Shown: positions 1 to 64,000 of the stretch, in pieces
Position numbering within the stretch: the stretch's first letter is position 1
How the letters are laid out: the number at the start of each line of letters is the position of its first letter
NCBI RefSeq assembly: GCF_900104965.1
Contig: NZ_LT629757.1
Location: forward strand, 3,472,001 to 3,536,000
Source: Nocardioides scoriae
GTDB taxonomy: Bacteria > Actinomycetota > Actinomycetes > Propionibacteriales > Nocardioidaceae
Direction of reading: 5' to 3'
DNA length: 64,000 nucleotides
Made by a program: the position numbers and the translations under genes
The notes under the pieces: generated by a model
What the model was told of the DNA's origin: nothing
Databases searched by the model: none
The model's input: only the letters and a program-made list of their open reading frames with translations

Positions 1-1
1 G

Positions 2-988
2 AGTGCCCCGTCCGACGCCCCTGCCCCCGCACGACGCAGCCCCCTGCTCGCCCTCCCCGGAGCGGTCTCGGGCGACGGGATCGACGCGCCCGTGGCAGCG
101 CACTACGGGTCCTTCAACGGCGAGCAGCGCACCCTGGTCTCGGGCGACGGCTTCGTCGACCTGTCCCACCGCGGCGTGGTCCGCGTCAGCGGCCCCGACC
201 GCCTGACCTGGCTGCACTCGCTCACCACGCAGCACCTCGAGCAGCTGCAGCCGGGCGTGCCGACCACCGCCCTGGTGCTCTCGCCCAACGGGCACGTCGA
301 GCACGCGATGCAGGGCACCGACGACGGCGAGGCCTTCACCGCCCACGTCGAGCCGGGTGCCGCGCCCGCGCTCGTGGCCTTCCTGGACCGGATGCGGTTC
401 ATGATGCGCGTCGAGGTCGCGGACGTCACCGACGAGATCGCGGTGGCCTGGCGCCCGGTCGAGCCCGACGACACCGCGCCGGGCGACGGGCCGGGCAAGT
501 ACGACCTCGTCCCGCGCGCCGAGCTGGAGAAGTACGCCGCCGCGGTCGGTCCCGCTGCCGGGATGTGGGCCCACGAGGCGCTGCGCATCGCGCGCGGTGA
601 GCCGCGCCTGGGCCTCGACACCGACCACCGCACCATCCCCAACGAGGTCGGCTGGATCGACTCGGCGGTCCACCTCGACAAGGGCTGCTACCGCGGCCAG
701 GAGACCGTGGCGCGCGTGCACAACCTCGGCCGTCCCCCGCGCCGGCTGGTCCTGCTGCACCTCGACGGCTCGGACAACCGGCTGCCCCTGCACGCGGGCG
801 TGGTGCGGCTCGGCGACAAGGAGGTCGGCACCGTCGGTTCGTCGGCGCGCCACCACGAGCTCGGCCCGATCGCCCTGGGCCTGCTCAAGCGCAACGTGCC
901 GGTCGACGCGCAGCTCGACGTCGACGGTCTGCCCGCCATGCAGGAGGTCCTCGTCGACCCCGAGGTGGGGCTGCACTTCCGCCGCTGA
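2..988 (+). CDS. ygfZ: YgfZ/GcvT-like folate-binding protein (5' partial)
   Basis: Folate-binding protein of the YgfZ/aminomethyltransferase-like family, which in other bacteria supports assembly or repair of iron-sulfur enzymes in the cytoplasm. The family signature KGCYRGQE is present at about base 679-702, followed by a C-terminal beta-barrel-like region that ends at the TGA at 986-988. The reading frame is open to the left edge and encodes SPLLALPGAV before the GTG at 92, a stretch that looks like the normal N-terminus of actinobacterial homologues. The true start therefore lies upstream of the window, and the GTG at 92 is probably internal. The next gene is 350 bases downstream, so there is no sign of cotranscription. 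Confidence 0.85.
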   Translation, partial: SAPSDAPAPARRSPLLALPGAVSGDGIDAPVAAHYGSFNGEQRTLVSGDGFVDLSHRGVVRVSGPDRLTWLHSLTTQHLEQLQPGVPTTALVLSPNGHVEHAMQGTDDGEAFTAHVEPGAAPALVAFLDRMRFMMRVEVADVTDEIAVAWRPVEPDDTAPGDGPGKYDLVPRAELEKYAAAVGPAAGMWAHEALRIARGEPRLGLDTDHRTIPNEVGWIDSAVHLDKGCYRGQETVARVHNLGRPPRRLVLLHLDGSDNRLPLHAGVVRLGDKEVGTVGSSARHHELGPIALGLLKRNVPVDAQLDVDGLPAMQEVLVDPEVGLHFRR

Positions 989-1041
989 CTGCCGGACGAG
1001 GAGCCCGCGGGCCACGACAGGGCCTGACCGGACTAGACAAT

Positions 1042-1064
1042 AGGTGACGAGTCAACTATCACCT
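1042..1064. promoter_or_regulatory. inverted repeat, possible operator
   Basis: The arms AGGTGA and TCACCT are exact reverse complements separated by 11 bases. The site lies about 280 bases upstream of the start at 1341. No regulator is identified. Confidence 0.3.
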
Positions 1065-1205
1065 CCGCAGTCTCGTAAAGCCCCTTTTCCTGGTGTACGT
1101 CCCGCTTTCGTTGACCAGTCGGGAATGGCTGGATGGTCACGACGAGGCACGCCCCTCGACCGAAGGTGCCGAAACGGACTGACCCGTCCAGGCCATCTGT
1201 GACCT

Positions 1206-1223
1206 GGTCACCGGATGGTCACC
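1206..1223 (+). promoter_or_regulatory. PHO-box-like direct repeat GGTCACC-N4-GGTCACC
   Basis: Two copies of GGTCACC lie 11 bases apart, the 7+4 spacing of actinobacterial PhoP/RegX3 boxes, whose consensus half-site is GTTCACC. Each half-site differs from that consensus at one position. A related GGTCAC lies at 1135-1140. The box is about 120 bases upstream of the exported-protein operon. Confidence 0.3.
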
Positions 1224-1340
1224 TTCGTGCCTACGCCAGCCCCCCTGTCGGGTGATCAGATGACCGCCGCGGTCGCCCCGACGGGGGGTCGATCAGTTCA
1301 CCGGGTCTCGTCCCGCACTCCCAGAAAGGGGGGCCTTGCC

Positions 1341-1793
1341 ATGCGCAAGTCCCAGAAGATCGCCGTCGTCGGCGGCACCGTCGCCACGCTCGTCGCCGGG
1401 GGCGTCGCCTTCGCGGCGTGGACCTCGACCGGCACCGGCACCGGCACCGCCACCGCGGGCTCGGCCGTCGCGCTGACCGTGGCCGGCAACGACGTCTCGG
1501 GCCTCTACCCGACCGTGTCCGTGCCGGCGACCGTCAAGGTCACCAACCCCAACCCCTACGCCGTCACCCTGGCGAGCCTGACCTTCACCGGCGCGACCGC
1601 CGACAGCGCCCACTCGGGCTGCAACGCCTCGAGCGTCACCGTCGGCAGCCTGTCGAACCTCGCGGACGTGGTCGCGGCCAACGGCGGGTCGGTCACCAAG
1701 AGCGTCACGGTGTCGATGTCGAACGCCGCGAACGACGCCTGCCAGGGCGCCAGCTTCACGCTCGCCTACACCGCCGCCGGCGCCAGCAGCTGA
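1341..1793 (+). CDS. small exported protein with SipW-type-like signal region
   Basis: Unrecognised exported protein of 150 residues. The ATG at 1341 is chosen because AGAAAGGGG lies just upstream; the longer frame from 1215 lacks a comparable site. Residues about 1-30 are a basic start and hydrophobic segment ending VAFAAWTSTGTG, which resembles the signal region of SipW-dependent (TasA/camelysin-type) matrix proteins. The rest is Thr/Ser/Val-rich and predicted to be beta-sheet, with two cysteines (SGC and DACQ) that could form a disulfide. The C-terminal half shares the pattern NPxP[Y/F]...C...DACQ...F with the next gene. It is the first gene of a probable three-gene operon. A surface-matrix or appendage subunit role is inference; no SipW-like peptidase is visible in the window. 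Confidence 0.6.
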   Translation: MRKSQKIAVVGGTVATLVAGGVAFAAWTSTGTGTGTATAGSAVALTVAGNDVSGLYPTVSVPATVKVTNPNPYAVTLASLTFTGATADSAHSGCNASSVTVGSLSNLADVVAANGGSVTKSVTVSMSNAANDACQGASFTLAYTAAGASS

Positions 1794-1832
1794 TCCGGAC
1801 CGCACCGACGAACGGGTCGACGGGGGTCGAGG

Positions 1833-2369
1833 ATGACGAACGCGGGCGGGACGAGCCGGGCACGTGCCCTGGGATGGTGGGCCGTGCCCGCCGTCCTGGG
1901 CGCGGCGCTCGCCTCGCTCTGGTTCGGTGGCGCGTCCTCGCCCCCTGACCACGACTCCGCGCGGCAGGCCGGCGTGCAGGGGGGCGGCGGCGGGACCGAC
2001 AACTGCATCGCCCCCAGCCAGGGCCAGGGCAGCTGCGCCGGGGTGTTCGGCGTCAGCGTCGGCAGCACCACCGGCCTCGTCCCCGGCCTGACCCGCAGCC
2101 TCCCGGTCACCTGGAGCAACCCCCACCCGTTCGACATCCTCGTCGACGGCTACACCGTCAGGGCGGTCGTGCCGGCGGCGTACGCCCGCACCTGCCCGGC
2201 CACGAGCCCGGTCGCCCCGGGTGCGAGCCCGCTGGCACCGCGGGTCGCCGTCCCGGGTCGCGGCACCGCGTCGTCGTACGTCCCGGTGACGCTCTCGCGC
2301 ACCGCTCCGGACGCGTGCCAGCGCGTCCCGTTCAGCGTCACCGTCACGGCCACGGCGGTGAAGCGGTGA
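1833..2369 (+). CDS. small membrane-anchored or exported protein, paralogue of the upstream gene
   Basis: Protein of 178 residues with no recognised function. Residues about 12-32 form a hydrophobic segment (signal anchor or signal peptide), followed by a Gly-rich linker. The C-terminal half (NPHPF near the middle, cysteines in RTCP and DACQ, ending in a VTVTATAV strand) follows the same order of residues as the protein encoded at 1341-1793, so the two appear to share one extracellular beta-domain. The start ATG at 1833 follows GGTCGAGG. The stop codon overlaps the GTG of the next gene (GTGA), which indicates translational coupling. Confidence 0.55.
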   Translation: MTNAGGTSRARALGWWAVPAVLGAALASLWFGGASSPPDHDSARQAGVQGGGGGTDNCIAPSQGQGSCAGVFGVSVGSTTGLVPGLTRSLPVTWSNPHPFDILVDGYTVRAVVPAAYARTCPATSPVAPGASPLAPRVAVPGRGTASSYVPVTLSRTAPDACQRVPFSVTVTATAVKR

Positions 2370-4228
2370 AGCGCGCCGCCGCCCTCCTGCTCGTGCTGCT
2401 GCTCGCAGCCCTGGCCCCCACGGCCGTCGCCGCCTGGTCGGTGAGCGCCTCCGGCACCGGGCGCGCGTCCGCCACGACCGTCGACCGTGCTGCTGCCCCC
2501 ACGGCCTCGGCCGGCCCCGGGCAGGTGACGCTCACCTGGCCCGCCACGCGCCTGAGCAGCGGCGCCGGCGTCACCGGCTACCGCGTGCTGCGGCACGACG
2601 GCGCCACGGTCACGACCGCGTGTGCGGCCGTGGCGCCCGCCACCACGTGCCAGGACCCCTCGCCGGTGCCCACGACCGTGTCGTACGGCGTGGTGGCGAC
2701 CGTCGCGAGCTGGATCGGCGCGGAGAGCCCGCTCACGTCGTTCACCTTCGACACCACCGCCCCCGAGACCACCGCCTCGATCACCCCCGCCCCCAACGCG
2801 GCGGGGTGGAGCAACACCGACGTCAGCGTGCAGCTGAGCGCAGCCGACAGCGGAGCAGGCGTGGCCAGCGTGGTGCGCTCGCTCGACGGCGGCGCCCCCG
2901 TGACCACGGCGGGCGCCTCGGTCACCGTGCCGGTCAGCGGCGCCGGCGACCACACGCTCACCTTCCACGCGGTCGACCGGGCGGGCAACGTCGAGGCGAC
3001 GCGCTCGCGCACGATCCGCATCGACCCGATCGCGCCGGTCACCGGTGTCAGCTGGACCGACGCCAGCGGCACCAGCACCTCCCCGAAGGCGTGGTACGCC
3101 GGGGACGTCACCCTCGGGTTCTCGGCCACCGACAGCGGTGGCTCGGGCGTGAGGTCGGTCGCCGTCGACGGCGTGCCCTCGGCCGGCAGCACCGCGTCGC
3201 GGACGGTCACGGGTCCCGGCCCCACGTCGGTGTCCTTCCGGGCGAACGACGTCGCGGACAACGTCGAGCCGCTGCGCTCGGTGACCGTGCGCATCGACCG
3301 CTCGGCGCCGACGTCCACCATCACGCCGGCCGACTCGGGCACCTGGGTCCGGGCCGCGTCGCAGTCCTTCACCCTGGACGCCCGGGACGTCTCGGGCACC
3401 GCCGGCGCCGACAGCGGCGTGGCGTCACTGACCTACGCCGTCGACGGCGGGGCCGCGGTGGTGGTCCCCGCGGCGCAGCTCCCCGTGACGCCCGCCGCCC
3501 TCGGGCAGGGCGCCCACACCGTCACGTACTCCGCCCTCGACGTGGCCGGCAACCGACAGGCCACGCAGACGGCCCGCGTCTGGGTCGACCAGGTCGCCCC
3601 GGTCACCACCTTCGCCCAGCAGTCCGGCGGCGGGCAGGTCACCCTCACCGCGACCGACGCCGCGAGCGGGGTCGCCTCGGTGGCCTACAAGGTCGATGCG
3701 GGCTCCTACGTCCAGGTGACGGGCAGCTCCGCCGCGCCGGTCATCGCGCCGGGCAACCACACCCTCACCTGGCGTGCCACCGACGTGGCCGGCAACGTCG
3801 AGGGCGAGACGACCCGCTCGGTGACGATCGCCGGCGACACCACGGCACCGACCCTGGCGATCAGCGACCCGAGCGCGGGAGCGTCGTACCCGGTCGGCAA
3901 CTCCGGGACCGGCTCGTGGGCCAAGGTCTGCGGCTCGGGGCGGGTCTGCGCCTCCGTCACGGACGCGGAGTCCGGGGTGAACGCCACCACCGTCACCTAC
4001 ACGCTGACCGCCTCCACCGGGGCCAACGCCGGACGGTGCTGGTCGGGCTCGGCCTGGACGGCCGGCACCTCGTGCGCGGCGGGGATGACGCTCGCCGCCG
4101 GCACCTGGAGCGGCGGCACCATCGACCGCTCGCAGATGGCGCCCGGTAGCTACTCGCTCACCGTCCGCGCCGGGGACAACGCGGGCAACAGCATCAGCCA
4201 GACGCTCGGGTTCAGCACCCGACCCTAG
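2366..4228 (+). CDS. exported multi-domain Ig/FnIII-like surface protein
   Basis: Secreted protein of 620 residues. I start it at GTG 2366, where it overlaps the upstream stop by 4 bases and gives a standard signal peptide (MKRAAALLLVLLLAALAPTAVAAW). The signal ends in AAWSVSASGTG, matching the AAW...GTG motif of the first gene in the operon. After it come a fibronectin-III-like domain (roughly residues 35-125) and four or more repeats with the pattern TxxDxxGNVE preceded by DSGxGVxSV, typical of OmpL47-type/bacterial Ig-like domains. The C-terminal domain has two cysteine pairs. It is probably a surface adhesin or structural stalk. No sortase motif or membrane anchor is seen at the C-terminus. 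Confidence 0.65.
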   Translation: MKRAAALLLVLLLAALAPTAVAAWSVSASGTGRASATTVDRAAAPTASAGPGQVTLTWPATRLSSGAGVTGYRVLRHDGATVTTACAAVAPATTCQDPSPVPTTVSYGVVATVASWIGAESPLTSFTFDTTAPETTASITPAPNAAGWSNTDVSVQLSAADSGAGVASVVRSLDGGAPVTTAGASVTVPVSGAGDHTLTFHAVDRAGNVEATRSRTIRIDPIAPVTGVSWTDASGTSTSPKAWYAGDVTLGFSATDSGGSGVRSVAVDGVPSAGSTASRTVTGPGPTSVSFRANDVADNVEPLRSVTVRIDRSAPTSTITPADSGTWVRAASQSFTLDARDVSGTAGADSGVASLTYAVDGGAAVVVPAAQLPVTPAALGQGAHTVTYSALDVAGNRQATQTARVWVDQVAPVTTFAQQSGGGQVTLTATDAASGVASVAYKVDAGSYVQVTGSSAAPVIAPGNHTLTWRATDVAGNVEGETTRSVTIAGDTTAPTLAISDPSAGASYPVGNSGTGSWAKVCGSGRVCASVTDAESGVNATTVTYTLTASTGANAGRCWSGSAWTAGTSCAAGMTLAAGTWSGGTIDRSQMAPGSYSLTVRAGDNAGNSISQTLGFSTRP

Positions 4229-4241
4229 GCCGGACGACCGG

Positions 4242-5540
4242 TCAGGCCATCACGCCGAGGGGGCGGTAGCCCAGGCCGGGGAACACGGTGGCGAGGGAGC
4301 GCTCGGGGAAGCGCTTGGCGAGGATCTCGCCGAGGACGTTGCGGTAGTCGGTGGTGACCTTGAGGTCTCCCTCCGCCAGGGCGTTGGCGTCGAGACCGGG
4401 CCAGGTGCCGTGGTACCTGCCGCCCTTCACGCCGGCGCCGGCGAGCAGCATCATGTTGCCCCAGCCGTGGTCGAAGCCGCCGGAGCCGTTCTCGGCGACG
4501 CGGCGGCCGAACTCCGAGATGGTGACCAACGTGACGCGGCTGCGCAGCGGGCCGAGGTCGGTGAGGAACGCCGCGACCGACCGGGCGAAGCCGTCGACGC
4601 TGGCCTGCATGCTGCCCCACTGGAGGTTGCCGTAGTTGGAGTGGTAGTCCCAGGCGCCCGAGTCGATGGCGATCACGTCGGTGCCGAGGTCGGCGCGGAT
4701 CAGGCGGGCGGCGCTCTTCAGGGGCAGGGCGAAGGGGTCGACGTTGAACCCGCTCGGGTACTCGACCGTGGACGCCGGCAGGTTGCTGAAGGTCGACCCG
4801 AGCGTGCGCGAGATGGTCAGCGCGTCGTTCGCGACCCGACCCAGCACCCCGTCGTCCTGGCCCCACATCGTCCCCAGGCTGCTGTAGCGCCGGACGTCGT
4901 TGCCCCCGCTGATGCCGGGGATCTTGAGCTCGTCCAGGCTGGACGCGGCCAGGACCGAGTGCTCCCCGGTCATGGCGGTGGTGGCGTACGGCTGACCGAG
5001 CTGCACGCCGTCCAGCAACCCGCCCTGCGACGCCGAGGGACCCATCCCGATGGTGCGGTTGATCCAGCCCGAGCGCAGCGCCGAGCCGGGGGCGGCGTCC
5101 TCGACCTCCTCGATGGCGGAGAAGTGGGAGCGGTTGGCGACGGGGAGGCCGACGGCGTGGACGGCGGCGAGCTCGCCGGAGGCCCAGAAGGGCTTCAGCG
5201 GGGCCATCTTGGGGTGGAGGCCGAACATGGCGTCGGCGCAGACGACCTGGTCCTTGGCGACGGCGGTGGTGGGGCGGACCTTGTAGTAGCCGGGGTCGCC
5301 GTGGGGGACGACCATGCCGAGGCCGTCGATGCCGCCGCGCAGGGAGAGCACGACCAGGGTGTTGCCGCCCCTGACGCCGGCGTGGCTGGTCTGCATGAGG
5401 GCGTCGCCGAACATCTGCGTGCCGGCCAGGCCCGCACCGACCCCGAGGGCACCCCGCAGCAGCGACCGGCGCGAGGTCCGGAAGCCGTCGCAGCAGCCGG
5501 AGCGGTCGGCAGAGGCGTCGGGAGCAGGGGACTGGGTCAT
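4242..5540 (-). CDS. DUF1501 family Tat-exported protein
   Basis: DUF1501 protein (sulfatase/alkaline-phosphatase-like fold) of 432 residues. The N-terminus carries the twin-arginine motif RRSLLRGALG at about residues 25-34, so it is predicted to be exported folded. The family signature (LVVLSLRGGIDGLG, then VPHGDPGYY) is at residues about 60-85, and FGRRVAENGSGGFDHGWGN near residue 340 matches the family's metal-site-like end motif. Its start is 11 bases after the stop of the DUF1800 gene, the usual partner; the pair is widespread but biochemically obscure. It converges with the exported Ig-like gene, with 13 bases between stops. Confidence 0.85.
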   Translation of the reverse strand: MTQSPAPDASADRSGCCDGFRTSRRSLLRGALGVGAGLAGTQMFGDALMQTSHAGVRGGNTLVVLSLRGGIDGLGMVVPHGDPGYYKVRPTTAVAKDQVVCADAMFGLHPKMAPLKPFWASGELAAVHAVGLPVANRSHFSAIEEVEDAAPGSALRSGWINRTIGMGPSASQGGLLDGVQLGQPYATTAMTGEHSVLAASSLDELKIPGISGGNDVRRYSSLGTMWGQDDGVLGRVANDALTISRTLGSTFSNLPASTVEYPSGFNVDPFALPLKSAARLIRADLGTDVIAIDSGAWDYHSNYGNLQWGSMQASVDGFARSVAAFLTDLGPLRSRVTLVTISEFGRRVAENGSGGFDHGWGNMMLLAGAGVKGGRYHGTWPGLDANALAEGDLKVTTDYRNVLGEILAKRFPERSLATVFPGLGYRPLGVMA

Positions 5541-5550
5541 GGCGGCGTCC

Positions 5551-7224
<1,674 letters not shown>

Positions 7225-7246
7225 CAGGGTCCCTCGCGGTGTCACA

Positions 7247-7284
7247 GGCCGGGTGTGCGGTGGGGCTGCGGCCGGGTGTGCGGT
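7247..7284. repeat. 15-base direct repeat upstream of the DUF1800 gene
   Basis: GGCCGGGTGTGCGGT occurs at 7247-7261 and again at 7270-7284, a 23-base period. It lies in the probable promoter region of the DUF1800-DUF1501 operon, next to the AT-richer stretch at 7320-7345. It may be a regulator site or a chance duplication. Confidence 0.4.
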
Positions 7285-7358
7285 CGCTGCCCTCGGTCCC
7301 CACAGTCTGCGGTACGAATCGGACTAAAGGTACTAAAAGCCCAAACATGGGCTCGCAT

Positions 7359-8777
7359 TCAGGAGACGGTGACGCCCTTGCGGCGGCGCAGCCACCCGCG
7401 TCGGGCGGGCTCCTCGGTCTGGGGGCCGTAGCCGTAGCCGTAGCCGTACCCGTAGCCGTAGCTGCCCCCGCGGTTGCTGCGGACCATGTTGAGCACCACG
7501 CCCAGCGGGTGCGACCCCACCGACCGGAGCCGCTCGACCGCGCCGGCCACCTGGTCCTTGGTCGTCGATCCGTGCCTCACGATGAGGACCGCGCCGTCCG
7601 TCTGGGCGGCCATCAGGGCGGCGTCGGTGACCGGGAGGAGGGGAGGGGCGTCGATGATGACGGTGTCCCAGCGGTCGCGTGCCTCGCCCAGCAGCTCCTG
7701 CATGGCGTGGGACTGAAGGAGCTCGGCGGGGTTGGGGGGGATCCGCCCGGCCGTGAGGACGTCGAGCCCCGACTGGACGTGCTGCTGGACGGCGTTCTTG
7801 AGGTCCTCCATGCCCACCAGGACGGTCGTCAGGCCGACGCTGGGCTCCAGTCCCAGCACCCGGGCGATCTGGGGCCGGCGCAGGTCGCCGTCGACGAGCA
7901 GCACGTTCTGACCTGCGCTGGAGAGCGCGATCGCGATGTTCACGGCCGTGGTGGACTTGCCCTCGCTGGGGACCGAGCTGGTGATGACGAACGACTTGGA
8001 GCGGTTGTCCACGTCGACGAAGGACAGGTTGGTCCGGAGCACGCGGAAGGCCTCGGCGCGGGGGGCGTGGGACGGCAGCGAGCTGATCAGCGGGTCGCGC
8101 GCCACGTCGTTGTCGAAGGCCAGCACGGAGAGCAGCGGCGTGTCCTTCAGCCCGGGCACGTCCTCGATCCGCTTGACCGAGGTGTCCAGCACCTCGCGGA
8201 GCACGGCCAGGCCCAGCCCGAGGAGCAGCCCGAGCACGAGGCCGAGGCCGAGGTTGCGCGTGGGCTGCGGCGACACCGGCGCGGTCGGCAGGCGCGGCGG
8301 GTCGACGATCGTGGCCTTGAGGAGCGGGTTGTCGCGGCCCGGAGGCGTCTCGAGCTCGGCGACGAAGTCCTGCAGCTGGGAGACCACGCCGTCGCTGATC
8401 CGCTGGGCCTGGACCGGGCTGGGGTCGGTCACGTCGATCTTGAGGATGATCGTGTCCGGCACCACGGACGCCGTGATCTTCCCGGCCAGCGCCGCCGCGC
8501 TCAGGTCGAGGTCGAGGTCGTCGATGACGCGCTGCGACAGCTCGAGCCCCGTGATGAGGTCGGCGTACGACGCGACGCGCTGCTGGGAGAACAGGCCGCC
8601 CTGGTAGGCGTCCGAGGAGTTGCTGGGGCTCGTCGAGATGAAGACGCGGCTCGTGGAGGAGTACTGCTTCGTGGTGTTGACGGTGATGACCGCGGCGATG
8701 GCGGTCGTCGCCAGCAGGGTCCCCAGGATGAGGAGCCAGCGCCGACGGGCGATGCGGAGGTAGTCGCGAAGCTCCAC
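7359..8777 (-). CDS. polysaccharide chain-length/BY-type tyrosine autokinase
   Basis: Membrane co-polymerase fused to a bacterial tyrosine kinase, which controls length and export of capsule or exopolysaccharide. With GTG 8777 as start (about 472 residues; no better-placed start gives the MELRDYLRIARRRW onset of Wzz domains), residues 1-200 are a Wzz domain with transmembrane helices at about 14-33 and 176-193. The kinase follows: Walker A SSVPSEGKST (267-276), Walker A' VLLVDGDLR (292-300) and Walker B VIIDAPPL (373-380). The C-terminus has six tyrosines alternating with glycine (440-450), the autophosphorylation cluster. The longer frame to 9014 overlaps the divergent gene and is not used. 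A low-molecular-weight tyrosine phosphatase, the usual counter-enzyme, is at 43640. Confidence 0.88.
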   Translation of the reverse strand: MELRDYLRIARRRWLLILGTLLATTAIAAVITVNTTKQYSSTSRVFISTSPSNSSDAYQGGLFSQQRVASYADLITGLELSQRVIDDLDLDLSAAALAGKITASVVPDTIILKIDVTDPSPVQAQRISDGVVSQLQDFVAELETPPGRDNPLLKATIVDPPRLPTAPVSPQPTRNLGLGLVLGLLLGLGLAVLREVLDTSVKRIEDVPGLKDTPLLSVLAFDNDVARDPLISSLPSHAPRAEAFRVLRTNLSFVDVDNRSKSFVITSSVPSEGKSTTAVNIAIALSSAGQNVLLVDGDLRRPQIARVLGLEPSVGLTTVLVGMEDLKNAVQQHVQSGLDVLTAGRIPPNPAELLQSHAMQELLGEARDRWDTVIIDAPPLLPVTDAALMAAQTDGAVLIVRHGSTTKDQVAGAVERLRSVGSHPLGVVLNMVRSNRGGSYGYGYGYGYGYGPQTEEPARRGWLRRRKGVTVS

Positions 8778-8812
8778 GAGGGTCCCTGTCGTCGGCGAGC
8801 AGAACAGCCGCC

Positions 8813-8818
8813 ACCCTA
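8813..8818 (-). promoter_or_regulatory. -10 element TAGGGT for the tyrosine autokinase
   Basis: TAGGGT on the minus strand would start transcription about 30 bases before GTG 8777, leaving room for an AGGGA ribosome site. The divergent cupin gene has TACCCT at 8905-8910 on the plus strand. Confidence 0.4.
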
Positions 8819-8958
8819 GACGACCGCGATGCCGGATTAGTCCAGGCTCGTCGGCCTCGTCACACGCCATCCCCGTACCGGCTCCGCGAGGTCCCGGCCC
8901 GTCGTACCCTCTTTCGAGAGCCGGCGTGCGGCGAGTCGAGAGCGAGCGGAGCAGCAAG

Positions 8959-9309
8959 GTGTCGTTGGAGTCCGAAGACCGACCGTGGGGGTCCTGGCAC
9001 GTCATCGACGTCAACCCCGGCTACAAGATCAAGCGGATCCACGTGAACCCCGGTCACCGGCTCTCGCTGCAGACCCACGAGCACCGCTCGGAGCACTGGG
9101 TGGTCGTCTTCGGCGTCGCGACCTGCGAGATCGACGGCGAGACCGTCATCGCGGGCCCGGGCCACTCGGTCGACGTGCCCCTGGGGGCCAAGCACCGCCT
9201 CGGCAACGAGGGCAAGGAGGAGCTCGTGATCGTCGAGGTCCAGCACGGTGCCTACACCGGTGAGGACGACATCTGCCGTCACGAGGACGACTTCGGCCGC
9301 GTGGGCTGA
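8959..9309 (+). CDS. phosphomannose isomerase type II C-terminal-like cupin (copy 1)
   Basis: Single-domain cupin of 116 residues resembling the C-terminal part of type II mannose-6-phosphate isomerase/GDP-mannose pyrophosphorylase. The metal-site motif QTHEHRSEHW and RPWGSWHVID at the N-terminus are clear. GTG 8959 is chosen because GGAG lies 7 bases before it; the frame is open to 8926. It is about two-thirds identical by eye to the convergent cupin at 9375-9764, and the two genes share a terminator. A role in mannose-phosphate or nucleotide-sugar supply for the polysaccharide locus fits the context, but no pyrophosphorylase domain is attached. Confidence 0.75.
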   Translation: MSLESEDRPWGSWHVIDVNPGYKIKRIHVNPGHRLSLQTHEHRSEHWVVVFGVATCEIDGETVIAGPGHSVDVPLGAKHRLGNEGKEELVIVEVQHGAYTGEDDICRHEDDFGRVG

Positions 9310-9328
9310 CCCCTGCCCCCAGGTGCAC

Positions 9329-9360
9329 GAGCGCCCGCGGTCCGAGGACCGCGGGCGCTC
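9329..9360. terminator. bidirectional hairpin terminator
   Basis: A perfect 15-base stem begins GAGCGCCCGCGGTCC at 9329 and has a 2-base centre. It lies between the stop codons of the convergent cupin genes (9309 and 9375). There is no long U-run, as is common in actinobacteria. Confidence 0.85.
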
Positions 9361-9374
9361 GTCGTCGTCCGGGC

Positions 9375-9764
9375 CTACCGCCCGAAGTCGTCCTCCAGGC
9401 GGCAGATGTCGTCCTCGCCCGTGTAGCTGCCGAGCTGGACCTCGATGATGACGAGGAGCTCCTGGCCCTGGTTGGCCAGGCGGTGCCGCTCGCCGAGGGC
9501 CACGTCGACCGAGCCGCCGGCCGCGACCTGACGGGTGGTGTCGCCGACGACGGCCGTGGCCACGCCCCGGACGACGACCCAGTGCTCGGAGCGGTGCTCG
9601 TGGGTCTGCAGGGACAGGCGACGGCCGGGCTCGACCTCGATGCGCTTGACCTTGTAGCCCTCGCGCTCGTCCACCACGTGCCAGGAGCCCCACGGGCGGA
9701 CCTCGGAGGGCAGCAGGGCGGCATCGGGCACGGCGTACGTCGTGGTGTCGGTGGTGCTGGTCAT
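9375..9764 (-). CDS. phosphomannose isomerase type II C-terminal-like cupin (copy 2)
   Basis: Cupin of 129 residues, paralogue of the gene at 8959-9309. It keeps RPWGSWHVVD, QTHEHRSEHWVVV and the C-terminal YTGEDDICRLEDDFGR that is almost identical in the two copies. A 20-residue Thr/Pro-rich N-terminal extension is unique to this copy. It starts 28 bases after the stop of the GT2 gene on the same strand, so both are likely cotranscribed. This links the cupin to glycan synthesis. Confidence 0.75.
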   Translation of the reverse strand: MTSTTDTTTYAVPDAALLPSEVRPWGSWHVVDEREGYKVKRIEVEPGRRLSLQTHEHRSEHWVVVRGVATAVVGDTTRQVAAGGSVDVALGERHRLANQGQELLVIIEVQLGSYTGEDDICRLEDDFGR

Positions 9765-9792
9765 GGTGGTGCCTCTCGGGAGTCGGGGAGGG

Positions 9793-10815
9793 TCAGGCGA
9801 TCTCGGCGCGGGCCTGCGGCACCCGCACCTCGTTGAGCGGGGTGGGGCTGAGGCGCAGCGCCGGGCGGTTGTCGCGCACGGGCGCCTGGCGCAGGTAGGT
9901 GAGCCGGCTGAGCTCGTGGCGCGACTTGCGGATCCCGTCCAGGACCATGCCGGCGATCACCGCCAGGCACGACATCAGCGCGAGCACCGCGACTGCGACC
10001 AGCGTGGGCACGCGCGGGACGTAGCTGGTGGCGAGGTACTCGACGAGCACCGGGAGGGCCAGGCCCGTGGCGAGGAGCGTCGAGAGCAGCGCCAGCGCCC
10101 CGTAGTAGCCGAGGGGCCGCTCGTGGCGGGCCAGGTTGAGGATGACGCTGAGGATCTTCCAGCCGTCGCGGTAGGTGCGCAGCTTGGACTCGCTGCCCTC
10201 CGCCCGGTCCTTGAAGTCGACCGCCTCGGTGGCCGCTGGGATCCGGAGGGCGAGGGAGTGGATGGTCAGCTCGGTCTCGATCTCGAACTCCCGCGAGACG
10301 GCGGGGAAGCTCTTGACGAACCGGCGCGAGAACACGCGGTAGCCGCTGAGCATGTCCCCGAGGCTGTCGCCGAAGATCGACGACGCGATGCCGTTGAGGG
10401 CACGGTTGCCGGTGGCGTGGGCCGGGCGGTAGGCGCTGGTGCCGGGCACGCCCTCGACCTCGCGACGGACGCCGACGACGTGGTCGAGGTTCTCGTCGAC
10501 GAGGCGCTTGATGAGGCGTGGGGCCGCCTCCGGGTCGTAGGTGTCGTCGCCGTCGATCAGCAGGTAGATGTCCGCGTCGATGTCCGCGAAGGCGCGGCGC
10601 ACGACGTTGCCCTTGCCCTTCAGCGGCTCGTGGCACACGACGGCGCCGGCGTCCGCTGCGCGGCGGGCCGTGGCGTCGGTGCTGTTGTTGTCGTAGACGA
10701 AGACGGTCATGCCGGGGACGGCGGCCTGGAGGTCGCGCACGACCTTGGAGACGGCAATCTCCTCGTTGTAGCAGGGCACGATCGCAGCGATGCGGTACTG
10801 GTGGGCCAGAGACAT
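9793..10815 (-). CDS. family 2 glycosyltransferase (polyprenyl-phosphate type)
   Basis: GT2 enzyme of 340 residues. The N-terminus has IAAIVPCYNEE, the nucleotide-sugar site DNNSTD and the metal-binding DGDDTYD; about residues 245-310 hold two transmembrane helices. This layout (soluble GT-A domain plus two C-terminal helices) is that of dolichol/undecaprenyl-phosphate sugar transferases, so it probably loads a sugar on a lipid carrier at the inner face of the membrane. ATG 10815 follows GCGGGAAAAA. It heads a two-gene unit with the cupin at 9375-9764. Confidence 0.8.
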   Translation of the reverse strand: MSLAHQYRIAAIVPCYNEEIAVSKVVRDLQAAVPGMTVFVYDNNSTDATARRAADAGAVVCHEPLKGKGNVVRRAFADIDADIYLLIDGDDTYDPEAAPRLIKRLVDENLDHVVGVRREVEGVPGTSAYRPAHATGNRALNGIASSIFGDSLGDMLSGYRVFSRRFVKSFPAVSREFEIETELTIHSLALRIPAATEAVDFKDRAEGSESKLRTYRDGWKILSVILNLARHERPLGYYGALALLSTLLATGLALPVLVEYLATSYVPRVPTLVAVAVLALMSCLAVIAGMVLDGIRKSRHELSRLTYLRQAPVRDNRPALRLSPTPLNEVRVPQARAEIA

Positions 10816-11304
10816 TTTTTCCCGCCTGGGGTGTGGGGGTCCGGGTGCCCCGAGCGTGGCCCTCGAAGAAATCGCGAATGCGCCGCGGCCGTATCGGTGT
10901 CGTTAATTCCTCAACGGCCTTCGGACCGCTCTGTGACGCACGTCCGTGACGCCGGTCACCGACGGGTCGTCAGGCGTGCGGGCCCCCAAAAGGCCAGGTG
11001 AGAGGGGTGTTGGCAAGGCCCGTGAGGGATCGTGCGACACCTCCGGAAACGGGTGTGCCGATCGTCACCCGCACCACTTCGCGAAACATCGGATATGACG
11101 ACTGCCACTGAGAAATGTCCGTCTTGGGGGCTTTGGTGAGGTCGAGGAATGGCCGCGGAAATGCCGTTTCCCGGTGGTCGTTAATGCGGTCGAGCCGGCC
11201 GACACGTCGCCGTAACAGGACGCGCGATTTCCTCCGTTACGTTGACGCCTCCTCCCGCCCCGCTGCCGCCGTGCTGCCCGTCCTCCCCGCTGCAGGAGCG
11301 CCCC
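10816..11304. other. 489-base divergent intergenic region of the polysaccharide locus
   Basis: No plausible gene lies here. It separates the GT2 gene (minus) from the five-gene operon (plus) and is AT-richer than the coding DNA. TCGTTAAT occurs near 10910 and again near 11178. There is a small inverted repeat GGAAA-N5-TTTCC at 11157-11171 and a longer one at 11211-11241. It probably holds both promoters and at least one regulator site. Confidence 0.5.
11211..11241. promoter_or_regulatory. inverted repeat, candidate operator of the polysaccharide operon
   Basis: CGTAACAGGA at 11211-11220 is mirrored by TCCTCCGTTACG at 11230-11241: CGTAAC/GTTACG and AGGA/TCCT are complementary, with two unpaired bases. 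It lies 64 bases before GTG 11305, a typical position for a repressor or activator site. Confidence 0.35.
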
Positions 11305-11799
11305 GTGACCTCACCGTCCACCGCCGGTCCCACCCGGGCCCACCGCGCCCGCCGGCCGCCGCCGACCCTGGTCGTGGCAGCCGTCGTCGCCGTCGTCGTG
11401 GCCCTGGTCGGCTTCCTGCTGCCTCCCGTGGGCCGCCAGCTCGGGCTGTCGCTGTCGAGGCAGCCCGGGACCTGGACCGCCCTCTACTTCACCGGGGCCG
11501 GCTCTTCCTCCGGAGCGGCCGGGTGCAGCGTCGCCGCGGGCGAGGTGACCACCCGCTTCACCCTGGTGAGCCACGAGGGCGCTGCTCGCGAGGTCGACTA
11601 CCGGGTGGTGGTGCGTCCGGCGGCTGACGTCGGTGCGGCCGACGTGGTCCGCGAGGGCACCCGCGCGGTGGCCTCCGGCAAGACCGCCACGGTGTCGACC
11701 TCGGTGCCCACGGCCTCTCCCGGCGACCAGCAGGTCGTGGTCACGCTGCCGGACACCGGCGCGCAGATCACCGCGCGCTGCCAGAGGGGCGAGTCGTGA
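11305..11799 (+). CDS. small membrane-anchored protein, first gene of the polysaccharide operon
   Basis: Unrecognised protein of 164 residues. GTG 11305 is chosen because AGGAG lies 6 bases upstream; the frame from 11242 has no such site. After a basic start, residues about 20-42 form one transmembrane helix (LVVAAVVAVVVALVGFLL), followed by an extracytoplasmic beta-rich domain with two cysteines (AGCSVAAGE and ARCQ). Its stop overlaps the next start (GTGA), so it is translationally coupled to the acyltransferase gene. A structural or scaffolding role in polymer modification or export is inferred only from context. Confidence 0.6.
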   Translation: MTSPSTAGPTRAHRARRPPPTLVVAAVVAVVVALVGFLLPPVGRQLGLSLSRQPGTWTALYFTGAGSSSGAAGCSVAAGEVTTRFTLVSHEGAAREVDYRVVVRPAADVGAADVVREGTRAVASGKTATVSTSVPTASPGDQQVVVTLPDTGAQITARCQRGES

Positions 11800-13058
11800 G
11801 CACCCTGACCCAGGTCGACCGCTTCGTCCCGCTCGCGCCCCTCGACGCCGGCTGGTTCGGTCTGGAGAGCGTGCGCGTCCTGGGCGGGCTCGACGTCCCG
11901 TCGGTCGAGCAGCTGCGCCGGTCGGTGCGCGTGCTCCACGACTCCGACGACCTCGTCGCCCGCCACTACGACATGGACAACCTGCGCTACCGGGTGGCTC
12001 GGCACGACGAGCGGGACGACCGCTGTGCGGCCATGGTGGTGCGCTCCCGCGCGGATCGTCTCGAGCTCCAGGACGCCTTCGACGAGGCGGCGGTGCCGCT
12101 GGGAGCGCTGCCCTTCCGGCTCGTGGTGGGGCGTGGCTGGTGCTCGATCCGGATCTCGCACGCCTTCGGCGACGGCTGGTCGTGCCTCACGCTGCTCGCC
12201 CACCTGCTGGACCAGGCCAACAGCCGCTCGGTGCTTCCCCTGCCGTGGGACGTGGTCGGCCCGCGGCGCCAGCAGCTGCTCAGCACCGGGGGGCTCGTGC
12301 GCCGGCCCGGCGCCGTGCTCACCGCGGCCCGCCACCGTCGCGCCTTCAGCGGTGGCGTCTACGAACCCTCGGAGCTGCGCACCAGTCACCACCGGTCCTC
12401 GACCGTCGTGCACACCAGCGCCCCCGGGTTCGTGCCGGCCCTGGGCCGCGAGCGCGACGCGCTGTGGCCGGGCGCCTCGCTCGCGGGGGTCGTCCTGGTC
12501 CGGGTGCGGGCAGCGCTGGGCCGGCACCTGACGACACCCGAGCCGGGGGTCGAGATGCTGTTCGACGTGCGCCGGGACTCGGCGTCCACCCGCCGCGCCT
12601 TCGGCAACTGGGCGGCCGGCATCACGGTGCGGCCCGAGGACGACGACGATCCGGTCTCGGTGACCTCCGAGATCCGACGCATCCGGGAGTCCGGGGTGCC
12701 GCACGTGGCCGCGGCCGCGAGCCGGCTGCGTGCCCGCAACGCCCGGACCGGTGGGCGCCAGGTGCTGACGCCCGGCGACCGACCCCACCTGACGCTGTCC
12801 TACCTGAACCGCCACGGCCCGCTCGCGCGGCTCCCGTGGGATCCCGCGTCGACGCCGGTCGTGGGCCTGGCGGCGGTGCCGAACGGCCTCGGGTCGGTCT
12901 CGGTGTCGGCCCACGAGACGGGCGACCGCCTCAGCCTCAGCCTCTGCTTCTACGACCACGTCTGGTCGCGCGACGCCGTGGCGGCCGCCGTGGCCGAGGC
13001 CCTGGACCCGACGCCGGCAGGACCGTGTCCCGCGACCCGCCAGGAGGCGACCCCATGA
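11796..13058 (+). CDS. HxxxD-type acyltransferase / condensation-domain-like protein
   Basis: Protein of 420 residues resembling stand-alone condensation-superfamily acyltransferases (PapA, wax-ester synthase and NRPS condensation folds). The catalytic motif is SHAFGDGWS, with His122 and Asp126 in HxxxDG spacing. FGNWAAGITV near residue 270 fits the structural latch motif of the family, and there is no carrier-protein domain. It overlaps both neighbours by 4 bases, inside an operon with a GT-C-like protein, a flippase and a GT4. The likely job is acyl transfer onto a lipid-linked sugar or the finished glycan; donor and acceptor cannot be told from sequence. Confidence 0.65.
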   Translation: MSTLTQVDRFVPLAPLDAGWFGLESVRVLGGLDVPSVEQLRRSVRVLHDSDDLVARHYDMDNLRYRVARHDERDDRCAAMVVRSRADRLELQDAFDEAAVPLGALPFRLVVGRGWCSIRISHAFGDGWSCLTLLAHLLDQANSRSVLPLPWDVVGPRRQQLLSTGGLVRRPGAVLTAARHRRAFSGGVYEPSELRTSHHRSSTVVHTSAPGFVPALGRERDALWPGASLAGVVLVRVRAALGRHLTTPEPGVEMLFDVRRDSASTRRAFGNWAAGITVRPEDDDDPVSVTSEIRRIRESGVPHVAAAASRLRARNARTGGRQVLTPGDRPHLTLSYLNRHGPLARLPWDPASTPVVGLAAVPNGLGSVSVSAHETGDRLSLSLCFYDHVWSRDAVAAAVAEALDPTPAGPCPATRQEATP

Positions 13059-15433
13059 CGCTCCAGGACACCACCGTCGCGCCCGCAGGACCGGCTCCGG
13101 CCACGGACCCGCTGCGGGGCGACCTCGCGCTGGGTGCCACCGTCCTCGTCGCCGGCGGGGTGCTGCTGCTCGACGTCCCCGTCGCGGTCCGGTGCCTGCT
13201 GACCGTGCTGCTCGCGGTCGTGGTGCCGGTCGCGGCGCTGCTCGGATCGCCCGCGCGGCGCACGCCCCCCAGCCTGGCGGAGGTGGTCACCGCGTGCGGA
13301 GGGTCGGTGCTGCTCCTGCTCCTGGTCGGCCTCGCCCTCAACACCCTGCTGCCCGTGGTCGGGATCGACCGGGCGCTGGCGACCGCCCCCGTCGTGGTGG
13401 GGGTGGTGCTGCTCGACCTGGGCCTCGTGGCCTGGCGGCTGCGCCAGGGGGCCGACCTCGCGCGCCCGCTGGCGGCCGCGGTGCGCAGCGCCGTGCTCTG
13501 GCGGGCCGGGACGGCCGAGGCCCTGGCCCTCGCGTCGCTGGTCATCTGCATCGCCGGCGCGGTGCGGCTCAACAACGGTGCGAGCAGTGCCGTGGCCGTG
13601 GTGGGCCACGCGCTGGTGGCCGCGACCTTCGTGGCGCTGCTGCTGCGCCCGGCGAGGTCCCGGCTCTCCGACGGGCTGGCGCTCTACCTCGCGGCAGCCG
13701 CGCTGCTGCTCGGCACCTCCGTCCGCGGCTGGTACGTCATCGGCCACGACATCCAGCGCGAGTTCCTCGTCTACCTCCTGGCCCAGGGCCAGGACAGGTG
13801 GCAGATGTCCAGCCTCGACAGCGCCTACAACGCCTGCCTGAGCGTCAGCGTCCTGCCCACGGTCGTGGCCAACCTGACCGGCCTCGGGGGAGTGGTGGTC
13901 TTCAAGGTCGTCCTGCAGCTGGCCTTCGCGCTGGTCCCCGTCGCCGTCTACGCCGCCTCGAGGGGCTGGGCGGGACGACGGGTGGCGCTGCTCGGCGCGC
14001 TCGTGCTCGTCACCTTCCCGACCTTCCACAACGACATGCCCTACCTGGTGCGCCAGGAGGTGGCGTTCCTCTTCCTCGCGCTCGCGCTGCTCACCGCGGC
14101 GCGCCACGACCTGCGCCGGGGCCTCCAGCTGGCCCTGGTCGTCGGCTTCGGCGTCGGGGTGGTGCTCTCCCACTACTCGACGACCTACCTGCTGCTGCTC
14201 GGGCTCGTCATGGGCTCGGCCGGCTTCCACGTGTCCCGCCACCTGGCCTCGCGGCGTACGCCGGGGCAGCGGGTGCGCGAGCGGCCCGTGCTGCTCGCCC
14301 CGGTGGTCGTGGTCGCGGTCGGCCTCGCCACCTGGACCTGGGTCAGCCCGGTCACGCAGTCCGGCGGCCACCTCGAGGAGACCGTCACCAGCACGGTGTC
14401 GGCGGTGGTCAGCGGGTCGTCGGGACCGGGGTCCTCGGACCTGTCCTACGGCCTGTTCGCTGGCCGCCAGGCCAGTCCCGACGAGCGGCTCGCGATGTTC
14501 GCGGCCGAGACGCTCGACGAGCGCCGGGCCGAGTCCGGTGCGTGGCTGCTCGACGACGCCGAGGCAGCCGCCCTGACCCCCGCCACGGTCGACATCCGCG
14601 ACGACGCGCTCACCCCCGTCGGCCGGGTGCTCGACGCCGTCGGGCTCGACGTCACCCGGGGCAACGCGCTGCTCCGTCTCGGCGCCGCGCTGCTGCTCCA
14701 GGTGCTGCTCCTCGCCGGGGTGGCGCTGCTCGCCCTCGCGCGGTTCTCGACCCCCCGCCGACGTCCGGGCCTGGCCCGGTGGGCCGTCCCGACCGAGACC
14801 CTGTGGCTGGTGCTGGGCGCCATCGCCGCCCTCGGGCTGGTGGTGGTCGTGCCCGGCCTGTCCGCGTCGTACGGCGTGCTGCGGGCGTTCCAGCAGGGCC
14901 TGCTGGTCTTCGCCCCGGTGATCGTGGTCGGGGCGGTCGGCGTCCTCGGACTGCTGCTGGCCCGGCTCCGGACCGGACCGATGGCCGTCGCGGGAGCCGG
15001 CTTCGTCGGGCTCTTCCTGGTCCTCACCGGGGTCGTCTCGACCACGACCGGAGGGGCGCCGGGCCAGCTGGCGCTGTCCAACTCGGGGCAGTACTACGAC
15101 CTCTACTACCTCACCGACGCGGAGGCCGCCGGCACCCGCTGGCTCGCGCGAGCGGCCCGCAGCGCCCCGGTCCAGTCCGAGGTGGTGACCGACAAGGTCG
15201 CGGTGGGTCGGCTGCGCTCCGCCACGGGCGGGGAGATCGAGGTGAGCGGGGAGTTCTTCCCCACCCAGCTGCGGCGCGACACCTTCGTGTTCCTCGGCGC
15301 CCAGACGGTCGAGCACGAGCAGGCCACCATCTTCTACACCGGCAACCTCATCACCTACCGCTACCCGGTGGAGCTGCTCGAGCAGCGGCTCGACCTCGTC
15401 TACAGCAACCCCGACGCCGAGGTGTTCCGATGA
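13055..15433 (+). CDS. large polytopic membrane protein, GT-C/polymerase-like
   Basis: Integral membrane protein of 792 residues, beginning at ATG 13055 behind AGGAGG. Hydrophobic helices run through about residues 25-490, and a further cluster lies near 550-680. A conserved-looking loop, WYVIGHDIQREF near residue 230, precedes the central helices, and the soluble C-terminal region is about 100 residues. The arrangement recalls GT-C glycosyltransferases and DUF2206 membrane proteins, so it may polymerise or extend the polysaccharide on the outer face. It could instead be a Wzy-like polymerase. It overlaps the flippase gene by ATGA. Confidence 0.6.
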   Translation: MTLQDTTVAPAGPAPATDPLRGDLALGATVLVAGGVLLLDVPVAVRCLLTVLLAVVVPVAALLGSPARRTPPSLAEVVTACGGSVLLLLLVGLALNTLLPVVGIDRALATAPVVVGVVLLDLGLVAWRLRQGADLARPLAAAVRSAVLWRAGTAEALALASLVICIAGAVRLNNGASSAVAVVGHALVAATFVALLLRPARSRLSDGLALYLAAAALLLGTSVRGWYVIGHDIQREFLVYLLAQGQDRWQMSSLDSAYNACLSVSVLPTVVANLTGLGGVVVFKVVLQLAFALVPVAVYAASRGWAGRRVALLGALVLVTFPTFHNDMPYLVRQEVAFLFLALALLTAARHDLRRGLQLALVVGFGVGVVLSHYSTTYLLLLGLVMGSAGFHVSRHLASRRTPGQRVRERPVLLAPVVVVAVGLATWTWVSPVTQSGGHLEETVTSTVSAVVSGSSGPGSSDLSYGLFAGRQASPDERLAMFAAETLDERRAESGAWLLDDAEAAALTPATVDIRDDALTPVGRVLDAVGLDVTRGNALLRLGAALLLQVLLLAGVALLALARFSTPRRRPGLARWAVPTETLWLVLGAIAALGLVVVVPGLSASYGVLRAFQQGLLVFAPVIVVGAVGVLGLLLARLRTGPMAVAGAGFVGLFLVLTGVVSTTTGGAPGQLALSNSGQYYDLYYLTDAEAAGTRWLARAARSAPVQSEVVTDKVAVGRLRSATGGEIEVSGEFFPTQLRRDTFVFLGAQTVEHEQATIFYTGNLITYRYPVELLEQRLDLVYSNPDAEVFR

Positions 15434-16746
15434 CCGCGCTGCGCCACCCCGTCGCGTTCGTCCGCGGCGCGCTCCGGGACCCGCTGCTGGCGAACTCCTG
15501 GCTGATGCTGGCCACGACCGTGCTGATGGCGGCGGCCGGCGGCGTCTTCTGGGTGATCGCGGCGAGGATCGCGACCCCCCGCGACGTGGGGCTCGCGTCC
15601 TCGCTGGTCACCGCGGGCGAGGCGCTGGCCGTGCTGGCGCAGCTCGGGCTCAACATCTCGATGGTGCGCGTCCTGCAGCGCAGCGACCGGCGCTCGGCCG
15701 ACGTGCTGATGGCGGTCGCGGTGGTGAGCGCAGCCGGGGTGCTCGCCGCGCTGGCGTACGTCGCGCTGCTCCCGCGCGTCGCCCCCGACCTGGCCGCGCT
15801 GATCTCGTGGCCCTGGACGGCCCTGCTCTTCGCCGTCCTGGTGGCCGGAGCCGGTGTCAACCAGCTCACCGACGGCCTGTTCCTGGCCATCGACCGGGTC
15901 TCGCGCAACCTGGTCATCAGCGGCGTCCTGATGGGCCTGGTGAAGTGCGCGCTGCCCTTCGTGCTGGTCGGCAGCGGCGCGCTGGGCCTCTACAACTCGG
16001 TCGGCATCGCCACCCTGGTCGCCGCGGTGCTCAGCGTCGCCTCGATCCTGCGCTTCCTGCCCGACCGGACCTGGCAGCTGCCGTCCGCGGCGTTCCGCCA
16101 CTCGCGCGGCTTCGCCCGGGCGGGGTACGTCGCCAACAACCTCTACCTGCTGCCCCAGATGGTCTTCCCGCTGCTCATCATCAACGGCGTCGGGCCGGCC
16201 AGCAGCGCGCACTACTTCGTGGGCTTCCAGATCGTCACGCTGCTCAACTCGGTCGTCTACGCCATCTCCAACTCGATGTACGCCGAGAGCTCGCGACACC
16301 CCGAGCGGGTGACCGCCATCGTGCGGCAGGCCGGTCGCCACATCGCGATCTTCTCCGGCCTGGGCATCGTCGGCCTGCTCGTCCTGAGCCCGCTGCTGCT
16401 GCGGGTCTTCGGGGCGGAGTACGCCGAGAACGGCACCACCACGCTGCGCATCCTCACCCTCGGCACCGTCGGCGTCGCCCTCAACTTCTGGTCGGCGATC
16501 CGGCTGCGCATCGCCCAGCACCAGAGCGCCATGGTCGTGGTGCAGCTCGTCACCACCGTCGCGATGGTGGGCGCTGCCGCGCTGCTGGTGGGGCGCGGCA
16601 TCGAGTTCGTGGCCCTCGCCTGGGGCGGCGGCCACCTGCTGGGCGGCCTGCTCGGCTACACCGTGAGCCGCCGCTTCGCCCCCCTCCGCGACACCGAGCC
16701 CGACCTGCCCGTGACCCAGACGATCCCCCCGGTGGTGGCCCGATGA
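15430..16746 (+). CDS. Wzx-like polysaccharide flippase (MOP superfamily)
   Basis: Integral membrane protein of 438 residues with 12-14 predicted helices. It resembles RfbX/Wzx lipid-linked oligosaccharide flippases: the helix-1 region LMLATTVLMAAAGGVFWVIAARIATPRDVGLAS matches the usual FWxxAAR...xxVG pattern in spirit. It would move the lipid-linked repeat unit across the membrane. ATG 15430 overlaps the upstream stop, and its own stop overlaps the GT4 start. Frames extending far upstream of 15430 are out-of-frame shadows of the previous gene. Confidence 0.82.
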   Translation: MTALRHPVAFVRGALRDPLLANSWLMLATTVLMAAAGGVFWVIAARIATPRDVGLASSLVTAGEALAVLAQLGLNISMVRVLQRSDRRSADVLMAVAVVSAAGVLAALAYVALLPRVAPDLAALISWPWTALLFAVLVAGAGVNQLTDGLFLAIDRVSRNLVISGVLMGLVKCALPFVLVGSGALGLYNSVGIATLVAAVLSVASILRFLPDRTWQLPSAAFRHSRGFARAGYVANNLYLLPQMVFPLLIINGVGPASSAHYFVGFQIVTLLNSVVYAISNSMYAESSRHPERVTAIVRQAGRHIAIFSGLGIVGLLVLSPLLLRVFGAEYAENGTTTLRILTLGTVGVALNFWSAIRLRIAQHQSAMVVVQLVTTVAMVGAAALLVGRGIEFVALAWGGGHLLGGLLGYTVSRRFAPLRDTEPDLPVTQTIPPVVAR

Positions 16747-17903
16747 GCCCGTCCCATCGCCCGATGCGCGTCCTGCTCGCCGCCCCGCGGTTCCCGCCCG
16801 ACGTCGGCGGCCTGGAGTCGTACGCCGGCTGGGTGGCGCGCACCCTGGCCGCCTCGCCGGACCACGACGTCCGGGTGGTCACCAGCCACTCCGGTCGAGG
16901 GCGCCTCGAGGGCGAGGTGGACGGCATCCCGGTCACCCGGCTCGGGTCGTGGGTGACCCTGTCGAACACCCCGGTCAACCCGCTCTGGCTGGCCCAGCTG
17001 CGCGCATTGATCCGTGAGTTCCGCCCCGACGTCGTCAACGTCCACTCGCCGGTCCCCGGCCTCGCCGACGCCATCGTGGCGGTGGCCGGCCCCGTCCCCG
17101 TGGTGATGACCTACCACGCCGGCTCCCTGGTCAAGGGCGAGTCGCGGGCGATCGACGCCGTCCTGCGCACCTACGAGCGCCGGGTGCTGCCGCGCGTCTT
17201 CGACCGCTGTGCCGAGCTGGTCGCGGTCTCCCCGGTGGCGATGACGCACGCGACGGGCCGCGCCACCATGATCACACCCGGGGTCGACACCGACTTCTTC
17301 TCGCCGGACCCGGACGTGGTGCGGGGCCGTCGGATGCTGTTCGTGGGCCGCGTGGAGGCGAGCTCGCGGTGGAAGGGCATCTCCACCCTGATCGAGGCGC
17401 TGGCGCTGGCCGCGCCCCTGGTGCCCGGCATCGGGCTCGACGTGGTGGGCGACGGGGACGACGTGCCCCGGCTGCAGCGCCTCGCCCAGGCGCGGGGCGT
17501 CGCCGACCTGGTGACCTGGCACGGCTCCCTCACCCACACCGAGCTGGTCGGCCTCTACCGCTGCGCCGGCGTCACGGTGCTGCCGTCGCTGACCGAGGCG
17601 GAGTCGTTCGGGATGGCGCTGGTCGAGGCCATGGCCTCGGGCTGCCCCCTGGTGGGCTCCGACGTCGGCGGGATCCCCTTCGTCCTGGCGGACGGCGAGC
17701 ACGGCCTGCTCGTCGACCCCGGCGACGCCGCGAGCCTGGCCGCGGCGGTCGAGCGGGTGCTGCTCGACCCGGACCTGGCCGAGCGGCTGAGCGAGGCGGG
17801 CCGTCGCGCGGCGGTCGAGCGCTGGGACTGGCGCCACCAGTCGGCCGCGACGACCGAGGTGCTCGCCCGAGCCGTCCGGGGTTCGGTCCGCCAGCTGGTC
17901 TGA
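16743..17903 (+). CDS. family 4 glycosyltransferase
   Basis: GT4 (GT-B fold) of 386 residues, the last gene of the five-gene operon. The N-terminal domain has the acceptor-side motif PPDVGGLESY; the C-terminal domain has FVGRVEASSRWKG and the donor motif PSLTEAESFGMALVEAMASG, with the E-x7-E pair typical of retaining GT4 enzymes. It acts in the cytoplasm on lipid-linked or nucleotide-sugar substrates. It ends one base before the stop of the convergent hydrolase gene, and no hairpin terminator is visible between them. Confidence 0.85.
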   Translation: MSPSHRPMRVLLAAPRFPPDVGGLESYAGWVARTLAASPDHDVRVVTSHSGRGRLEGEVDGIPVTRLGSWVTLSNTPVNPLWLAQLRALIREFRPDVVNVHSPVPGLADAIVAVAGPVPVVMTYHAGSLVKGESRAIDAVLRTYERRVLPRVFDRCAELVAVSPVAMTHATGRATMITPGVDTDFFSPDPDVVRGRRMLFVGRVEASSRWKGISTLIEALALAAPLVPGIGLDVVGDGDDVPRLQRLAQARGVADLVTWHGSLTHTELVGLYRCAGVTVLPSLTEAESFGMALVEAMASGCPLVGSDVGGIPFVLADGEHGLLVDPGDAASLAAAVERVLLDPDLAERLSEAGRRAAVERWDWRHQSAATTEVLARAVRGSVRQLV

Positions 17904-17904
17904 C

Positions 17905-19038
17905 TCAGCCCGAGGTGTCGGCCACGGCGCGGCGCACCGCCTCCCAGGCCGGCTTCTGGCTCCCGTCGAGCCGACGCAGCCCGAAGTGGTCCTCGACGGT
18001 CCCGCCCGTCTCGAGGTCGCGCCAGGTGTAGAGCATCAGCGCCCGGACCTGCGGCGCGGCGGCGGCTGCGCGCACCCCGGCCGCCAGGATGCGGGCCTGC
18101 TGGGCCTCGTCGACCGCGCCGGTCGGCGACCCGTCGGTGGAGGCGCCGCCGGTCGGCGCGCCGTACTCCGTCACCCACAGCGCGGACGGGTCGATCCCGG
18201 CCGCGGACATCAGCCCGTCGAGCGCCGGGCCCTGGCGGGTGCTGCGCGTCATCCGCTGCCAGGGCGTCTCCACCGCCGGGTCGGTCGGCGTGCGCGGGTA
18301 GGTGTAGGGGTGGTAGGCGACGCCGTCGAGCCCGCGGCAGGCGCCCCCGGAGCAGGCCACCCGGAGGAAGTCACCGGCGTCGACGACCCCCTCGCGCCGG
18401 TCGTTGGCGGCCAGCCCGCCCATCAGCACCTGGGCGTCGGGGTCGCCCTGCTGGAGGGCGAGGGTCGCGCCGGTGAGCAGCTCGCGGTAGCGCCGGGGGT
18501 CGGGCGCCACCCAGAACAGGTCCAGGTTCGGCTCGTTCCAGATCTCGTACGCCGCGATCCGGCCGCGGTAGCGCTGGGCGACCTCACCGGCGAAGACGGC
18601 GTACGACGCGGCCGACGCCGGCGGGCAGGTGAACGTCGTGCAGCCCGGGTCGCGGACCCACGGGGCGCTCCAGGTCACCACGCCCAGGACGTCGAGGTCG
18701 CGCTGCTGCGCCTCCGCGACCACCCGGTCGAGCGCTGCCCAGTCGTGCTGGTCGGCCGAGACCGGCTGGATGGTGGGCCACGAGACGTCGAGGCGCACCC
18801 AGCGGGCGCCGAGGGCCACCACGTCGTCGAGCGCCGTCGCCAGCTCCGCGGGGGAGGCCCGGGTCAGCCGCTCGCCGAAGGAGACGCCGACCGGGAGTCC
18901 CGGCTCCCGGGCCGATCCGTCGGCTCCCACGGGCGTCCCGGTGCGGGGGCCGAGCACGACGCCGAGCACCAGCGCTGCCGCGAGCAGCGCCAGGGCGCCG
19001 GTCAGCGCCCTCCCGGGGTGGCGGTCGACCGTGGCCAC
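17905..19038 (-). CDS. membrane-anchored clan GH-A-like glycoside hydrolase
   Basis: Protein of 377 residues with an N-terminal transmembrane anchor (about residues 10-30), placing the catalytic domain outside the membrane. The TIM-barrel domain carries both clan GH-A glutamates: the acid/base in YEIWNEPN near residue 170 and the nucleophile in LWVTEYGAP near residue 295. It resembles GH5/GH39-like enzymes. GTG 19038 starts 4 bases after the stop of the GT4 gene on the same strand, so the two are a unit. It could trim or release the polymer made by this locus. Confidence 0.75.
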   Translation of the reverse strand: MATVDRHPGRALTGALALLAAALVLGVVLGPRTGTPVGADGSAREPGLPVGVSFGERLTRASPAELATALDDVVALGARWVRLDVSWPTIQPVSADQHDWAALDRVVAEAQQRDLDVLGVVTWSAPWVRDPGCTTFTCPPASAASYAVFAGEVAQRYRGRIAAYEIWNEPNLDLFWVAPDPRRYRELLTGATLALQQGDPDAQVLMGGLAANDRREGVVDAGDFLRVACSGGACRGLDGVAYHPYTYPRTPTDPAVETPWQRMTRSTRQGPALDGLMSAAGIDPSALWVTEYGAPTGGASTDGSPTGAVDEAQQARILAAGVRAAAAAPQVRALMLYTWRDLETGGTVEDHFGLRRLDGSQKPAWEAVRRAVADTSG

Positions 19039-19042
19039 CCGG

Positions 19043-20191
19043 TCAGAACCGGTAGGCCAGCGCCGCGCTGTCGGCGAGCGCCTCCCAGTCGAAGCGGGCC
19101 GCGGTCGCGAGCGCCTGGGTCCCGAGCTCGTCGCGGCGCTCCAGCGCGCGCCCGATGGCGTCCGAGAGGGACTCGGCGGTGCCGGAGTAGAGCTCGCCGT
19201 TGACACCGGGCTCCACCAGGTGACGGGCGAAGTTGTCGGGGTGGTCGCTGGTGACGACGGGCGTGCCGACCGACATCGCCTCCAGGGCCACCATCCCGAA
19301 GCCCTCCCGCACCGAGGGGAAGACCAGCAGGTCCGCGTCGGAGATGGCCTGCAGGACGTCGTCGTGCTCCTCGAGGAAGGGGGAGAACGTGACGGCCTCG
19401 TGCGCCCCCAGGTCGTCCACGAGGCGCCGCAGGGCGGGCTCCTCGGGGCCCTCGCCGATCACCCGCAGCGTGAGCGGGCTGCCGGCCGTGCGGGACAGGT
19501 GGGTGGCCTCGACGGCGAGGTCGATCTTCTTGTTCTCCAGCAGCCGTCCGACCGAGATCAGCTCGGTGCCGTCGCGCCGAGCGCTCCGGGGCTCGACCGA
19601 GGCGGTGCGGTCGATGCCGTTGGGGATGACGTGGACGTCCACGGCGCCCTCCTCCCCGGCGAGGTGCAGCCGCTCGGCGGTGCCGTCCGAGGCCGCGATG
19701 ATGCGGTGGGGGAGCCGGATGGCGGTGCGCTCGACCCACGCGGCCAGGTGGCCGGGCAGCCCCAGGTAGCGCACCCAGTAGTCGCGGCCCCAGAACTCGT
19801 GCCAGGTCGTCACCATCGGGACCCGGCGCACCGTGGCGACGACGCGGGCCGGCAGCAGCGGCAGGAAGGGGATGGAGTCGACCTCGAGGACGTCGAAGCG
19901 ACGCCACAGCAGGCTGAGGCAGCACACCGCGAAGACCAGCGCCTGGCGCACCGACCGGCGGGTGCCGGAGTAGAGCGGGAGCCGGGGCGAGATCGCCACG
20001 TAGGTGATGCCCTCGCGGACCACGACCGAGGGGCCGTCCCACCACTTCATCGTGTAGACCCGCACGTCGTAGCCGCGCCGGGTGAGGCGGGTCAGCAGCT
20101 CGTGGTGGCGCTTCTCCTTCCCCCCGGTGTTCCACGGGTAGACGGAGTCGGAGACGAACCCGAGGACGGTGCGCGAGGCGGACCTGCTCAT
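19043..20191 (-). CDS. family 4 glycosyltransferase
   Basis: GT4 of 382 residues. The N-terminal motif SVYPWNTGGKEKRHHEL is the acceptor-domain loop. ISVGRLLENKKIDLAVEA and PSVREGFGMVALEAMSVG form the donor site with the E-x7-E pair. ATG 20191 follows the divergent promoter region shared with the GH gene at 20408. It is probably cotranscribed with the downstream anchored hydrolase. It adds one sugar to the lipid-linked repeat unit; the sugar is not predictable. Confidence 0.83.
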   Translation of the reverse strand: MSRSASRTVLGFVSDSVYPWNTGGKEKRHHELLTRLTRRGYDVRVYTMKWWDGPSVVVREGITYVAISPRLPLYSGTRRSVRQALVFAVCCLSLLWRRFDVLEVDSIPFLPLLPARVVATVRRVPMVTTWHEFWGRDYWVRYLGLPGHLAAWVERTAIRLPHRIIAASDGTAERLHLAGEEGAVDVHVIPNGIDRTASVEPRSARRDGTELISVGRLLENKKIDLAVEATHLSRTAGSPLTLRVIGEGPEEPALRRLVDDLGAHEAVTFSPFLEEHDDVLQAISDADLLVFPSVREGFGMVALEAMSVGTPVVTSDHPDNFARHLVEPGVNGELYSGTAESLSDAIGRALERRDELGTQALATAARFDWEALADSAALAYRF

Positions 20192-20407
20192 GACGGCGGC
20201 TCCCAGCAGAGGACGGCGGCCTGGCGACCACGTGTGCCCCGAACCTAGGCAGCCGGGATGACGGCAGCGCCACGCGCGTGTTTCGTCGGGGGCGCGGGGA
20301 GCCTCGGGAGCACGCGCCGGCGTTTCGGGGACGTGAACTTCGCCCGGTCGGGCAGGCAGCGCCTGGATAAGCCCACAAAACGGGCAAAAGCCACGAATAC
20401 TTGAGTC

Positions 20408-21994
20408 ATGCGCTTCCTCGCGGCCCTTGCCCTGGCCGTCGCCACCACGCCCGTGCTCGTCGTCGGCCAGTCGGCCGGCCCGGTGTCGGCCGCCACCGTG
20501 CCGCTGCCACCCGTCCAGGCCCGGTCGGCGGCGAGCGTGGTGGACGGCTTCGGGGTGGGGGTGCACCTGGCCTACGAGGACACGCCGTACCGCAACACCA
20601 CGGCCGTCGCGAACGCGCTCGCCGCCCTCGGGGTCCGCCACGTGCGCGACGACCTCTTCGTCGGCGACACGACCCAGTACGCCGCGATCCGCACGGTCGC
20701 CGCCAAGGGCATCGACTTCGACCTCATCATGGGCAGCCCGTCCAGCCCCCGTCCGGCGAAGGACTACGTCGCCGCGGTCGCCGGTCAGCTGCCCGGGGTG
20801 GTCTCCTCGCTGGAGGGACCCAACGAGTGGGACCACTTCAGCGGTGGTGGTCCGGCCTGGCCCTCGCAGCTGCGCGCCCGGCAGTCCGCGCTGTACGCCG
20901 CGGCCAAGGCCGACCCCCGGACCCGGTCGCTGCCGGTGCTGGCGCCGTCCCTGGCCTTCGCCAAGAACTACCCGCTGGTGGGCGACCTCTCCGCCATCTC
21001 CGACGTGGCCAACGGCCACCTCTACCCCGGCGGGCGGCCGCCGTCGGCGGACCTGAGCGGCCTGTTCACCAAGCTCCGGACCGTCACCGGTGCCAGCAAG
21101 CCCATCGTCATCACCGAGGCGGGCTACCACAACGCGCTCGCGACCACCGACGGCCACCACCCCGTCCCGGAGTCCGTCCACGCCACCTACCTGCCCCGCC
21201 TGCTGATGGAGCACCTGCGCGGCGGCGCCGCCCGCGTCTACTCCTACGAGCTGGTCGACGAGTTCGCCGACCCGGGCAGGACCAACCCGGAGGCCAACTT
21301 CGGCCTGCTGCGCCGCGACCTCACCCCCAAGCCGGCGTACACCGCGATGCAGCGGCTGCTGGCCGTCTTCCAGGACTCCTCGACGTCCTTCGCCCCGGGG
21401 AGCCTGGCGTACGCCGTGGAGGGCGGTCGCACCGACCTGCGGCAGCTGCTGGTGCAGAAGAGCACGGGCGAGTTCGACCTCGTGCTGTGGCGCGACGTCA
21501 GCGTCTGGGACCCGATCGCCCGCCGGGCGCTCAACCCTGCGCCCTACCGCGTGCAGGTCCGGCTCGGCCAGGCCCGCGCCGGCAGCGTGGTCGCGCCGAC
21601 GAGCGGTGCCACGACGTCCTTCACGGCGACCGACTCCGTGCCGGTCGACCTCGGGGCCGACGTCAGCGTGGTCCGGCTGACCGCACCCGCCGCGGGCGGC
21701 AGCGCGACCGTGGCCCCGACGACCACGGCGGCCCCGGCCCGGTCGGCCAAGGTGTCGGCCCGGGCCGGTCGTGCCTCGGTGCGCGTCTCCTGGCACGCCC
21801 CGACCACCGGCGGTGCGCCGATCCAGGAGTACCGCGTGAGCGCCGGGTCGCGCACCCGCGTGGTCCCCGCGACCACCCGCTCCACCGTCGTGCGAGGCCT
21901 GCCGCGGCGCGCGTGGGTCCGCATCACCGTGCAGGCCCGCAACGACGTCGGCTGGGGCTCGGCGGCCCGCTCGGGCCGCGTCCGCACCCGTTGA
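20408..21994 (+). CDS. secreted glycoside hydrolase-like protein with FnIII domain
   Basis: Exported protein of 528 residues with a cleavable signal peptide (about residues 1-28). The barrel-like domain (about 40-320) has the clan GH-A glutamates in SLEGPNEWDHF and IVITEAGYHN. A beta-sandwich follows, then a C-terminal FnIII-like domain (about 440-528, VRVSWHAPTTGGAPIQEYRV). AATACT ends 6 bases before the ATG, so the mRNA may be leaderless. It is the second hydrolase in the locus and probably acts on extracellular glycan. Its stop abuts the convergent cysN stop within a TTGATCA sequence. Confidence 0.72.
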   Translation: MRFLAALALAVATTPVLVVGQSAGPVSAATVPLPPVQARSAASVVDGFGVGVHLAYEDTPYRNTTAVANALAALGVRHVRDDLFVGDTTQYAAIRTVAAKGIDFDLIMGSPSSPRPAKDYVAAVAGQLPGVVSSLEGPNEWDHFSGGGPAWPSQLRARQSALYAAAKADPRTRSLPVLAPSLAFAKNYPLVGDLSAISDVANGHLYPGGRPPSADLSGLFTKLRTVTGASKPIVITEAGYHNALATTDGHHPVPESVHATYLPRLLMEHLRGGAARVYSYELVDEFADPGRTNPEANFGLLRRDLTPKPAYTAMQRLLAVFQDSSTSFAPGSLAYAVEGGRTDLRQLLVQKSTGEFDLVLWRDVSVWDPIARRALNPAPYRVQVRLGQARAGSVVAPTSGATTSFTATDSVPVDLGADVSVVRLTAPAAGGSATVAPTTTAAPARSAKVSARAGRASVRVSWHAPTTGGAPIQEYRVSAGSRTRVVPATTRSTVVRGLPRRAWVRITVQARNDVGWGSAARSGRVRTR

Positions 21995-23293
21995 TCAGAT
22001 GATCATGCCGGCGCCGACGGTGACGCCGGTGGCCTCGTCGATGAGGATGAACGAGCCCGTGGTGCGGTTCTTCGAGTAGGAGTCGCACAGCAGCGGCACC
22101 GTGGTGCGCAGCTGGACGCGACCGATCTCGTTGAGACCGAGCTCCTTGGTCTCCTGGTCGCGGTGCAGGGTGTTGATGTCGAGGCGGTACTGGATGTCCT
22201 TGACCAGGGCCCGACCGTTGCGGGTCGTGTGCTTGATCGCCAGCTTCTGGCGGGGACGCAGCGGCTCGTTGGTCATCCAGCAGATCATCGCGTCGATGTC
22301 CTGGCTCGGCGTCGGCGCGTTCTTGACGCGGGCGATCATGTCGCCGCGGCTGACGTCGACGTCGTCCTCGAGGCGCACCGTGACCGACATCGGCGGGAAC
22401 GCCTCGTCGATCTCGCGGTCGAACAGGTCGATGCCGGCGATCTTGGAGGTCATGCCGCTGGGCAGCACGACGACCTCGTCGCCGGGCTTGAGGACGCCGC
22501 CGGCCACCTGGCCGGCGTACCCGCGGTAGTCGTGGTACTCGTCGGACTTGGGCCGCACGACGTACTGCACCGGCAGGCGCGCGTCGATGAGGTCCCTGTC
22601 GGAGGCGACGTGGATGTTCTCCAGGTGGTGCATGAGCGAGGAGCCCTGGTACCACGGCATGTGCTCCGAGCGGGTCACCACGTTGTCGCCCTTGAGCGCC
22701 GAGATCGGGATGACCTCGAGGTCGGGGATCGAGAGCTTCGTGGCGAAGGCGGAGAACTCGCGCTGGATCTTGTCGTAGACGCCCTGGTCGTAGTCGACGA
22801 GGTCCATCTTGTTGACGGCCAGCACCAGGTGGGGGACCCGGAGCAGCGACAGGATGACCGCGTGGCGGCGCGACTGCTCGGTCAGGCCCTGGCGGGCGTC
22901 GACCAGCACGAGGCCGAGGTCGGCGGTCGAGGCGCCCGTGACCATGTTGCGGGTGTACTGCACGTGGCCGGGGGTGTCGGCGATGATGAACTTGCGCCGC
23001 GGCGTCGCGAAGTAGCGGTACGCCACGTCGATCGTGATGCCCTGCTCGCGCTCCGAGCGGAGCCCGTCGGTCAGCAGCGCCAGGTCGGTGTAGTCGTAGC
23101 CCTTGGACGCGCTGGTCGCCTCGACGGCCTCGAGCTGGTCGCTGAAGATCGCCTTCGAGTCGAGCAGCAGCCGGCCGATCAGCGTCGACTTGCCGTCGTC
23201 GACCGACCCGGCCGTCGCGAAGCGCAGCAGGTCCATCTGGCCGACGCCGAGGTCCTCGAGGGTGGGCTGGGTGGTGGGGGTCTCGGTGCTCAT
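21995..23293 (-). CDS. cysN: sulfate adenylyltransferase large subunit (GTPase)
   Basis: CysN, the regulatory GTPase subunit of ATP sulfurylase, drives APS formation from ATP and sulfate. At 432 residues it has the GTPase plus two beta-barrel domains and no fused APS kinase. Motifs: GSVDDGKST (P-loop), ADTPGHVQY (G3) and NKMD (G4). ATG 23293 overlaps the cysD stop (ATGA), so the subunits are coupled. It converges with the hydrolase gene with no gap between stops. Confidence 0.95.
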   Translation of the reverse strand: MSTETPTTQPTLEDLGVGQMDLLRFATAGSVDDGKSTLIGRLLLDSKAIFSDQLEAVEATSASKGYDYTDLALLTDGLRSEREQGITIDVAYRYFATPRRKFIIADTPGHVQYTRNMVTGASTADLGLVLVDARQGLTEQSRRHAVILSLLRVPHLVLAVNKMDLVDYDQGVYDKIQREFSAFATKLSIPDLEVIPISALKGDNVVTRSEHMPWYQGSSLMHHLENIHVASDRDLIDARLPVQYVVRPKSDEYHDYRGYAGQVAGGVLKPGDEVVVLPSGMTSKIAGIDLFDREIDEAFPPMSVTVRLEDDVDVSRGDMIARVKNAPTPSQDIDAMICWMTNEPLRPRQKLAIKHTTRNGRALVKDIQYRLDINTLHRDQETKELGLNEIGRVQLRTTVPLLCDSYSKNRTTGSFILIDEATGVTVGAGMII

Positions 23294-24207
23294 CAGAAGT
23301 AGCCCTCCTTCTTGCGGTCCTCCATGGCGGCCTCCGAGAACCGGTCGTCGCCGCGGGTCGCGCCGCGCTCGGTCACCGTGGCGACGGCGACCTCCTCGAT
23401 GATCTTCTCGATCGTGTCGGCCTCGGACTCCACGCAGCCGGTGAGGGTCAGGTCGCCGACGGTGCGGAACCGCACGGTCTTCTCCACGACCTCCTCGCCC
23501 TGCTTCGTGGGGTTGTGCTCGCTCTCCGAGAGCCACATGCCGTCGCGCTGGAAGACGCGCCGCTGGTGGGAGTAGTAGATCGAGGGGATCTCGACCTGCT
23601 CCTGGCCCAGGTAGTGCCAGATGTCGAGCTCGGTCCAGTTGGACAGCGGGAAGATGCGCATGTGCTCGCCGCCGTGGATGCGGCCGTTGTAGAGGCTCCA
23701 CAGCTCGGGCCGCTGCATCTTGGGGTCCCACTGGCCGAAGTCGTCGCGGTGGGAGTAGACGCGCTCCTTGGCGCGGGCCTTCTCCTCGTCGCGTCGGCCG
23801 CCGCCGAACGCGGCCGTGAAGCCGTTCTCCTCGATGGCGTTGAGCAGGGTGCCGATCTGGAGCCGGTTGCGGCTGGTCTTGCCGTCGTCGACCACGACAC
23901 CGTCGGCGATCGCCTGCTCGACGCCGGCGACGATCATCTTCACGCCGAGACGGTCGACCCAGTGGTCGCGGGTCTCGAGGACCTCCGGGAAGTCGTAGCC
24001 CGTGTCGACCTGGAGCATCGGGAAGGGGATCTTCGCCGGGAAGAAGGCCTTCTCCGCCAGCCGCAGCATGACGATGGAGTCCTTGCCGCCGGAGAACATC
24101 AGCACCGGCTTCTCGAACTCGGCGGCGACCTCGCGGAAGATGTGGATCGACTCGGCCTCGAGCTGGTCGAGCTGGCTCAGCCGGTAGTCGGCGTGGGTCT
24201 GGGACAT
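23293..24207 (-). CDS. cysD: sulfate adenylyltransferase small subunit
   Basis: CysD, the catalytic PP-loop subunit of ATP sulfurylase, 304 residues. The PP-loop MFSGGKDSIVML is at about residues 36-47, and the PAPS-reductase-like fold continues through TAAFGGGRRDEEKARAKER. It makes adenosine 5'-phosphosulfate in complex with CysN. A minus-strand -10-like TACGAT at 24246-24251 leaves a leader of about 32 bases, too short for a riboswitch. No APS/PAPS reductase or sulfite reductase gene is beside it, unlike most assimilation operons. Confidence 0.95.
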   Translation of the reverse strand: MSQTHADYRLSQLDQLEAESIHIFREVAAEFEKPVLMFSGGKDSIVMLRLAEKAFFPAKIPFPMLQVDTGYDFPEVLETRDHWVDRLGVKMIVAGVEQAIADGVVVDDGKTSRNRLQIGTLLNAIEENGFTAAFGGGRRDEEKARAKERVYSHRDDFGQWDPKMQRPELWSLYNGRIHGGEHMRIFPLSNWTELDIWHYLGQEQVEIPSIYYSHQRRVFQRDGMWLSESEHNPTKQGEEVVEKTVRFRTVGDLTLTGCVESEADTIEKIIEEVAVATVTERGATRGDDRFSEAAMEDRKKEGYF

Positions 24208-24320
24208 CGGGGTGCGGTGCCTCTCGTTGGCGGCGGGCAGCCCACATCGTATCCACGCGCCGGTCCGTGCCCACGCGCCCCGAGCCGAATGAGACCAGAG
24301 TCGATTGAGATAGTGCGCAA

Positions 24321-24350
24321 CAGGGCCGGCACCTGGCGGTGCCGGCCCTG
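24321..24350 (-). terminator. hairpin terminator after the first sugar transferase
   Basis: A perfect 13-base stem (CAGGGCCGGCACC at 24321-24333) has a 4-base loop TGGC. It lies 15 bases downstream of the stop at 24365 on the minus strand, upstream of the cysD promoter. Confidence 0.8.
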
Positions 24351-24364
24351 TCGAACGGTGTGCC

Positions 24365-25909
24365 TCAGTAGGCGCCGCGCGAGCCCACCACGGCGCCGAG
24401 GGTGCGGGCCAGGATGGTCAGGTCCTGCATCATCGACCAGTTGTCGACGTAGTACAGGTCCAGGCGGATGGCCTCCTCCATGGGGAGGTCCGAGCGGCCG
24501 GAGACCTGCCACAGGCCGGTCATGCCGGGGCGCACGTGCAGCCGGCGCGCCATCGCGTTGTCGTAGAGCGCGACCTCGTGGGCCACCTGCGGGCGGGGGC
24601 CCACCAGGCTCATGTCGCCCTTGAGGACGTTGAGCAGCTGCGGGAGCTCGTCGATGGAGAAGCGGCGCAGCCACTTGCCGGGAGGCGTGATCCGCGGGTC
24701 GACCTTGAGCTTGTAGAAGACCGCGTTGGAGTCCGAGCCGGCCGCTGCGTGGGCCTCGGCCAGCTTCTTCTCGGCGTCGGTGACCATCGTGCGGAACTTG
24801 AAGCACTTGAAGGGGTCGCCGTCGCGGCCGATGCGCTCCTGGCGGAAGAACACCGGGCCCCGGTCGTGGAACCACACGCGGAAGGCGGAGTAGGCGAACA
24901 ACGGGCTGCTGAGGATCAGGATGCCGAGCGAGCCGACGACGTCGAAGACGCGCTTGGCCCGGCGGGCGGCCATGGCGGCGCGCGGCTTCTCGAGGTGGAT
25001 CAGCGGCAGGCCGCCGACCGGGCGGACCCGGATGCGCTCGCGGGAGACGTCGCTCAGGCTCGGGGCCACGACGACCTGGGTCGAGGAGCCCTCGAGGTCC
25101 CAGGCGATCTCGCGCAGGTGGGTGGGCGAGGTCACGCCGCCGCCGGCGAAGAACACGATGTCGGCCTTGGCCTCCATGGCGGTGCCGGCGATGTCGCGGG
25201 TGTCGCCCAGGATCGGGATGCCGCTCGGGGTCTGCGACCCGTCGGACTCGGGGGCCAGCGCACCGATGACCTGGTAGCCGAGCCACGACTCGCGCTCCAG
25301 CACGTTGTTGACGCTCTCGACGTGCGGGGCGTCACCCACGATCAGCACGCGGTGCTGGAACGAGCCGGCCTGGCGGGACTTCTTGAGCCAGTGGCGCAGG
25401 GCGAAGCGGCCACCGATGAGCAGCGGGACGCCGATGAGGAAGGTGAGGACGAACCAGCCGCGGGAGAGGTCGAAGCGCAGCAGGAAGGAGCCGACGCCGA
25501 TGACGCCGGCGCTGACGAGCGCGGCGTTGAAGACCCGGCTGTACTCCGAGGCGCCCGCGCCGAAGACGGAGCGGTCGTAGCCGCCGGCCAGGGCGATGCT
25601 GGCGAGCCAGGCGAGCGCGAGGAGCGGACCGGTGACGGCGATCGCGGGGACGTACTCGGTGCCGCTGTCGACGAAGAGCGCGCCGAGGGCGTTGCGGCCG
25701 GCGGCGCCGCCGACCAGGGCCAGCGAGATCGCGATCAGGTCGATGCCGAGCGCCGCGACCGGCAGCAGGCGCAGGGCGCCGGACGACCGGGTGCGCGAGG
25801 CCTCGACCAGCGAGGCGCGTCGACGAAACCGTGCGTCACGCTGCTGCGGCACTCGCGGTAGCGTGCTGCGGATCTGGGTCGAGTGTTCACTCGAGACGGT
25901 CGCTGACAT
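24365..25909 (-). CDS. polyprenyl-phosphate sugar-1-phosphate transferase (copy 1)
   Basis: Initiating exopolysaccharide glycosylphosphotransferase of the WbaP/CpsE type, 514 residues. The N-terminal half has about four transmembrane helices and a CoA-binding-like cytoplasmic domain (VLIVGDAPHVESVNNVL). The C-terminal catalytic part shows KRVFDVVGSLGILILSSP, KFRTMV, DPRITPPGKWLRRFSIDELPQLLNVLKGDMSLVGPRP and RPGMTGLWQVSGRSD. It transfers a sugar phosphate to undecaprenyl phosphate, the first step of repeat-unit assembly. A minus-strand TATGAT at 25940-25945 is a likely -10 element. A close paralogue is at 27470-28933. Confidence 0.9.
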   Translation of the reverse strand: MSATVSSEHSTQIRSTLPRVPQQRDARFRRRASLVEASRTRSSGALRLLPVAALGIDLIAISLALVGGAAGRNALGALFVDSGTEYVPAIAVTGPLLALAWLASIALAGGYDRSVFGAGASEYSRVFNAALVSAGVIGVGSFLLRFDLSRGWFVLTFLIGVPLLIGGRFALRHWLKKSRQAGSFQHRVLIVGDAPHVESVNNVLERESWLGYQVIGALAPESDGSQTPSGIPILGDTRDIAGTAMEAKADIVFFAGGGVTSPTHLREIAWDLEGSSTQVVVAPSLSDVSRERIRVRPVGGLPLIHLEKPRAAMAARRAKRVFDVVGSLGILILSSPLFAYSAFRVWFHDRGPVFFRQERIGRDGDPFKCFKFRTMVTDAEKKLAEAHAAAGSDSNAVFYKLKVDPRITPPGKWLRRFSIDELPQLLNVLKGDMSLVGPRPQVAHEVALYDNAMARRLHVRPGMTGLWQVSGRSDLPMEEAIRLDLYYVDNWSMMQDLTILARTLGAVVGSRGAY

Positions 25910-26132
25910 TCAAGGCCCCCCGGCTTTGTGGAAACGTCAATCATAACTTTCTGGACACACTCTGCCCCACCGGAAGGGTTCTGACACCTTCCACCCCGAG
26001 TGCGGTGCTTAGCGTCCCACCAACTGGCACGCGTCGCTGCGACTGGACTAGGACACCCGAGCGTTGCGGAACGGATGTGCTGTGACCTGTCTCGCATCAC
26101 CCGGGCGACACCGCCTGGACACCCCACATCCC

Positions 26133-26138
26133 TACACT
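26133..26138 (+). promoter_or_regulatory. -10 element TACACT of the UDP-glucose dehydrogenase gene
   Basis: TACACT ends 4 bases before ATG 26143, so transcription would begin at or within a base or two of the start codon. No Shine-Dalgarno sequence is present. Confidence 0.45.
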
Positions 26139-26142
26139 CCCG

Positions 26143-27459
26143 ATGGTGAAGATCTCCGTGATCGGGTGTGGATACCTCGGCGCCGTCCACGCCGCGTGCA
26201 TGGCCGAGCTGGGTCACGAGGTGGTCGGCGTGGACGTCGTCGAGCACCAGGTCGAGCTGCTCTCGGAGGGGCGCGCTCCCTTCTTCGAGCCGGGTCTGCC
26301 CGAGCTGCTGACGTCCGCCCTGGGGACCGGCCGGCTGCGGTTCACCACCGACCCGGCGCAGGCCGCGGGGGCCACGGTGCACTTCGTCTGCGTCGGCACC
26401 CCGCAGCGCAAGGGCGAGATGGCCGCCGACCTGACCTACGTCGACGCCGCCGTGGACTCGCTGCTGCCGCTGCTGGCCCCCGGTGACGTCGTGGTGGGGA
26501 AGTCCACGGTGCCGGTGGGCACCGCCGAGCGGCTGGCGCAGCGGGTCCACGGGGCGCAGCCCGGAGCGGTGCTGGTGTGGAACCCCGAGTTCCTGCGGGA
26601 GGGCAAGGCGGTCGCGGACACCCTGCACCCCGACCGCCTGGTCTACGGCGTGCCCGACGGGGAGCAGGGGCAGCACGCCGTCGCCCGCCTCGACGAGGTG
26701 TACGCCGCCACCATCGCCGACGGCACCCCCCGGCTGGTCGGCGACGTCGCGAGCGCCCAGCTGGTGAAGGTCGCGGCCAACTCGTTCCTCGCGACCAAGA
26801 TCTCCTTCATCAACGCCATGGCCGAGCTGTGCGAGGCCTCGGGTGCCGACGTCACCTTCCTGGCCGACGCGATCGGGATGGATGACCGCATCGGCCGCCG
26901 CTTCCTCAACGCCGGCCTCGGCTTCGGCGGCGGCTGCCTGCCCAAGGACATCCGCGCCTTCATGGCCCGCGCCGGCGAGCTCGGCGTGGACCAGGCGCTG
27001 ACCTTCCTGCGCGAGGTCGACGCCATCAACATGCGCCGCCGCGTGCGCATGGTCGACCTCGCCCGCGAGGAGCTCGGCGGCTCCATCCAGGGTCGCCGCA
27101 TCGCCGTCCTCGGGGCGTCGTTCAAGCCCGACAGCGACGACGTCCGCGACTCCCCGGCGCTCAGCGTCTCGGCCCAGCTGGCCCTGCAGGGCGCCGACGT
27201 CGTGGTCACCGACCCCGAGGCGATCGCCAACGCCCAGCGCAAGTGGCCCGACCTGCGGTTCGCGGCCGACGTCGAGGACACGCTGCGCGGGGCCGAGCTG
27301 GTGCTCGTGCTCACCGAGTGGCCGGAGTACGTCTCCCTCGACCCCGTCGAGGTCGCCGGGCTGGTGCGGGACCGCCGCGTCCTGGACGGCCGCAACTGCC
27401 TCGACGCCGAGAAGTGGCGCGCGGCCGGGTGGACCTACCGGGCGCTGGGGCGTCGCTGA
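26143..27459 (+). CDS. ugd: UDP-glucose 6-dehydrogenase
   Basis: Oxidises UDP-glucose to UDP-glucuronate with two NAD+, giving an acidic sugar donor for the polysaccharide. It has 438 residues. The Rossmann motif VIGCGYLGAVH is at the start, WNPEFLREGKA in the middle, and the catalytic cysteine is Cys265 in GFGGGCLPKD. GASFKPDSDDVRDSP is the C-terminal domain signature. Because it lies between two initiating sugar transferases, glucuronic acid is probably part of the repeat unit. UDP-mannose/ManNAc dehydrogenases are related, but the motifs fit UGD best. Confidence 0.88.
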   Translation: MVKISVIGCGYLGAVHAACMAELGHEVVGVDVVEHQVELLSEGRAPFFEPGLPELLTSALGTGRLRFTTDPAQAAGATVHFVCVGTPQRKGEMAADLTYVDAAVDSLLPLLAPGDVVVGKSTVPVGTAERLAQRVHGAQPGAVLVWNPEFLREGKAVADTLHPDRLVYGVPDGEQGQHAVARLDEVYAATIADGTPRLVGDVASAQLVKVAANSFLATKISFINAMAELCEASGADVTFLADAIGMDDRIGRRFLNAGLGFGGGCLPKDIRAFMARAGELGVDQALTFLREVDAINMRRRVRMVDLAREELGGSIQGRRIAVLGASFKPDSDDVRDSPALSVSAQLALQGADVVVTDPEAIANAQRKWPDLRFAADVEDTLRGAELVLVLTEWPEYVSLDPVEVAGLVRDRRVLDGRNCLDAEKWRAAGWTYRALGRR

Positions 27460-27469
27460 CGCCCGACGC

Positions 27470-28933
27470 TCAGCGAGCGCCGCGCGAGGTCAGGACCGCG
27501 CGGAAGGTGCGGAACAGGATGACGAGGTCCTGGACCATCGACCAGTTGTCGACGTAGTAGAGGTCCAGGCGGATGGCCTCCGACCACGACAGGTCGGATC
27601 GCCCCGACACCTGCCACAGCCCGGTCATGCCGGGTCGCACGTGCAGCCGGCGCGCCATGTCGTCGTCGTACTGCGCCACCTCGTGCTGCAGGGGAGGGCG
27701 GGGCCCCACCAGGCTCATGTCCCCGCGCAGCACGTTGACCAGCTGCGGCAGCTCGTCGAGCGAGTACCGCCTGAGGAAGCGCCCGGGTCGGGTGACCCGC
27801 GGGTCGTGGTCCAGCTTGAACAGGCCCCTGGAGTAGCCGTGCTCGGCGTGCAGGTCGGCCAGCACCTCCTCGGCGTCGACCACCATGGTCCGGAACTTCA
27901 GGCAGCTGAAGCTCACGCCCTCGCGACCCGCACGCGGCTGTCGGAACAGGACCGGTGCGGTCCGGTCGTCCCGGCGGACCTGCCACGCGGCCCACGCGAA
28001 GACCGGCGACAGCGCGAGCAGCAGCAGCGCGGACACGACGACGTCGAAGCTGCGCTTGGCCCGGCGCAGGGCGTCCTGGCCGCGCGGGCGGTCGAGGTGG
28101 ATGAGGGGCAGCCCGCCGACGGGGCGGACGCTCACGCGCTCCGCGGACACGTCGGTCACGCTCGGCGCGATCACGACCTGGATGTCCGCGTGCTCGAGGT
28201 CCCACGCCAGGCGGCGCATCTCCGCGGCCGAGCTGAAGGCGCCACCGGCGAGGAAGACGACGTCGACGTGCTGGTCGATCGCGGCCTGAGCCAGTGACCC
28301 GGACTCGCCGAGCAGCGGGACGCCCAGCCCGGTGGTCCGCTTGACCGACGCCTGGGGGGTCAGGGCCCCCACGACGTCGTAGCCGAGCCAGGTCTCGCGG
28401 CCCAGGACGGACGCGATCTCGTCGACGTGGCCCTCCGTGCCGGCGATGAGCACGCGCTGCTGCAGCCGACCGGCGCGCCTGGCGCGCTGCACGGCGCGTC
28501 GCATGGTCCACCGGCCCAGCACCAGGATCGGGATGCCGAAGAGGAAGGTCAGCAGGAAGAACCCGCGGGACAGGTCGAGCATCAGCATGTACGCCGCGAT
28601 GCCGGTCCCGGCCGCGGTCACCAGCGAGGGGGTGATGACGCGCTTGTACTCCTCGACGCCCGCGCCGAAGATCTCCGGGCGGTATCCCCCCAGGACGTAG
28701 ATCGCGGCCAGCCAGGCGAGGACGATGATCGGCAGCGCGGCCAGCACCTGGTCGTTGGTGCTGAAGCTCTCGGGGATCACGGAGGTCGGCACCAGGCTGC
28801 GGGCGACGTACGCCGCCACGACGGACAGCGCCACGAGCAGCAGGTCGGTGACCACGGCCGCGAGCGGCAGGTAGCGGAGACCTTGGCGCGTGAGCCGGGG
28901 GGATCGCGCCGTCACGGACAACTGCACGGTCAT
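27470..28933 (-). CDS. polyprenyl-phosphate sugar-1-phosphate transferase (copy 2)
   Basis: Second WbaP/CpsE-type initiating transferase, 487 residues from ATG 28933; the frame continues to 29032 but the upstream part lacks a ribosome site. It has the same organisation as the gene at 24365-25909: N-terminal helices, VLIAGTEGHVDEIASVLGRE, then KFRTMVVD, DPRVTRPGRFLRRYSLDELPQL and RPGMTGLWQVSGRSD. The last 60 residues of the two are nearly identical. It converges with ugd, with 10 bases between stops. Two copies suggest two polymers or a redundant first step. Confidence 0.88.
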   Translation of the reverse strand: MTVQLSVTARSPRLTRQGLRYLPLAAVVTDLLLVALSVVAAYVARSLVPTSVIPESFSTNDQVLAALPIIVLAWLAAIYVLGGYRPEIFGAGVEEYKRVITPSLVTAAGTGIAAYMLMLDLSRGFFLLTFLFGIPILVLGRWTMRRAVQRARRAGRLQQRVLIAGTEGHVDEIASVLGRETWLGYDVVGALTPQASVKRTTGLGVPLLGESGSLAQAAIDQHVDVVFLAGGAFSSAAEMRRLAWDLEHADIQVVIAPSVTDVSAERVSVRPVGGLPLIHLDRPRGQDALRRAKRSFDVVVSALLLLALSPVFAWAAWQVRRDDRTAPVLFRQPRAGREGVSFSCLKFRTMVVDAEEVLADLHAEHGYSRGLFKLDHDPRVTRPGRFLRRYSLDELPQLVNVLRGDMSLVGPRPPLQHEVAQYDDDMARRLHVRPGMTGLWQVSGRSDLSWSEAIRLDLYYVDNWSMVQDLVILFRTFRAVLTSRGAR

Positions 28934-29108
28934 GTCGGATCCCCCAAGAGAAGCAGGTGCCAGGACCGCGACCGCCTCCGCGTCGTGCAAGCTGATCGGC
29001 CCACGGTCTAGCCCAGATGCCGATGCTGCCACGAATAGTGCCCTTTAGGCGACTCTTCCGTCATTCTCCGCATCGATACCGAGCCCGGTCCGGGGGTGCG
29101 GCGTCCCC

Positions 29109-29114
29109 TAGGGT
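29109..29114 (+). promoter_or_regulatory. -10 element TAGGGT of the galE-like gene (leaderless)
   Basis: TAGGGT is followed by 7 bases and GTG 29122. This placement predicts an mRNA that starts at the initiation codon. It also supports this GTG over upstream in-frame starts back to 29017. Confidence 0.55.
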
Positions 29115-29121
29115 CGAGTGC

Positions 29122-30126
29122 GTGAAGGTGCTGATCACGGGCGGTGCGGGCTACATCGGGTCGACGACGGCGCTGGCCCTGGAGCGGGCCGGCCACGTCC
29201 CCGTGGTGCTCGACTCGCTCGTCACCGGGCCCCGGGCGTTCGTCGGGGACCGGATCTTCTACGAGGGCGACATCGCCGACCGTGCCCTGGTGCGCCGCGT
29301 GGTGGAGGAGCACCCGGACATCGAGGTGACGGTCCACATGGCGGCTCGCATCGTCGTCCCCGAGTCGGTGGCGCGGCCCTACGAGTACTACCGGGACAAC
29401 GTCGCCAAGTCGCTCGAGCTCTTCGACGAGCTCGGCCGGTGCGGGAGGCCGCGCGTGCTCTTCTCCTCCTCGGCCTCGGTCTACGACACGGTCGAGGGCT
29501 TCGCGGTGGACGAGGACTCACCGGTGCGGCCGGGCTCGCCGTACGCCTGGACCAAGCTGATGATGGAGCGGGCCCTGCAGGACATGGCGTCGGCGTCGGA
29601 CCTGCGGGCCGTGGTGCTGCGCTACTTCAACCCGGTGGGCTCGGATCCCGAGCTGCGCACGGGGGTCCACGTCCGCGAGCCCTCCCACGTGCTCGGCCAG
29701 CTCGTCCGCGCGGCGCAGGGCCTCCAGGAGCGGTTCCTCATCACCGGCACCGACCTCCCGACCCGGGACGGGACCGGGCTGCGCGACTACGTCCACGTGT
29801 GGGACCTCGCGCTGGCCCACGTCGCCGCGGTCGAGCGCTTCGACCAGGCGCTGGAGCGCCACGGCGCGTCGAGCGTGGTGATGAACGTCGGCACCGGTCG
29901 GGGCGTGACGGTCCGTGAGCTGGTCGAGGCCGTGGAGCGGGTGCTCGGCCGGGAGGTCCCGGTGGGGGAGGCGCCCCCGCGCGAGGGCGACTCGGTGGGC
30001 GCCTACGCCGAGGTGGGGCGCATCCACGACCTGGTCGGGTGGCGCGCCACCCTGGGCCTCGAGGAGGCCATCGCGTCGGCGCTGGCGTGGTCCGAGCGGC
30101 GCCAGGAGGTCCTCGGCTACCCCTGA
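29122..30126 (+). CDS. galE: UDP-glucose 4-epimerase-like SDR enzyme
   Basis: Extended SDR epimerase of 334 residues, probably interconverting UDP-glucose and UDP-galactose (or a close analogue). Motifs: NAD-binding TGGAGYIGST at residues about 6-15, active-site YAWTK with SSSASVY before it, and RYFNPVGSDPE. GTG 29122 gives the standard MKVLITGGAGYIG onset. It is the last clear member of the polysaccharide locus and supplies a donor sugar. Its 3' end overlaps the convergent TauE/SafE gene by 10 bases. Confidence 0.83.
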   Translation: MKVLITGGAGYIGSTTALALERAGHVPVVLDSLVTGPRAFVGDRIFYEGDIADRALVRRVVEEHPDIEVTVHMAARIVVPESVARPYEYYRDNVAKSLELFDELGRCGRPRVLFSSSASVYDTVEGFAVDEDSPVRPGSPYAWTKLMMERALQDMASASDLRAVVLRYFNPVGSDPELRTGVHVREPSHVLGQLVRAAQGLQERFLITGTDLPTRDGTGLRDYVHVWDLALAHVAAVERFDQALERHGASSVVMNVGTGRGVTVRELVEAVERVLGREVPVGEAPPREGDSVGAYAEVGRIHDLVGWRATLGLEEAIASALAWSERRQEVLGYP

Positions 30127-31079
30127 GGGGGGACGGGCTGGTCCGGACGCGTGGGCTCGGGGATCCGCCAGGCGGTGGAGTCGTTGTCGAAGGCGGGCAG
30201 GCCGTGGCGGGTGCGGACGAAGCCCCACGCGAGGGGGCCGAGGAGCAGCAGGGCCGCGCCGATGATCCCCACCCCTTCGGGAGGGACGCCGAGCATCTTC
30301 AGGCCGGTCAGCGTCAGCACGATCACGATGCCCCGGCGGATGACCGACTGCTTGACCCAGGCGGCCATGCGGGCGCCGAGGAAGGTGCCGGGCGTGCCGC
30401 CGAGGACCAGCGGGACCAGCACGGCCCAGGTGACGCCCTCGGTCAGCACGTGGCCGATGGCGGCGGCGAGCACGAGCGGCACCGCCTGGACGAGGTCGGT
30501 GCCGACCAGCTTGACGGCCGAGAGCGTGGGGTAGATCAGCAGCAGCGCCACCATGATGAGCGAGCCGGAGCCGACCGAGGTGATGCCGACCAGCAGGCCG
30601 CCGACGGCGCCGACGAGCACGGTCGGGACGGCTCGCACGCGCGGGGCTTCCTCGCTGAGCTCGTTGCCGGCGGTGACGTGGCGCAGCTGGAGGTACATCC
30701 GCAGGGCGTACGTCGACGCGGTGAACAGCAGCGCGGCCCCGATCGCGGTCGTGAGGAACTCCTGCTGCACCTCGGCCTCGCCGACGCTCTTGACCAGGAA
30801 GCCGCCGGCGAAGGCGAACGGCACGGACCCGATCATCAGCAAGCCGGCCAGGCGGAGGTCGGGGGAGCCGCGGCGCCAGTGCACGCTTGCGCCCACCGAC
30901 TTGTTGATGCTGGCCGCCACCAGGTCGTTGGCGACGGCCGCGGTCGCGGGGACGCCGAGGGCCATCAGCGCCGGGGTCATCAGCGCGCCGCCGCCCATGC
31001 CGGTGAGGCCCACGACGATGCCGACGCCGAAGCTGACGACCAGGACGGCGAGCGCGGAGTACGTCAGCAGGTCGGCCAT
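30117..31079 (-). CDS. TauE/SafE family sulfite/anion exporter
   Basis: Membrane protein of 320 residues with about eight helices and the family's repeated glycine-rich motif (GLTGMGGGALMTPAL near the N-terminus; GITSVGSGSLIMVALL in the second half). Family members export sulfite, sulfoacetate or other organosulfur anions. ATG 31079 overlaps the stop of the APS-kinase gene (ATGA), which ties it to sulfur metabolism. Long frames extending to 33437 are an artefact of missing stops in GC-rich DNA. Confidence 0.85.
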   Translation of the reverse strand: MADLLTYSALAVLVVSFGVGIVVGLTGMGGGALMTPALMALGVPATAAVANDLVAASINKSVGASVHWRRGSPDLRLAGLLMIGSVPFAFAGGFLVKSVGEAEVQQEFLTTAIGAALLFTASTYALRMYLQLRHVTAGNELSEEAPRVRAVPTVLVGAVGGLLVGITSVGSGSLIMVALLLIYPTLSAVKLVGTDLVQAVPLVLAAAIGHVLTEGVTWAVLVPLVLGGTPGTFLGARMAAWVKQSVIRRGIVIVLTLTGLKMLGVPPEGVGIIGAALLLLGPLAWGFVRTRHGLPAFDNDSTAWRIPEPTRPDQPVPPQG

Positions 31080-32278
31080 CAGGCGGGACCTTCCAGGCCG
31101 AAGGGCAGGTGGGGGAGGAGCTCGGCGAGGCAGTCCTCGACCGAGCGGCCGGTGGTGTCGATCGCGACGTCGGCGTCGGCGGGGACCTCGTAGGGACTGG
31201 AGATGCCGGTGAACTCGGGGATCTCGCCGCGGCGGGCCTTGGCGTACAGCCCCTTGCGGTCGCGGCGCTCGCACTCCTCCAGCGGGGTGGCGACGTGGAC
31301 GAGCACCAGCTCGCCGCCGGCGTCCTCGACCATCGCCCGCACCTGCTGGCGGGTGGCGTCGAAGGGGGCGATGGGGGAGCAGATCGCGACGCCGCGGTGG
31401 CGGGCGATCTCGGCGGCCACCCAGCCGATGCGGCGGATGTTGGTCTCGCGGTCGGCCTTGGAGAAGGACAGCCCCGCGCTCAGGTGGCGTCGTACGACGT
31501 CCCCGTCGAGGCTGGTGACGGTGCGCCGACCGTCCTCGAGCACCAGGTCGTGCAGCGCCCGGGCGAGGGTCGACTTGCCGCTCCCGGAGAGGCCGGTGAA
31601 CAGCACGACCACGCCGCGGTCCTCGTCGCCGGGCTGGTCCTGCGCGACGGCGGCCGCGATCTCGTCGGGCCAGGAGCCGTCGTCGTCGGGCGGCAGCGCC
31701 ACCACGTCCTCGCCGTACGCCGCGGCGACCTGCTGCCCCAGGGCGTGGTCGAGGTCGGCGTCGCCGTGGGCGGGCAGCGGCACGACGACCACGTGGGCCG
31801 GCGTGTCGGCCGCGGTGAGCAGCCGGGCGGCCACGAGGGAGGTGCGGACCAGCCCGACCGGGGAGACGTCCTGGGGCGTGCCGGTGCCCGACAGGGTCAG
31901 CAGCACGACGTCGCGGCCCGCGGCCCGCTCGCCCACGAACGCCAGGTCGGCCTCGCTGAGCGGGGCGGCGACGGGCACGACCAGCGCGCCGGCGTGCGCC
32001 TCGCGGGCCTGGGCCGGGGTCAGCTGCAGCCGCCGGAAGGGGCCGTACGCCGCGGCGCCCAGCGCCACCAGCCCCTCGCGGGAGTAGCGGGCGAGCGGCA
32101 GCCCCTCGGGGTCCACCAGCTCGACCTCGTCGCCGGCCGCGACGACCTCGGCCAGCTCGGCCGGGAGGACCAGCGTCAGCTGGTCGTCGAAGGTCGTGCG
32201 GGGGGCGAGGGCGCCCGAGAGGAGGACCTCGAGATCGTCCAGCTCGCGCGGCGTCGGGCAGTGCTGGGGGGCGGGCAC
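31079..32278 (-). CDS. cysC: APS kinase fused to degenerate ATP-sulfurylase-like N-domain
   Basis: The C-terminal 170 residues are adenylylsulfate kinase, which makes PAPS from APS: P-loop FTGLSGSGKST (about residues 227-237), RETNIRRIGWVA, and the EIPEFTGISSPYE region. The first 220 residues resemble the PUA-like and early catalytic parts of ATP sulfurylase (LEVLLSGALAP; DEVELVDPEGLPLARYS), but the HxxH-type nucleotide motif of active ATP sulfurylases is not visible. GTG 32278 is my choice; ATG 32320 is possible but would overlap the divergent asparaginase start. The gene is coupled to the TauE/SafE gene. CysDN, 8 kb away, would provide its APS. Confidence 0.8.
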   Translation of the reverse strand: MPAPQHCPTPRELDDLEVLLSGALAPRTTFDDQLTLVLPAELAEVVAAGDEVELVDPEGLPLARYSREGLVALGAAAYGPFRRLQLTPAQAREAHAGALVVPVAAPLSEADLAFVGERAAGRDVVLLTLSGTGTPQDVSPVGLVRTSLVAARLLTAADTPAHVVVVPLPAHGDADLDHALGQQVAAAYGEDVVALPPDDDGSWPDEIAAAVAQDQPGDEDRGVVVLFTGLSGSGKSTLARALHDLVLEDGRRTVTSLDGDVVRRHLSAGLSFSKADRETNIRRIGWVAAEIARHRGVAICSPIAPFDATRQQVRAMVEDAGGELVLVHVATPLEECERRDRKGLYAKARRGEIPEFTGISSPYEVPADADVAIDTTGRSVEDCLAELLPHLPFGLEGPA

Positions 32279-32306
32279 CGGGACATCGTGCCAGAGCAGC
32301 CGTCGG

Positions 32307-32312
32307 TAGCCT
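32307..32312 (+). promoter_or_regulatory. -10 element TAGCCT of the asparaginase gene (leaderless)
   Basis: TAGCCT is followed by 6 bases and ATG 32319. There is no Shine-Dalgarno sequence. The element lies in the short gap to the divergent cysC gene. Confidence 0.45.
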
Positions 32313-32318
32313 CGCGCC

Positions 32319-33326
32319 ATGCCAGACGCCCCCGCTCCCGCCTCCTCGCTCGACTCCACGACCGCCGCCGGGCACGTCCTGATCGCGGAGGTCGTGCGCT
32401 CGGGCTTCGTCGAGGGCCACCACCACGGGTCCTGGGTGGTGCTCGCCGCCGACGGGTCGGTGCAGGCCTCGGCCGGCGACGTGACCGGCCCGGTGCTGCC
32501 GCGCTCGTGCAACAAGCCGCTGCAGGCGCTGGCCATGGTCGAGGCCGGCCTCGGGCTGGTCGACGAGCAGCTCGCGCTGGCGTGCGCGTCGCACTCCGGC
32601 GAGCCCTTCCACGTCGAGGCCGTGCGGCGGGTGCTGGCCGACGCGGGGCTGAGCGAGGCCGACCTGCAGACGCCGGTCGACTGGCCGCTGGACGACGCCG
32701 CCCGCGACGAGGTGATCCGGGCCGGCGGCAGCAAGGCGAGCGTGCTGATGAACTGCTCGGGCAAGCACGCCGCGATGCTGGCGACCTGCGTGGCCAACGG
32801 CTGGCCCACCGCGACGTACCTCCAGCCCGACCACCCGCTGCAGCAGCAGGTGCTGTCCACCTTCGCCCGCGCGACCGGCGAGCAGGTGCAGGTCCTCGCC
32901 ACCGACGGCTGCGGCGCCCCGCTGCTGTCCACCTCGCTGACCGGGCTGGCCCGCGGGTTCGCCTCGCTGGCGACCGCGACCGAGGGGCCGGCCCGGCGGA
33001 TCGCGGAGGCGGTGCGCGCCCACCCGGCGTACGTCTCGGGCACCACGCGCGACGAGCTGGCCCTCCTCACGGCGATCCCCGGCGCGATCGGCAAGGCCGG
33101 GGCGGAGTCCTGCTACGTCGTGGCGCTGCCCGACGGGCGCGCGGTCGCGACCAAGACCGACGACGGCGGCGCCCGGGCGCGGCCGGTGCTGATGGCCGCG
33201 CTGCTCGAGCGCCACGGCCTCCTGGACGGACCCGGGGTCGACGTGGACGCCGTGCGACGGACCGGCGAGACCCCCCTGCTCGGCGGCGGCCACCCCGTCG
33301 GCGAGGTTCGCGCCGTCCTGCCCTGA
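32319..33326 (+). CDS. asparaginase (AnsA/L-asparaginase II thermolabile family)
   Basis: Protein of 335 residues of the Rhizobium-etli-type asparaginase family, structurally unrelated to the E. coli enzymes. Family motifs: VLPRSCNKPLQALAMVEAGL, CASHSGEPFHVEAVRRVL, MNCSGKHAAMLATC and TDGCGAPLLST. It would release aspartate and ammonia from asparagine in the cytoplasm. It is divergent from cysC with only about 40 bases between starts. No other nitrogen gene is beside it. Confidence 0.85.
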   Translation: MPDAPAPASSLDSTTAAGHVLIAEVVRSGFVEGHHHGSWVVLAADGSVQASAGDVTGPVLPRSCNKPLQALAMVEAGLGLVDEQLALACASHSGEPFHVEAVRRVLADAGLSEADLQTPVDWPLDDAARDEVIRAGGSKASVLMNCSGKHAAMLATCVANGWPTATYLQPDHPLQQQVLSTFARATGEQVQVLATDGCGAPLLSTSLTGLARGFASLATATEGPARRIAEAVRAHPAYVSGTTRDELALLTAIPGAIGKAGAESCYVVALPDGRAVATKTDDGGARARPVLMAALLERHGLLDGPGVDVDAVRRTGETPLLGGGHPVGEVRAVLP

Positions 33327-33343
33327 GCCCCCAGGTCGCGGCG

Positions 33344-33362
33344 GTGCTAGCAGAGCAAGCAC
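33344..33362. promoter_or_regulatory. operator-like repeat 1 upstream of the XRE regulator
   Basis: GTGCT...AGCAC palindrome containing AGAGCAAGCAC (33352-33362). The same 11-mer recurs 79 bases downstream in repeat 2. It is probably bound by the adjacent XRE protein. Confidence 0.45.
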
Positions 33363-33420
33363 GAGGAAACCCTCGTGGACACTGGCGAATGTGATCGCCT
33401 TCACCCGCTCCTGGCTTGAT

Positions 33421-33441
33421 GTTGCTTGCAAGAGCAAGCAC
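33421..33441. promoter_or_regulatory. operator-like repeat 2 overlapping the XRE gene start
   Basis: TGCTTG-N6-CAAGCA palindrome containing AGAGCAAGCAC at 33431-33441, one base before ATG 33443. A protein bound here would block the start of its own gene, which suggests autorepression. Confidence 0.5.
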
Positions 33442-33442
33442 T

Positions 33443-33943
33443 ATGGAGGGCATGGCGAAGAGCAAGGTCGGCAGCGCAGTCGTCTCGTTGGGGGACTACC
33501 TCCGCGAGCAGCGCGTGTCGGCCGAGCTCTCGTTGCGCCAGCTGGCTGAGCAGACCGGGGTGTCCAACCCCTACCTCAGCCAGATCGAGCGCGGACTGCG
33601 CAAGCCCTCGGCCGAGGTGCTCCAGCAGCTCGCGAAAGCACTGCGGATCTCGGCCGAGCAGCTCTACGTGCAGGCCGGCATCCTCAGCCCGGACGACGGG
33701 CAGGTGCGCTCGGTCGAGCTGGCCATCCTGGGCGACCCGGTGCTCAGCGAGCGGCAGAAGCAGTCGCTGCTCGACGTCTACCAGGCGTTCCGGGTGATGG
33801 CCGAGGCCGGCGGGACCGTCGAGGTCCCCCAGCAGGTGTCGCCCGACGATGCGCTGCCGCGCGTCGCGCCCCCAGAAGCAGACGAAGCACCGGTCGACCC
33901 CGACCGTGCCAGCACGCCAACCGAAGGAGAACACCATGGCTAA
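33443..33943 (+). CDS. XRE-family transcriptional regulator next to hbhA-like gene
   Basis: DNA-binding regulator of 166 residues. The helix-turn-helix (about residues 17-70) contains LRQLAEQTGVSNPYLSQIERGLRKPSAEVLQQLAKAL. The C-terminal part is acidic and Pro-rich. I start at ATG 33443; ATG 33452 has GGAGGG too close, and the TTG at 33416 lies inside the operator-like repeat. Its 3' end overlaps the HbhA-like start by 8 bases. The order XRE-HbhA-DUF2516 matches Rv0474-Rv0475-Rv0476 of M. tuberculosis. It is likely a regulator of itself and the downstream gene. Confidence 0.85.
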   Translation: MEGMAKSKVGSAVVSLGDYLREQRVSAELSLRQLAEQTGVSNPYLSQIERGLRKPSAEVLQQLAKALRISAEQLYVQAGILSPDDGQVRSVELAILGDPVLSERQKQSLLDVYQAFRVMAEAGGTVEVPQQVSPDDALPRVAPPEADEAPVDPDRASTPTEGEHHG

Positions 33944-34745
33944 GAAGCTCAGCATCAACACCCTCGCGTCCGAGGCCGTCAAGCCCCTGTACGCCGTCGC
34001 CGGCGCCACCGAGGTGGCCTACGAGATCGCGCGCACCACCGCCTCCGACGTCCAGAAGGGCGCCCAGGAGCGCCTCGCCGACGTGCAGAACCGCGTCAGC
34101 AAGGTCGAGAAGGACCCCGAGGCCCTGCGCGACCAGGCCGTCGGCGTCGTCAACGACCGCGTCGAGGAGCTCACCAAGGACGCGAAGGACGCCCAGCGCA
34201 AGTTCGAGTCCCGCGTGGCCGAGCTGCAGAAGGACGTCAAGGCGCTCCCCGGCAAGGTGCAGGCCCAGATCGACGAGGCCATCGCCGAGCTGACCAAGAC
34301 CTACGCCGAGCTGATCGAGCGGGGCGAGAAGCTCGTCGCCGCCGTGCGCAAGGACGGCTACAAGGCCGTCGGTGCCCTCCGCGACGCCCCGTCCTCCTCC
34401 ACCGTGGTCCGCCGCGAGCGCGCCAAGGTCGCCCAGGCCAAGCAGACCCCCGGCAAGAAGGCCCCGGCCACCAAGACCGCCAAGAAGGCCGGCGCCAACG
34501 CCCCGACCGTGAAGTCGACCGCCAAGAAGGCCGAGGACACCGCGTCGACCGCGAAGAAGACCGCCGCGAAGAAGACCTCGTCGGCCGCCTCCACCGCGAA
34601 GACCACCGCCAAGAAGGCCCCGGCCGCCGCCAAGAAGGCGCCCGCCAAGGCCGCCGAGAAGACCGCCACCGCGACGAAGAAGGCCGCCGACTCCACGTCG
34701 TCGACCGCGTCGAAGGCCGCCGAGAGCGCTTCCAGCGCCTCGTGA
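33936..34745 (+). CDS. HbhA-like coiled-coil protein with lysine/alanine-rich tail
   Basis: Protein of 269 residues. Residues about 15-145 form a long amphipathic coiled coil (repeated EKDPEALRDQAVG, ELTKDAKDAQRKFESRVAEL). Residues about 160-269 are Lys/Ala/Pro/Thr-rich (AKKAPAAAKKAPAKAAEK), like the heparin-binding tail of mycobacterial HbhA and like histone-H1-type DNA-binding tails. ATG 33936 follows GAAGGAGA. Gene order supports the HbhA family. In this probable soil organism the tail more likely binds acidic glycans, lipid inclusions or DNA than host heparan sulfate. A hairpin terminator follows. Confidence 0.78.
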   Translation: MAKKLSINTLASEAVKPLYAVAGATEVAYEIARTTASDVQKGAQERLADVQNRVSKVEKDPEALRDQAVGVVNDRVEELTKDAKDAQRKFESRVAELQKDVKALPGKVQAQIDEAIAELTKTYAELIERGEKLVAAVRKDGYKAVGALRDAPSSSTVVRRERAKVAQAKQTPGKKAPATKTAKKAGANAPTVKSTAKKAEDTASTAKKTAAKKTSSAASTAKTTAKKAPAAAKKAPAKAAEKTATATKKAADSTSSTASKAAESASSAS

Positions 34746-34814
34746 ACAGAGCCCCCGTCGCACGACGGGCAGCTCGCCCTCTGGTGATCCCTCCCTTCGC
34801 CAGGTGGTGAGCCG

Positions 34815-34845
34815 ACGGGCCCCCGGACCTCGTCCGGGGGCCCGT
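34815..34845 (+). terminator. hairpin terminator after the HbhA-like gene
   Basis: A 14-base perfect stem (ACGGGCCCCCGGAC and its complement) has a 3-base loop CTC, 69 bases after the stop at 34745. Confidence 0.82.
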
Positions 34846-34917
34846 TGCCGTCCCCGCACCCTCACCCGCACCCTCACCCGGCGACGCCGGCCGGGGGCGA
34901 CGGGACCACCGGCCGGA

Positions 34918-34923
34918 TAGGCT
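34918..34923 (+). promoter_or_regulatory. -10 element TAGGCT of the DUF2516 gene (leaderless)
   Basis: TAGGCT is followed by 6 bases and ATG 34930; no Shine-Dalgarno sequence is present. The gene therefore has its own promoter after the terminator. Confidence 0.5.
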
Positions 34924-34929
34924 GCCCCC

Positions 34930-35214
34930 ATGGATCTGTGGGGCGTGCGGGCGGGGATCAGCGAGATCACGTTCTTCGTGCTGCTCGCGCTCAAGGCCTG
35001 GGCCTTCATCGACGCGGTGCTGCGCCGCAGCGACGCCTTCGTCGCCGCCGGCAAGCTCACCAAGCCCGCCTGGTGCCTCATCCTCGGGCTGGCGCTGGTC
35101 TCGTCGCTGGTCTTCCCCTCGGTCTTCGGGCTGCTCTCGATCCTCGGCATCGTGGCCGCCCTGGTCTACGTGCTCGACGTGCGCCCCGCACTGGCCTCGG
35201 TCACCCGCCGCTGA
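34930..35214 (+). CDS. DUF2516 family small membrane protein
   Basis: Protein of 94 residues with three hydrophobic segments (about 12-30, 48-65 and 66-82) and no charged catalytic-looking residues. It corresponds in position and type to Rv0476, the conserved neighbour of HbhA. Function is unknown. Transcription seems independent of hbhA because a terminator and a separate -10 element lie between them. Confidence 0.75.
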   Translation: MDLWGVRAGISEITFFVLLALKAWAFIDAVLRRSDAFVAAGKLTKPAWCLILGLALVSSLVFPSVFGLLSILGIVAALVYVLDVRPALASVTRR

Positions 35215-35278
35215 GCACGACGGGCCGGATCCAACTCGGTCGACCCGCCCGGTTGACCTGCCGGGCACACTGGCGCCC

Positions 35279-36205
35279 ATGCCCCTCGACCCCCAGCTGG
35301 CCGGCCTGCTCGAGCTCGTCGCTGCCGGCACCCCGACGTACGAGTCCGACCCGGTCACGGCCCGGCGCGGCTTCCGCACCCTGACCGTCGACTTCCGCAA
35401 GCCCGAGGACGTCGTGCCCGTCGCGTCGGTCACCGAGACCGAAGTGGCCGGCGGTGACGGCCCCGTCGCCGCGCGGATCTACCGCCCCGAGGGCGAGGGG
35501 CCCTGGCCGGTCGTGGCGTTCTTCCACGGCGGCGGCTTCGTCATCGGCGACCTCGACACCCACGACAACCTCGCCCGGCGGATCTGCCGCGACGCGGCGG
35601 CGGTGGTGGTGTCGGTCGACTACCGGCTCGCGCCCGAGCACCCCTTCCCGGCCGGCGTCGAGGACGCGGTCGCCGCGGCCCGCGACCTGCAGGGCCGCAC
35701 CGAGGAGCTCGGCGGCGACGGCCGCCTCGCCGTGGCCGGCGACAGCGCCGGCGGCAACCTGGCCGCGGTGGTCAGCCAGCAGGTGCCCGGCATCGCCGTC
35801 CAGCTGCTCGTCTACCCCGCGACCGACGGCCCGGGGGAGTACGAGTCGCGCACCACCAACGGCCAGGGCTACTTCCTGGACCTGCCGACGATGGCGTGGT
35901 TCATGGAGCACTACGCCCCCACCGACGGCGTCGACCCGCGCTTCTCCCCGCTGCGCGCCGCGTCGCTCGCGGGCCAGCCGCCCGCGGTGGTGGTCACCGC
36001 CGAGCTCGACCCGCTCCGCGACGAGGGCGAGGCGTACGCCGCCGCGCTCACCGCCGCGGGCGTCCACGTCGTCTCGCGCCGCTACGACGGCCTCATCCAC
36101 GGGTTCGTCGACATGGGCGCCTTCTCGACGGCCGCCGACGCCGCCACCGCCGAGACCATCGCGCTGTTCGCCGAGGTCCTGGCGGCCGGGCCCGCGGCGG
36201 GCTGA
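35279..36205 (+). CDS. HSL-family alpha/beta hydrolase (esterase/lipase)
   Basis: Carboxylesterase of the hormone-sensitive-lipase family, 308 residues, cytoplasmic (no signal peptide). Oxyanion-hole motif FFHGGGFVIGD at about residues 80-90, nucleophile elbow GDSAGGN near residue 155, and the Asp and His of the triad in ELDPLRDEGEAY and YDGLIHGFVDM. It probably hydrolyses short- to medium-chain esters. No operon partner is evident; the next gene is 183 bases away across a repeat region. Confidence 0.87.
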   Translation: MPLDPQLAGLLELVAAGTPTYESDPVTARRGFRTLTVDFRKPEDVVPVASVTETEVAGGDGPVAARIYRPEGEGPWPVVAFFHGGGFVIGDLDTHDNLARRICRDAAAVVVSVDYRLAPEHPFPAGVEDAVAAARDLQGRTEELGGDGRLAVAGDSAGGNLAAVVSQQVPGIAVQLLVYPATDGPGEYESRTTNGQGYFLDLPTMAWFMEHYAPTDGVDPRFSPLRAASLAGQPPAVVVTAELDPLRDEGEAYAAALTAAGVHVVSRRYDGLIHGFVDMGAFSTAADAATAETIALFAEVLAAGPAAG

Positions 36206-36240
36206 CGGGGGCCTTCGAGGCGGGACTCCGTCCCTCCTCG

Positions 36241-36353
36241 GCCACCGAGGGGCCCGGTCCCGAGGAGGTCGCGCAGCGACCGTCTCGAAGGGCCCCAGCC
36301 ACCGAGGGGTCCCGGTCCCTGAGGTGGTCGCGCAGCGACCGTCTCGAAGGGCC
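36241..36353. repeat. tandem ~55-base intergenic repeat with palindromic core
   Basis: Two near-identical units (36241-36294 and about 36299-36353), each ending in GGTCGCGCAGCGACC followed by GTCTCGAAGGGCC. The first 15 bases are an interrupted palindrome. Degenerate bits of the same sequence (GGCCTTCGAGGCGGGACTCC) precede the first copy from 36211. It resembles a REP/BIME-type dispersed element between two unidirectional genes. Confidence 0.7.
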
Positions 36354-36388
36354 TTGTGCGAGGTCCGGAGAGGAGGGAGGTTGGGACG

Positions 36389-37696
36389 ATGCGATGCCAC
36401 TTCATCCCCGCGTACCTGCTGGACCAGCTCGCCGACACCACCCAGGACGAGCACGTCACGGGCGTCGCGCAGCGCACCCGGGAGATCGACCGGACGCTGC
36501 GCGGGAGGCGCGTGGACCCACCGAGCCAGCCGGTCGCGCGGGCGGTGGCGGCGACGCCGGGGGCCGACTGGGAGATCCACGACGCCCACAACGGCACCGA
36601 GCTGCCGGGTGACCTGGTGCGCACCGCGGGCCAGCCGGAGGTCGGGGACGTCACCGTCGACGAGGCAGCGGTCGGGCTGACCGAGACGCTGGCGCTGTTC
36701 GCCGACTACGGGCGCGACTCCTACGACGGCGCGGGCGCGACCGTGGTGGCCACCGTGCACTACGAGAAGGACTACGACAACGCGTTCTGGGACGGCACCC
36801 AGCTGGTGTTCGGCGACGGGGACGGCAAGGTCTTCGGCCGCTTCACCAAGCCGATCGACGTGCTCGGCCACGAGCTGGCCCACGCCGTCACGCAGTACAC
36901 CGCCAACCTGACCTACCAGGGCCAGTCCGGGGCGCTCAACGAGTCGATGTCGGACGTGTTCGGGGCCTGCACGAAGCAGCGCCACCTCGGCCAGGACGCC
37001 GCCTCGGCCGACTGGCTCGTCGGCGAGGGCATCTTCGTCGAGGGCATCAACGGCAGGGCGCTGCGCTCGATGCTCGAGCCCGGGACGGCGTACGACGACC
37101 CGGCGCTGGGCAAGGACCCCCAGGTCGGCTCGATGGCCGACTACGTCGAGACCACCGACGACAACGGCGGCGTCCACCTCAACTCCGGCATCCCCAACCG
37201 CGCCTTCGTGCTCGCCGCGAGGGCCGTCGGCGGGGAGTCGTGGAGCGGCGCCGGCCGGATCTGGTACGCCGCCCTCACCTCCGGCCTGGCCGCCGACAGC
37301 GACTTCGCCACCTTCGCGGCCGCCACCGTCGCCGCGGCCGGCGAGCACGCCGACGCGGTCCGGGAGGCCTGGACCACGGTCGGCGTCACGCCGGGCGCGA
37401 CCGACGTGCCGGGCACGCCCGCCCCGGCCCCCACCACCACCGTGGGGGTGCGCCGCTCCGGAGGCTTCGCCGGGCTGGTCAAGGAGGGCGAGGTCGACCT
37501 CGACTCCGACGACCCGCGCGCCCCCGAGGTGCGCTCGCTGGTGCAGCGCATCGACTTCACCGCGCTGGCGCCGGTGCCGCCGCAGCCCGACCGCTTCGTC
37601 TACTCCTTCCGCTACGCCACCACCCAGGCCCAGCTGCCCGAGCAGGCCCTCGACGACGACCTGCGGACGCTGGCGCGCATCGTGCTCGACGAGTAG
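36389..37696 (+). CDS. M4 (protealysin-like) metalloprotease fused to emfourin-like inhibitor domain
   Basis: Thermolysin-family zinc protease of 435 residues with a short protealysin-type propeptide: MRCHFIPAYLLDQL at the N-terminus matches the PlN-like motif, and there is no signal peptide. Zinc site HELAHA at residues 161-166 with the third ligand in ALNESMSDVFG; catalytic His in HLNSGIPNRAF. From about residue 350 a separate domain (VGVRRSGGFAGL ... ALDDDLRTLARIVL) resembles emfourin, the protealysin inhibitor that is normally a separate neighbouring gene. ATG 36389 is supported by AGGAGGGAGG. A built-in inhibitor could keep the enzyme latent inside the cell. Confidence 0.82.
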   Translation: MRCHFIPAYLLDQLADTTQDEHVTGVAQRTREIDRTLRGRRVDPPSQPVARAVAATPGADWEIHDAHNGTELPGDLVRTAGQPEVGDVTVDEAAVGLTETLALFADYGRDSYDGAGATVVATVHYEKDYDNAFWDGTQLVFGDGDGKVFGRFTKPIDVLGHELAHAVTQYTANLTYQGQSGALNESMSDVFGACTKQRHLGQDAASADWLVGEGIFVEGINGRALRSMLEPGTAYDDPALGKDPQVGSMADYVETTDDNGGVHLNSGIPNRAFVLAARAVGGESWSGAGRIWYAALTSGLAADSDFATFAAATVAAAGEHADAVREAWTTVGVTPGATDVPGTPAPAPTTTVGVRRSGGFAGLVKEGEVDLDSDDPRAPEVRSLVQRIDFTALAPVPPQPDRFVYSFRYATTQAQLPEQALDDDLRTLARIVLDE

Positions 37697-37790
37697 CCGT
37701 CGCCGCGGCCCCGGTGCGCCGCCACCCACCTGTCACCCGGCGGCGTGATACTGCGCGGGGCGCGGTGCCCGTGGACGTCAGGGGAGCAGG

Positions 37791-40595
37791 ATGCGGACGA
37801 GGTCGGCACGCAGGTCGTGGACGGCGGGAGCGGCGTGCGCCGCCCTCTCGATGACGGTGCTCGGGCTGGCGCCCGGGGCCTCGACCGCGGCCCTGGCCGC
37901 CGACCCGGACCCCGCCCCGGTCGTGACGACGACGGTCGCGGACCCGGCGCCCGACGGCACCGCGGACCCCTCGGCCGGTCCGGCGACCCCGGTCGGCTGG
38001 AGCGTCGCCGAGGACGGCGCCGGCGGTGCCGTCGCCACCTGGCGCAGCGCCGAGCCGATCCCCGTCACCTCGGCCCGCCCCGAGGTCACGCTCGCCGGGC
38101 AGCCGGTCGCCCCCGTGACCCTGGCCGCCGACGGCCGCGGCCTGAGCGTCGCCGTGCCGCCCGGCACCGACCCGGCCGACCTCGCCGTCACGCTCTCGGG
38201 CCAGCCGCTCGACGGGCCGGCCCCCGCCCCGTCGGCCCGCTCGCTCGGCGCGGCCGCCGGTGACGAGGGCCCGCTGTTCGGCTTCGACCCCGGCAGGGCG
38301 GGGTCCTACGCCGTGACGACCAGCGACTACTCGCTGCCCGGCTTCAGCTACCCGGGGTTCCCCGGCCAGCTCGAGATGGCCGGCCACGTCGTCGTGCCGA
38401 GGGCCGACCAGCTCCGGGCCGCGGCGCCCCTGGTGCTGTTCCTGCACGGCCGCCACCAGGCCTGCTGGTCGCCGAAGCGGCCCGACGCCTTCGGCGACGG
38501 CTGGCCCTGCGCCAAGGGCTTCCAGCCCGTGCCCAGCCAGCTCGGCTACGACTACCTGCAGCGCCGCCTGGCCAGCCAGGGCTACCTCACCGTCAGCATC
38601 GCCGCCAACGGCATCAACGCCCAGGACTACGAGGCCTCCGACGGCGGCGCCAAGGCCCGCGCCGCGCTGGTCCGCCGCCACCTCGACCAGTGGGCGGCGT
38701 GGGCCTCCAGCGGGAAGTACGCCGTCGACCTGCAGCGCACCGTCCTGGTCGGCCACAGCCGCGGCGGCGAGGGCGTCGACCTCGCCTCGCAGCAGGTGCC
38801 GCTGTCGGCGCCCTACCGGATCGCCGGCCAGGTGCTGCTCGGCCCCACCGACTTCGCGCGGCGCACCGCGGCGTACGTCCCGACCGTGACCGTGCTGCCC
38901 TACTGCGACGGCGACGTCTCCGACCTCCAGGGCCAGCAGTTCACCGACGCCTCGCGCGGCCTCGCCGACGGCGACACCGCGCTCAAGAGCTCGGTGCTCG
39001 TGATGGGTGCCAACCACAACTTCTTCAACACCGAGTGGACCCCGGGGCTCTCGAAGGCGCCGTCGCAGGACGACTGGTTCGGCGCCCCGAAGGCCGCGTG
39101 CGGCACGGCCACCGCCGCCCGGCTGACCAAGGCCGAGCAGCGCGCGGTCGGCACGGCGTACGTCGCGGGCGCGGTGCAGCTGTTCACCCGGGCGAGCGGC
39201 GCCGCCCCGACCACGCTGCCGATGTTCGACGGCACCCGCGGCCACGTCGCCTCGACCGGGGACGCGGTCGTGCACACCCACGCCGTCGGCGGCGGCCGCA
39301 GCCTGGTGCTGCCCGGCACCACGACGCCGACCACGCCCTCGGGCGGGGCGGGCGCACGGCTGTGCCGGGGGTACGTCGGCGGCTCGTCCGCCACCGCCTG
39401 CGGGGCCCGGACCGACCCCGGCCGGGCTCCCCACTGGGCCCCCGAGGAGCCGCGCGGCCTGCCGACGCAGGACGCCTTCGTGATGTCGTGGACGCAGGCG
39501 GGCGCCCAGGCGGGGATGCAGCTCGACCAGCCGCTCGACCTGTCGCGCGACGCATCGGTCGACCTGCGCGTGGTGGCCGACCCGGCACGCGGCACGGCGC
39601 GGATCGGCGTACGGCTGACCGACGCGAACGGCCGCACCGCCGAGCCGCTGGTCGAGGACTCGGGCCTGGTGGCTCCGCTGCCGGGCAGCGCCGAGGTCGG
39701 CCTGGCCAAGCTGGTCGCCCAGGACGTGCGGGTCTCGCTGCGCGACACCAGCGGGGTGCTCGACCTGACCCGGATCACCCGGGTCGAGCTGGTGGGTCGC
39801 AGCACCCAGGGCCGCGTCTTCGTGCTCGACGTCGCGGGGGTGCCCGCCCAGGGCCTGCCCGCGGTCCCGGCCCGGCGGCTGCCGACCCTCACCCTGGGCT
39901 CCGCCCGGGTCACCGAGGCCGGTGACAGCGGGCGCCACAGCGTCTCGGTGCCGTGGCGGCTGAGCGCCCCGGCGCCGGCCGACGGACGCTTCACCGTGGT
40001 CCAGCAGGACCCCGAGGGAGCCGGGGCACCGCTGCGCGTCGACGTGGCCGCGGGCCAGACGACGGGCTCGGTCGAGGTGCCCTACACCGCCGACGACGTC
40101 TACTCCGGCCCGCCGCGACGCACGTTCCTGCAGGCCTTCGCCGTGCGCAACGTCGGGATCGCCGACGGCGACGGGGCGGCCGTCGTGGTCGACGACGAGC
40201 AGCGGCCCACCCTCACGGTCTCCGCGCCGGCCTCGGTCCGCGAGGGCGACCCGGTCGAGGTGACGGTCACGCTCTCGGCGCCGGTCGGCTACGAGCCCTA
40301 CCTGACCCTCGGCTTCGCCAAGCCCACCAGTGCCCCGCGCGCCACGCTCGGCGACCTGCCCCGCGACTGGGCCAGGCGCCGGCTCGGCGTGGGCGGCACC
40401 CGGGCGAGCTCCCCGCTGTGGGGTCACGGGTGGTCGCTCGGCAGCTCCTTCGGCCCCGGCCGCACCACGGCCCGCTTCACCGTCCCGACCGCCCGCGACT
40501 CCGTGAAGGAGGGGTCGGAGCGGATCCGCCTGCACGTCCGGCTCCCCGAGTGGGGCCAGTTCTCCGACCGCACCGTGCTGCTCCGGGACCGCTGA
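37791..40595 (+). CDS. large secreted alpha/beta hydrolase with Calx-beta-like C-terminus
   Basis: Exported protein of 934 residues. Signal peptide about residues 1-36, then a Pro/Ala-rich region. The hydrolase domain (about 195-480) has LVLFLHGRHQACW and the nucleophile elbow VLVGHSRGGEGVDLA, with a possible acid in PYCDGDVSDLQ and His in GANHNFFNTEW. After residue 690, RLPTLTLGSARVTEAGDSGRH and RPTLTVSAPASVREGDPVEVTVTLS are the paired beta-domains of Calx-beta type. Substrate is unknown; a polymer or ester outside the cell is likely. ATG 37791 follows AGGGGAGCAGG. The gene stands alone. Confidence 0.72.
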   Translation: MRTRSARRSWTAGAACAALSMTVLGLAPGASTAALAADPDPAPVVTTTVADPAPDGTADPSAGPATPVGWSVAEDGAGGAVATWRSAEPIPVTSARPEVTLAGQPVAPVTLAADGRGLSVAVPPGTDPADLAVTLSGQPLDGPAPAPSARSLGAAAGDEGPLFGFDPGRAGSYAVTTSDYSLPGFSYPGFPGQLEMAGHVVVPRADQLRAAAPLVLFLHGRHQACWSPKRPDAFGDGWPCAKGFQPVPSQLGYDYLQRRLASQGYLTVSIAANGINAQDYEASDGGAKARAALVRRHLDQWAAWASSGKYAVDLQRTVLVGHSRGGEGVDLASQQVPLSAPYRIAGQVLLGPTDFARRTAAYVPTVTVLPYCDGDVSDLQGQQFTDASRGLADGDTALKSSVLVMGANHNFFNTEWTPGLSKAPSQDDWFGAPKAACGTATAARLTKAEQRAVGTAYVAGAVQLFTRASGAAPTTLPMFDGTRGHVASTGDAVVHTHAVGGGRSLVLPGTTTPTTPSGGAGARLCRGYVGGSSATACGARTDPGRAPHWAPEEPRGLPTQDAFVMSWTQAGAQAGMQLDQPLDLSRDASVDLRVVADPARGTARIGVRLTDANGRTAEPLVEDSGLVAPLPGSAEVGLAKLVAQDVRVSLRDTSGVLDLTRITRVELVGRSTQGRVFVLDVAGVPAQGLPAVPARRLPTLTLGSARVTEAGDSGRHSVSVPWRLSAPAPADGRFTVVQQDPEGAGAPLRVDVAAGQTTGSVEVPYTADDVYSGPPRRTFLQAFAVRNVGIADGDGAAVVVDDEQRPTLTVSAPASVREGDPVEVTVTLSAPVGYEPYLTLGFAKPTSAPRATLGDLPRDWARRRLGVGGTRASSPLWGHGWSLGSSFGPGRTTARFTVPTARDSVKEGSERIRLHVRLPEWGQFSDRTVLLRDR

Positions 40596-40655
40596 CTCCG
40601 AGGCCCCTGTGGATCCCCGGTTGCCCCGACGGGCGACCGGAGGTGGGGTGGCCGC

Positions 40656-41537
40656 GTGGAGGTCGGTCAGGCGGTCCGGGAGCTCGGGGGACTGGCGTCC
40701 CGGGAGGCGCTGCTGCGCGTCGTCGCGGTGCGCGACCTCGAGCGGGCGGTCGTCAGCGGCGAGGTGGTGCGGATGCGGCGTGGGGTCTACGGTCTGCCCG
40801 GCCTGGACGCCGACCGAGCAGCGGCGATCGCGATTGGCGGGCCCCTGAGCCACCTGTCCGCGGCCCTGGCCCACGGTTGGAAGGTCAGGCTGCCCCCGGA
40901 ACGACCGCAGGTCATGGTGCCGCGAGGCCGCAACGTCGCGCAGTCCCGACGGCGTGGGGTGGGCCTGCGGTGGGGCGCGGTGACGCCGCAGGAGCTGGTG
41001 GCCGGGATCAGGGGCGAGGTGGCCACTGTGCTCGACTGCGCCCGCGACCTGCCCCTCGAGGACGCCCTGGCCGTGGCGGACTCGGCGCTGCGCGCCGGAG
41101 TGCCGCGTGGGGATCTGCTGCGGGCCTGCTCCCGGCTGCCGCGCACGGGGCGGTCGCGAGCCCTCGAGGTGGTCGAGCTCGCGGACGCCCGCGCGGCCAA
41201 CCCCTTCGAGTCGGTCGTGCGGGCCGTGCTGCTGGGCGTGCCCGGCACGTGCTTCGAGCCGCAGCAGTGGATCGGCACGCTGGGCCGGGCCGACCTGCTC
41301 GACCGACGGCTGCGGCTGGCGGTGGAGGCCGACTCGTTCGAGTTCCACGCCGATGCGGCTGCACTGCGTCGCGACACCGAGCGCTACAACGCCTTCGTCG
41401 GCGAGGGCTACCGGGTCGTGCGCTTCGCCTGGGCACACGCGATGTTCGACCAGGACTACGTACGGGCCACCGTCACCGCGGCGGCGCGTGTGCAGGAACG
41501 ATCAGTTCGCTCCTGCGGCACCTGCACCGCCGCCTGA
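40656..41537 (+). CDS. AbiEi-like N-domain plus DUF559/Vsr-like nuclease-fold protein
   Basis: Protein of 293 residues. Residues 1-60 form a winged-helix-like segment of the AbiEi antitoxin type (LGGLASREALL ... RMRRGVYGLPG). The C-terminal part has NPFESVVRAVLL, then LAVEADSFEFHAD and RYNAFVGEGYRVVRFAW, a spacing of acidic residues consistent with DUF559/Vsr-type PD-(D/E)xK folds. No AbiEii toxin gene is adjacent. Start GTG 40656 is the first in frame after GGAGG. Proteins of this type are common as singletons in actinobacteria; a defence or regulatory role is not proven. Confidence 0.62.
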   Translation: MEVGQAVRELGGLASREALLRVVAVRDLERAVVSGEVVRMRRGVYGLPGLDADRAAAIAIGGPLSHLSAALAHGWKVRLPPERPQVMVPRGRNVAQSRRRGVGLRWGAVTPQELVAGIRGEVATVLDCARDLPLEDALAVADSALRAGVPRGDLLRACSRLPRTGRSRALEVVELADARAANPFESVVRAVLLGVPGTCFEPQQWIGTLGRADLLDRRLRLAVEADSFEFHADAAALRRDTERYNAFVGEGYRVVRFAWAHAMFDQDYVRATVTAAARVQERSVRSCGTCTAA

Positions 41538-41578
41538 GCGTGCGGGTCGCCGACCGAGCTGATCGTCGTCCCGCACGC
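41538..41578. terminator. possible bidirectional terminator between convergent genes
   Basis: GCGTGCGGG (41538-41546) and CCCGCACGC (41570-41578) are exact complements with a 23-base loop, between the stop at 41537 and the typA stop at 41607. The long loop makes this less certain than the other terminators. Confidence 0.4.
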
Positions 41579-41606
41579 CCGGGCGTGGCAGGTGTGCCGG
41601 GTGGCC

Positions 41607-43517
<1,911 letters not shown>

Positions 43518-43627
43518 GCGGCTGAACCTTCAAGTCGAGGAGGTCGCTCGACTCGGGACGAGGAGGCGACCCGAGCAGTTTATCGCCCGCGAGGTGGTGC
43601 TCGGGACACGGTGAGGGTGGGGCTCAC

Positions 43628-43633
43628 TACAGT
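43628..43633 (+). promoter_or_regulatory. -10 element TACAGT of the tyrosine phosphatase gene (leaderless)
   Basis: TACAGT is followed by 6 bases and GTG 43640, with no ribosome site between. It supports this GTG start. Confidence 0.5.
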
Positions 43634-43639
43634 GCATGC

Positions 43640-44203
43640 GTGGCCGAGACCCCAGCAGCCGACCGGGCCGACGTCGGCGACCCCTTCCGGGTGCTGTTCG
43701 TGTGCGTCGGCAACGTCTGCCGCTCCCCGCTGGGCGAGCGCCTGGCCGCGGCCCTGCTGCCCTCGTCGTTCGAGGTCTCCAGCGCCGGTGTCGGCGCCCT
43801 GGCCGGCCAGGGCATGGACCCCGACGCCGCGGCCCAGCTGGCGCGGCTCGGCGGGTCCTCCGAGGGGTTCGTCGCCCGCCAGCTCACCCCGGCGATGGTG
43901 CGCGAGGCCGACCTGGTCCTGACCGCGACCACGGCGATCCGCTCCCGGGCGCTGGAGGAAGCGCCGACCGCACTGCGCCGCACCTTCACCCTCCGCGAGC
44001 TCGCCGCCCTGCTCGACGTGGTCGAGGACCCGGGCGCGGGTCCCGCCGCGCTGGTGCGGGCGGCCGCGCAGGAGCGGTCGCGGGCGCAGCTCGAGCGCTA
44101 CGACGTCGTCGACCCCTACCGCCGCGGCAGCGAGGTCCACGCCGAGGCGGCCGCCGAGATCGACGCCGCGGTCCGCCGCGTCGTCGCCGCGCTGGCGCCC
44201 TAG
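43640..44203 (+). CDS. low-molecular-weight protein-tyrosine phosphatase
   Basis: Cytoplasmic phosphatase of 187 residues. The P-loop CX5R(S) is VCVGNVCRSP at about residues 21-30; the general acid lies in DVVDPYRR near residue 155. A 35-residue insertion-rich middle part (LLDVVEDPGAGPAALV) makes it longer than the usual 140-160 residues. Enzymes of this class dephosphorylate BY-kinase tyrosine clusters, so the kinase at 7359-8777 is a plausible partner although it lies 35 kb away. Confidence 0.85.
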   Translation: MAETPAADRADVGDPFRVLFVCVGNVCRSPLGERLAAALLPSSFEVSSAGVGALAGQGMDPDAAAQLARLGGSSEGFVARQLTPAMVREADLVLTATTAIRSRALEEAPTALRRTFTLRELAALLDVVEDPGAGPAALVRAAAQERSRAQLERYDVVDPYRRGSEVHAEAAAEIDAAVRRVVAALAP

Positions 44204-44255
44204 GACCAGGAGCCGGTTTGGCCGGGCGCCAGGCGGCCGTGCGACGCTGGACGGC

Positions 44256-45323
44256 ATGCCCGCTCGACCCCTGCTCCGCCCCGCCTCCCTCCGGGCCGCC
44301 CGCTCCGCCCTGCGGCCCGCGACCCCGCTGCTGCTCCTGCTGCTGGTCCTCACCACCGCCTGCGGCGGCTCCGGCGACGACGCCCCGGCCGCGCCCCGGA
44401 GCAGCGCGTCGGCCTCGCCCGAGGCCACCCGGGAGCTGCGCGCCGGCACCTGCTGGGGCGACCAGCAGCTCCCGCAGGCGCTCGGCGAGGAGGGCTTCAC
44501 CGCCTGGTCCGAGAAGTACGCCGGAGGCGACGCCGACCTCGCCGAGTCGATGCGCGACGACGCGGCCTTAACCGACGAGGTCGACTGCGACCGGGCGCAC
44601 GCCCTCGAGCTGTACGACGTGGTGGAGCTCCCCGCGGCCCTCGACCGCCGCGTCACGTCGTACGCCGACCTGCTCGACCAGGACTCCGCCCTCCACGACC
44701 GGGTCCGCGACCAGGTCAACGACCGCTGCCTGGCCGGCTCGACGTACGGCAGGGCGCAGCGGCGCGCCGGCGACCTCCCGGTCCAGCTCGGCCCCTCCCT
44801 GGCCCCCGACAGCGGCCTGCACCTGGCCTGGGACCCGTTCCCGGCCGACCTGTGGGAGCAGGGCCAGCGCAAGTTCGTGTGCACCTTCGAGCAGGACGAG
44901 CCCGGCACCCTCGCCTTCGCCGACCTGGCGACGCGGCGCACCCCGGTCGGCGCGCGCGTCTGCCTCGACACCCCGGGCCGCAGCGTCGCGTGCCGCCAGC
45001 CCCACCAGGGCGAGGAGATCGGCGAGATGATCCTCAACACCGCGGTCGCGCGGGGCGACGTGCAGGGCGAGCGGGCGGTGCGCACCGGCACCGACGGGAG
45101 GTACGTCGCGCTCAGCGACGCGGAGTACGCCCGCCTCGACCGGGTCTGCCAGACGCTCTACCGGACCGTCTCGACCGGCCGCGAGGACATCGTGGGCCGG
45201 GCCTACCCGGGCGCGGTCGACCAGTGGCCCAACGACCAGGGCGTCTACGTCGCCAGCTGCTTCGCCGTCGACGGCCTGGACCCGCTGCGCAAGGTCCGCG
45301 GCACGGTCTTCGACCGGGGCTGA
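44256..45323 (+). CDS. septum-formation-family lipoprotein
   Basis: Membrane-anchored lipoprotein of 355 residues with lipobox LTTAC at about residues 33-37 after a long hydrophobic signal. The mature part has two cysteine-containing repeats of the Septum_form type (GTCWGDQQL ... VDCDRAHALELYDVV, and VCLDTPGRSVACRQPHQGEEIGEM). A TTA leucine codon occurs at 44568-44570, rare in such GC-rich genes. The function of the family is poorly defined; a role in cell-envelope or division processes is inferred from the family name only. Confidence 0.72.
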   Translation: MPARPLLRPASLRAARSALRPATPLLLLLLVLTTACGGSGDDAPAAPRSSASASPEATRELRAGTCWGDQQLPQALGEEGFTAWSEKYAGGDADLAESMRDDAALTDEVDCDRAHALELYDVVELPAALDRRVTSYADLLDQDSALHDRVRDQVNDRCLAGSTYGRAQRRAGDLPVQLGPSLAPDSGLHLAWDPFPADLWEQGQRKFVCTFEQDEPGTLAFADLATRRTPVGARVCLDTPGRSVACRQPHQGEEIGEMILNTAVARGDVQGERAVRTGTDGRYVALSDAEYARLDRVCQTLYRTVSTGREDIVGRAYPGAVDQWPNDQGVYVASCFAVDGLDPLRKVRGTVFDRG

Positions 45324-45347
45324 CCCACCCGGTGGGCCGCCGGGGGC

Positions 45348-46136
45348 TCAGCCCTCCCGGTGCACCTTGTGCTGCGCCGCCTGCGCGCGGGGGCGCACGA
45401 CGACCTCGTCGATGTCGACGTGGGGCGGCAGCGAGGCCACCCAGCGGACGATCTCGGCGACGTCGCCGGCGGTGAGCGGCTCGGCCACCCCGGCGTAGAT
45501 CGCGTCGCGCTTGGCCTCGTCGCCGGCGAAGCGCACCAGCCCGAACTCGTCGGTGGCGACCATGCCGGGGGCGACCTCGGTGAAGCGCAGCGGCTCGGCG
45601 ACGTGCTCGAGGCGCAGCGTGCGGGTCAGGGCGGCGACGCCGTGCTTGGCGGCGACGTAGCCCGCCCCGCCCTCGTAGGCGACGCGGCCAGCGGTGGAGC
45701 CGATGTTGACGACCAGGCCGCCGCCGTCGGCGCGCAGGGCGGGCAGCAGGGCCTGGGTGACGCGCAGCACCCCGAGCACGTTGACGTCGTACATCCGGGC
45801 CCAGGTGTCGGCGTCGGCCTGCTCCACGGTGGCCGCGTCGAAGGCACCGCCGGCGTTGTTGACCAGCACGTCGAGGGAGCCGTGGGAGTCCGCGACCTGC
45901 CGGCCCAGGGCCTGGACCGCGGCGGTGTCGGTGACGTCGCAGACGATCGCGGTGCCGCCGATCTCGGCGGCGAGCTCCTCGATCCGCTCGGCGCGCCGCG
46001 CGGCGCACACGACGTGGAAGCCGTCGCCGGCCAGGGCGCGCGCGGTGGCGGCGCCGATGCCGCTGCTGGCGCCGGTCACCAGGGCGGTGCGGGTCGTGCC
46101 AGAAGTCGTGCCAGAAGTCGTGGCGGGGGTGCTCAC
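45348..46136 (-). CDS. short-chain dehydrogenase/reductase
   Basis: Classical SDR oxidoreductase of 262 residues, NAD(P)-dependent and cytoplasmic. Cofactor motif TGASSGIG at about residues 20-27, NNAGG near 93, and active site with YVAAK near 158. It resembles YdfG-type 3-hydroxy acid dehydrogenases. The N-terminus is encoded by a 12-base tandem repeat (46093-46104 and 46105-46116), giving [10 protein letters not shown] before the first strand. GGAGGA precedes the GTG start. The substrate is not predictable. Confidence 0.83.
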
Positions 46137-46276
46137 GGAGTCCTCCAGGGGGATCGGCTGCGGACCGGTGGGGTCCGCGCGTCATGATAGGCAGCGCAGC
46201 AGCGAGGTCGGACGGCACACGTCGCGACCACCGGGCCGGACGCGCGCGCACGTGGCCCCGGACGAGAGGGGCAAGG

Positions 46277-47551
46277 GTGGTGAGCACGCTCCACCGCGTC
46301 GCCATGGTCAGCCTGCACACCTCCCCGCTCGACCAGCCGGGCACGGGGGACGCCGGCGGCATGAACGTCTACGTCCTGGCCCTCTCGCGCCGCCTCGCCG
46401 CCCGCGGGGTCGAGGTCGACGTGTTCACCCGCAGCACCGACAGCACCCTGGACCCCGTCGTCGACGTCACCGACGGCATCCGCGTCCACCACGTCTCCGC
46501 CGGCCCCTACGAGGGCCTGACCAAGCACGAGCTGCCTGCCCAGCTGTGCGTCTTCGCCCGCGAGGTGCTGCGCGCCGAGGCCTACCACCCGGTCGGCTAC
46601 TACGACCTCGTGCACAGCCACTACTGGCTCAGCGGCCAGGTGGGCGCCCTGGCCCGCGACCGCTGGGGCGTGCCGCTGGTGCACACGATGCACACGATGG
46701 CCAAGGTCAAGAACGCCGCGCTCGCCGAGGGCGACACCCCCGAGCCGATGGCGCGGCTGATCGGGGAGGAGCAGGTCGTCGAGGCCGCCGACATGCTGGT
46801 GGCCAACACCGACGACGAGGCCCGCCAGCTGGTCGACCTCTACGGCGCCGACCCCGGCCGGGTGCAGGTCGTCCACCCCGGCGTCGACCTCGACACCTTC
46901 CGCGACGTCGGCACCCGCGCGGCCCGCGAGCGCCTCGGCCTGCCCGTCGACGGCGAGCTGATCACCTTCGTCGGCCGGATCCAGCCGCTCAAGGCCCCCG
47001 ACGTGATGCTGCGCGCCGTCGCGGTGCTGCTGCGCGAGCGGCCCGAGCTGCGCTCGCGCCTGACCGTCGCGGTGGTCGGCGGCCCGTCCGGCTCGGGCCT
47101 GGAGCGCCCCGACGTGCTGGTCCGGCTGGCCGACGAGCTCGGCATCACCGACTCCGTGCGGTTCGTGCCGCCGGTGGCGCAGGCCGGCCTGGTCGACTGG
47201 TACGCCGCCTCCTCGCTGGTCTGCGTGCCGTCCTACAACGAGAGCTTCGGGCTGGTCGCCGTCGAGGCGCAGGCCACCGGCACCCCGGTCGTCGCCGCGG
47301 CCGTCGGCGGGCTGACGACCGCGGTGGCCCACGAGCGGTCCGGGCTGCTGGTCGAGGGCCACGAGCCCGCGTCGTACGCCGCCGCCTTCGCCCGCGTGCT
47401 GCTCGAGCCCGGACTGCGCGACCGGCTGGCCGAGGGGGCCCGCGTCCACGCCGCGCAGTTCGGCTGGGACCGCACGGCCGAGGCCATGATCGAGGTGTAC
47501 GCCGCGGCGCACGAGAAGATGCGCGCCGACCTCAGCGGCCTCGCGCTCTGA
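46277..47551 (+). CDS. mshA: D-inositol-3-phosphate glycosyltransferase (mycothiol synthesis)
   Basis: First enzyme of mycothiol biosynthesis: transfers GlcNAc from UDP-GlcNAc to 1D-myo-inositol 3-phosphate. GT4 family, 424 residues from GTG 46277 (AGGGGC upstream). Signature features: [22 protein letters not shown] near the N-terminus, [20 protein letters not shown], and donor site [18 protein letters not shown]. The order mshA-ybjN, with senX3-regX3 and gpm nearby, matches M. tuberculosis Rv0486-Rv0491. Confidence 0.93.
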
Positions 47552-47585
47552 GGTGCCTGCGGGTCCACCTGCCAGGCTGGGGCCC

Positions 47586-48170
47586 ATGACCGACCCGACC
47601 ACCCCGACCCCGCAGGCCCCCGGCGACCTGCAGCCCGACGACCTCGCCCCGGCCCGCCGCGACGCCCTCGACGCGCTGGTCCGGGTGCTGCGCGAGGCCG
47701 GGCTGGAGTGGACGCAGGTCTCGCCGACCTCCCTCATGGTCGAGCTGCCCGGGGAGAAGAAGCTGCAGACCCCGGCCCGCTTCGACGTCGGCACCCACGC
47801 GCTGGCCGTGCACGCCTTCGTGTGCCGTCGCCCCGACGAGAACTTCGAGGGCGTCTACCGCTGGATGCTGGAGCGCAACATGAAGATGTTCGCGTTCGCG
47901 TTCGCGCTCGACGGGGTGGGCGACGTCTACCTCGACGCCAAGCTGCCCCTCGAGGCGACCACGCCCGAGACCGTCGACCGGCTGCTCGGCGCGGTGCTGG
48001 AGTACGCCGACGGCTCGTTCAACACCCTGCTCGAGCTCGGGTTCGCCACCTCGATCCGCAAGGAGTGGGAGTGGCGGATCTCGCGCGGCGAGTCGGTGCG
48101 CAACCTGGAGGCCTTCCGCGGCCCGCTCGGGCTCGACCGGCTCGGCACGCCGAGCGGCGAGTCCTCCTAG
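47586..48170 (+). CDS. YbjN domain-containing protein
   Basis: Protein of 194 residues with a YbjN/type-III-secretion-chaperone-like fold (about residues 25-175); FDVGTHALAVHAFVCRRPDENFEGVYRWMLERN is typical. It is the counterpart of Rv0487 downstream of mshA. The function is unknown, probably a chaperone-like or regulatory protein. The ATG at 47586 is chosen; the frame extends 33 bases upstream. Its TAG stop shares CTAG with the stop of the convergent EamA gene. Confidence 0.8.
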   Translation: MTDPTTPTPQAPGDLQPDDLAPARRDALDALVRVLREAGLEWTQVSPTSLMVELPGEKKLQTPARFDVGTHALAVHAFVCRRPDENFEGVYRWMLERNMKMFAFAFALDGVGDVYLDAKLPLEATTPETVDRLLGAVLEYADGSFNTLLELGFATSIRKEWEWRISRGESVRNLEAFRGPLGLDRLGTPSGESS

Positions 48171-49129
48171 GAGGGGGGCCGCGCGGCGACCTCGGCCGAC
48201 GCCCGCGGCCGTGGCACCCGCCGCGCGACGGCCACGCCGACCAGCGCGGTCACGCCGCCGACGTACGCCAGGGCCGGCGGCGCCTCGCCGAGGAACACCA
48301 GGCCGAGCACGATGGTGATCGGCGGCACCAGGTAGGTCGTCACGCCGAGCCTCGACGCGCTCGTGTGGCGCAGCGCGACGGCGTACGTCGTGAACGCGAC
48401 GGCCGTGGGGAAGACGCCGAGGTAGACCAGCCACAGCAGCGACGACGTCGGCGCGTCGCCGACCTGGCGGACCAGGTCGCCGGCGAAGGGCAGGCAGACC
48501 ACGGCACCGGTCGTGCAGGCCATCCAGGTCACGTGGACGGCCTTGAGGCGGCCCATCAGCGGCTTCTGGAGGACCACGCTGACGGCGTACACGACCGCGG
48601 CCAGCAGGCACAGCGCCACGCCCAGGACGGGGGAGGCGTCGTCGGAGGTGCCGGGCGCCCCGCTGCCGTGGCTGGAGGCCGCGATCAGCGCGACGCCGCC
48701 GAAGGACAGGGCCAGGCCGAGCGCCAGGGTGGTGGTGAACCGCTCGCCGAGGAACAGCGCCGCCAGCAGCGCGATCAGCACCGGCGCCACCTGGATCAGC
48801 ATCGACGCCGTGCCGGCGTCGACGAGCCGCTCGCCGGCGTTGAGCGCGACGTTGTAGACGCCGAACCACAGCACCCCGATGGCGAGCACCGGGAGCCAGT
48901 CGGCCCGGCGGGGCCGGGCCTCGCCGGTGGGCAGGCCCTGCGCCAGCGCCACGACCCCCAGGCACAGCGAGCCGACGAGCAGCCGACCCAGCGAGAGCGC
49001 GCCCGGGGTGAAGTCGGCGGCGAGGTGGCGGATGGCCACGAAGGCCGAGGCCCAGAAGAGCAGCGTGACGCCGATGGCGGCCAGCGGCAGCCAGCGGGGG
49101 ACGGTGGGCACAGGAGCGGCGTCGCTCAT
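48167..49129 (-). CDS. EamA-family (DMT superfamily) transporter
   Basis: Membrane protein of 320 residues with ten predicted helices in two EamA repeats (ALLFWASAFVAIRHLAADFTPGALSLGRLLVGS; YLGVFPTAVAFTTYAVALRHTSASRLGVTTYLVPPITIVLGLVFLGE). It probably exports a small metabolite or amino acid. ATG 49129 overlaps the stop of the YbdK-type gene (ATGA), so the two are coupled. The much longer frame to 49777 is not used. Confidence 0.85.
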   Translation of the reverse strand: MSDAAPVPTVPRWLPLAAIGVTLLFWASAFVAIRHLAADFTPGALSLGRLLVGSLCLGVVALAQGLPTGEARPRRADWLPVLAIGVLWFGVYNVALNAGERLVDAGTASMLIQVAPVLIALLAALFLGERFTTTLALGLALSFGGVALIAASSHGSGAPGTSDDASPVLGVALCLLAAVVYAVSVVLQKPLMGRLKAVHVTWMACTTGAVVCLPFAGDLVRQVGDAPTSSLLWLVYLGVFPTAVAFTTYAVALRHTSASRLGVTTYLVPPITIVLGLVFLGEAPPALAYVGGVTALVGVAVARRVPRPRASAEVAARPPS

Positions 49130-50238
49130 CTCCAGGACGCCTCGGTGCGCTCGACCAGGTCGGCCACGACGGCCTCCAGGGAGCCGGTGCCCTCGAAGCG
49201 GGCGCGCTGCCGGGTGGCGCCGGTGCCGCGGGCCAGCAGGTCCTCGAGGCCGTCCTCGACCAGGGCGAGGTCGCCGGCCTCCTCCAGCGCGGGACCGACG
49301 TGGCGCAGCAGCGAGGCCATCGCCGCGCGGGCCGGCACCAGCTCCTGGACGGCCGGGTCGACCAGCCGCTCGGCCAGGCCGTGGCGCGCGGCGCGCCAGC
49401 TCGCGGCGCGCAGCAGGTCGCTGCGCCACGACGGCTGCGGCTCGGCCCCGGCCGCGGTCGTGACCAGCCCACGGGTGAGCGCGGTGACCAGGACGGCGTC
49501 CTCCACCTCGGTGCAGACGTCGGCGACCCGCACCTCGACCGTCGGCCACTCGGCGGCCAGCCGCGCGTCGAAGTAGGCCATGGCGGGGTCCAGCGCAGCC
49601 CCCCAGCCGACCAGCTGCTCCACCACCCGGTCGTACGTCGCGGGGTCGCCGAACGGCTCGCCGGTGCCGTGGGAGGGCCAGCGGCCCCAGATCTGGGAGC
49701 GCCAGCTGGCGTGGCCGGTGTCGCGGCCCTCGGCGTACGGCGAGTTGGCGCTGGCGGCGAGCAGCAGCGGCAGCCACGGGGCGATCGCGTCGAGGACCCG
49801 GACGCCCTCCACGCGGCTGTCGATGTCGACGTGGACGTGCATCGCGCAGGCGAGCGAGGAGCGGGCCAGCTCGGCGTACTGCTGGCGGATCTGGAGGTAG
49901 CGCGGCTGCGGCGTCACCGTGACCTCGCCGTCGACCAGCACGGGCGTGGCCACCGCGACCGCGGCGGCGCCGGCCGCCCGGGCCGCCTCCCCGACCGCCC
50001 GGCGGCTCTCGCGCAGGTGCGCGGCCAGCTCGTCCATCGAGGTGGTCGGCGGCGTCTGGCTCTCGATCTGCTGGAGGAACAGCTCGGCCTCGACGGGGGC
50101 GTCGGCTGCGGTCTCGCCGGGCGTCGACATCCGCTCGTCGTGCGCGCGGACCGCCTGGCGGGAGACCGCGGTCAGGCAGCCGGTCGCGGGGTCGACGAGC
50201 AGCAGCTCCTCCTCGACCCCCACCTTGCGCACGCCCAC
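49126..50238 (-). CDS. YbdK/GCS2-family carboxylate-amine ligase
   Basis: Glutamate-cysteine-ligase-like enzyme of 370 residues that forms a gamma-glutamyl-type amide with ATP in the cytoplasm. Motifs: VGVEEELLLVDPATG at the N-terminus, ELFLQQIESQT, and CAMHVHVDIDSRVEGV with metal-binding acids. In actinobacteria this family makes weak gamma-glutamylcysteine or unknown products. Coupling to an EamA exporter suggests that the product or substrate may be transported. Start GTG 50238 gives the standard MGVRKVGVEEE. Confidence 0.87.
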   Translation of the reverse strand: MGVRKVGVEEELLLVDPATGCLTAVSRQAVRAHDERMSTPGETAADAPVEAELFLQQIESQTPPTTSMDELAAHLRESRRAVGEAARAAGAAAVAVATPVLVDGEVTVTPQPRYLQIRQQYAELARSSLACAMHVHVDIDSRVEGVRVLDAIAPWLPLLLAASANSPYAEGRDTGHASWRSQIWGRWPSHGTGEPFGDPATYDRVVEQLVGWGAALDPAMAYFDARLAAEWPTVEVRVADVCTEVEDAVLVTALTRGLVTTAAGAEPQPSWRSDLLRAASWRAARHGLAERLVDPAVQELVPARAAMASLLRHVGPALEEAGDLALVEDGLEDLLARGTGATRQRARFEGTGSLEAVVADLVERTEASWR

Positions 50239-50287
50239 GCGGGTGAGTCTGCCCTGCGGGGACGGCCGCGTCGCGCCGCGGGTCCGC

Positions 50288-50965
50288 TCAGAGGTCGAGC
50301 TTGTAGCCGAGGCCGCGCACGGTCGTCAGCAGCTGGGGCTCGGCGGGGTTGTCCTCGAGCTTGGCCCGCAGCCGCTTGACGTGCACGTCGAGGGTCTTGG
50401 TGTCGCCGACGTAGTCCGATCCCCACACCCGGTCGATGAGCTGCCCGCGGGTCAGCACCCGACCGGGGTTGCGCAGGAACATCTCGAGCAGCTCGAACTC
50501 CTTGAGCGGCAGCCGCACCTCGTCGCCGGCCAGCGTCACCAGGTGGCGCTCGACGTCCATCCGCACGGCGCCGACCTCGAGGGTCATCGGGGCCAGGTCG
50601 GGCTCGGCGCCGCGGCGCAGCACGGCACGGATCCGGGCGACCAGCTCGCGCGGCGAGTAGGGCTTGGTGACGTAGTCGTCGGCGCCCAGCTCGAGACCGA
50701 CCACCTTGTCGACCTCGTCGTCCTTGGCGCTGACCATGATGACCGGCACGTTGGAGGTCTGGCGGATCTGGCGGCAGACCTCGGTGCCGGGCAGCCCGGG
50801 CAGCATCAGGTCGAGCAGCACGATGTCGGCGCCGGCGCGGTCGAACTCCGTGAGCGCGTCGGGCCCGGTCGCGGCGATGGCGACCTCGAAGCCCTCCTTG
50901 CGCAGCATGTAGGCGAGGGCGTCGCTGTAGCTCTCCTCGTCCTCGACGACCAGTACGCGGGTCAT
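50288..50965 (-). CDS. regX3: phosphate-starvation response regulator RegX3/PhoP type
   Basis: OmpR-family response regulator of 225 residues. The receiver domain has the phospho-acceptor Asp in IVLLDLMLPG, Thr/Ser in IMVSAKD and Lys in VTKPYS; the C-terminal winged helix ends in LLTTVRGLGYKLDL. It is paired with SenX3 upstream (ATGA overlap) and divergent phoU. In related bacteria it activates phosphate-scavenging genes through repeated GTTCACC boxes; a match is present at 52191-52212. Confidence 0.93.
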   Translation of the reverse strand: MTRVLVVEDEESYSDALAYMLRKEGFEVAIAATGPDALTEFDRAGADIVLLDLMLPGLPGTEVCRQIRQTSNVPVIMVSAKDDEVDKVVGLELGADDYVTKPYSPRELVARIRAVLRRGAEPDLAPMTLEVGAVRMDVERHLVTLAGDEVRLPLKEFELLEMFLRNPGRVLTRGQLIDRVWGSDYVGDTKTLDVHVKRLRAKLEDNPAEPQLLTTVRGLGYKLDL

Positions 50966-52128
50966 GCGTTCTCCTTGAGCGGTTCGGTGGCGTCCGGGGC
51001 GGACGCAGGGGGCAGGCCCGGCTTGCGGGGCAGGGTGAGGGTGAAGGTCGAGCCCTGGCCCTCCACGGACCAGACCCGGACCTCGCCGCCGTGGGAGGCG
51101 GCCACGTGCTTGACGATCGACAGGCCCAGGCCGGTGCCGCCGGTGGAGCGGTGGCGGGCGGGGTCGACGCGGTAGAAGCGCTCGAAGATCCGGTCGATCT
51201 CGGAGGACGGGATGCCGATGCCCTGGTCGGTGACCGCGAGGTCGACGGTGGTGTCGTGGCCGGTGGCCGAGACGACGACGGTCGAGCCCTCGGGGGAGTA
51301 GGTGACGGCGTTGGCGACCAGGTTGCCCAGCGCGACCGAGATCTGCTCGCGGTTGCCGAGCAGCCACAGGCCCCGGGTGCCCTGGTGGACCACGGTGATG
51401 CGGCGGGCCTGGGCGTCGGTCGCCGACTCGTCGATGGCCCGGGCCACGATGGCATCGGCCTCGACGGCGAGCGGCTCGACCAGCGGGTCGTCGCCCTGCA
51501 GCCGCGAGAGCTCGATGATCTGCTGCACCAGCCGCGCCAGCCGGTCGCTCTCCTTGTGCATCCGCCCGGCGAAGCGCTGCACCGCCTCGGGGTCGTCGGC
51601 GGCGTCGATGACGGCGTCCGAGAGCAGCTTGATGGCGCCCACGGGCGTCTTGAGCTCGTGGCTGACGTTGGCGACGAAGTCGCGGCGGATCGACTCCACG
51701 CGGCGCTCGCGGGTCCGGTCCTCGACCAGCGCGAGCACCAGCTGGGAGCTGAGCGGGGCGACCCGGGCGGTGACGTGGCGCGAGGGGAACCCCGGTCGCT
51801 GCATCAGCAGCTCGGTCTCGCGGATCTGGCCGTCGCGGCGCACCTGCCTCACCAGGTCGGCGAGCTCGCGCTCGGTGATCTCCTGCCCGCGCACGATCCC
51901 CATGGCGATCGCGGGCGCCGAGGCCTTGAGCACCGCGTCGCTGCCGTCGACCACCAGCGCGCTGCTGCGCAGCACCGAGAGCACTGCGGCGACACCGGGA
52001 GGCAGCGGCGGCTCGAGGACCGGGGCGGGGCGGCGCTGGCGCTCGCTCACGCGGAACGCGAGCACCGTGCCCCCACCCAGCACTGCCCCGAGCAGCGCGA
52101 AGAGGAGGGCCTGGACCGTCGGGCTCAC
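50962..52128 (-). CDS. senX3: sensor histidine kinase SenX3/PhoR type
   Basis: Membrane sensor kinase of 388 residues. One N-terminal helix (about residues 6-26), a PAS-like region (about 45-150), the phosphorylated His in FVANVSHELKTPVGAIKLLSD near residue 165, and ATP-binding boxes DQGIGIPSSEIDRIFERFYR and GTGLGLSIVKH. The short extracytoplasmic part fits SenX3, which works with the Pst/PhoU system. GTG 52128 is preceded by a -10-like TACGAT 7 bases away, indicating a leaderless mRNA. Confidence 0.93.
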   Translation of the reverse strand: MSPTVQALLFALLGAVLGGGTVLAFRVSERQRRPAPVLEPPLPPGVAAVLSVLRSSALVVDGSDAVLKASAPAIAMGIVRGQEITERELADLVRQVRRDGQIRETELLMQRPGFPSRHVTARVAPLSSQLVLALVEDRTRERRVESIRRDFVANVSHELKTPVGAIKLLSDAVIDAADDPEAVQRFAGRMHKESDRLARLVQQIIELSRLQGDDPLVEPLAVEADAIVARAIDESATDAQARRITVVHQGTRGLWLLGNREQISVALGNLVANAVTYSPEGSTVVVSATGHDTTVDLAVTDQGIGIPSSEIDRIFERFYRVDPARHRSTGGTGLGLSIVKHVAASHGGEVRVWSVEGQGSTFTLTLPRKPGLPPASAPDATEPLKENA

Positions 52129-52135
52129 GTCCTCG

Positions 52136-52141
52136 ATCGTA
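52136..52141 (-). promoter_or_regulatory. -10 element TACGAT of senX3-regX3 (leaderless)
   Basis: On the minus strand TACGAT is followed by 7 bases and GTG 52128. Confidence 0.5.
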
Positions 52142-52190
52142 CGCAGAGTTTCACCTGGGGTTTCGCCACCGTGGAGCCCTTTCCAGGGCT

Positions 52191-52212
52191 GTTCACGCCT
52201 CGTTCACGCAAC
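52191..52212 (+). promoter_or_regulatory. PHO box between senX3 and phoU
   Basis: GTTCACGCCTC GTTCACGCAAC: two 11-base units with the actinobacterial PhoP/RegX3 half-site GTTCAC. It lies about 50 bases before phoU and 63 bases from senX3, so RegX3 probably controls both genes. Confidence 0.75.
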
Positions 52213-52239
52213 GTCGCCAACACTTCATCCGTCTCGGCT

Positions 52240-52245
52240 TAGGTT
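52240..52245 (+). promoter_or_regulatory. -10 element TAGGTT of phoU (leaderless)
   Basis: TAGGTT is followed by 6 bases and ATG 52252. The PHO box ends 27 bases upstream, overlapping the -35 region. Confidence 0.5.
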
Positions 52246-52251
52246 GGGTCC

Positions 52252-52920
52252 ATGCGCGATGCCTACACCGACCAGCTCGACTCGATCCGCGACGACCTCG
52301 TGGGCATGGCCCGCCTCGTCCGCGAGGCGGTCACCGAGGGCACGACCGCGCTGCTCGAGGGCGACGCCCAGCGGGCCGAGCAGGTCATCTCCGGCGACGC
52401 CCAGATCGACGCGCTGCGCGAGAAGCTCGAGGAGCACAGCTTCGAGCTGCTCTCCCTGCAGAACCCCGTCGCCGGCGACCTGCGGATGCTGGTCGCGTCG
52501 CTGCGGATGGTCAGCGAGTTCGAGCGGATGGGCGACCTGGCCGTCCACGTCGCCAAGATCGCCCGGCTGCGCGTCCCCGAGATCGCCGTGCCGACCTCCG
52601 TGGTCCCGATGATCGAGCGGATGGCCGCCGTCGCCGAGGTGATGATCGCCAAGGTCGAGCACATCATCGCCGAGTCCGACGTCGCCGCTGCCGAGGAGCT
52701 CGAGCAGGTCGACCAGGAGATGGACAAGCTGCGCCGCAACTCCTTCCGCGAGCTCCTGGGCTCCGACTGGACCTACGGCGTCGAGCCGGCCGTCGACATC
52801 GCCCTGCTCGGCCGCTACTACGAGCGCATCGCCGACCACGCGGTCTCGATCGCCCGCCGGGTCGTCTTCCTCGTCACCGGCGAGCACCCGCAGTACGCCG
52901 GCAACGCCGCCACGCTGTAG
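52252..52920 (+). CDS. phoU: phosphate-uptake regulator PhoU
   Basis: Cytoplasmic two-repeat helical protein of 222 residues that links phosphate transport to the SenX3 kinase and represses the Pho response in phosphate excess. Each half carries the family's metal-site motif: ELLSLQNPVAGDLRMLVASLRMVSEFERMGD and LLGRYYERIADHAVSIARRV. It diverges from senX3 with a PHO box between. No pst genes are in the window. Confidence 0.95.
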   Translation: MRDAYTDQLDSIRDDLVGMARLVREAVTEGTTALLEGDAQRAEQVISGDAQIDALREKLEEHSFELLSLQNPVAGDLRMLVASLRMVSEFERMGDLAVHVAKIARLRVPEIAVPTSVVPMIERMAAVAEVMIAKVEHIIAESDVAAAEELEQVDQEMDKLRRNSFRELLGSDWTYGVEPAVDIALLGRYYERIADHAVSIARRVVFLVTGEHPQYAGNAATL

Positions 52921-52985
52921 CGCTCCCGGGGCCCCGGCCGACCGGGTCCCCCGGGCCGACCGGCCGGCCCCACCGGGACCGGCGG

Positions 52986-53735
52986 TCAGCGCCCCTGGTT
53001 GGCCACCGCGGCAGCCGCGGCGGCCGCGGCCTCGGGGTCGAGGTAGCGGCCACCGGGCGTGACGGGTCGGTGGTCCTCGTCGAGCTCGTAGACCAGCGGC
53101 ATGCCGGTGGGGATGTTGAGGCCGGCGATGTCCTCGTCGCTGATGCCGTCGAGGTGCTTGACGATGGCGCGGAGGCTGTTGCCGTGGGCGGCCACGAGGA
53201 CGGTGTGGCCGGCGTCGAGGTCGGGCACGATCGCGGACTCCCAGTAGGGCAGCATCCGCACGATCACGTCGGCGAGGCACTCGGTGGCGGGCATCTCGGC
53301 ACCGAGGTCGGCGTAGCGCGGGTCGCCCGCCTGGGACCACTGGTCGCCGTCCTCGATCGGCGGCGGGGGCACGTCGAAGCTGCGGCGCCAGGTCATGAAC
53401 TGCTCCTCGCCGTACTGCTCGAGGGTCTGCTTCTTGTCCTTGCCCTGCAGCGCGCCGTAGTGGCGCTCGTTGAGGCGCCACGAGCGGCGCACCGGGATCC
53501 AGTGGCGGTCGGCCGCGTCGAGGGCCAGGTGGGCGGTGGTGATGGCGCGGCGCAGCAGCGAGGTGTGCACGACGTCGGGGAGCAGGCCGGCCTCGACGAG
53601 CTGCTCGCCACCGGCGGCGGCCTCGGAGCGGCCCTTCTCGGTGAGGGCCACGTCGACCCAGCCGGTGAACAGGTTCTTGGCGTTCCAGTCGCTCTCGCCG
53701 TGACGGAGCAGGATCAGGGTCCGGGTCTGGCTCAT
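52986..53735 (-). CDS. gpmA: 2,3-bisphosphoglycerate-dependent phosphoglycerate mutase
   Basis: Glycolytic enzyme of 249 residues converting 3- to 2-phosphoglycerate. Phospho-histidine motif [12 protein letters not shown] at residues about 6-17, [12 protein letters not shown] near residue 88, and the second His in [16 protein letters not shown]. The C-terminus is a poly-Ala stretch. ATG 53735 is preceded by TAGGAT 7 bases upstream. The GC-rich gap to phoU (52921-52985) holds overlapping palindromic runs such as CCGGGTCCCCCGG but no single clear terminator. Confidence 0.96.
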
Positions 53736-53742
53736 GGCACGG

Positions 53743-53748
53743 ATCCTA
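53743..53748 (-). promoter_or_regulatory. -10 element TAGGAT of gpmA (leaderless)
   Basis: On the minus strand TAGGAT is followed by 7 bases and ATG 53735, with no ribosome site. Confidence 0.5.
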
Positions 53749-53824
53749 GACGGGCTCCGGCCAGGCGTACGCCGCGGCGAGCGCGGGCGGGTCGGGCCAG
53801 CGGGTGCGGAAGACTTCGGTCGGG

Positions 53825-54397
53825 CTACGGCGCAGCCGACTCCGAGGGCGACGCCGACGGGGACTCCGACGGGGACGCGGAGGGGGACTCGGACGGCGAC
53901 TCGGAGGGGGAGGCCGACTCCGACGGGCTCGGCCCGACGCTGGAGAACTCCTCCTCCGCGGCGACGACCGGCACGTTGATCTCGGTGGTCTGCCCGCTCT
54001 GGAAGGTGAGCGTCAGCCGGGTGTAGCCACCGGCCTTGATGCCCTCGCCGGTCACGGCGATCTGGTCGACGGAGTCGTCGGCGAGGTTGACGATGCTGTC
54101 GGGGTCCAGCGCCACCGGGCTGGTCAGCTCGACCTGGACGTCGGACCCGGTGATGGTGTCGAGCTGGTCCTCCTGGTCGAGCTCGGTGTTGACCAGCGAG
54201 GAGATGAAGCGGCCGGACCCCTCCTCCTCGGAGACCACGACGGCCCCGAGCACGTCGACGGAGTCGCCGCGCTCGTTGGCGCCGACCCCCGGCTGGTAGA
54301 CCTGGTCGGTCTGCGCGTCGAAGCCGCAGGCACCCAGTGCGGGCACCAGCAGGGCGAGCGAGGCGGCGGCAAGACGTCGGCGTACGGGCGTCAACAT
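53825..54397 (-). CDS. lipoprotein in the LpqE position, with Ser-Pro-Glu repeat tail
   Basis: Lipoprotein of 190 residues: lipobox LGAC at about residues 21-24, then a beta-rich domain (about 30-150) and a low-complexity tail of repeated SPSES units encoded by a 12-18-base tandem pattern at 53832-53925. Its place beside carD matches lpqE (Rv3584) of M. tuberculosis, whose function is unclear; sequence similarity was not tested. The tail probably spans the cell wall. The repeat may vary in number between strains. Confidence 0.68.
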
Positions 54398-54445
54398 GGC
54401 GGAGGTCCTCTCGCGCGGTCAGGAAGGCAGGGGCGAGCCTATCGC

Positions 54446-55309
54446 TCAGCGGGCGATGCCCGCGGTGAGGGCCACGTAGGCGCACCCCGCGAGCACGAGC
54501 GCGGTCAGCGCCGCCGTCGCCAGCAGCAGCCTCGGGGTGCCCGTGCGCAGCGCGATCCGCAGCGGCAGGTGGCGCACCGTGCCGCGGTGGTCGGTCACCA
54601 GGTCGGGCAGTGCCACCAGCACGTGCACGAGCACGCCCAGCACCGCCACCAGCACCACGAACGACGTCACGGGCGCGGTGCCCTCCGCCTCGCGGCCCCA
54701 CCCGCCGAAGCTGACGAAGCCCGCCAGCAGCGCGAACGTCGCCGCCCACCCGACCCACGACAGCAGCCCGCGGTGCAGCCAGCGGTCGTGGACCACGCCC
54801 ACGACCAGGCTCGCCAGCAGCAGCGCTCCGGCGACCAGGCCGTTCTGCAGCGACAGCGGGACGGCGAGCAGCACCAGCACGGCCAGGGCGTACGTCGCGT
54901 TGCCGCGCGGCACCAGCCCCGACGCCAGCGGCTTGCCGGGCGCCTGGGTCTGCCGGTCCTCCTCGGTGTCCACGAGGTCGTCGATGAGGCCGAGCGCGAG
55001 CTGCACGACCAGCACGGCTGCGCCGCTGACCAGCCACTCGCGCGGCGGCCGGCCCATCAGGGCGACCAGCACGGCGACCGCGACGCCGAAGGCCAGCGCC
55101 TGCCGCGGGTGCATCGCGCTCACGACCGCCCGGAGCTGCCCCACGAGCGAGGTGCGGGGCGGCTCCCCGGGGGTGCGCGCCGCCGAGCCCGGCGATCCGG
55201 GGCGGGGCGGTGGCGTCCGCGCGGGCTTGTCGGAGGGCCGCACCGTCCGCTGCCGCGTCCCGCCGGAGCTGTCGGTGTCGCCGTCGGTGCCGGTCGAGGG
55301 CGTGCTCAT
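54446..55309 (-). CDS. UbiA-family prenyltransferase-like membrane protein
   Basis: Integral membrane protein of 287 residues. After a 60-residue charged, Pro-rich N-terminus come about seven helices. The first Asp-rich motif is [23 protein letters not shown] and the second is PDLVTDHRG, as in UbiA enzymes that transfer polyprenyl groups. ATG 55309 is the start used; the frame runs to 55528 but over carD promoter DNA. The acceptor is unknown; lipoquinone or lipid-carrier chemistry is possible. Confidence 0.75.
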
Positions 55310-55583
55310 CGTGCGCTCACGCAGCGCAGTATCGACCATCGCGCCGCCGATGAGGAGCCTTTCGGCCAAGCGCCGCCGGGACGGCCCGTCGGGCGTCCCC
55401 GGGGGCGACGGGAGGGGGGTCCGCGGGGGTGCTCCCAGGGGTGCCGGCGACGCGACGGGAGAGATCGCGGAGCGGGGCCACACCGTTCCCACCGCACGCG
55501 AGGAACACACGATATGCGGAGTTGTCAAGCCCCGAAAACGGCTCTGACCTGCGGAAACAGGGGATAGGCGACCCTGGCAACCG

Positions 55584-55592
55584 TGTTAGACT
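55584..55592 (+). promoter_or_regulatory. extended -10 promoter of carD
   Basis: TGTTAGACT is an extended -10 (TGN-TAGACT). Transcription would start near 55599, leaving a 20-base leader with GAAAGGGGA before ATG 55621. Confidence 0.55.
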
Positions 55593-55620
55593 GGTCACCT
55601 CGAAAGGGGAACACATCAAT

Positions 55621-56106
55621 ATGACTTTCACTGTCGGCGAAACGGTTGTCTATCCGAATCACGGGGCCGCGGTCATCGAGAACATCGAGATGCGCACCAT
55701 CAAGGGCGAGGAGAAGCAGTACCTCGTGCTCCGCATCGTCGCCCAGCAGGACCTGGTCGTGCGGGTGCCCGCCTGCAACCTGGACCTCGTCGGGGTCCGC
55801 GACGTGGTCGACAAGGCCGGTCTCGACCGCGTCTTCGAGGTGCTCCGGGCGGTCGTGCCCGACGAGCCGACCAACTGGTCGCGTCGCTACAAGGCCAACC
55901 TGGAGAAGCTCCACTCCGGCGACGTCATGAAGGTCGCCGAGGTCGTGCGCGACCTGTGGCGCCGCGAGCGTGACCGTGGCCTGTCGGCCGGCGAGAAGCG
56001 GATGCTGGCCAAGGCGCGCCAGATCCTCGTCTCCGAGCTGGCGCTGGCCGAGCACACCAACGAGGACAAGGCCGAGACCATCCTCGACGAGGTCCTCGCC
56101 TCCTAG
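55621..56106 (+). CDS. carD: RNA-polymerase-binding transcription factor CarD
   Basis: Essential actinobacterial factor of 161 residues that binds the RNA polymerase beta subunit and stabilises open complexes. The N-terminal Tudor-like domain ([21 protein letters not shown]) binds polymerase. The C-terminal helical domain has the conserved Trp in [15 protein letters not shown] that enters the upstream edge of the bubble. ATG 55621 is fixed by GAAAGGGGA; the frame upstream to 55429 crosses the promoter and is rejected. Confidence 0.97.
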
Positions 56107-56129
56107 GCGACACCCTCACCTGCGTCACC

Positions 56130-56161
56130 ACGAGCCCCCGGGACCACTCCCGGGGGCTCGT
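56130..56161 (+). terminator. hairpin terminator after carD
   Basis: A 14-base stem (ACGAGCCCCCGGGA and its complement) with loop CCAC lies 24 bases after the carD stop. Confidence 0.82.
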
Positions 56162-56174
56162 CGCGTCTGCGCCC

Positions 56175-56180
56175 TAGGGT
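56175..56180 (+). promoter_or_regulatory. -10 element TAGGGT of the IspD-like gene (leaderless)
   Basis: TAGGGT is followed by 7 bases and ATG 56188. It favours this start over GTG 56179, which lies inside the element. Confidence 0.5.
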
Positions 56181-56187
56181 GGGCGCC

Positions 56188-56865
56188 ATGAGCAGCCAGG
56201 GCTGGGACCCGTACGACGAGACGCCGGCCGTCCTCGGCCTGGTCCCCGTCGAGGGGCGTGGCTCGCTGCCCTTCGCGCTGGTCCACGGCGAGTCCCTGGT
56301 CGCGTCGGCGTCGTGGGCGCTGAGCACCGCCGGGATCGACCTCTACGACCTGTCCGTGCCGTTCGAGCAGGTCCGCGAGGCGGGGCTGGTGCTGGTCGTC
56401 CACGACCCGCTGTGCCCCCTGACGCCGGCGTCCTTCCTGGCCGAGTGCGTGACCGAGGCCCAGCGGACCGGCGCCGTCGTGGTCGGCGTGCGCCCGGTGA
56501 CCGACACCGTCAAGGCGTACGCCGCCGAGGCGTCCGGCGTGCTCCGGCTCGGCGCGACCGTCGACCGCGAGACGCTCGTCTGCCCGACCTCGCCCGTCGT
56601 GCTGCCCGCCGCCGTGCTGGCCGCCCTGGACTCGCTCGAGGTGGACGACCTGGCCGCGCTGGTGGCCTCCCTCTCGGAGCGGTTCCCGGTGCGCCACCTG
56701 CTGGCCCCCGCGCTGGGCCGCCGGGTGGTCGACGAGTCCGACCTGGCGGTCCTGGCCGCGCTGAGCGCCGCCACGGCCACCTCCTCGGGATCCGTCGGGG
56801 TCGACTCGGACGGGCTGCCGGACGGGCTGCCGGACGGTGGGCTCAGTCCGGACGGCCCCGGCTGA
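56188..56865 (+). CDS. degenerate IspD/nucleotidyltransferase-like paralogue
   Basis: Protein of 225 residues that follows the IspD fold in outline but lacks its nucleotide-binding AAGxGxR loop: the region reads [21 protein letters not shown]. It retains [14 protein letters not shown], aligned with the IHDAARPL motif of IspD, and [11 protein letters not shown], the catalytic-loop motif. The tail is Asp/Gly/Pro-rich. It converges with the true ispD and overlaps it by 23 bases. Catalysis alone is unlikely; a regulatory or partner role is possible. Confidence 0.6.
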
Positions 56866-57544
56866 GCAGCTCCCCGGCCAGGGCGACGTCCTCGGCGAAG
56901 GTGACCTTGAGGTTGGCCGCGTCGCTGGGCACCCCCACCACGGCGACCTCGGAGTAGCGCTCCAGGCAGGCTGCCGTGTCGGTGCCGACGAAGCCGTCCT
57001 CGTGGGCGCGGGAGTGCGCGTCGAGCAGCTCCGCGGCCCGGAACGCCTGCGGGGTCTGCACCGCCACCAGGGCCGGCGCGGCCCGCCCGGCACGGGTCAG
57101 CAGCGGTGGCACCCGGGTGACGGGGATGGCGCCCCCGTGCTCGACGGCGGCCGCGACGACCTGGCGCCACAGCGACGCCGGGGCCAGCGGCCGGGCGGCG
57201 TCGTGGATCGCCACCACGTCGAGCTCGCCCGCCTCGATGTCGGGTCGCAGCACCTGCACCGCCCGCCACTCGGAGTCGTGGCGCTGGGTGCCGCCCGCCA
57301 CCACCCACAGGTCGTGCGACCCCAGGTGCGGGGCGACGGCCTCGCGCACCGCGTCCTGGTCCGCGGGGCGCACCACCAGCACGACCCGGTGCACGCCCTC
57401 GAGCGCGAGCACCGTGCGCACCGACCACACCAGGACCGGCACGTCGCCGAGGGGGAGCAGCACCTTGTTGACCTCGGCGCCGACGCGGGTGCCGGAGCCC
57501 GCCGCCAGCAGCACGGCGGCGGTGCGGGGGGTCGGGGCGCTCAC
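56843..57544 (-). CDS. ispD: 2-C-methyl-D-erythritol 4-phosphate cytidylyltransferase
   Basis: MEP-pathway enzyme of 233 residues that makes CDP-ME from MEP and CTP. It has [21 protein letters not shown] (nucleotide loop), [15 protein letters not shown] and a late lysine in [15 protein letters not shown]. The usual PVxDTIK(R) loop instead reads [13 protein letters not shown], so this conserved part is altered. GTG 57544 overlaps the stop of the hydrolase gene upstream (GTGA). ispF follows in the same direction two genes upstream, as in other actinobacteria. Confidence 0.88.
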
Positions 57545-58446
57545 GAGGCGCGGTCCCGGCTGGCGGCCGCGTCCCGGCGCACGTGCGGGCGCGCCAGCGT
57601 CGCCAGGGCGGCCGAGACGACGCGCTCGCGCTCCAGCGGCAGCATGTGGCCGGCGCCGGGGGCCACGGTCAGGTGGGCGTCGGGCAGCCGCTCCAGCAGC
57701 CGCCGGGCGTGGCTCGGCGGGGTGAGGACGTCGCGGCTCCCGACGAGCACCCGCACCGGGATGCCCGCGAGGACCGCGAGGGCGTCGGCCCGGTCGTGGC
57801 GCAGGCAGTCCTCGTAGTAGCCCACGACGGTGGCGCCGGGGCAGCTGATGAGCCCCTCCACGGCGAGCGCGGCGTCGGCCAGCCGCATCGGGGTGCCGAA
57901 CAGGAAGGTGCGCAGCAGCAGCCGCTCCACGATCGGCGCCCGGCGCCGGGCGCGGCGCGACAGGGTGCGTGAGCGCAGCGCCAGCACCCGCGGGATCTGC
58001 GACCGCAGCAGCGGGCCGGCGTCGGGCAGGCCGAGCGTGACGGTGTCGAGCTGCCCGCTCGAGGTGGAGACCAGGGCGACGCCCACCACCCGCTCGAACA
58101 GCTCGGGACGCTGCTCAGCGAGCGCCATCAGGGCCATGCCGCCGATGGAGTGGCCCGCGAGCAGCAGCGGACCGGTCGGGGCCAGGGCGTCGACGAGGTC
58201 ACCCCAGTCGCGGGCGAGCAGGTCGATGCGCGCGCCGGCGCGGGTCACCGGGCTCGACTCGCCGTGGCCGCGGTGGTCCCAGGTGACGATCCGGACGTCG
58301 TGGCCGAACTCCCGCATCAGGTCGCGCACCTGGTAGTGCCAGTCCTGCTGGTTCAGCGTCCAGCAGTGGGCGAGGAAGACGGTCAGCGGCGCGTCGTCGG
58401 GGCCGTACGTCGTGACCGCCAGCCGCAGTCCGTCGAAGGTGCGCAC
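57541..58446 (-). CDS. alpha/beta-fold hydrolase
   Basis: Cytoplasmic hydrolase of 301 residues. [17 protein letters not shown] holds the oxyanion region, the nucleophile elbow is [13 protein letters not shown] near residue 97, the acid is in [14 protein letters not shown] and the His in [11 protein letters not shown]. Substrate unknown; it could be an esterase or haloperoxidase-like enzyme. Coupled to ispD by GTGA overlap and starting 17 bases after the yqgE stop, it appears part of an ispF/yqgE/hydrolase/ispD unit. Confidence 0.83.
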
Positions 58447-58462
58447 GGGTCCTTTCTAGCGC

Positions 58463-59014
58463 CTAGTTGAGGCTCGCGTCCTCGGGCAGGGTCGAGAGCA
58501 TCGCCACGGGTCCGGGCTGGCGGCGCAGCACCTGGCGCCACAGGCCGCCGGGATCGTCGCTGAACAGGTCGTGGTCCTCGGCCGGCGCGAGGTGCCAGCT
58601 GCCGGAGTCGATCTCGTCGTCGAGCTGGCCCGGGCCCCAGCCGGCGTACCCGGCGTAGACGCGCAGCGCCGAGATCAGTCCGACGTACTCCTCCGGCGGC
58701 CGGTCGAGGTCGAGGATGCCCAGCGTGGCCGACAGCGGCTGCCAGGCCTCGGGGACGCCGGCGCCGGAGAGGCGGGCGACGGCGAGCGCGGCGTTGCCCT
58801 CGACCGGACCGCCCTCGAAGAGCACCTGGGGCGCGCTGGTGAGGTCGCTCCACGAGGCGAGCACCTCGCCGACGGGCGTGGTGGCGGGCCGGTTGAGGAC
58901 GACCCCGAGCGAGCCCGAGTCGTCGGAGTCGAGGACCAGGACGAGGGTGCGGGCGAAGCGGGGGTCCTGCAGGGTCGCCGAGGAGATCAGGAGGGATCCG
59001 CGGGCGGGCTGCAT
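58463..59014 (-). CDS. YqgE/AlgH family protein
   Basis: Protein of 183 residues of the UPF0301 (YqgE/AlgH) family. Motifs: RGSLLISSATLQDPRFARTLVLVLD at the start, GVVLNRPATTPVGEVL, FEGGPVEGNAALAV, and YAGYAGWGPGQLDDEI in the last third. ATG 59014 gives MQPARGSLL; the longer start at 59068 is disfavoured. The biochemical role of the family is unclear. Confidence 0.85.
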   Translation of the reverse strand: MQPARGSLLISSATLQDPRFARTLVLVLDSDDSGSLGVVLNRPATTPVGEVLASWSDLTSAPQVLFEGGPVEGNAALAVARLSGAGVPEAWQPLSATLGILDLDRPPEEYVGLISALRVYAGYAGWGPGQLDDEIDSGSWHLAPAEDHDLFSDDPGGLWRQVLRRQPGPVAMLSTLPEDASLN

Positions 59015-59089
59015 GGTCCATCGTGACACCCCGGAGGGGGGCGCGTCAGGGGCCCGCCCGGCTGACACCCGACGACGCTCCGCCGGGGC

Positions 59090-59686
59090 TCAGCCGGCGC
59101 GCACCAGCAGGGCCGTCGCCAGCGCCGCGAGACCCTCGCCCCGGCCGGTGAGGCCGAGGCCGTCGGTGGTGGTGGCGGTCAGGGAGACGTCGATGCCGTG
59201 CCGCTCGCGGATGCCCGCCTCCGCCTCGGCGCGGCGGGCCGAGAACCGCGGCCGGTTGCCGACGAGCTGGCAGGCGACGTTGCCGACCTCCCAGCCGGCC
59301 TCCCGGACCCGGCGCAGCGCCTCGGCGAGCAGGTCGTGGCCGGCCGCTCCGGCCCACTGCGGCTCCGAGGTGCCGAAGTTGCTGCCGAGGTCGCCGAGAC
59401 CGCTGGCCGAGAAGAGCGCGTCGCAGATCGCGTGCAGCACCACGTCGCCGTCGGAGTGGCCCTCGGGGCCGACCTCCTCGTCGCTCCAGTCGAGCCCGGC
59501 GATGCGCATCGGGCGCCCGGCGGCGAGGCGGTGGACGTCGGTGCCCAGACCGATGCGCAGACCGACGCGCAGGCCGGTGGGTCGAGCCTCGGCGGGGCCT
59601 TCGCCTCGGCGCTCGGCGGTGCTGTCGTCGGTGCCGTGGGTGGGGCTCCCGCTCGGGCTTCCGGCGGGGGGCGGGGAGGAGGTCAC
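59090..59686 (-). CDS. ispF: 2-C-methyl-D-erythritol 2,4-cyclodiphosphate synthase
   Basis: MEP-pathway enzyme of 198 residues in this frame. The zinc site is GTDVHRL and [16 protein letters not shown]; the C-terminal signature [21 protein letters not shown] is intact. The first 40 residues are a Ser/Pro/Gly-rich extension not usual in the family, so the true start may be an internal GTG near [12 protein letters not shown]. It supplies MEcPP for isoprenoid synthesis together with the ispD at 56843. Confidence 0.92.
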
Positions 59687-59763
59687 GGGTCGATCATCGC
59701 GCGCGACGGCCCACGCCGTCGGCGCCCGGGCCGGTCCCGTGGTCGGGGTGAGACGATGGCGGG

Positions 59764-61311
59764 GTGACGACGACCGTGGAGCAGCCGGACGTCGGCGTCG
59801 CCCGGACGCCGCCGTCGCGGGGCGTGCTCGCGGTCGCGGGGGTCGTCGCCGGCGCCAGCGGCATCGCGCTCAGCCAGGCCACCGCGTGGGCGCTGCGGCT
59901 CGACACCTCGCCGGTCGGCGCGGTCGCCGCGGTGGTGCGCGACGCGACGCCGGGCCGCCTCGCCGAGGCCCTCATCGGGCTGGTCGGCACCCTCGACAAG
60001 CCGCTGCTGCTCGGCGGCACCGTGCTGGTCCTGCTCGCGGTCATCGGGTACGCCGCCAGCTGGGTGCGGCGGGTCCCGCTGGTGCCCGACCTCGTGTTCC
60101 TCGCGCTCGGCGGCGTCGGGCTCGCCGCGGTGATGTCGCAGCGACCCGGCGGCGTCGGGGCGCCGCTGGCCGTCCTGGTCGGCCTGATGACCTGGGTGGT
60201 GTCGCTGCGGCTGCTGACCGGCCCGCTGCTCGACGACCGCCACGGCACCGACGCCGACGCCCGCCGCCAGTTCCTGCGCCGGGTCGGCCTGGTCGTCGTG
60301 GGCGCCGCGGCGGTGACGGCCGCGGGCCGCTTCGCCGGGGGCGCGCGCCGCCAGGTCGAGCAGTCCCGACGGCTGCTGCGGCTGCCGGTGCGGGCGGGCG
60401 ACGTGCCGCAGGCCGCCGACCTCAAGGTCGGCATCAGCCCGTGGCGGACCCCGAACGCCGACTTCTACCAGATCCACACCGCCCTGGCCTCGCCCACGAT
60501 CCGCCCCGAGGACTGGGAGCTGCGCATCCACGGGCTCGTCGACCGGGAGGTGCGGGTCGGCTACCAGGACCTCGTCGGGCGGGAGCTCACCGAGGCCTGG
60601 GTGACGCTGTGCTGCGTGTCCAACGAGGTGGGCGGCGACCTCGTCGGCAACGCCTTCTGGTCCGGCGTGCCGGTGCGCGAGCTGCTGGCGCGGGCCGGCG
60701 TCGACGCCTCGGCCGACTGCGTGCTCCAGACCTCCGACGACGGCTGGACCTGCTCCACCCCGCTCGAGGCCCTCACCGACGACCGCGACGCCCTGCTGGC
60801 CGTGGCCATGAACGGCCAGCCGCTGCCCGTGGAGCACGGCTTCCCGGTGCGGGTCGTGGTGCCCGGCCTCTACGGCTACGTCTCGGCGACCAAGTGGGTC
60901 GTCGACCTCGAGGTCACCCGCTTCGCCGACGTCACCGCCTTCTGGACCGAGCGCGGCTGGGGCGAGAGGGGCCCGGTCAAGACGCAGTCGCGCATCGACG
61001 TCCCCCGCGACGGCGAGAGCCTCGCCGCGGGCCGCGTCGCCCTGGGCGGCGTCGCCTGGGCCCAGCACACCGGCATCGCGAAGGTCGAGGTGCAGGTCGA
61101 CGGGGGAGCGTGGCAGGAGGCCGAGCTGGGCGGCGTGCCGGACGACGACACCTGGGTCCAGTGGCTGCTGCGCACCGACCTCGACGAGGGCGACCACGAG
61201 GTCGTCGTGCGCGCCACGGACAAGAGCGGCTACACCCAGACCCCCGTCGAGACCGACGTCGTCCCCGACGGCGCCACCGGCTGGGACTCGCGGCGGTTCC
61301 GGGTGGGCTGA
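59764..61311 (+). CDS. membrane-anchored molybdopterin-dependent (sulfite-oxidase-type) oxidoreductase
   Basis: Protein of 515 residues. The N-terminal 180 residues have about five helices ([35 protein letters not shown] and others) and an [23 protein letters not shown] segment that looks like a Tat-type signal within the protein. The soluble part has the sulfite-oxidase Mo-cofactor domain with the ligand Cys in [13 protein letters not shown] and [11 protein letters not shown], then a C-terminal dimerisation domain ([18 protein letters not shown]). It would oxidise or reduce a small sulfur or nitrogen compound outside the membrane. Confidence 0.82.
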
Positions 61312-61342
61312 GGGGGTCGGCGCGGGGTCGGCGCCGCCACCC

Positions 61343-62671
61343 TCAGAACCCCGCCGGCAACGGGTGGTCGGCGTCGTGGACGACGTAGACGGTGCCGCGG
61401 GAGCCGGACTGCCAGGCGCGCTCGAACTGCCCGCGGTCGTAGGTGCGGCGCACGCCGGCGTTCGTGGAGGCGGCGGGGTCGTTGACGACCACGTCGCCGG
61501 TCCTGGTGAAGCCCGCGATCACGACGAGGTGGCCGGCGGTGGCGCCGATGGGGGCGCCGGCGAGGCCGCCGCGGGAGAAGGAGATCGAGGCGGCCAGGGG
61601 CACGCCGGCGGCGACGAAGCGCTCGGCGTCGCGCAGGCTCGAGAGGCGGGTGACGAAGGCGTCGCCGGTGCGGTTGGCGGCGTACGCCGTGTTGAAGGCC
61701 CAGTTGCCGGCGCCCCGGTAGCCGTGGTCGTAGACGGTGCGGGCGACGTGGTCGACGAAGCGGTCGGTGTCGCCGGCCGCCACCCAGGCGTAGGAGCCGG
61801 GAGCCGGGAGCCGGCCGTAGTAGCCGAGCAGCATCGACAGCGAGGTGGGCGAGCACCAGGCCTGGCCGCCGCCGCCGTACTGGGGGTACTCGCCGCGGTG
61901 CGTCATCTGGCTGTACGCCGGCACGGCCAGCGTCCGCGCGCCCAGCAGCGGCCGGCTGGTCGGCTGGGTGGCGCCGGCGCGGCTGGCCACGGCCTGCACC
62001 GAGCGCAGCGCGGGCGTCGCGGTGCTGCCGGCGGCGCGGAAGAGCGTGACCCGGAGCTGGTAGCTGCGCAGCGTGGTGCCGGGGGCCGCCCGCAGGGTGT
62101 CGGTGGCGACCGAGGCGACGGCGTCGCGCTGCGCGCCCGCGCTGGTGCGGCGGAACGTCGTGTCGCGGTGGGACCAGTTGCCCATCACCTTCCAGCCGCT
62201 GGTGCGACCGGTCGTCGAGGTCACCCGCGCCAGCACCCGCACGAAGGTGTTCGCCGGGGTCTCGGCCGACCACGACGGGACGAGCTCGTCGAAGGCGCGG
62301 GCCGGCGTGCTGACCGGGGAGGTCCAGCGGCCCCACGACCAGGTGCGGCCGGCGTACGTCGTGGTGCCGGCGGGGCGCGAGCTGCTCGGCACCAGCCGGG
62401 CCGAGCCGCCCGCGACGCTGACCGCCTCGGCGGTGCCGGTCCGGAGCTGGGCGTCGCTGGTGAGCTGGCGGAAGGTGTGGCTGGGTGCGGCGGTGGAGGT
62501 GGCCGACGCGGCCCAGCGCGCCTCGACCGGCGGGACCCCGCGGCCGTCGAGCCCGGTGAGGGCCGCGGCCACCACCGAGAGGACCACGGCTCCCGCGGCG
62601 AGCGCCTGGAGACGGGCGGGCACGCGGGAGGGCGCACGACCGCCCCGACGAGCAGCTGGCCGAGAAGACAT
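61343..62671 (-). CDS. secreted C39-like cysteine peptidase
   Basis: Exported protein of 442 residues with an N-terminal hydrophobic signal anchor (about residues 20-42). The first half is a beta-rich domain. The C-terminal peptidase_C39-like domain has PAYSQMTHRGEYPQYGGGGQAWCSPTSLSMLLGYY (catalytic Cys in AWCSPTS) and His in TAGHLVVIAGF with Asp in VVVNDPAA. It probably cleaves peptide in the cell wall. ATG 62671 is supported by TACCCT 7 bases upstream; ATG 62692 is the alternative. Confidence 0.8.
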   Translation of the reverse strand: MSSRPAARRGGRAPSRVPARLQALAAGAVVLSVVAAALTGLDGRGVPPVEARWAASATSTAAPSHTFRQLTSDAQLRTGTAEAVSVAGGSARLVPSSSRPAGTTTYAGRTWSWGRWTSPVSTPARAFDELVPSWSAETPANTFVRVLARVTSTTGRTSGWKVMGNWSHRDTTFRRTSAGAQRDAVASVATDTLRAAPGTTLRSYQLRVTLFRAAGSTATPALRSVQAVASRAGATQPTSRPLLGARTLAVPAYSQMTHRGEYPQYGGGGQAWCSPTSLSMLLGYYGRLPAPGSYAWVAAGDTDRFVDHVARTVYDHGYRGAGNWAFNTAYAANRTGDAFVTRLSSLRDAERFVAAGVPLAASISFSRGGLAGAPIGATAGHLVVIAGFTRTGDVVVNDPAASTNAGVRRTYDRGQFERAWQSGSRGTVYVVHDADHPLPAGF

Positions 62672-62678
62672 GCCACCG

Positions 62679-62684
62679 AGGGTA
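62679..62684 (-). promoter_or_regulatory. -10 element TACCCT of the C39-like peptidase gene (leaderless)
   Basis: On the minus strand TACCCT is followed by 7 bases and ATG 62671. Confidence 0.45.
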
Positions 62685-62762
62685 GGTCCCATCCGTCACT
62701 CCAGGGCGATTTCGCCACATTCGTGACGGTCGGCGGTGGTCGGGGCGACCACCTCGGACCTC

Positions 62763-62768
62763 TAGAAT
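62763..62768 (+). promoter_or_regulatory. -10 element TAGAAT of cysS (leaderless)
   Basis: TAGAAT is followed by 6 bases and GTG 62775. With the -10 element at 62679-62684 it forms a compact divergent promoter pair. Confidence 0.55.
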
Positions 62769-62774
62769 CACCGG

Positions 62775-64000
62775 GTGACCCTCCGGCTCTACGACACCGC
62801 GACGCGCGCGGTCCGCGACTTCGTCCCCCTGCACGAGGGCCGTGTCGGGGTCTACGTGTGCGGGCTGACGGTGCAGTCCGAGCCGCACGTCGGGCACGTC
62901 CGATCGGCGGTCAACTTCGACGTGCTGCGGCGCTGGCTGCTGGCCAGCGGCTACGCGGTCGACTTCATCCGCAACGTCACCGACATCGACGACAAGATCC
63001 TCGCGAGGTCGGCCGAGCAGGACCGCCACTGGTACAACCTCGCCTACGACATGAAGCGCGAGCTCGACCGGGCCTACGACGCGCTGCACGTCCTGCCGCC
63101 GACCTACGAGCCGGCCGCGACCGGCCACGTCCCCGAGATGGTCGAGCTGATCCTGCTGCTGGTCGAGCGCGGGCACGCCTACGCCGCCACCGACGGCTCG
63201 GGCGACGTCTACTTCGACGTGCGCTCCTGGCCGTCGTACGGCGAGCTGACCCGCCAGTCCGTCGAGGACATGGAGCCCGCCGCCGACGCCGACCCGCGCG
63301 GCAAGCGCGACCCGCGCGACTTCGCCCTGTGGAAGGGCCGCAAGGACTCCGAGCCGCCGACCGCGTCGTGGCCCTCCCCGTGGGGACGCGGCCGACCGGG
63401 CTGGCACGTCGAGTGCTCGGCCATGGCCGGGAAGTACCTCGGCGACGCCTTCGACATCCACGGCGGCGGCGTCGACCTGCGCTTCCCCCACCACGAGAAC
63501 GAGCAGGCGCAGTCGCGGGCCGCCGGGCACGGCTTCGCGTCGTACTGGATGCACAACGCCTGGATCACCACCAGCGGCGAGAAGATGAGCAAGTCGCTCG
63601 GCAACTCGCTGCTCGTGCCGGCCGTGCTCCAGCGCGTGCGCGGCATCGAGCTGCGCTACTACATGGTCGCCGCGCACTACCGCTCCACGGTCGAGTTCAG
63701 CTTCGAGGCGCTGGAGGAGGCCGCGTCGGCGTTCCGGCGCGTCGAGGGCTTCCTCGCCCGGGTGCCCGTGGCGAGCCCCGGCGACGAGGTCGCCGCGTCG
63801 CTGCCGGAGCGCTTCACCCACGCCCTCGACGACGACCTGGCCACGCCGGTCGCCGTGGGCGCGATCCACGACACCGTGCGCGAGGGCAACCGGCTGCTCG
63901 GCGAGGGCGACCTCGCCGGGGCGCGCCGGGCCGCGGGCGAGGTGCGGGCCATGCTCGACGTGCTCGGGCTCGACCCGGCCGACCCCCACTGGACCAGCGG
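62775..64000 (+). CDS. cysS: cysteine--tRNA ligase (3' partial)
   Basis: Class I aminoacyl-tRNA synthetase charging tRNA-Cys; the frame is open to the right edge of the window, with about 408 residues present. The start reads [17 protein letters not shown]. Motifs: [18 protein letters not shown] (HIGH region with a zinc Cys), [27 protein letters not shown] and [11 protein letters not shown] (zinc ligands), and KMSKSLGNS (KMSKS loop). The position after ispD-ispF matches M. tuberculosis Rv3582c-Rv3580c, except that here two further genes lie between. GTG 62775 is leaderless. Confidence 0.95.

Follow-up and report, generated by a model that had tools for sequence, protein, structure and literature searches.

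The operon described here, together with its relatives, conserves the position of an acyltransferase gene rather than any one acyltransferase family. Directly 5' of a gene for a DUF2206 membrane protein, which is itself likely to be a GT-C glycosyltransferase, most related clusters carry one of two enzymes of unrelated fold, an indication that acylation forms an inherent part of how the surface glycan or glycolipid is made. Every part of the locus is of a known kind; its interest lies in the way unrelated acyltransferases replace one another in a conserved slot coupled to C, and in the likely assignment of DUF2206 to the GT-C enzymes. Within a limited literature search, we found neither a description of the gene set as a whole nor a paper naming DUF2206.

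Organization of the operon

The operon lies in the 64,000-nucleotide stretch of DNA analysed here (the window), which belongs to a genome consisting of a single contig of 4.06 Mb. It comprises five plus-strand genes, A to E, spanning 11305-17903 (Table 1), and at every one of the four junctions the neighbouring genes overlap by exactly 4 bp, as GTGA or ATGA. The original prediction of a five-gene operon with 4-base overlaps throughout, in which an HxxxD acyltransferase is encoded alongside a flippase and a GT-C-like protein, was therefore borne out, and B and C fold as named there. No Wzy occurs among the five genes, in keeping with its remark that this is not a standard Wzx/Wzy set. Genes A, B, C and D are found in identical order in other genomes at ~25-50% identity, and since this order recurs and the two proteins fold as named, we regard the operon as an arrangement beyond chance.

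Table 1. Genes of the operon and its neighbours in the window.
Feature	Coordinates	Strand	Length (aa)	Description
Gene A	11305-11799	+	164	GTG start with GGAG; single-TM anchored protein
Gene B	11796-13058	+	420	HxxxD acyltransferase, CAT/condensation superfamily; HAFGDG at residues 122-127
Gene C	13055-15433	+	792	GT-C-fold membrane glycosyltransferase (DUF2206), likely; Asp232 of GHDIQxE as catalytic candidate; alpha/beta domain at the C terminus
Gene D	15430-16746	+	438	MOP/Wzx-like flippase; window member sub-threshold
Gene E	16743-17903	+	386	GT4 glycosyltransferase (Pfam)
GT2	9793-10815	-		AglJ-like polyprenyl-phosphate-hexose synthase; divergent from operon; two C-terminal TMs
Glycoside hydrolase	17905-19206	-		GH5/GH39-like; sub-threshold family matches; recurs beside these clusters
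Second GT4	19043-20191	-		Joined to the E-type GT4 as one protein in L052, a B-type relative
fn3-domain protein	20408-21994	+		Probably secreted; recurrent neighbour

DUF2206 proteins are likely GT-C glycosyltransferases

Gene C matches DUF2206 (PF09971) with 48.8 bits against a cut-off of 35.6, and a DUF2206 match at E<=0.01 was obtained for all 24 C homologs. The protein has at least 13 transmembrane (TM) segments. Sequence searches of the PDB with C or with B, using single or profile queries, yielded chance matches only. When we modelled C from 24 sequences (pLDDT 87.5, pTM 0.90), the best structural matches of the model were all GT-C proteins, namely yeast and human OST, AglB, PglB, PMT, DPY19, ArnT, AftA, AftD and Emb. 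Z scores to GT-C enzymes ranged from about 10 to 20.6, with the value of 20.6 obtained for STT3 and values of 16-19 for AglB, PglB, ArnT and AftA, and the first unrelated chain followed at a Z of 5.5 or less. Asp232 and Glu236 of the GHDIQxE motif are invariant in 24/24 C sequences and lie ~34 residues past the start of the structurally aligned core. We take this position to be that of the acidic site in the first extracytoplasmic loop of GT-C enzymes, judging from the aligned ranges and from the layout of STT3 and not from a residue-level alignment. On the basis of the model, DUF2206 can be given a likely enzymatic assignment, that of a GT-C glycosyltransferase.

B is an HxxxD-superfamily enzyme outside the named families tested

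B has no TM segments and carries the catalytic motif HAFGDG, of which HxxxDG is invariant in 4/4 B homologs and also in a distant relative of ~25% identity at locus L087. Its scores against named families fell below their cut-offs, with 20.6 bits for WS_DGAT (PF03007 in Pfam, cut-off 23.6) and 17.5 bits for WS/DGAT TIGR02946 (cut-off 309.95), and a search of its own genome for the condensation domain PF00668 gave matches elsewhere only, below the Pfam cut-off. The model of B was built from four sequences and is of low confidence (pLDDT 58), to be read as right in kind and not in detail. It shows a two-lobed CAT-like fold across the full length of the protein. Foldseek matched this model to 208 chains at E<=1e-3, the top matches listed being condensation, epimerization or cyclization domains, plant HCT and WS/DGAT, and in VIA the model aligned with domains of these types, with PapA5 and with E2 acyltransferase cores at Z scores of 11-12. 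Given these fold matches and the conserved HxxxDG, combined with family scores under cut-off, B is a member of the HxxxD superfamily that falls outside every named family tested. Fold and HxxxDG motif are shared with PapA5 and its relatives, which act in mycobacterial lipids, with WS/DGAT and with NRPS C domains; B differs from them in scoring under the WS/DGAT cut-offs and in giving no PF00668 match, and its operon contains no PKS or NRPS partner.

The strong divergence of B from all named families, and the presence of a conserved anchored protein, A, encoded directly upstream, would fit a scenario in which B has lost its acyltransferase function, or in which the acyl group goes to a protein (e.g. 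A) or to a lipid unrelated to the glycan. We consider this very improbable, because HxxxDG and the surrounding fold are kept in all homologs, including the one of ~25% identity, and because comparison of A homologs revealed no invariant cysteine or similar conserved modification site.

B-like genes gave five matches among 337 genomes of the family, four of them in C clusters and the fifth being the L087 relative. The latter is the last gene of an operon that also encodes a 964-aa protein (L087:3972-6866), a GT4 and two GT2s, one of them cellulose-synthase-like. The C-terminal part of this 964-aa protein is PMT_2 (GT-C); the N-terminal part received no Pfam call and is a flippase by our own reading.

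Two unrelated acyltransferases alternate in the slot 5' of C

Using single-protein queries, we found C in 19 of 342 genomes of the family and in three of the 24 genomes of the genus that were examined, and a scan of genome contigs for C returned two distant C loci only. We compared 24 loci, five of which come from outside the family, with genes called by a codon-bias script. From these, 18 family clusters including that of the window were taken as the core set, the distant L017 being left out. The slot directly 5' of C is occupied by a B homolog in four core clusters (window, L052, L056 and L057), with the homologs from the three relatives being 30-33% identical to window B. An LPLAT (lipid-A/PatA-type) of 267-303 aa, unrelated to B, fills the same slot in 13 core clusters, while none of the 18 has both enzymes and one (L058) has neither. 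All 13 slot LPLATs contain HHGxx[DE]. They scored above the cut-off of Lip_A_acyltrans (PF03279) in L013 and L015 and weakly in the others, and for the L013 and L015 proteins, the two tested, the best NCBIfam match was the phosphatidylinositol mannoside (PIM) acyltransferase PRK07920, at 27.3 against a cut-off of 209. Neither profile nor protein searches detected an LPLAT homolog in the window genome. In 15/17 clusters the gene in the slot runs 1-8 bp into C, and the gaps before C in L016 and L053 may reflect start-codon calls.

The neighbourhood survey thus qualifies the expectation that the acyltransferase would be conserved with the other four genes: B itself is restricted to 4/18 core clusters, but in 13 others an acyltransferase of unrelated fold stands in its place. 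With B in four slots and an unrelated LPLAT in 13, it is the acyltransferase position that is conserved and not the enzyme family, and the filling of one slot by unrelated acyltransferases is what points to acylation as a built-in step. The idea of an acylated polysaccharide or glycolipid put forward in the original prediction holds in spirit. Not all DUF2206 clusters would include an acylation step, since no recognised acyltransferase was found in the slot of L058 or of the outside-family loci L010, L011 and L059-L061.

It could be argued that the slot is a tolerant insertion point, where B and LPLAT act on different molecules as independent decorations and no shared acylation step is implied. 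Outgroup clusters that do without either enzyme would be consistent with this, as would the wider distribution of the LPLAT family, paralogs of which also occur away from C, including in genomes without C. Most of the paralogs outside the clusters have no adjoining glycan genes recognised by our reference set, and L095 has such neighbours. We nevertheless judge an insertion point to be improbable, as both acyltransferases occupy the same position, are translationally coupled to C and exclude each other (the chance of zero co-occurrence if they were independent is 0.0016, a figure that ignores relatedness), and as B is nearly confined to C clusters. A separate observation is that one same-genus genome without C carries three LPLAT paralogs within ~4 kb (L088:7344-11456).

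The system is not limited to the five genes

The system extends beyond the five genes: an AglJ-like GT2, encoded outside the coordinates of the original prediction, belongs to it as well, E is mobile or fused, and further genes differ by species. The GT2 has AglJ (TIGR04182) as its best NCBIfam match (E=2.1e-54; 184.9 bits, under the equivalog cut-off of 325). It was recognised near C in 22/24 loci, with the two exceptions, L012 and L062, lying on short contigs, and its identity is 22-29% in loci outside the core family set. The GT2 is thus a regular companion of the cluster, and we include it in the system.

Gene A encodes one TM segment (residues 21-39) with a presumed extracytoplasmic tail, and comparison with Pfam gave no significant match. 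By tblastn, A was seen in the loci of 19/24 relatives, with weak or partial matches in L058 and L060. The flippase assignment of D comes from a weak, sub-threshold Polysacc_synt match of the window protein and from Polysacc_synt or Polysacc_synt_3 matches in 11-12 of 21 D homologs. Orthologs of E in relatives show ~47-67% identity; they either take a different position within the cluster or form a single protein with a further GT4. In L052, two GT4 domains that correspond to window E and the second GT4 are fused head to tail (L052:5321-7582); in the window, these are separate genes on opposite strands. L056 and L057 contain another GT4 fusion, in which E is matched by the C-terminal half alone.

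The window locus looks like a mosaic

The L013 cluster, from the same genus, sits between the same flanks as that of the window, a GCV_T-domain gene (80% identical) and CysN/CysD (92-93%). Inside the cluster, identity drops to 42-47% for C and D, the acyltransferase has a different fold, and L013 additionally contains a glycerophosphotransferase and an AT3 gene. The C tree unites the four B-type clusters with support of 95/93. Under a mixture model with fewer outgroups, support for this grouping was 87/90 and a placement of the window with the LPLAT clade was not rejected (p 0.16); as this alternative stands, we do not claim that B and C travel as one cassette. The D and GT2 trees reject the grouping of B-type clusters (p 1.8e-10 and 0.002, respectively), and window GT2 falls within the LPLAT-type clade. 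With the B-type clusters kept apart in these two trees, the window locus looks like a mosaic. Variable surface-glycan loci are often mosaic.

A possible route to an acylated glycolipid

In kind, the parts of the locus match those of PIM synthesis and of multi-component transmembrane glycosylation systems, and we therefore propose, in a judgement that is evenly poised, that it yields an acylated glycolipid or lipid-linked oligosaccharide by PIM-like logic. Starting from how the genes are ordered and coupled, how B and C fold, their catalytic motifs and the alternation of the two acyltransferases, we infer substrate or acceptor, acyl donor, step order and the roles of A and D as follows. On the inner face of the membrane, GT4 enzymes (E and neighbours) would assemble a short lipid-borne glycan. 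The slot enzyme would then acylate the glycan or the lipid in the cytoplasm, from acyl-CoA or acyl-ACP, with B (HxxxD) performing this step in the window genome and an LPLAT/PatA-type enzyme in most relatives, so that the two would represent alternative solutions to one acylation step. D may flip the acylated intermediate or, alternatively, a sugar donor. The AglJ-like GT2 would supply a polyprenyl-phosphate-sugar, which C would use outside to extend the flipped glycan, and A may serve as a dock for the acceptor or as a helper of C. The L087 locus, in which the B relative shares an operon with the PMT_2/flippase-like protein, counts in favour of this route. Counting against it are the clusters whose slot holds no recognised acyltransferase, the low confidence of the B model and the score of the LPLATs far under the PIM acyltransferase cut-off.

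In the PIM pathway, PimA/B and PatA act on the inner face and PimE uses polyprenyl-phosphate-mannose, while the flippase is described as uncharacterized (PMC12041525). The likeness lies in GT4s acting on the inner face, an acyltransferase, passage across the membrane and a GT-C enzyme that receives polyprenyl-phosphate-sugar from a separate synthase (PMC12041525), Ppm1 in the PIM case, and it extends to the PatA-type LPLAT used by relatives of the window locus. The differences are that acyltransferase, flippase candidate and GT-C share one operon here; that the window acyltransferase is an HxxxD enzyme and not PatA, PatA-type LPLAT being absent from the window cluster and present in 13 relatives; and that C is a DUF2206 protein with an extra N-terminal membrane part. 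Multi-component transmembrane glycosylation (CsbB/GtcA/YfhO; GacK/GacL) likewise combines a GT-A polyprenyl-phosphate-sugar synthase, a flippase and a GT-C enzyme, and in the S. pyogenes set of GacK and GacL, GacK is a Wzx-type flippase (PMC8035078). Such a set is encountered here at the gene level, as the GT2 with two TMs and the adjacent, conserved D and C; what sets our locus apart is the acyltransferase coupled to the GT-C gene, together with the anchored A and a GT4. There is also a resemblance to archaeal N-glycosylation by AglJ and AglB, as AglJ is the closest NCBIfam family to the GT2 and AglB has the same GT-C fold as C. This resemblance is one of genes and folds, and the GT2 scores below the AglJ equivalog cut-off.

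Nearby genes for PHPT, Wzz and UDP-sugar enzymes make an exopolysaccharide of the Wzx/Wzy type, bearing acyl groups, the main rival. Here, B would attach a short acyl chain to an undecaprenyl-diphosphate repeat unit, D would be the Wzx, C would add a side sugar outside from polyprenyl-phosphate-sugar, and the polymerase would be encoded elsewhere. The window contains two polyprenyl-phosphate hexose-1-phosphate transferases (PHPT; 24365-25909 and 27470-28933), a Wzz-tyrosine-kinase protein (7359-9014), a UDP-Glc dehydrogenase (26143-27459) and an epimerase, and the Wzz-kinase protein and the two PHPTs, which count against the glycolipid route, suit a Wzx-type polysaccharide equally. Sets of GT-A, Wzx-type flippase and GT-C are, moreover, known to decorate cell-wall polysaccharides (PMC8035078), and the genes that accompany LPLAT in its clusters include ones for an AT3 acyltransferase and a TagB/F-like glycerophosphotransferase. 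Against this, the genes scanned near the operon, a part of those in the window, include no Wzy-like protein, and the initiating transferases lie outside the operon. Known LPLAT-family enzymes use long-chain acyl donors and lipid or glycolipid acceptors, a chemistry that suits glycolipids better than repeat-unit acetylation. Weighing these points, we regard the exopolysaccharide as possible but rather doubtful.

Going one step further than the acylated glycolipid itself, the locus could represent an undescribed actinobacterial surface-glycolipid system that pairs a DUF2206 GT-C extender with an interchangeable acyltransferase (two folds, one step), the acyl group being recognised by the flippase or the GT-C enzyme. 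We advance this tentatively, with somewhat more doubt than confidence. If acylation proves obligate, the locus would offer a compact model in which acyltransferase, flippase and GT-C for one acylated glycolipid are genetically linked, and because the slot can hold either of two unrelated acyltransferases, complementation could readily show whether it is the acyl group or the enzyme that matters.

Further genes around the locus

Several neighbours of the operon may have a part in glycan modification. The window encodes CysN, CysD, a 655-aa protein with a C-terminal APS kinase and a TauE-like exporter (30117-31079) within 21995-24207 and 30117-33046, and the 475-aa N-terminal part of the APS-kinase protein matches no Pfam family. 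The presence of the CysN, CysD and APS-kinase genes beside a glycan locus makes PAPS supply possible, hinting at sulfation. The GH5/GH39-like and fn3-domain proteins are both putatively secreted and recur by DUF2206 clusters in several actinobacterial families; they are possibly glycan-trimming enzymes. Two adjacent small cupin genes of the mannose-6-phosphate isomerase C-terminal family (8926-9309 and 9375-9764), in convergent or divergent orientation, are probably the result of a duplication, and further upstream a DUF1501 gene adjoins a DUF1800 gene (4242-7245).
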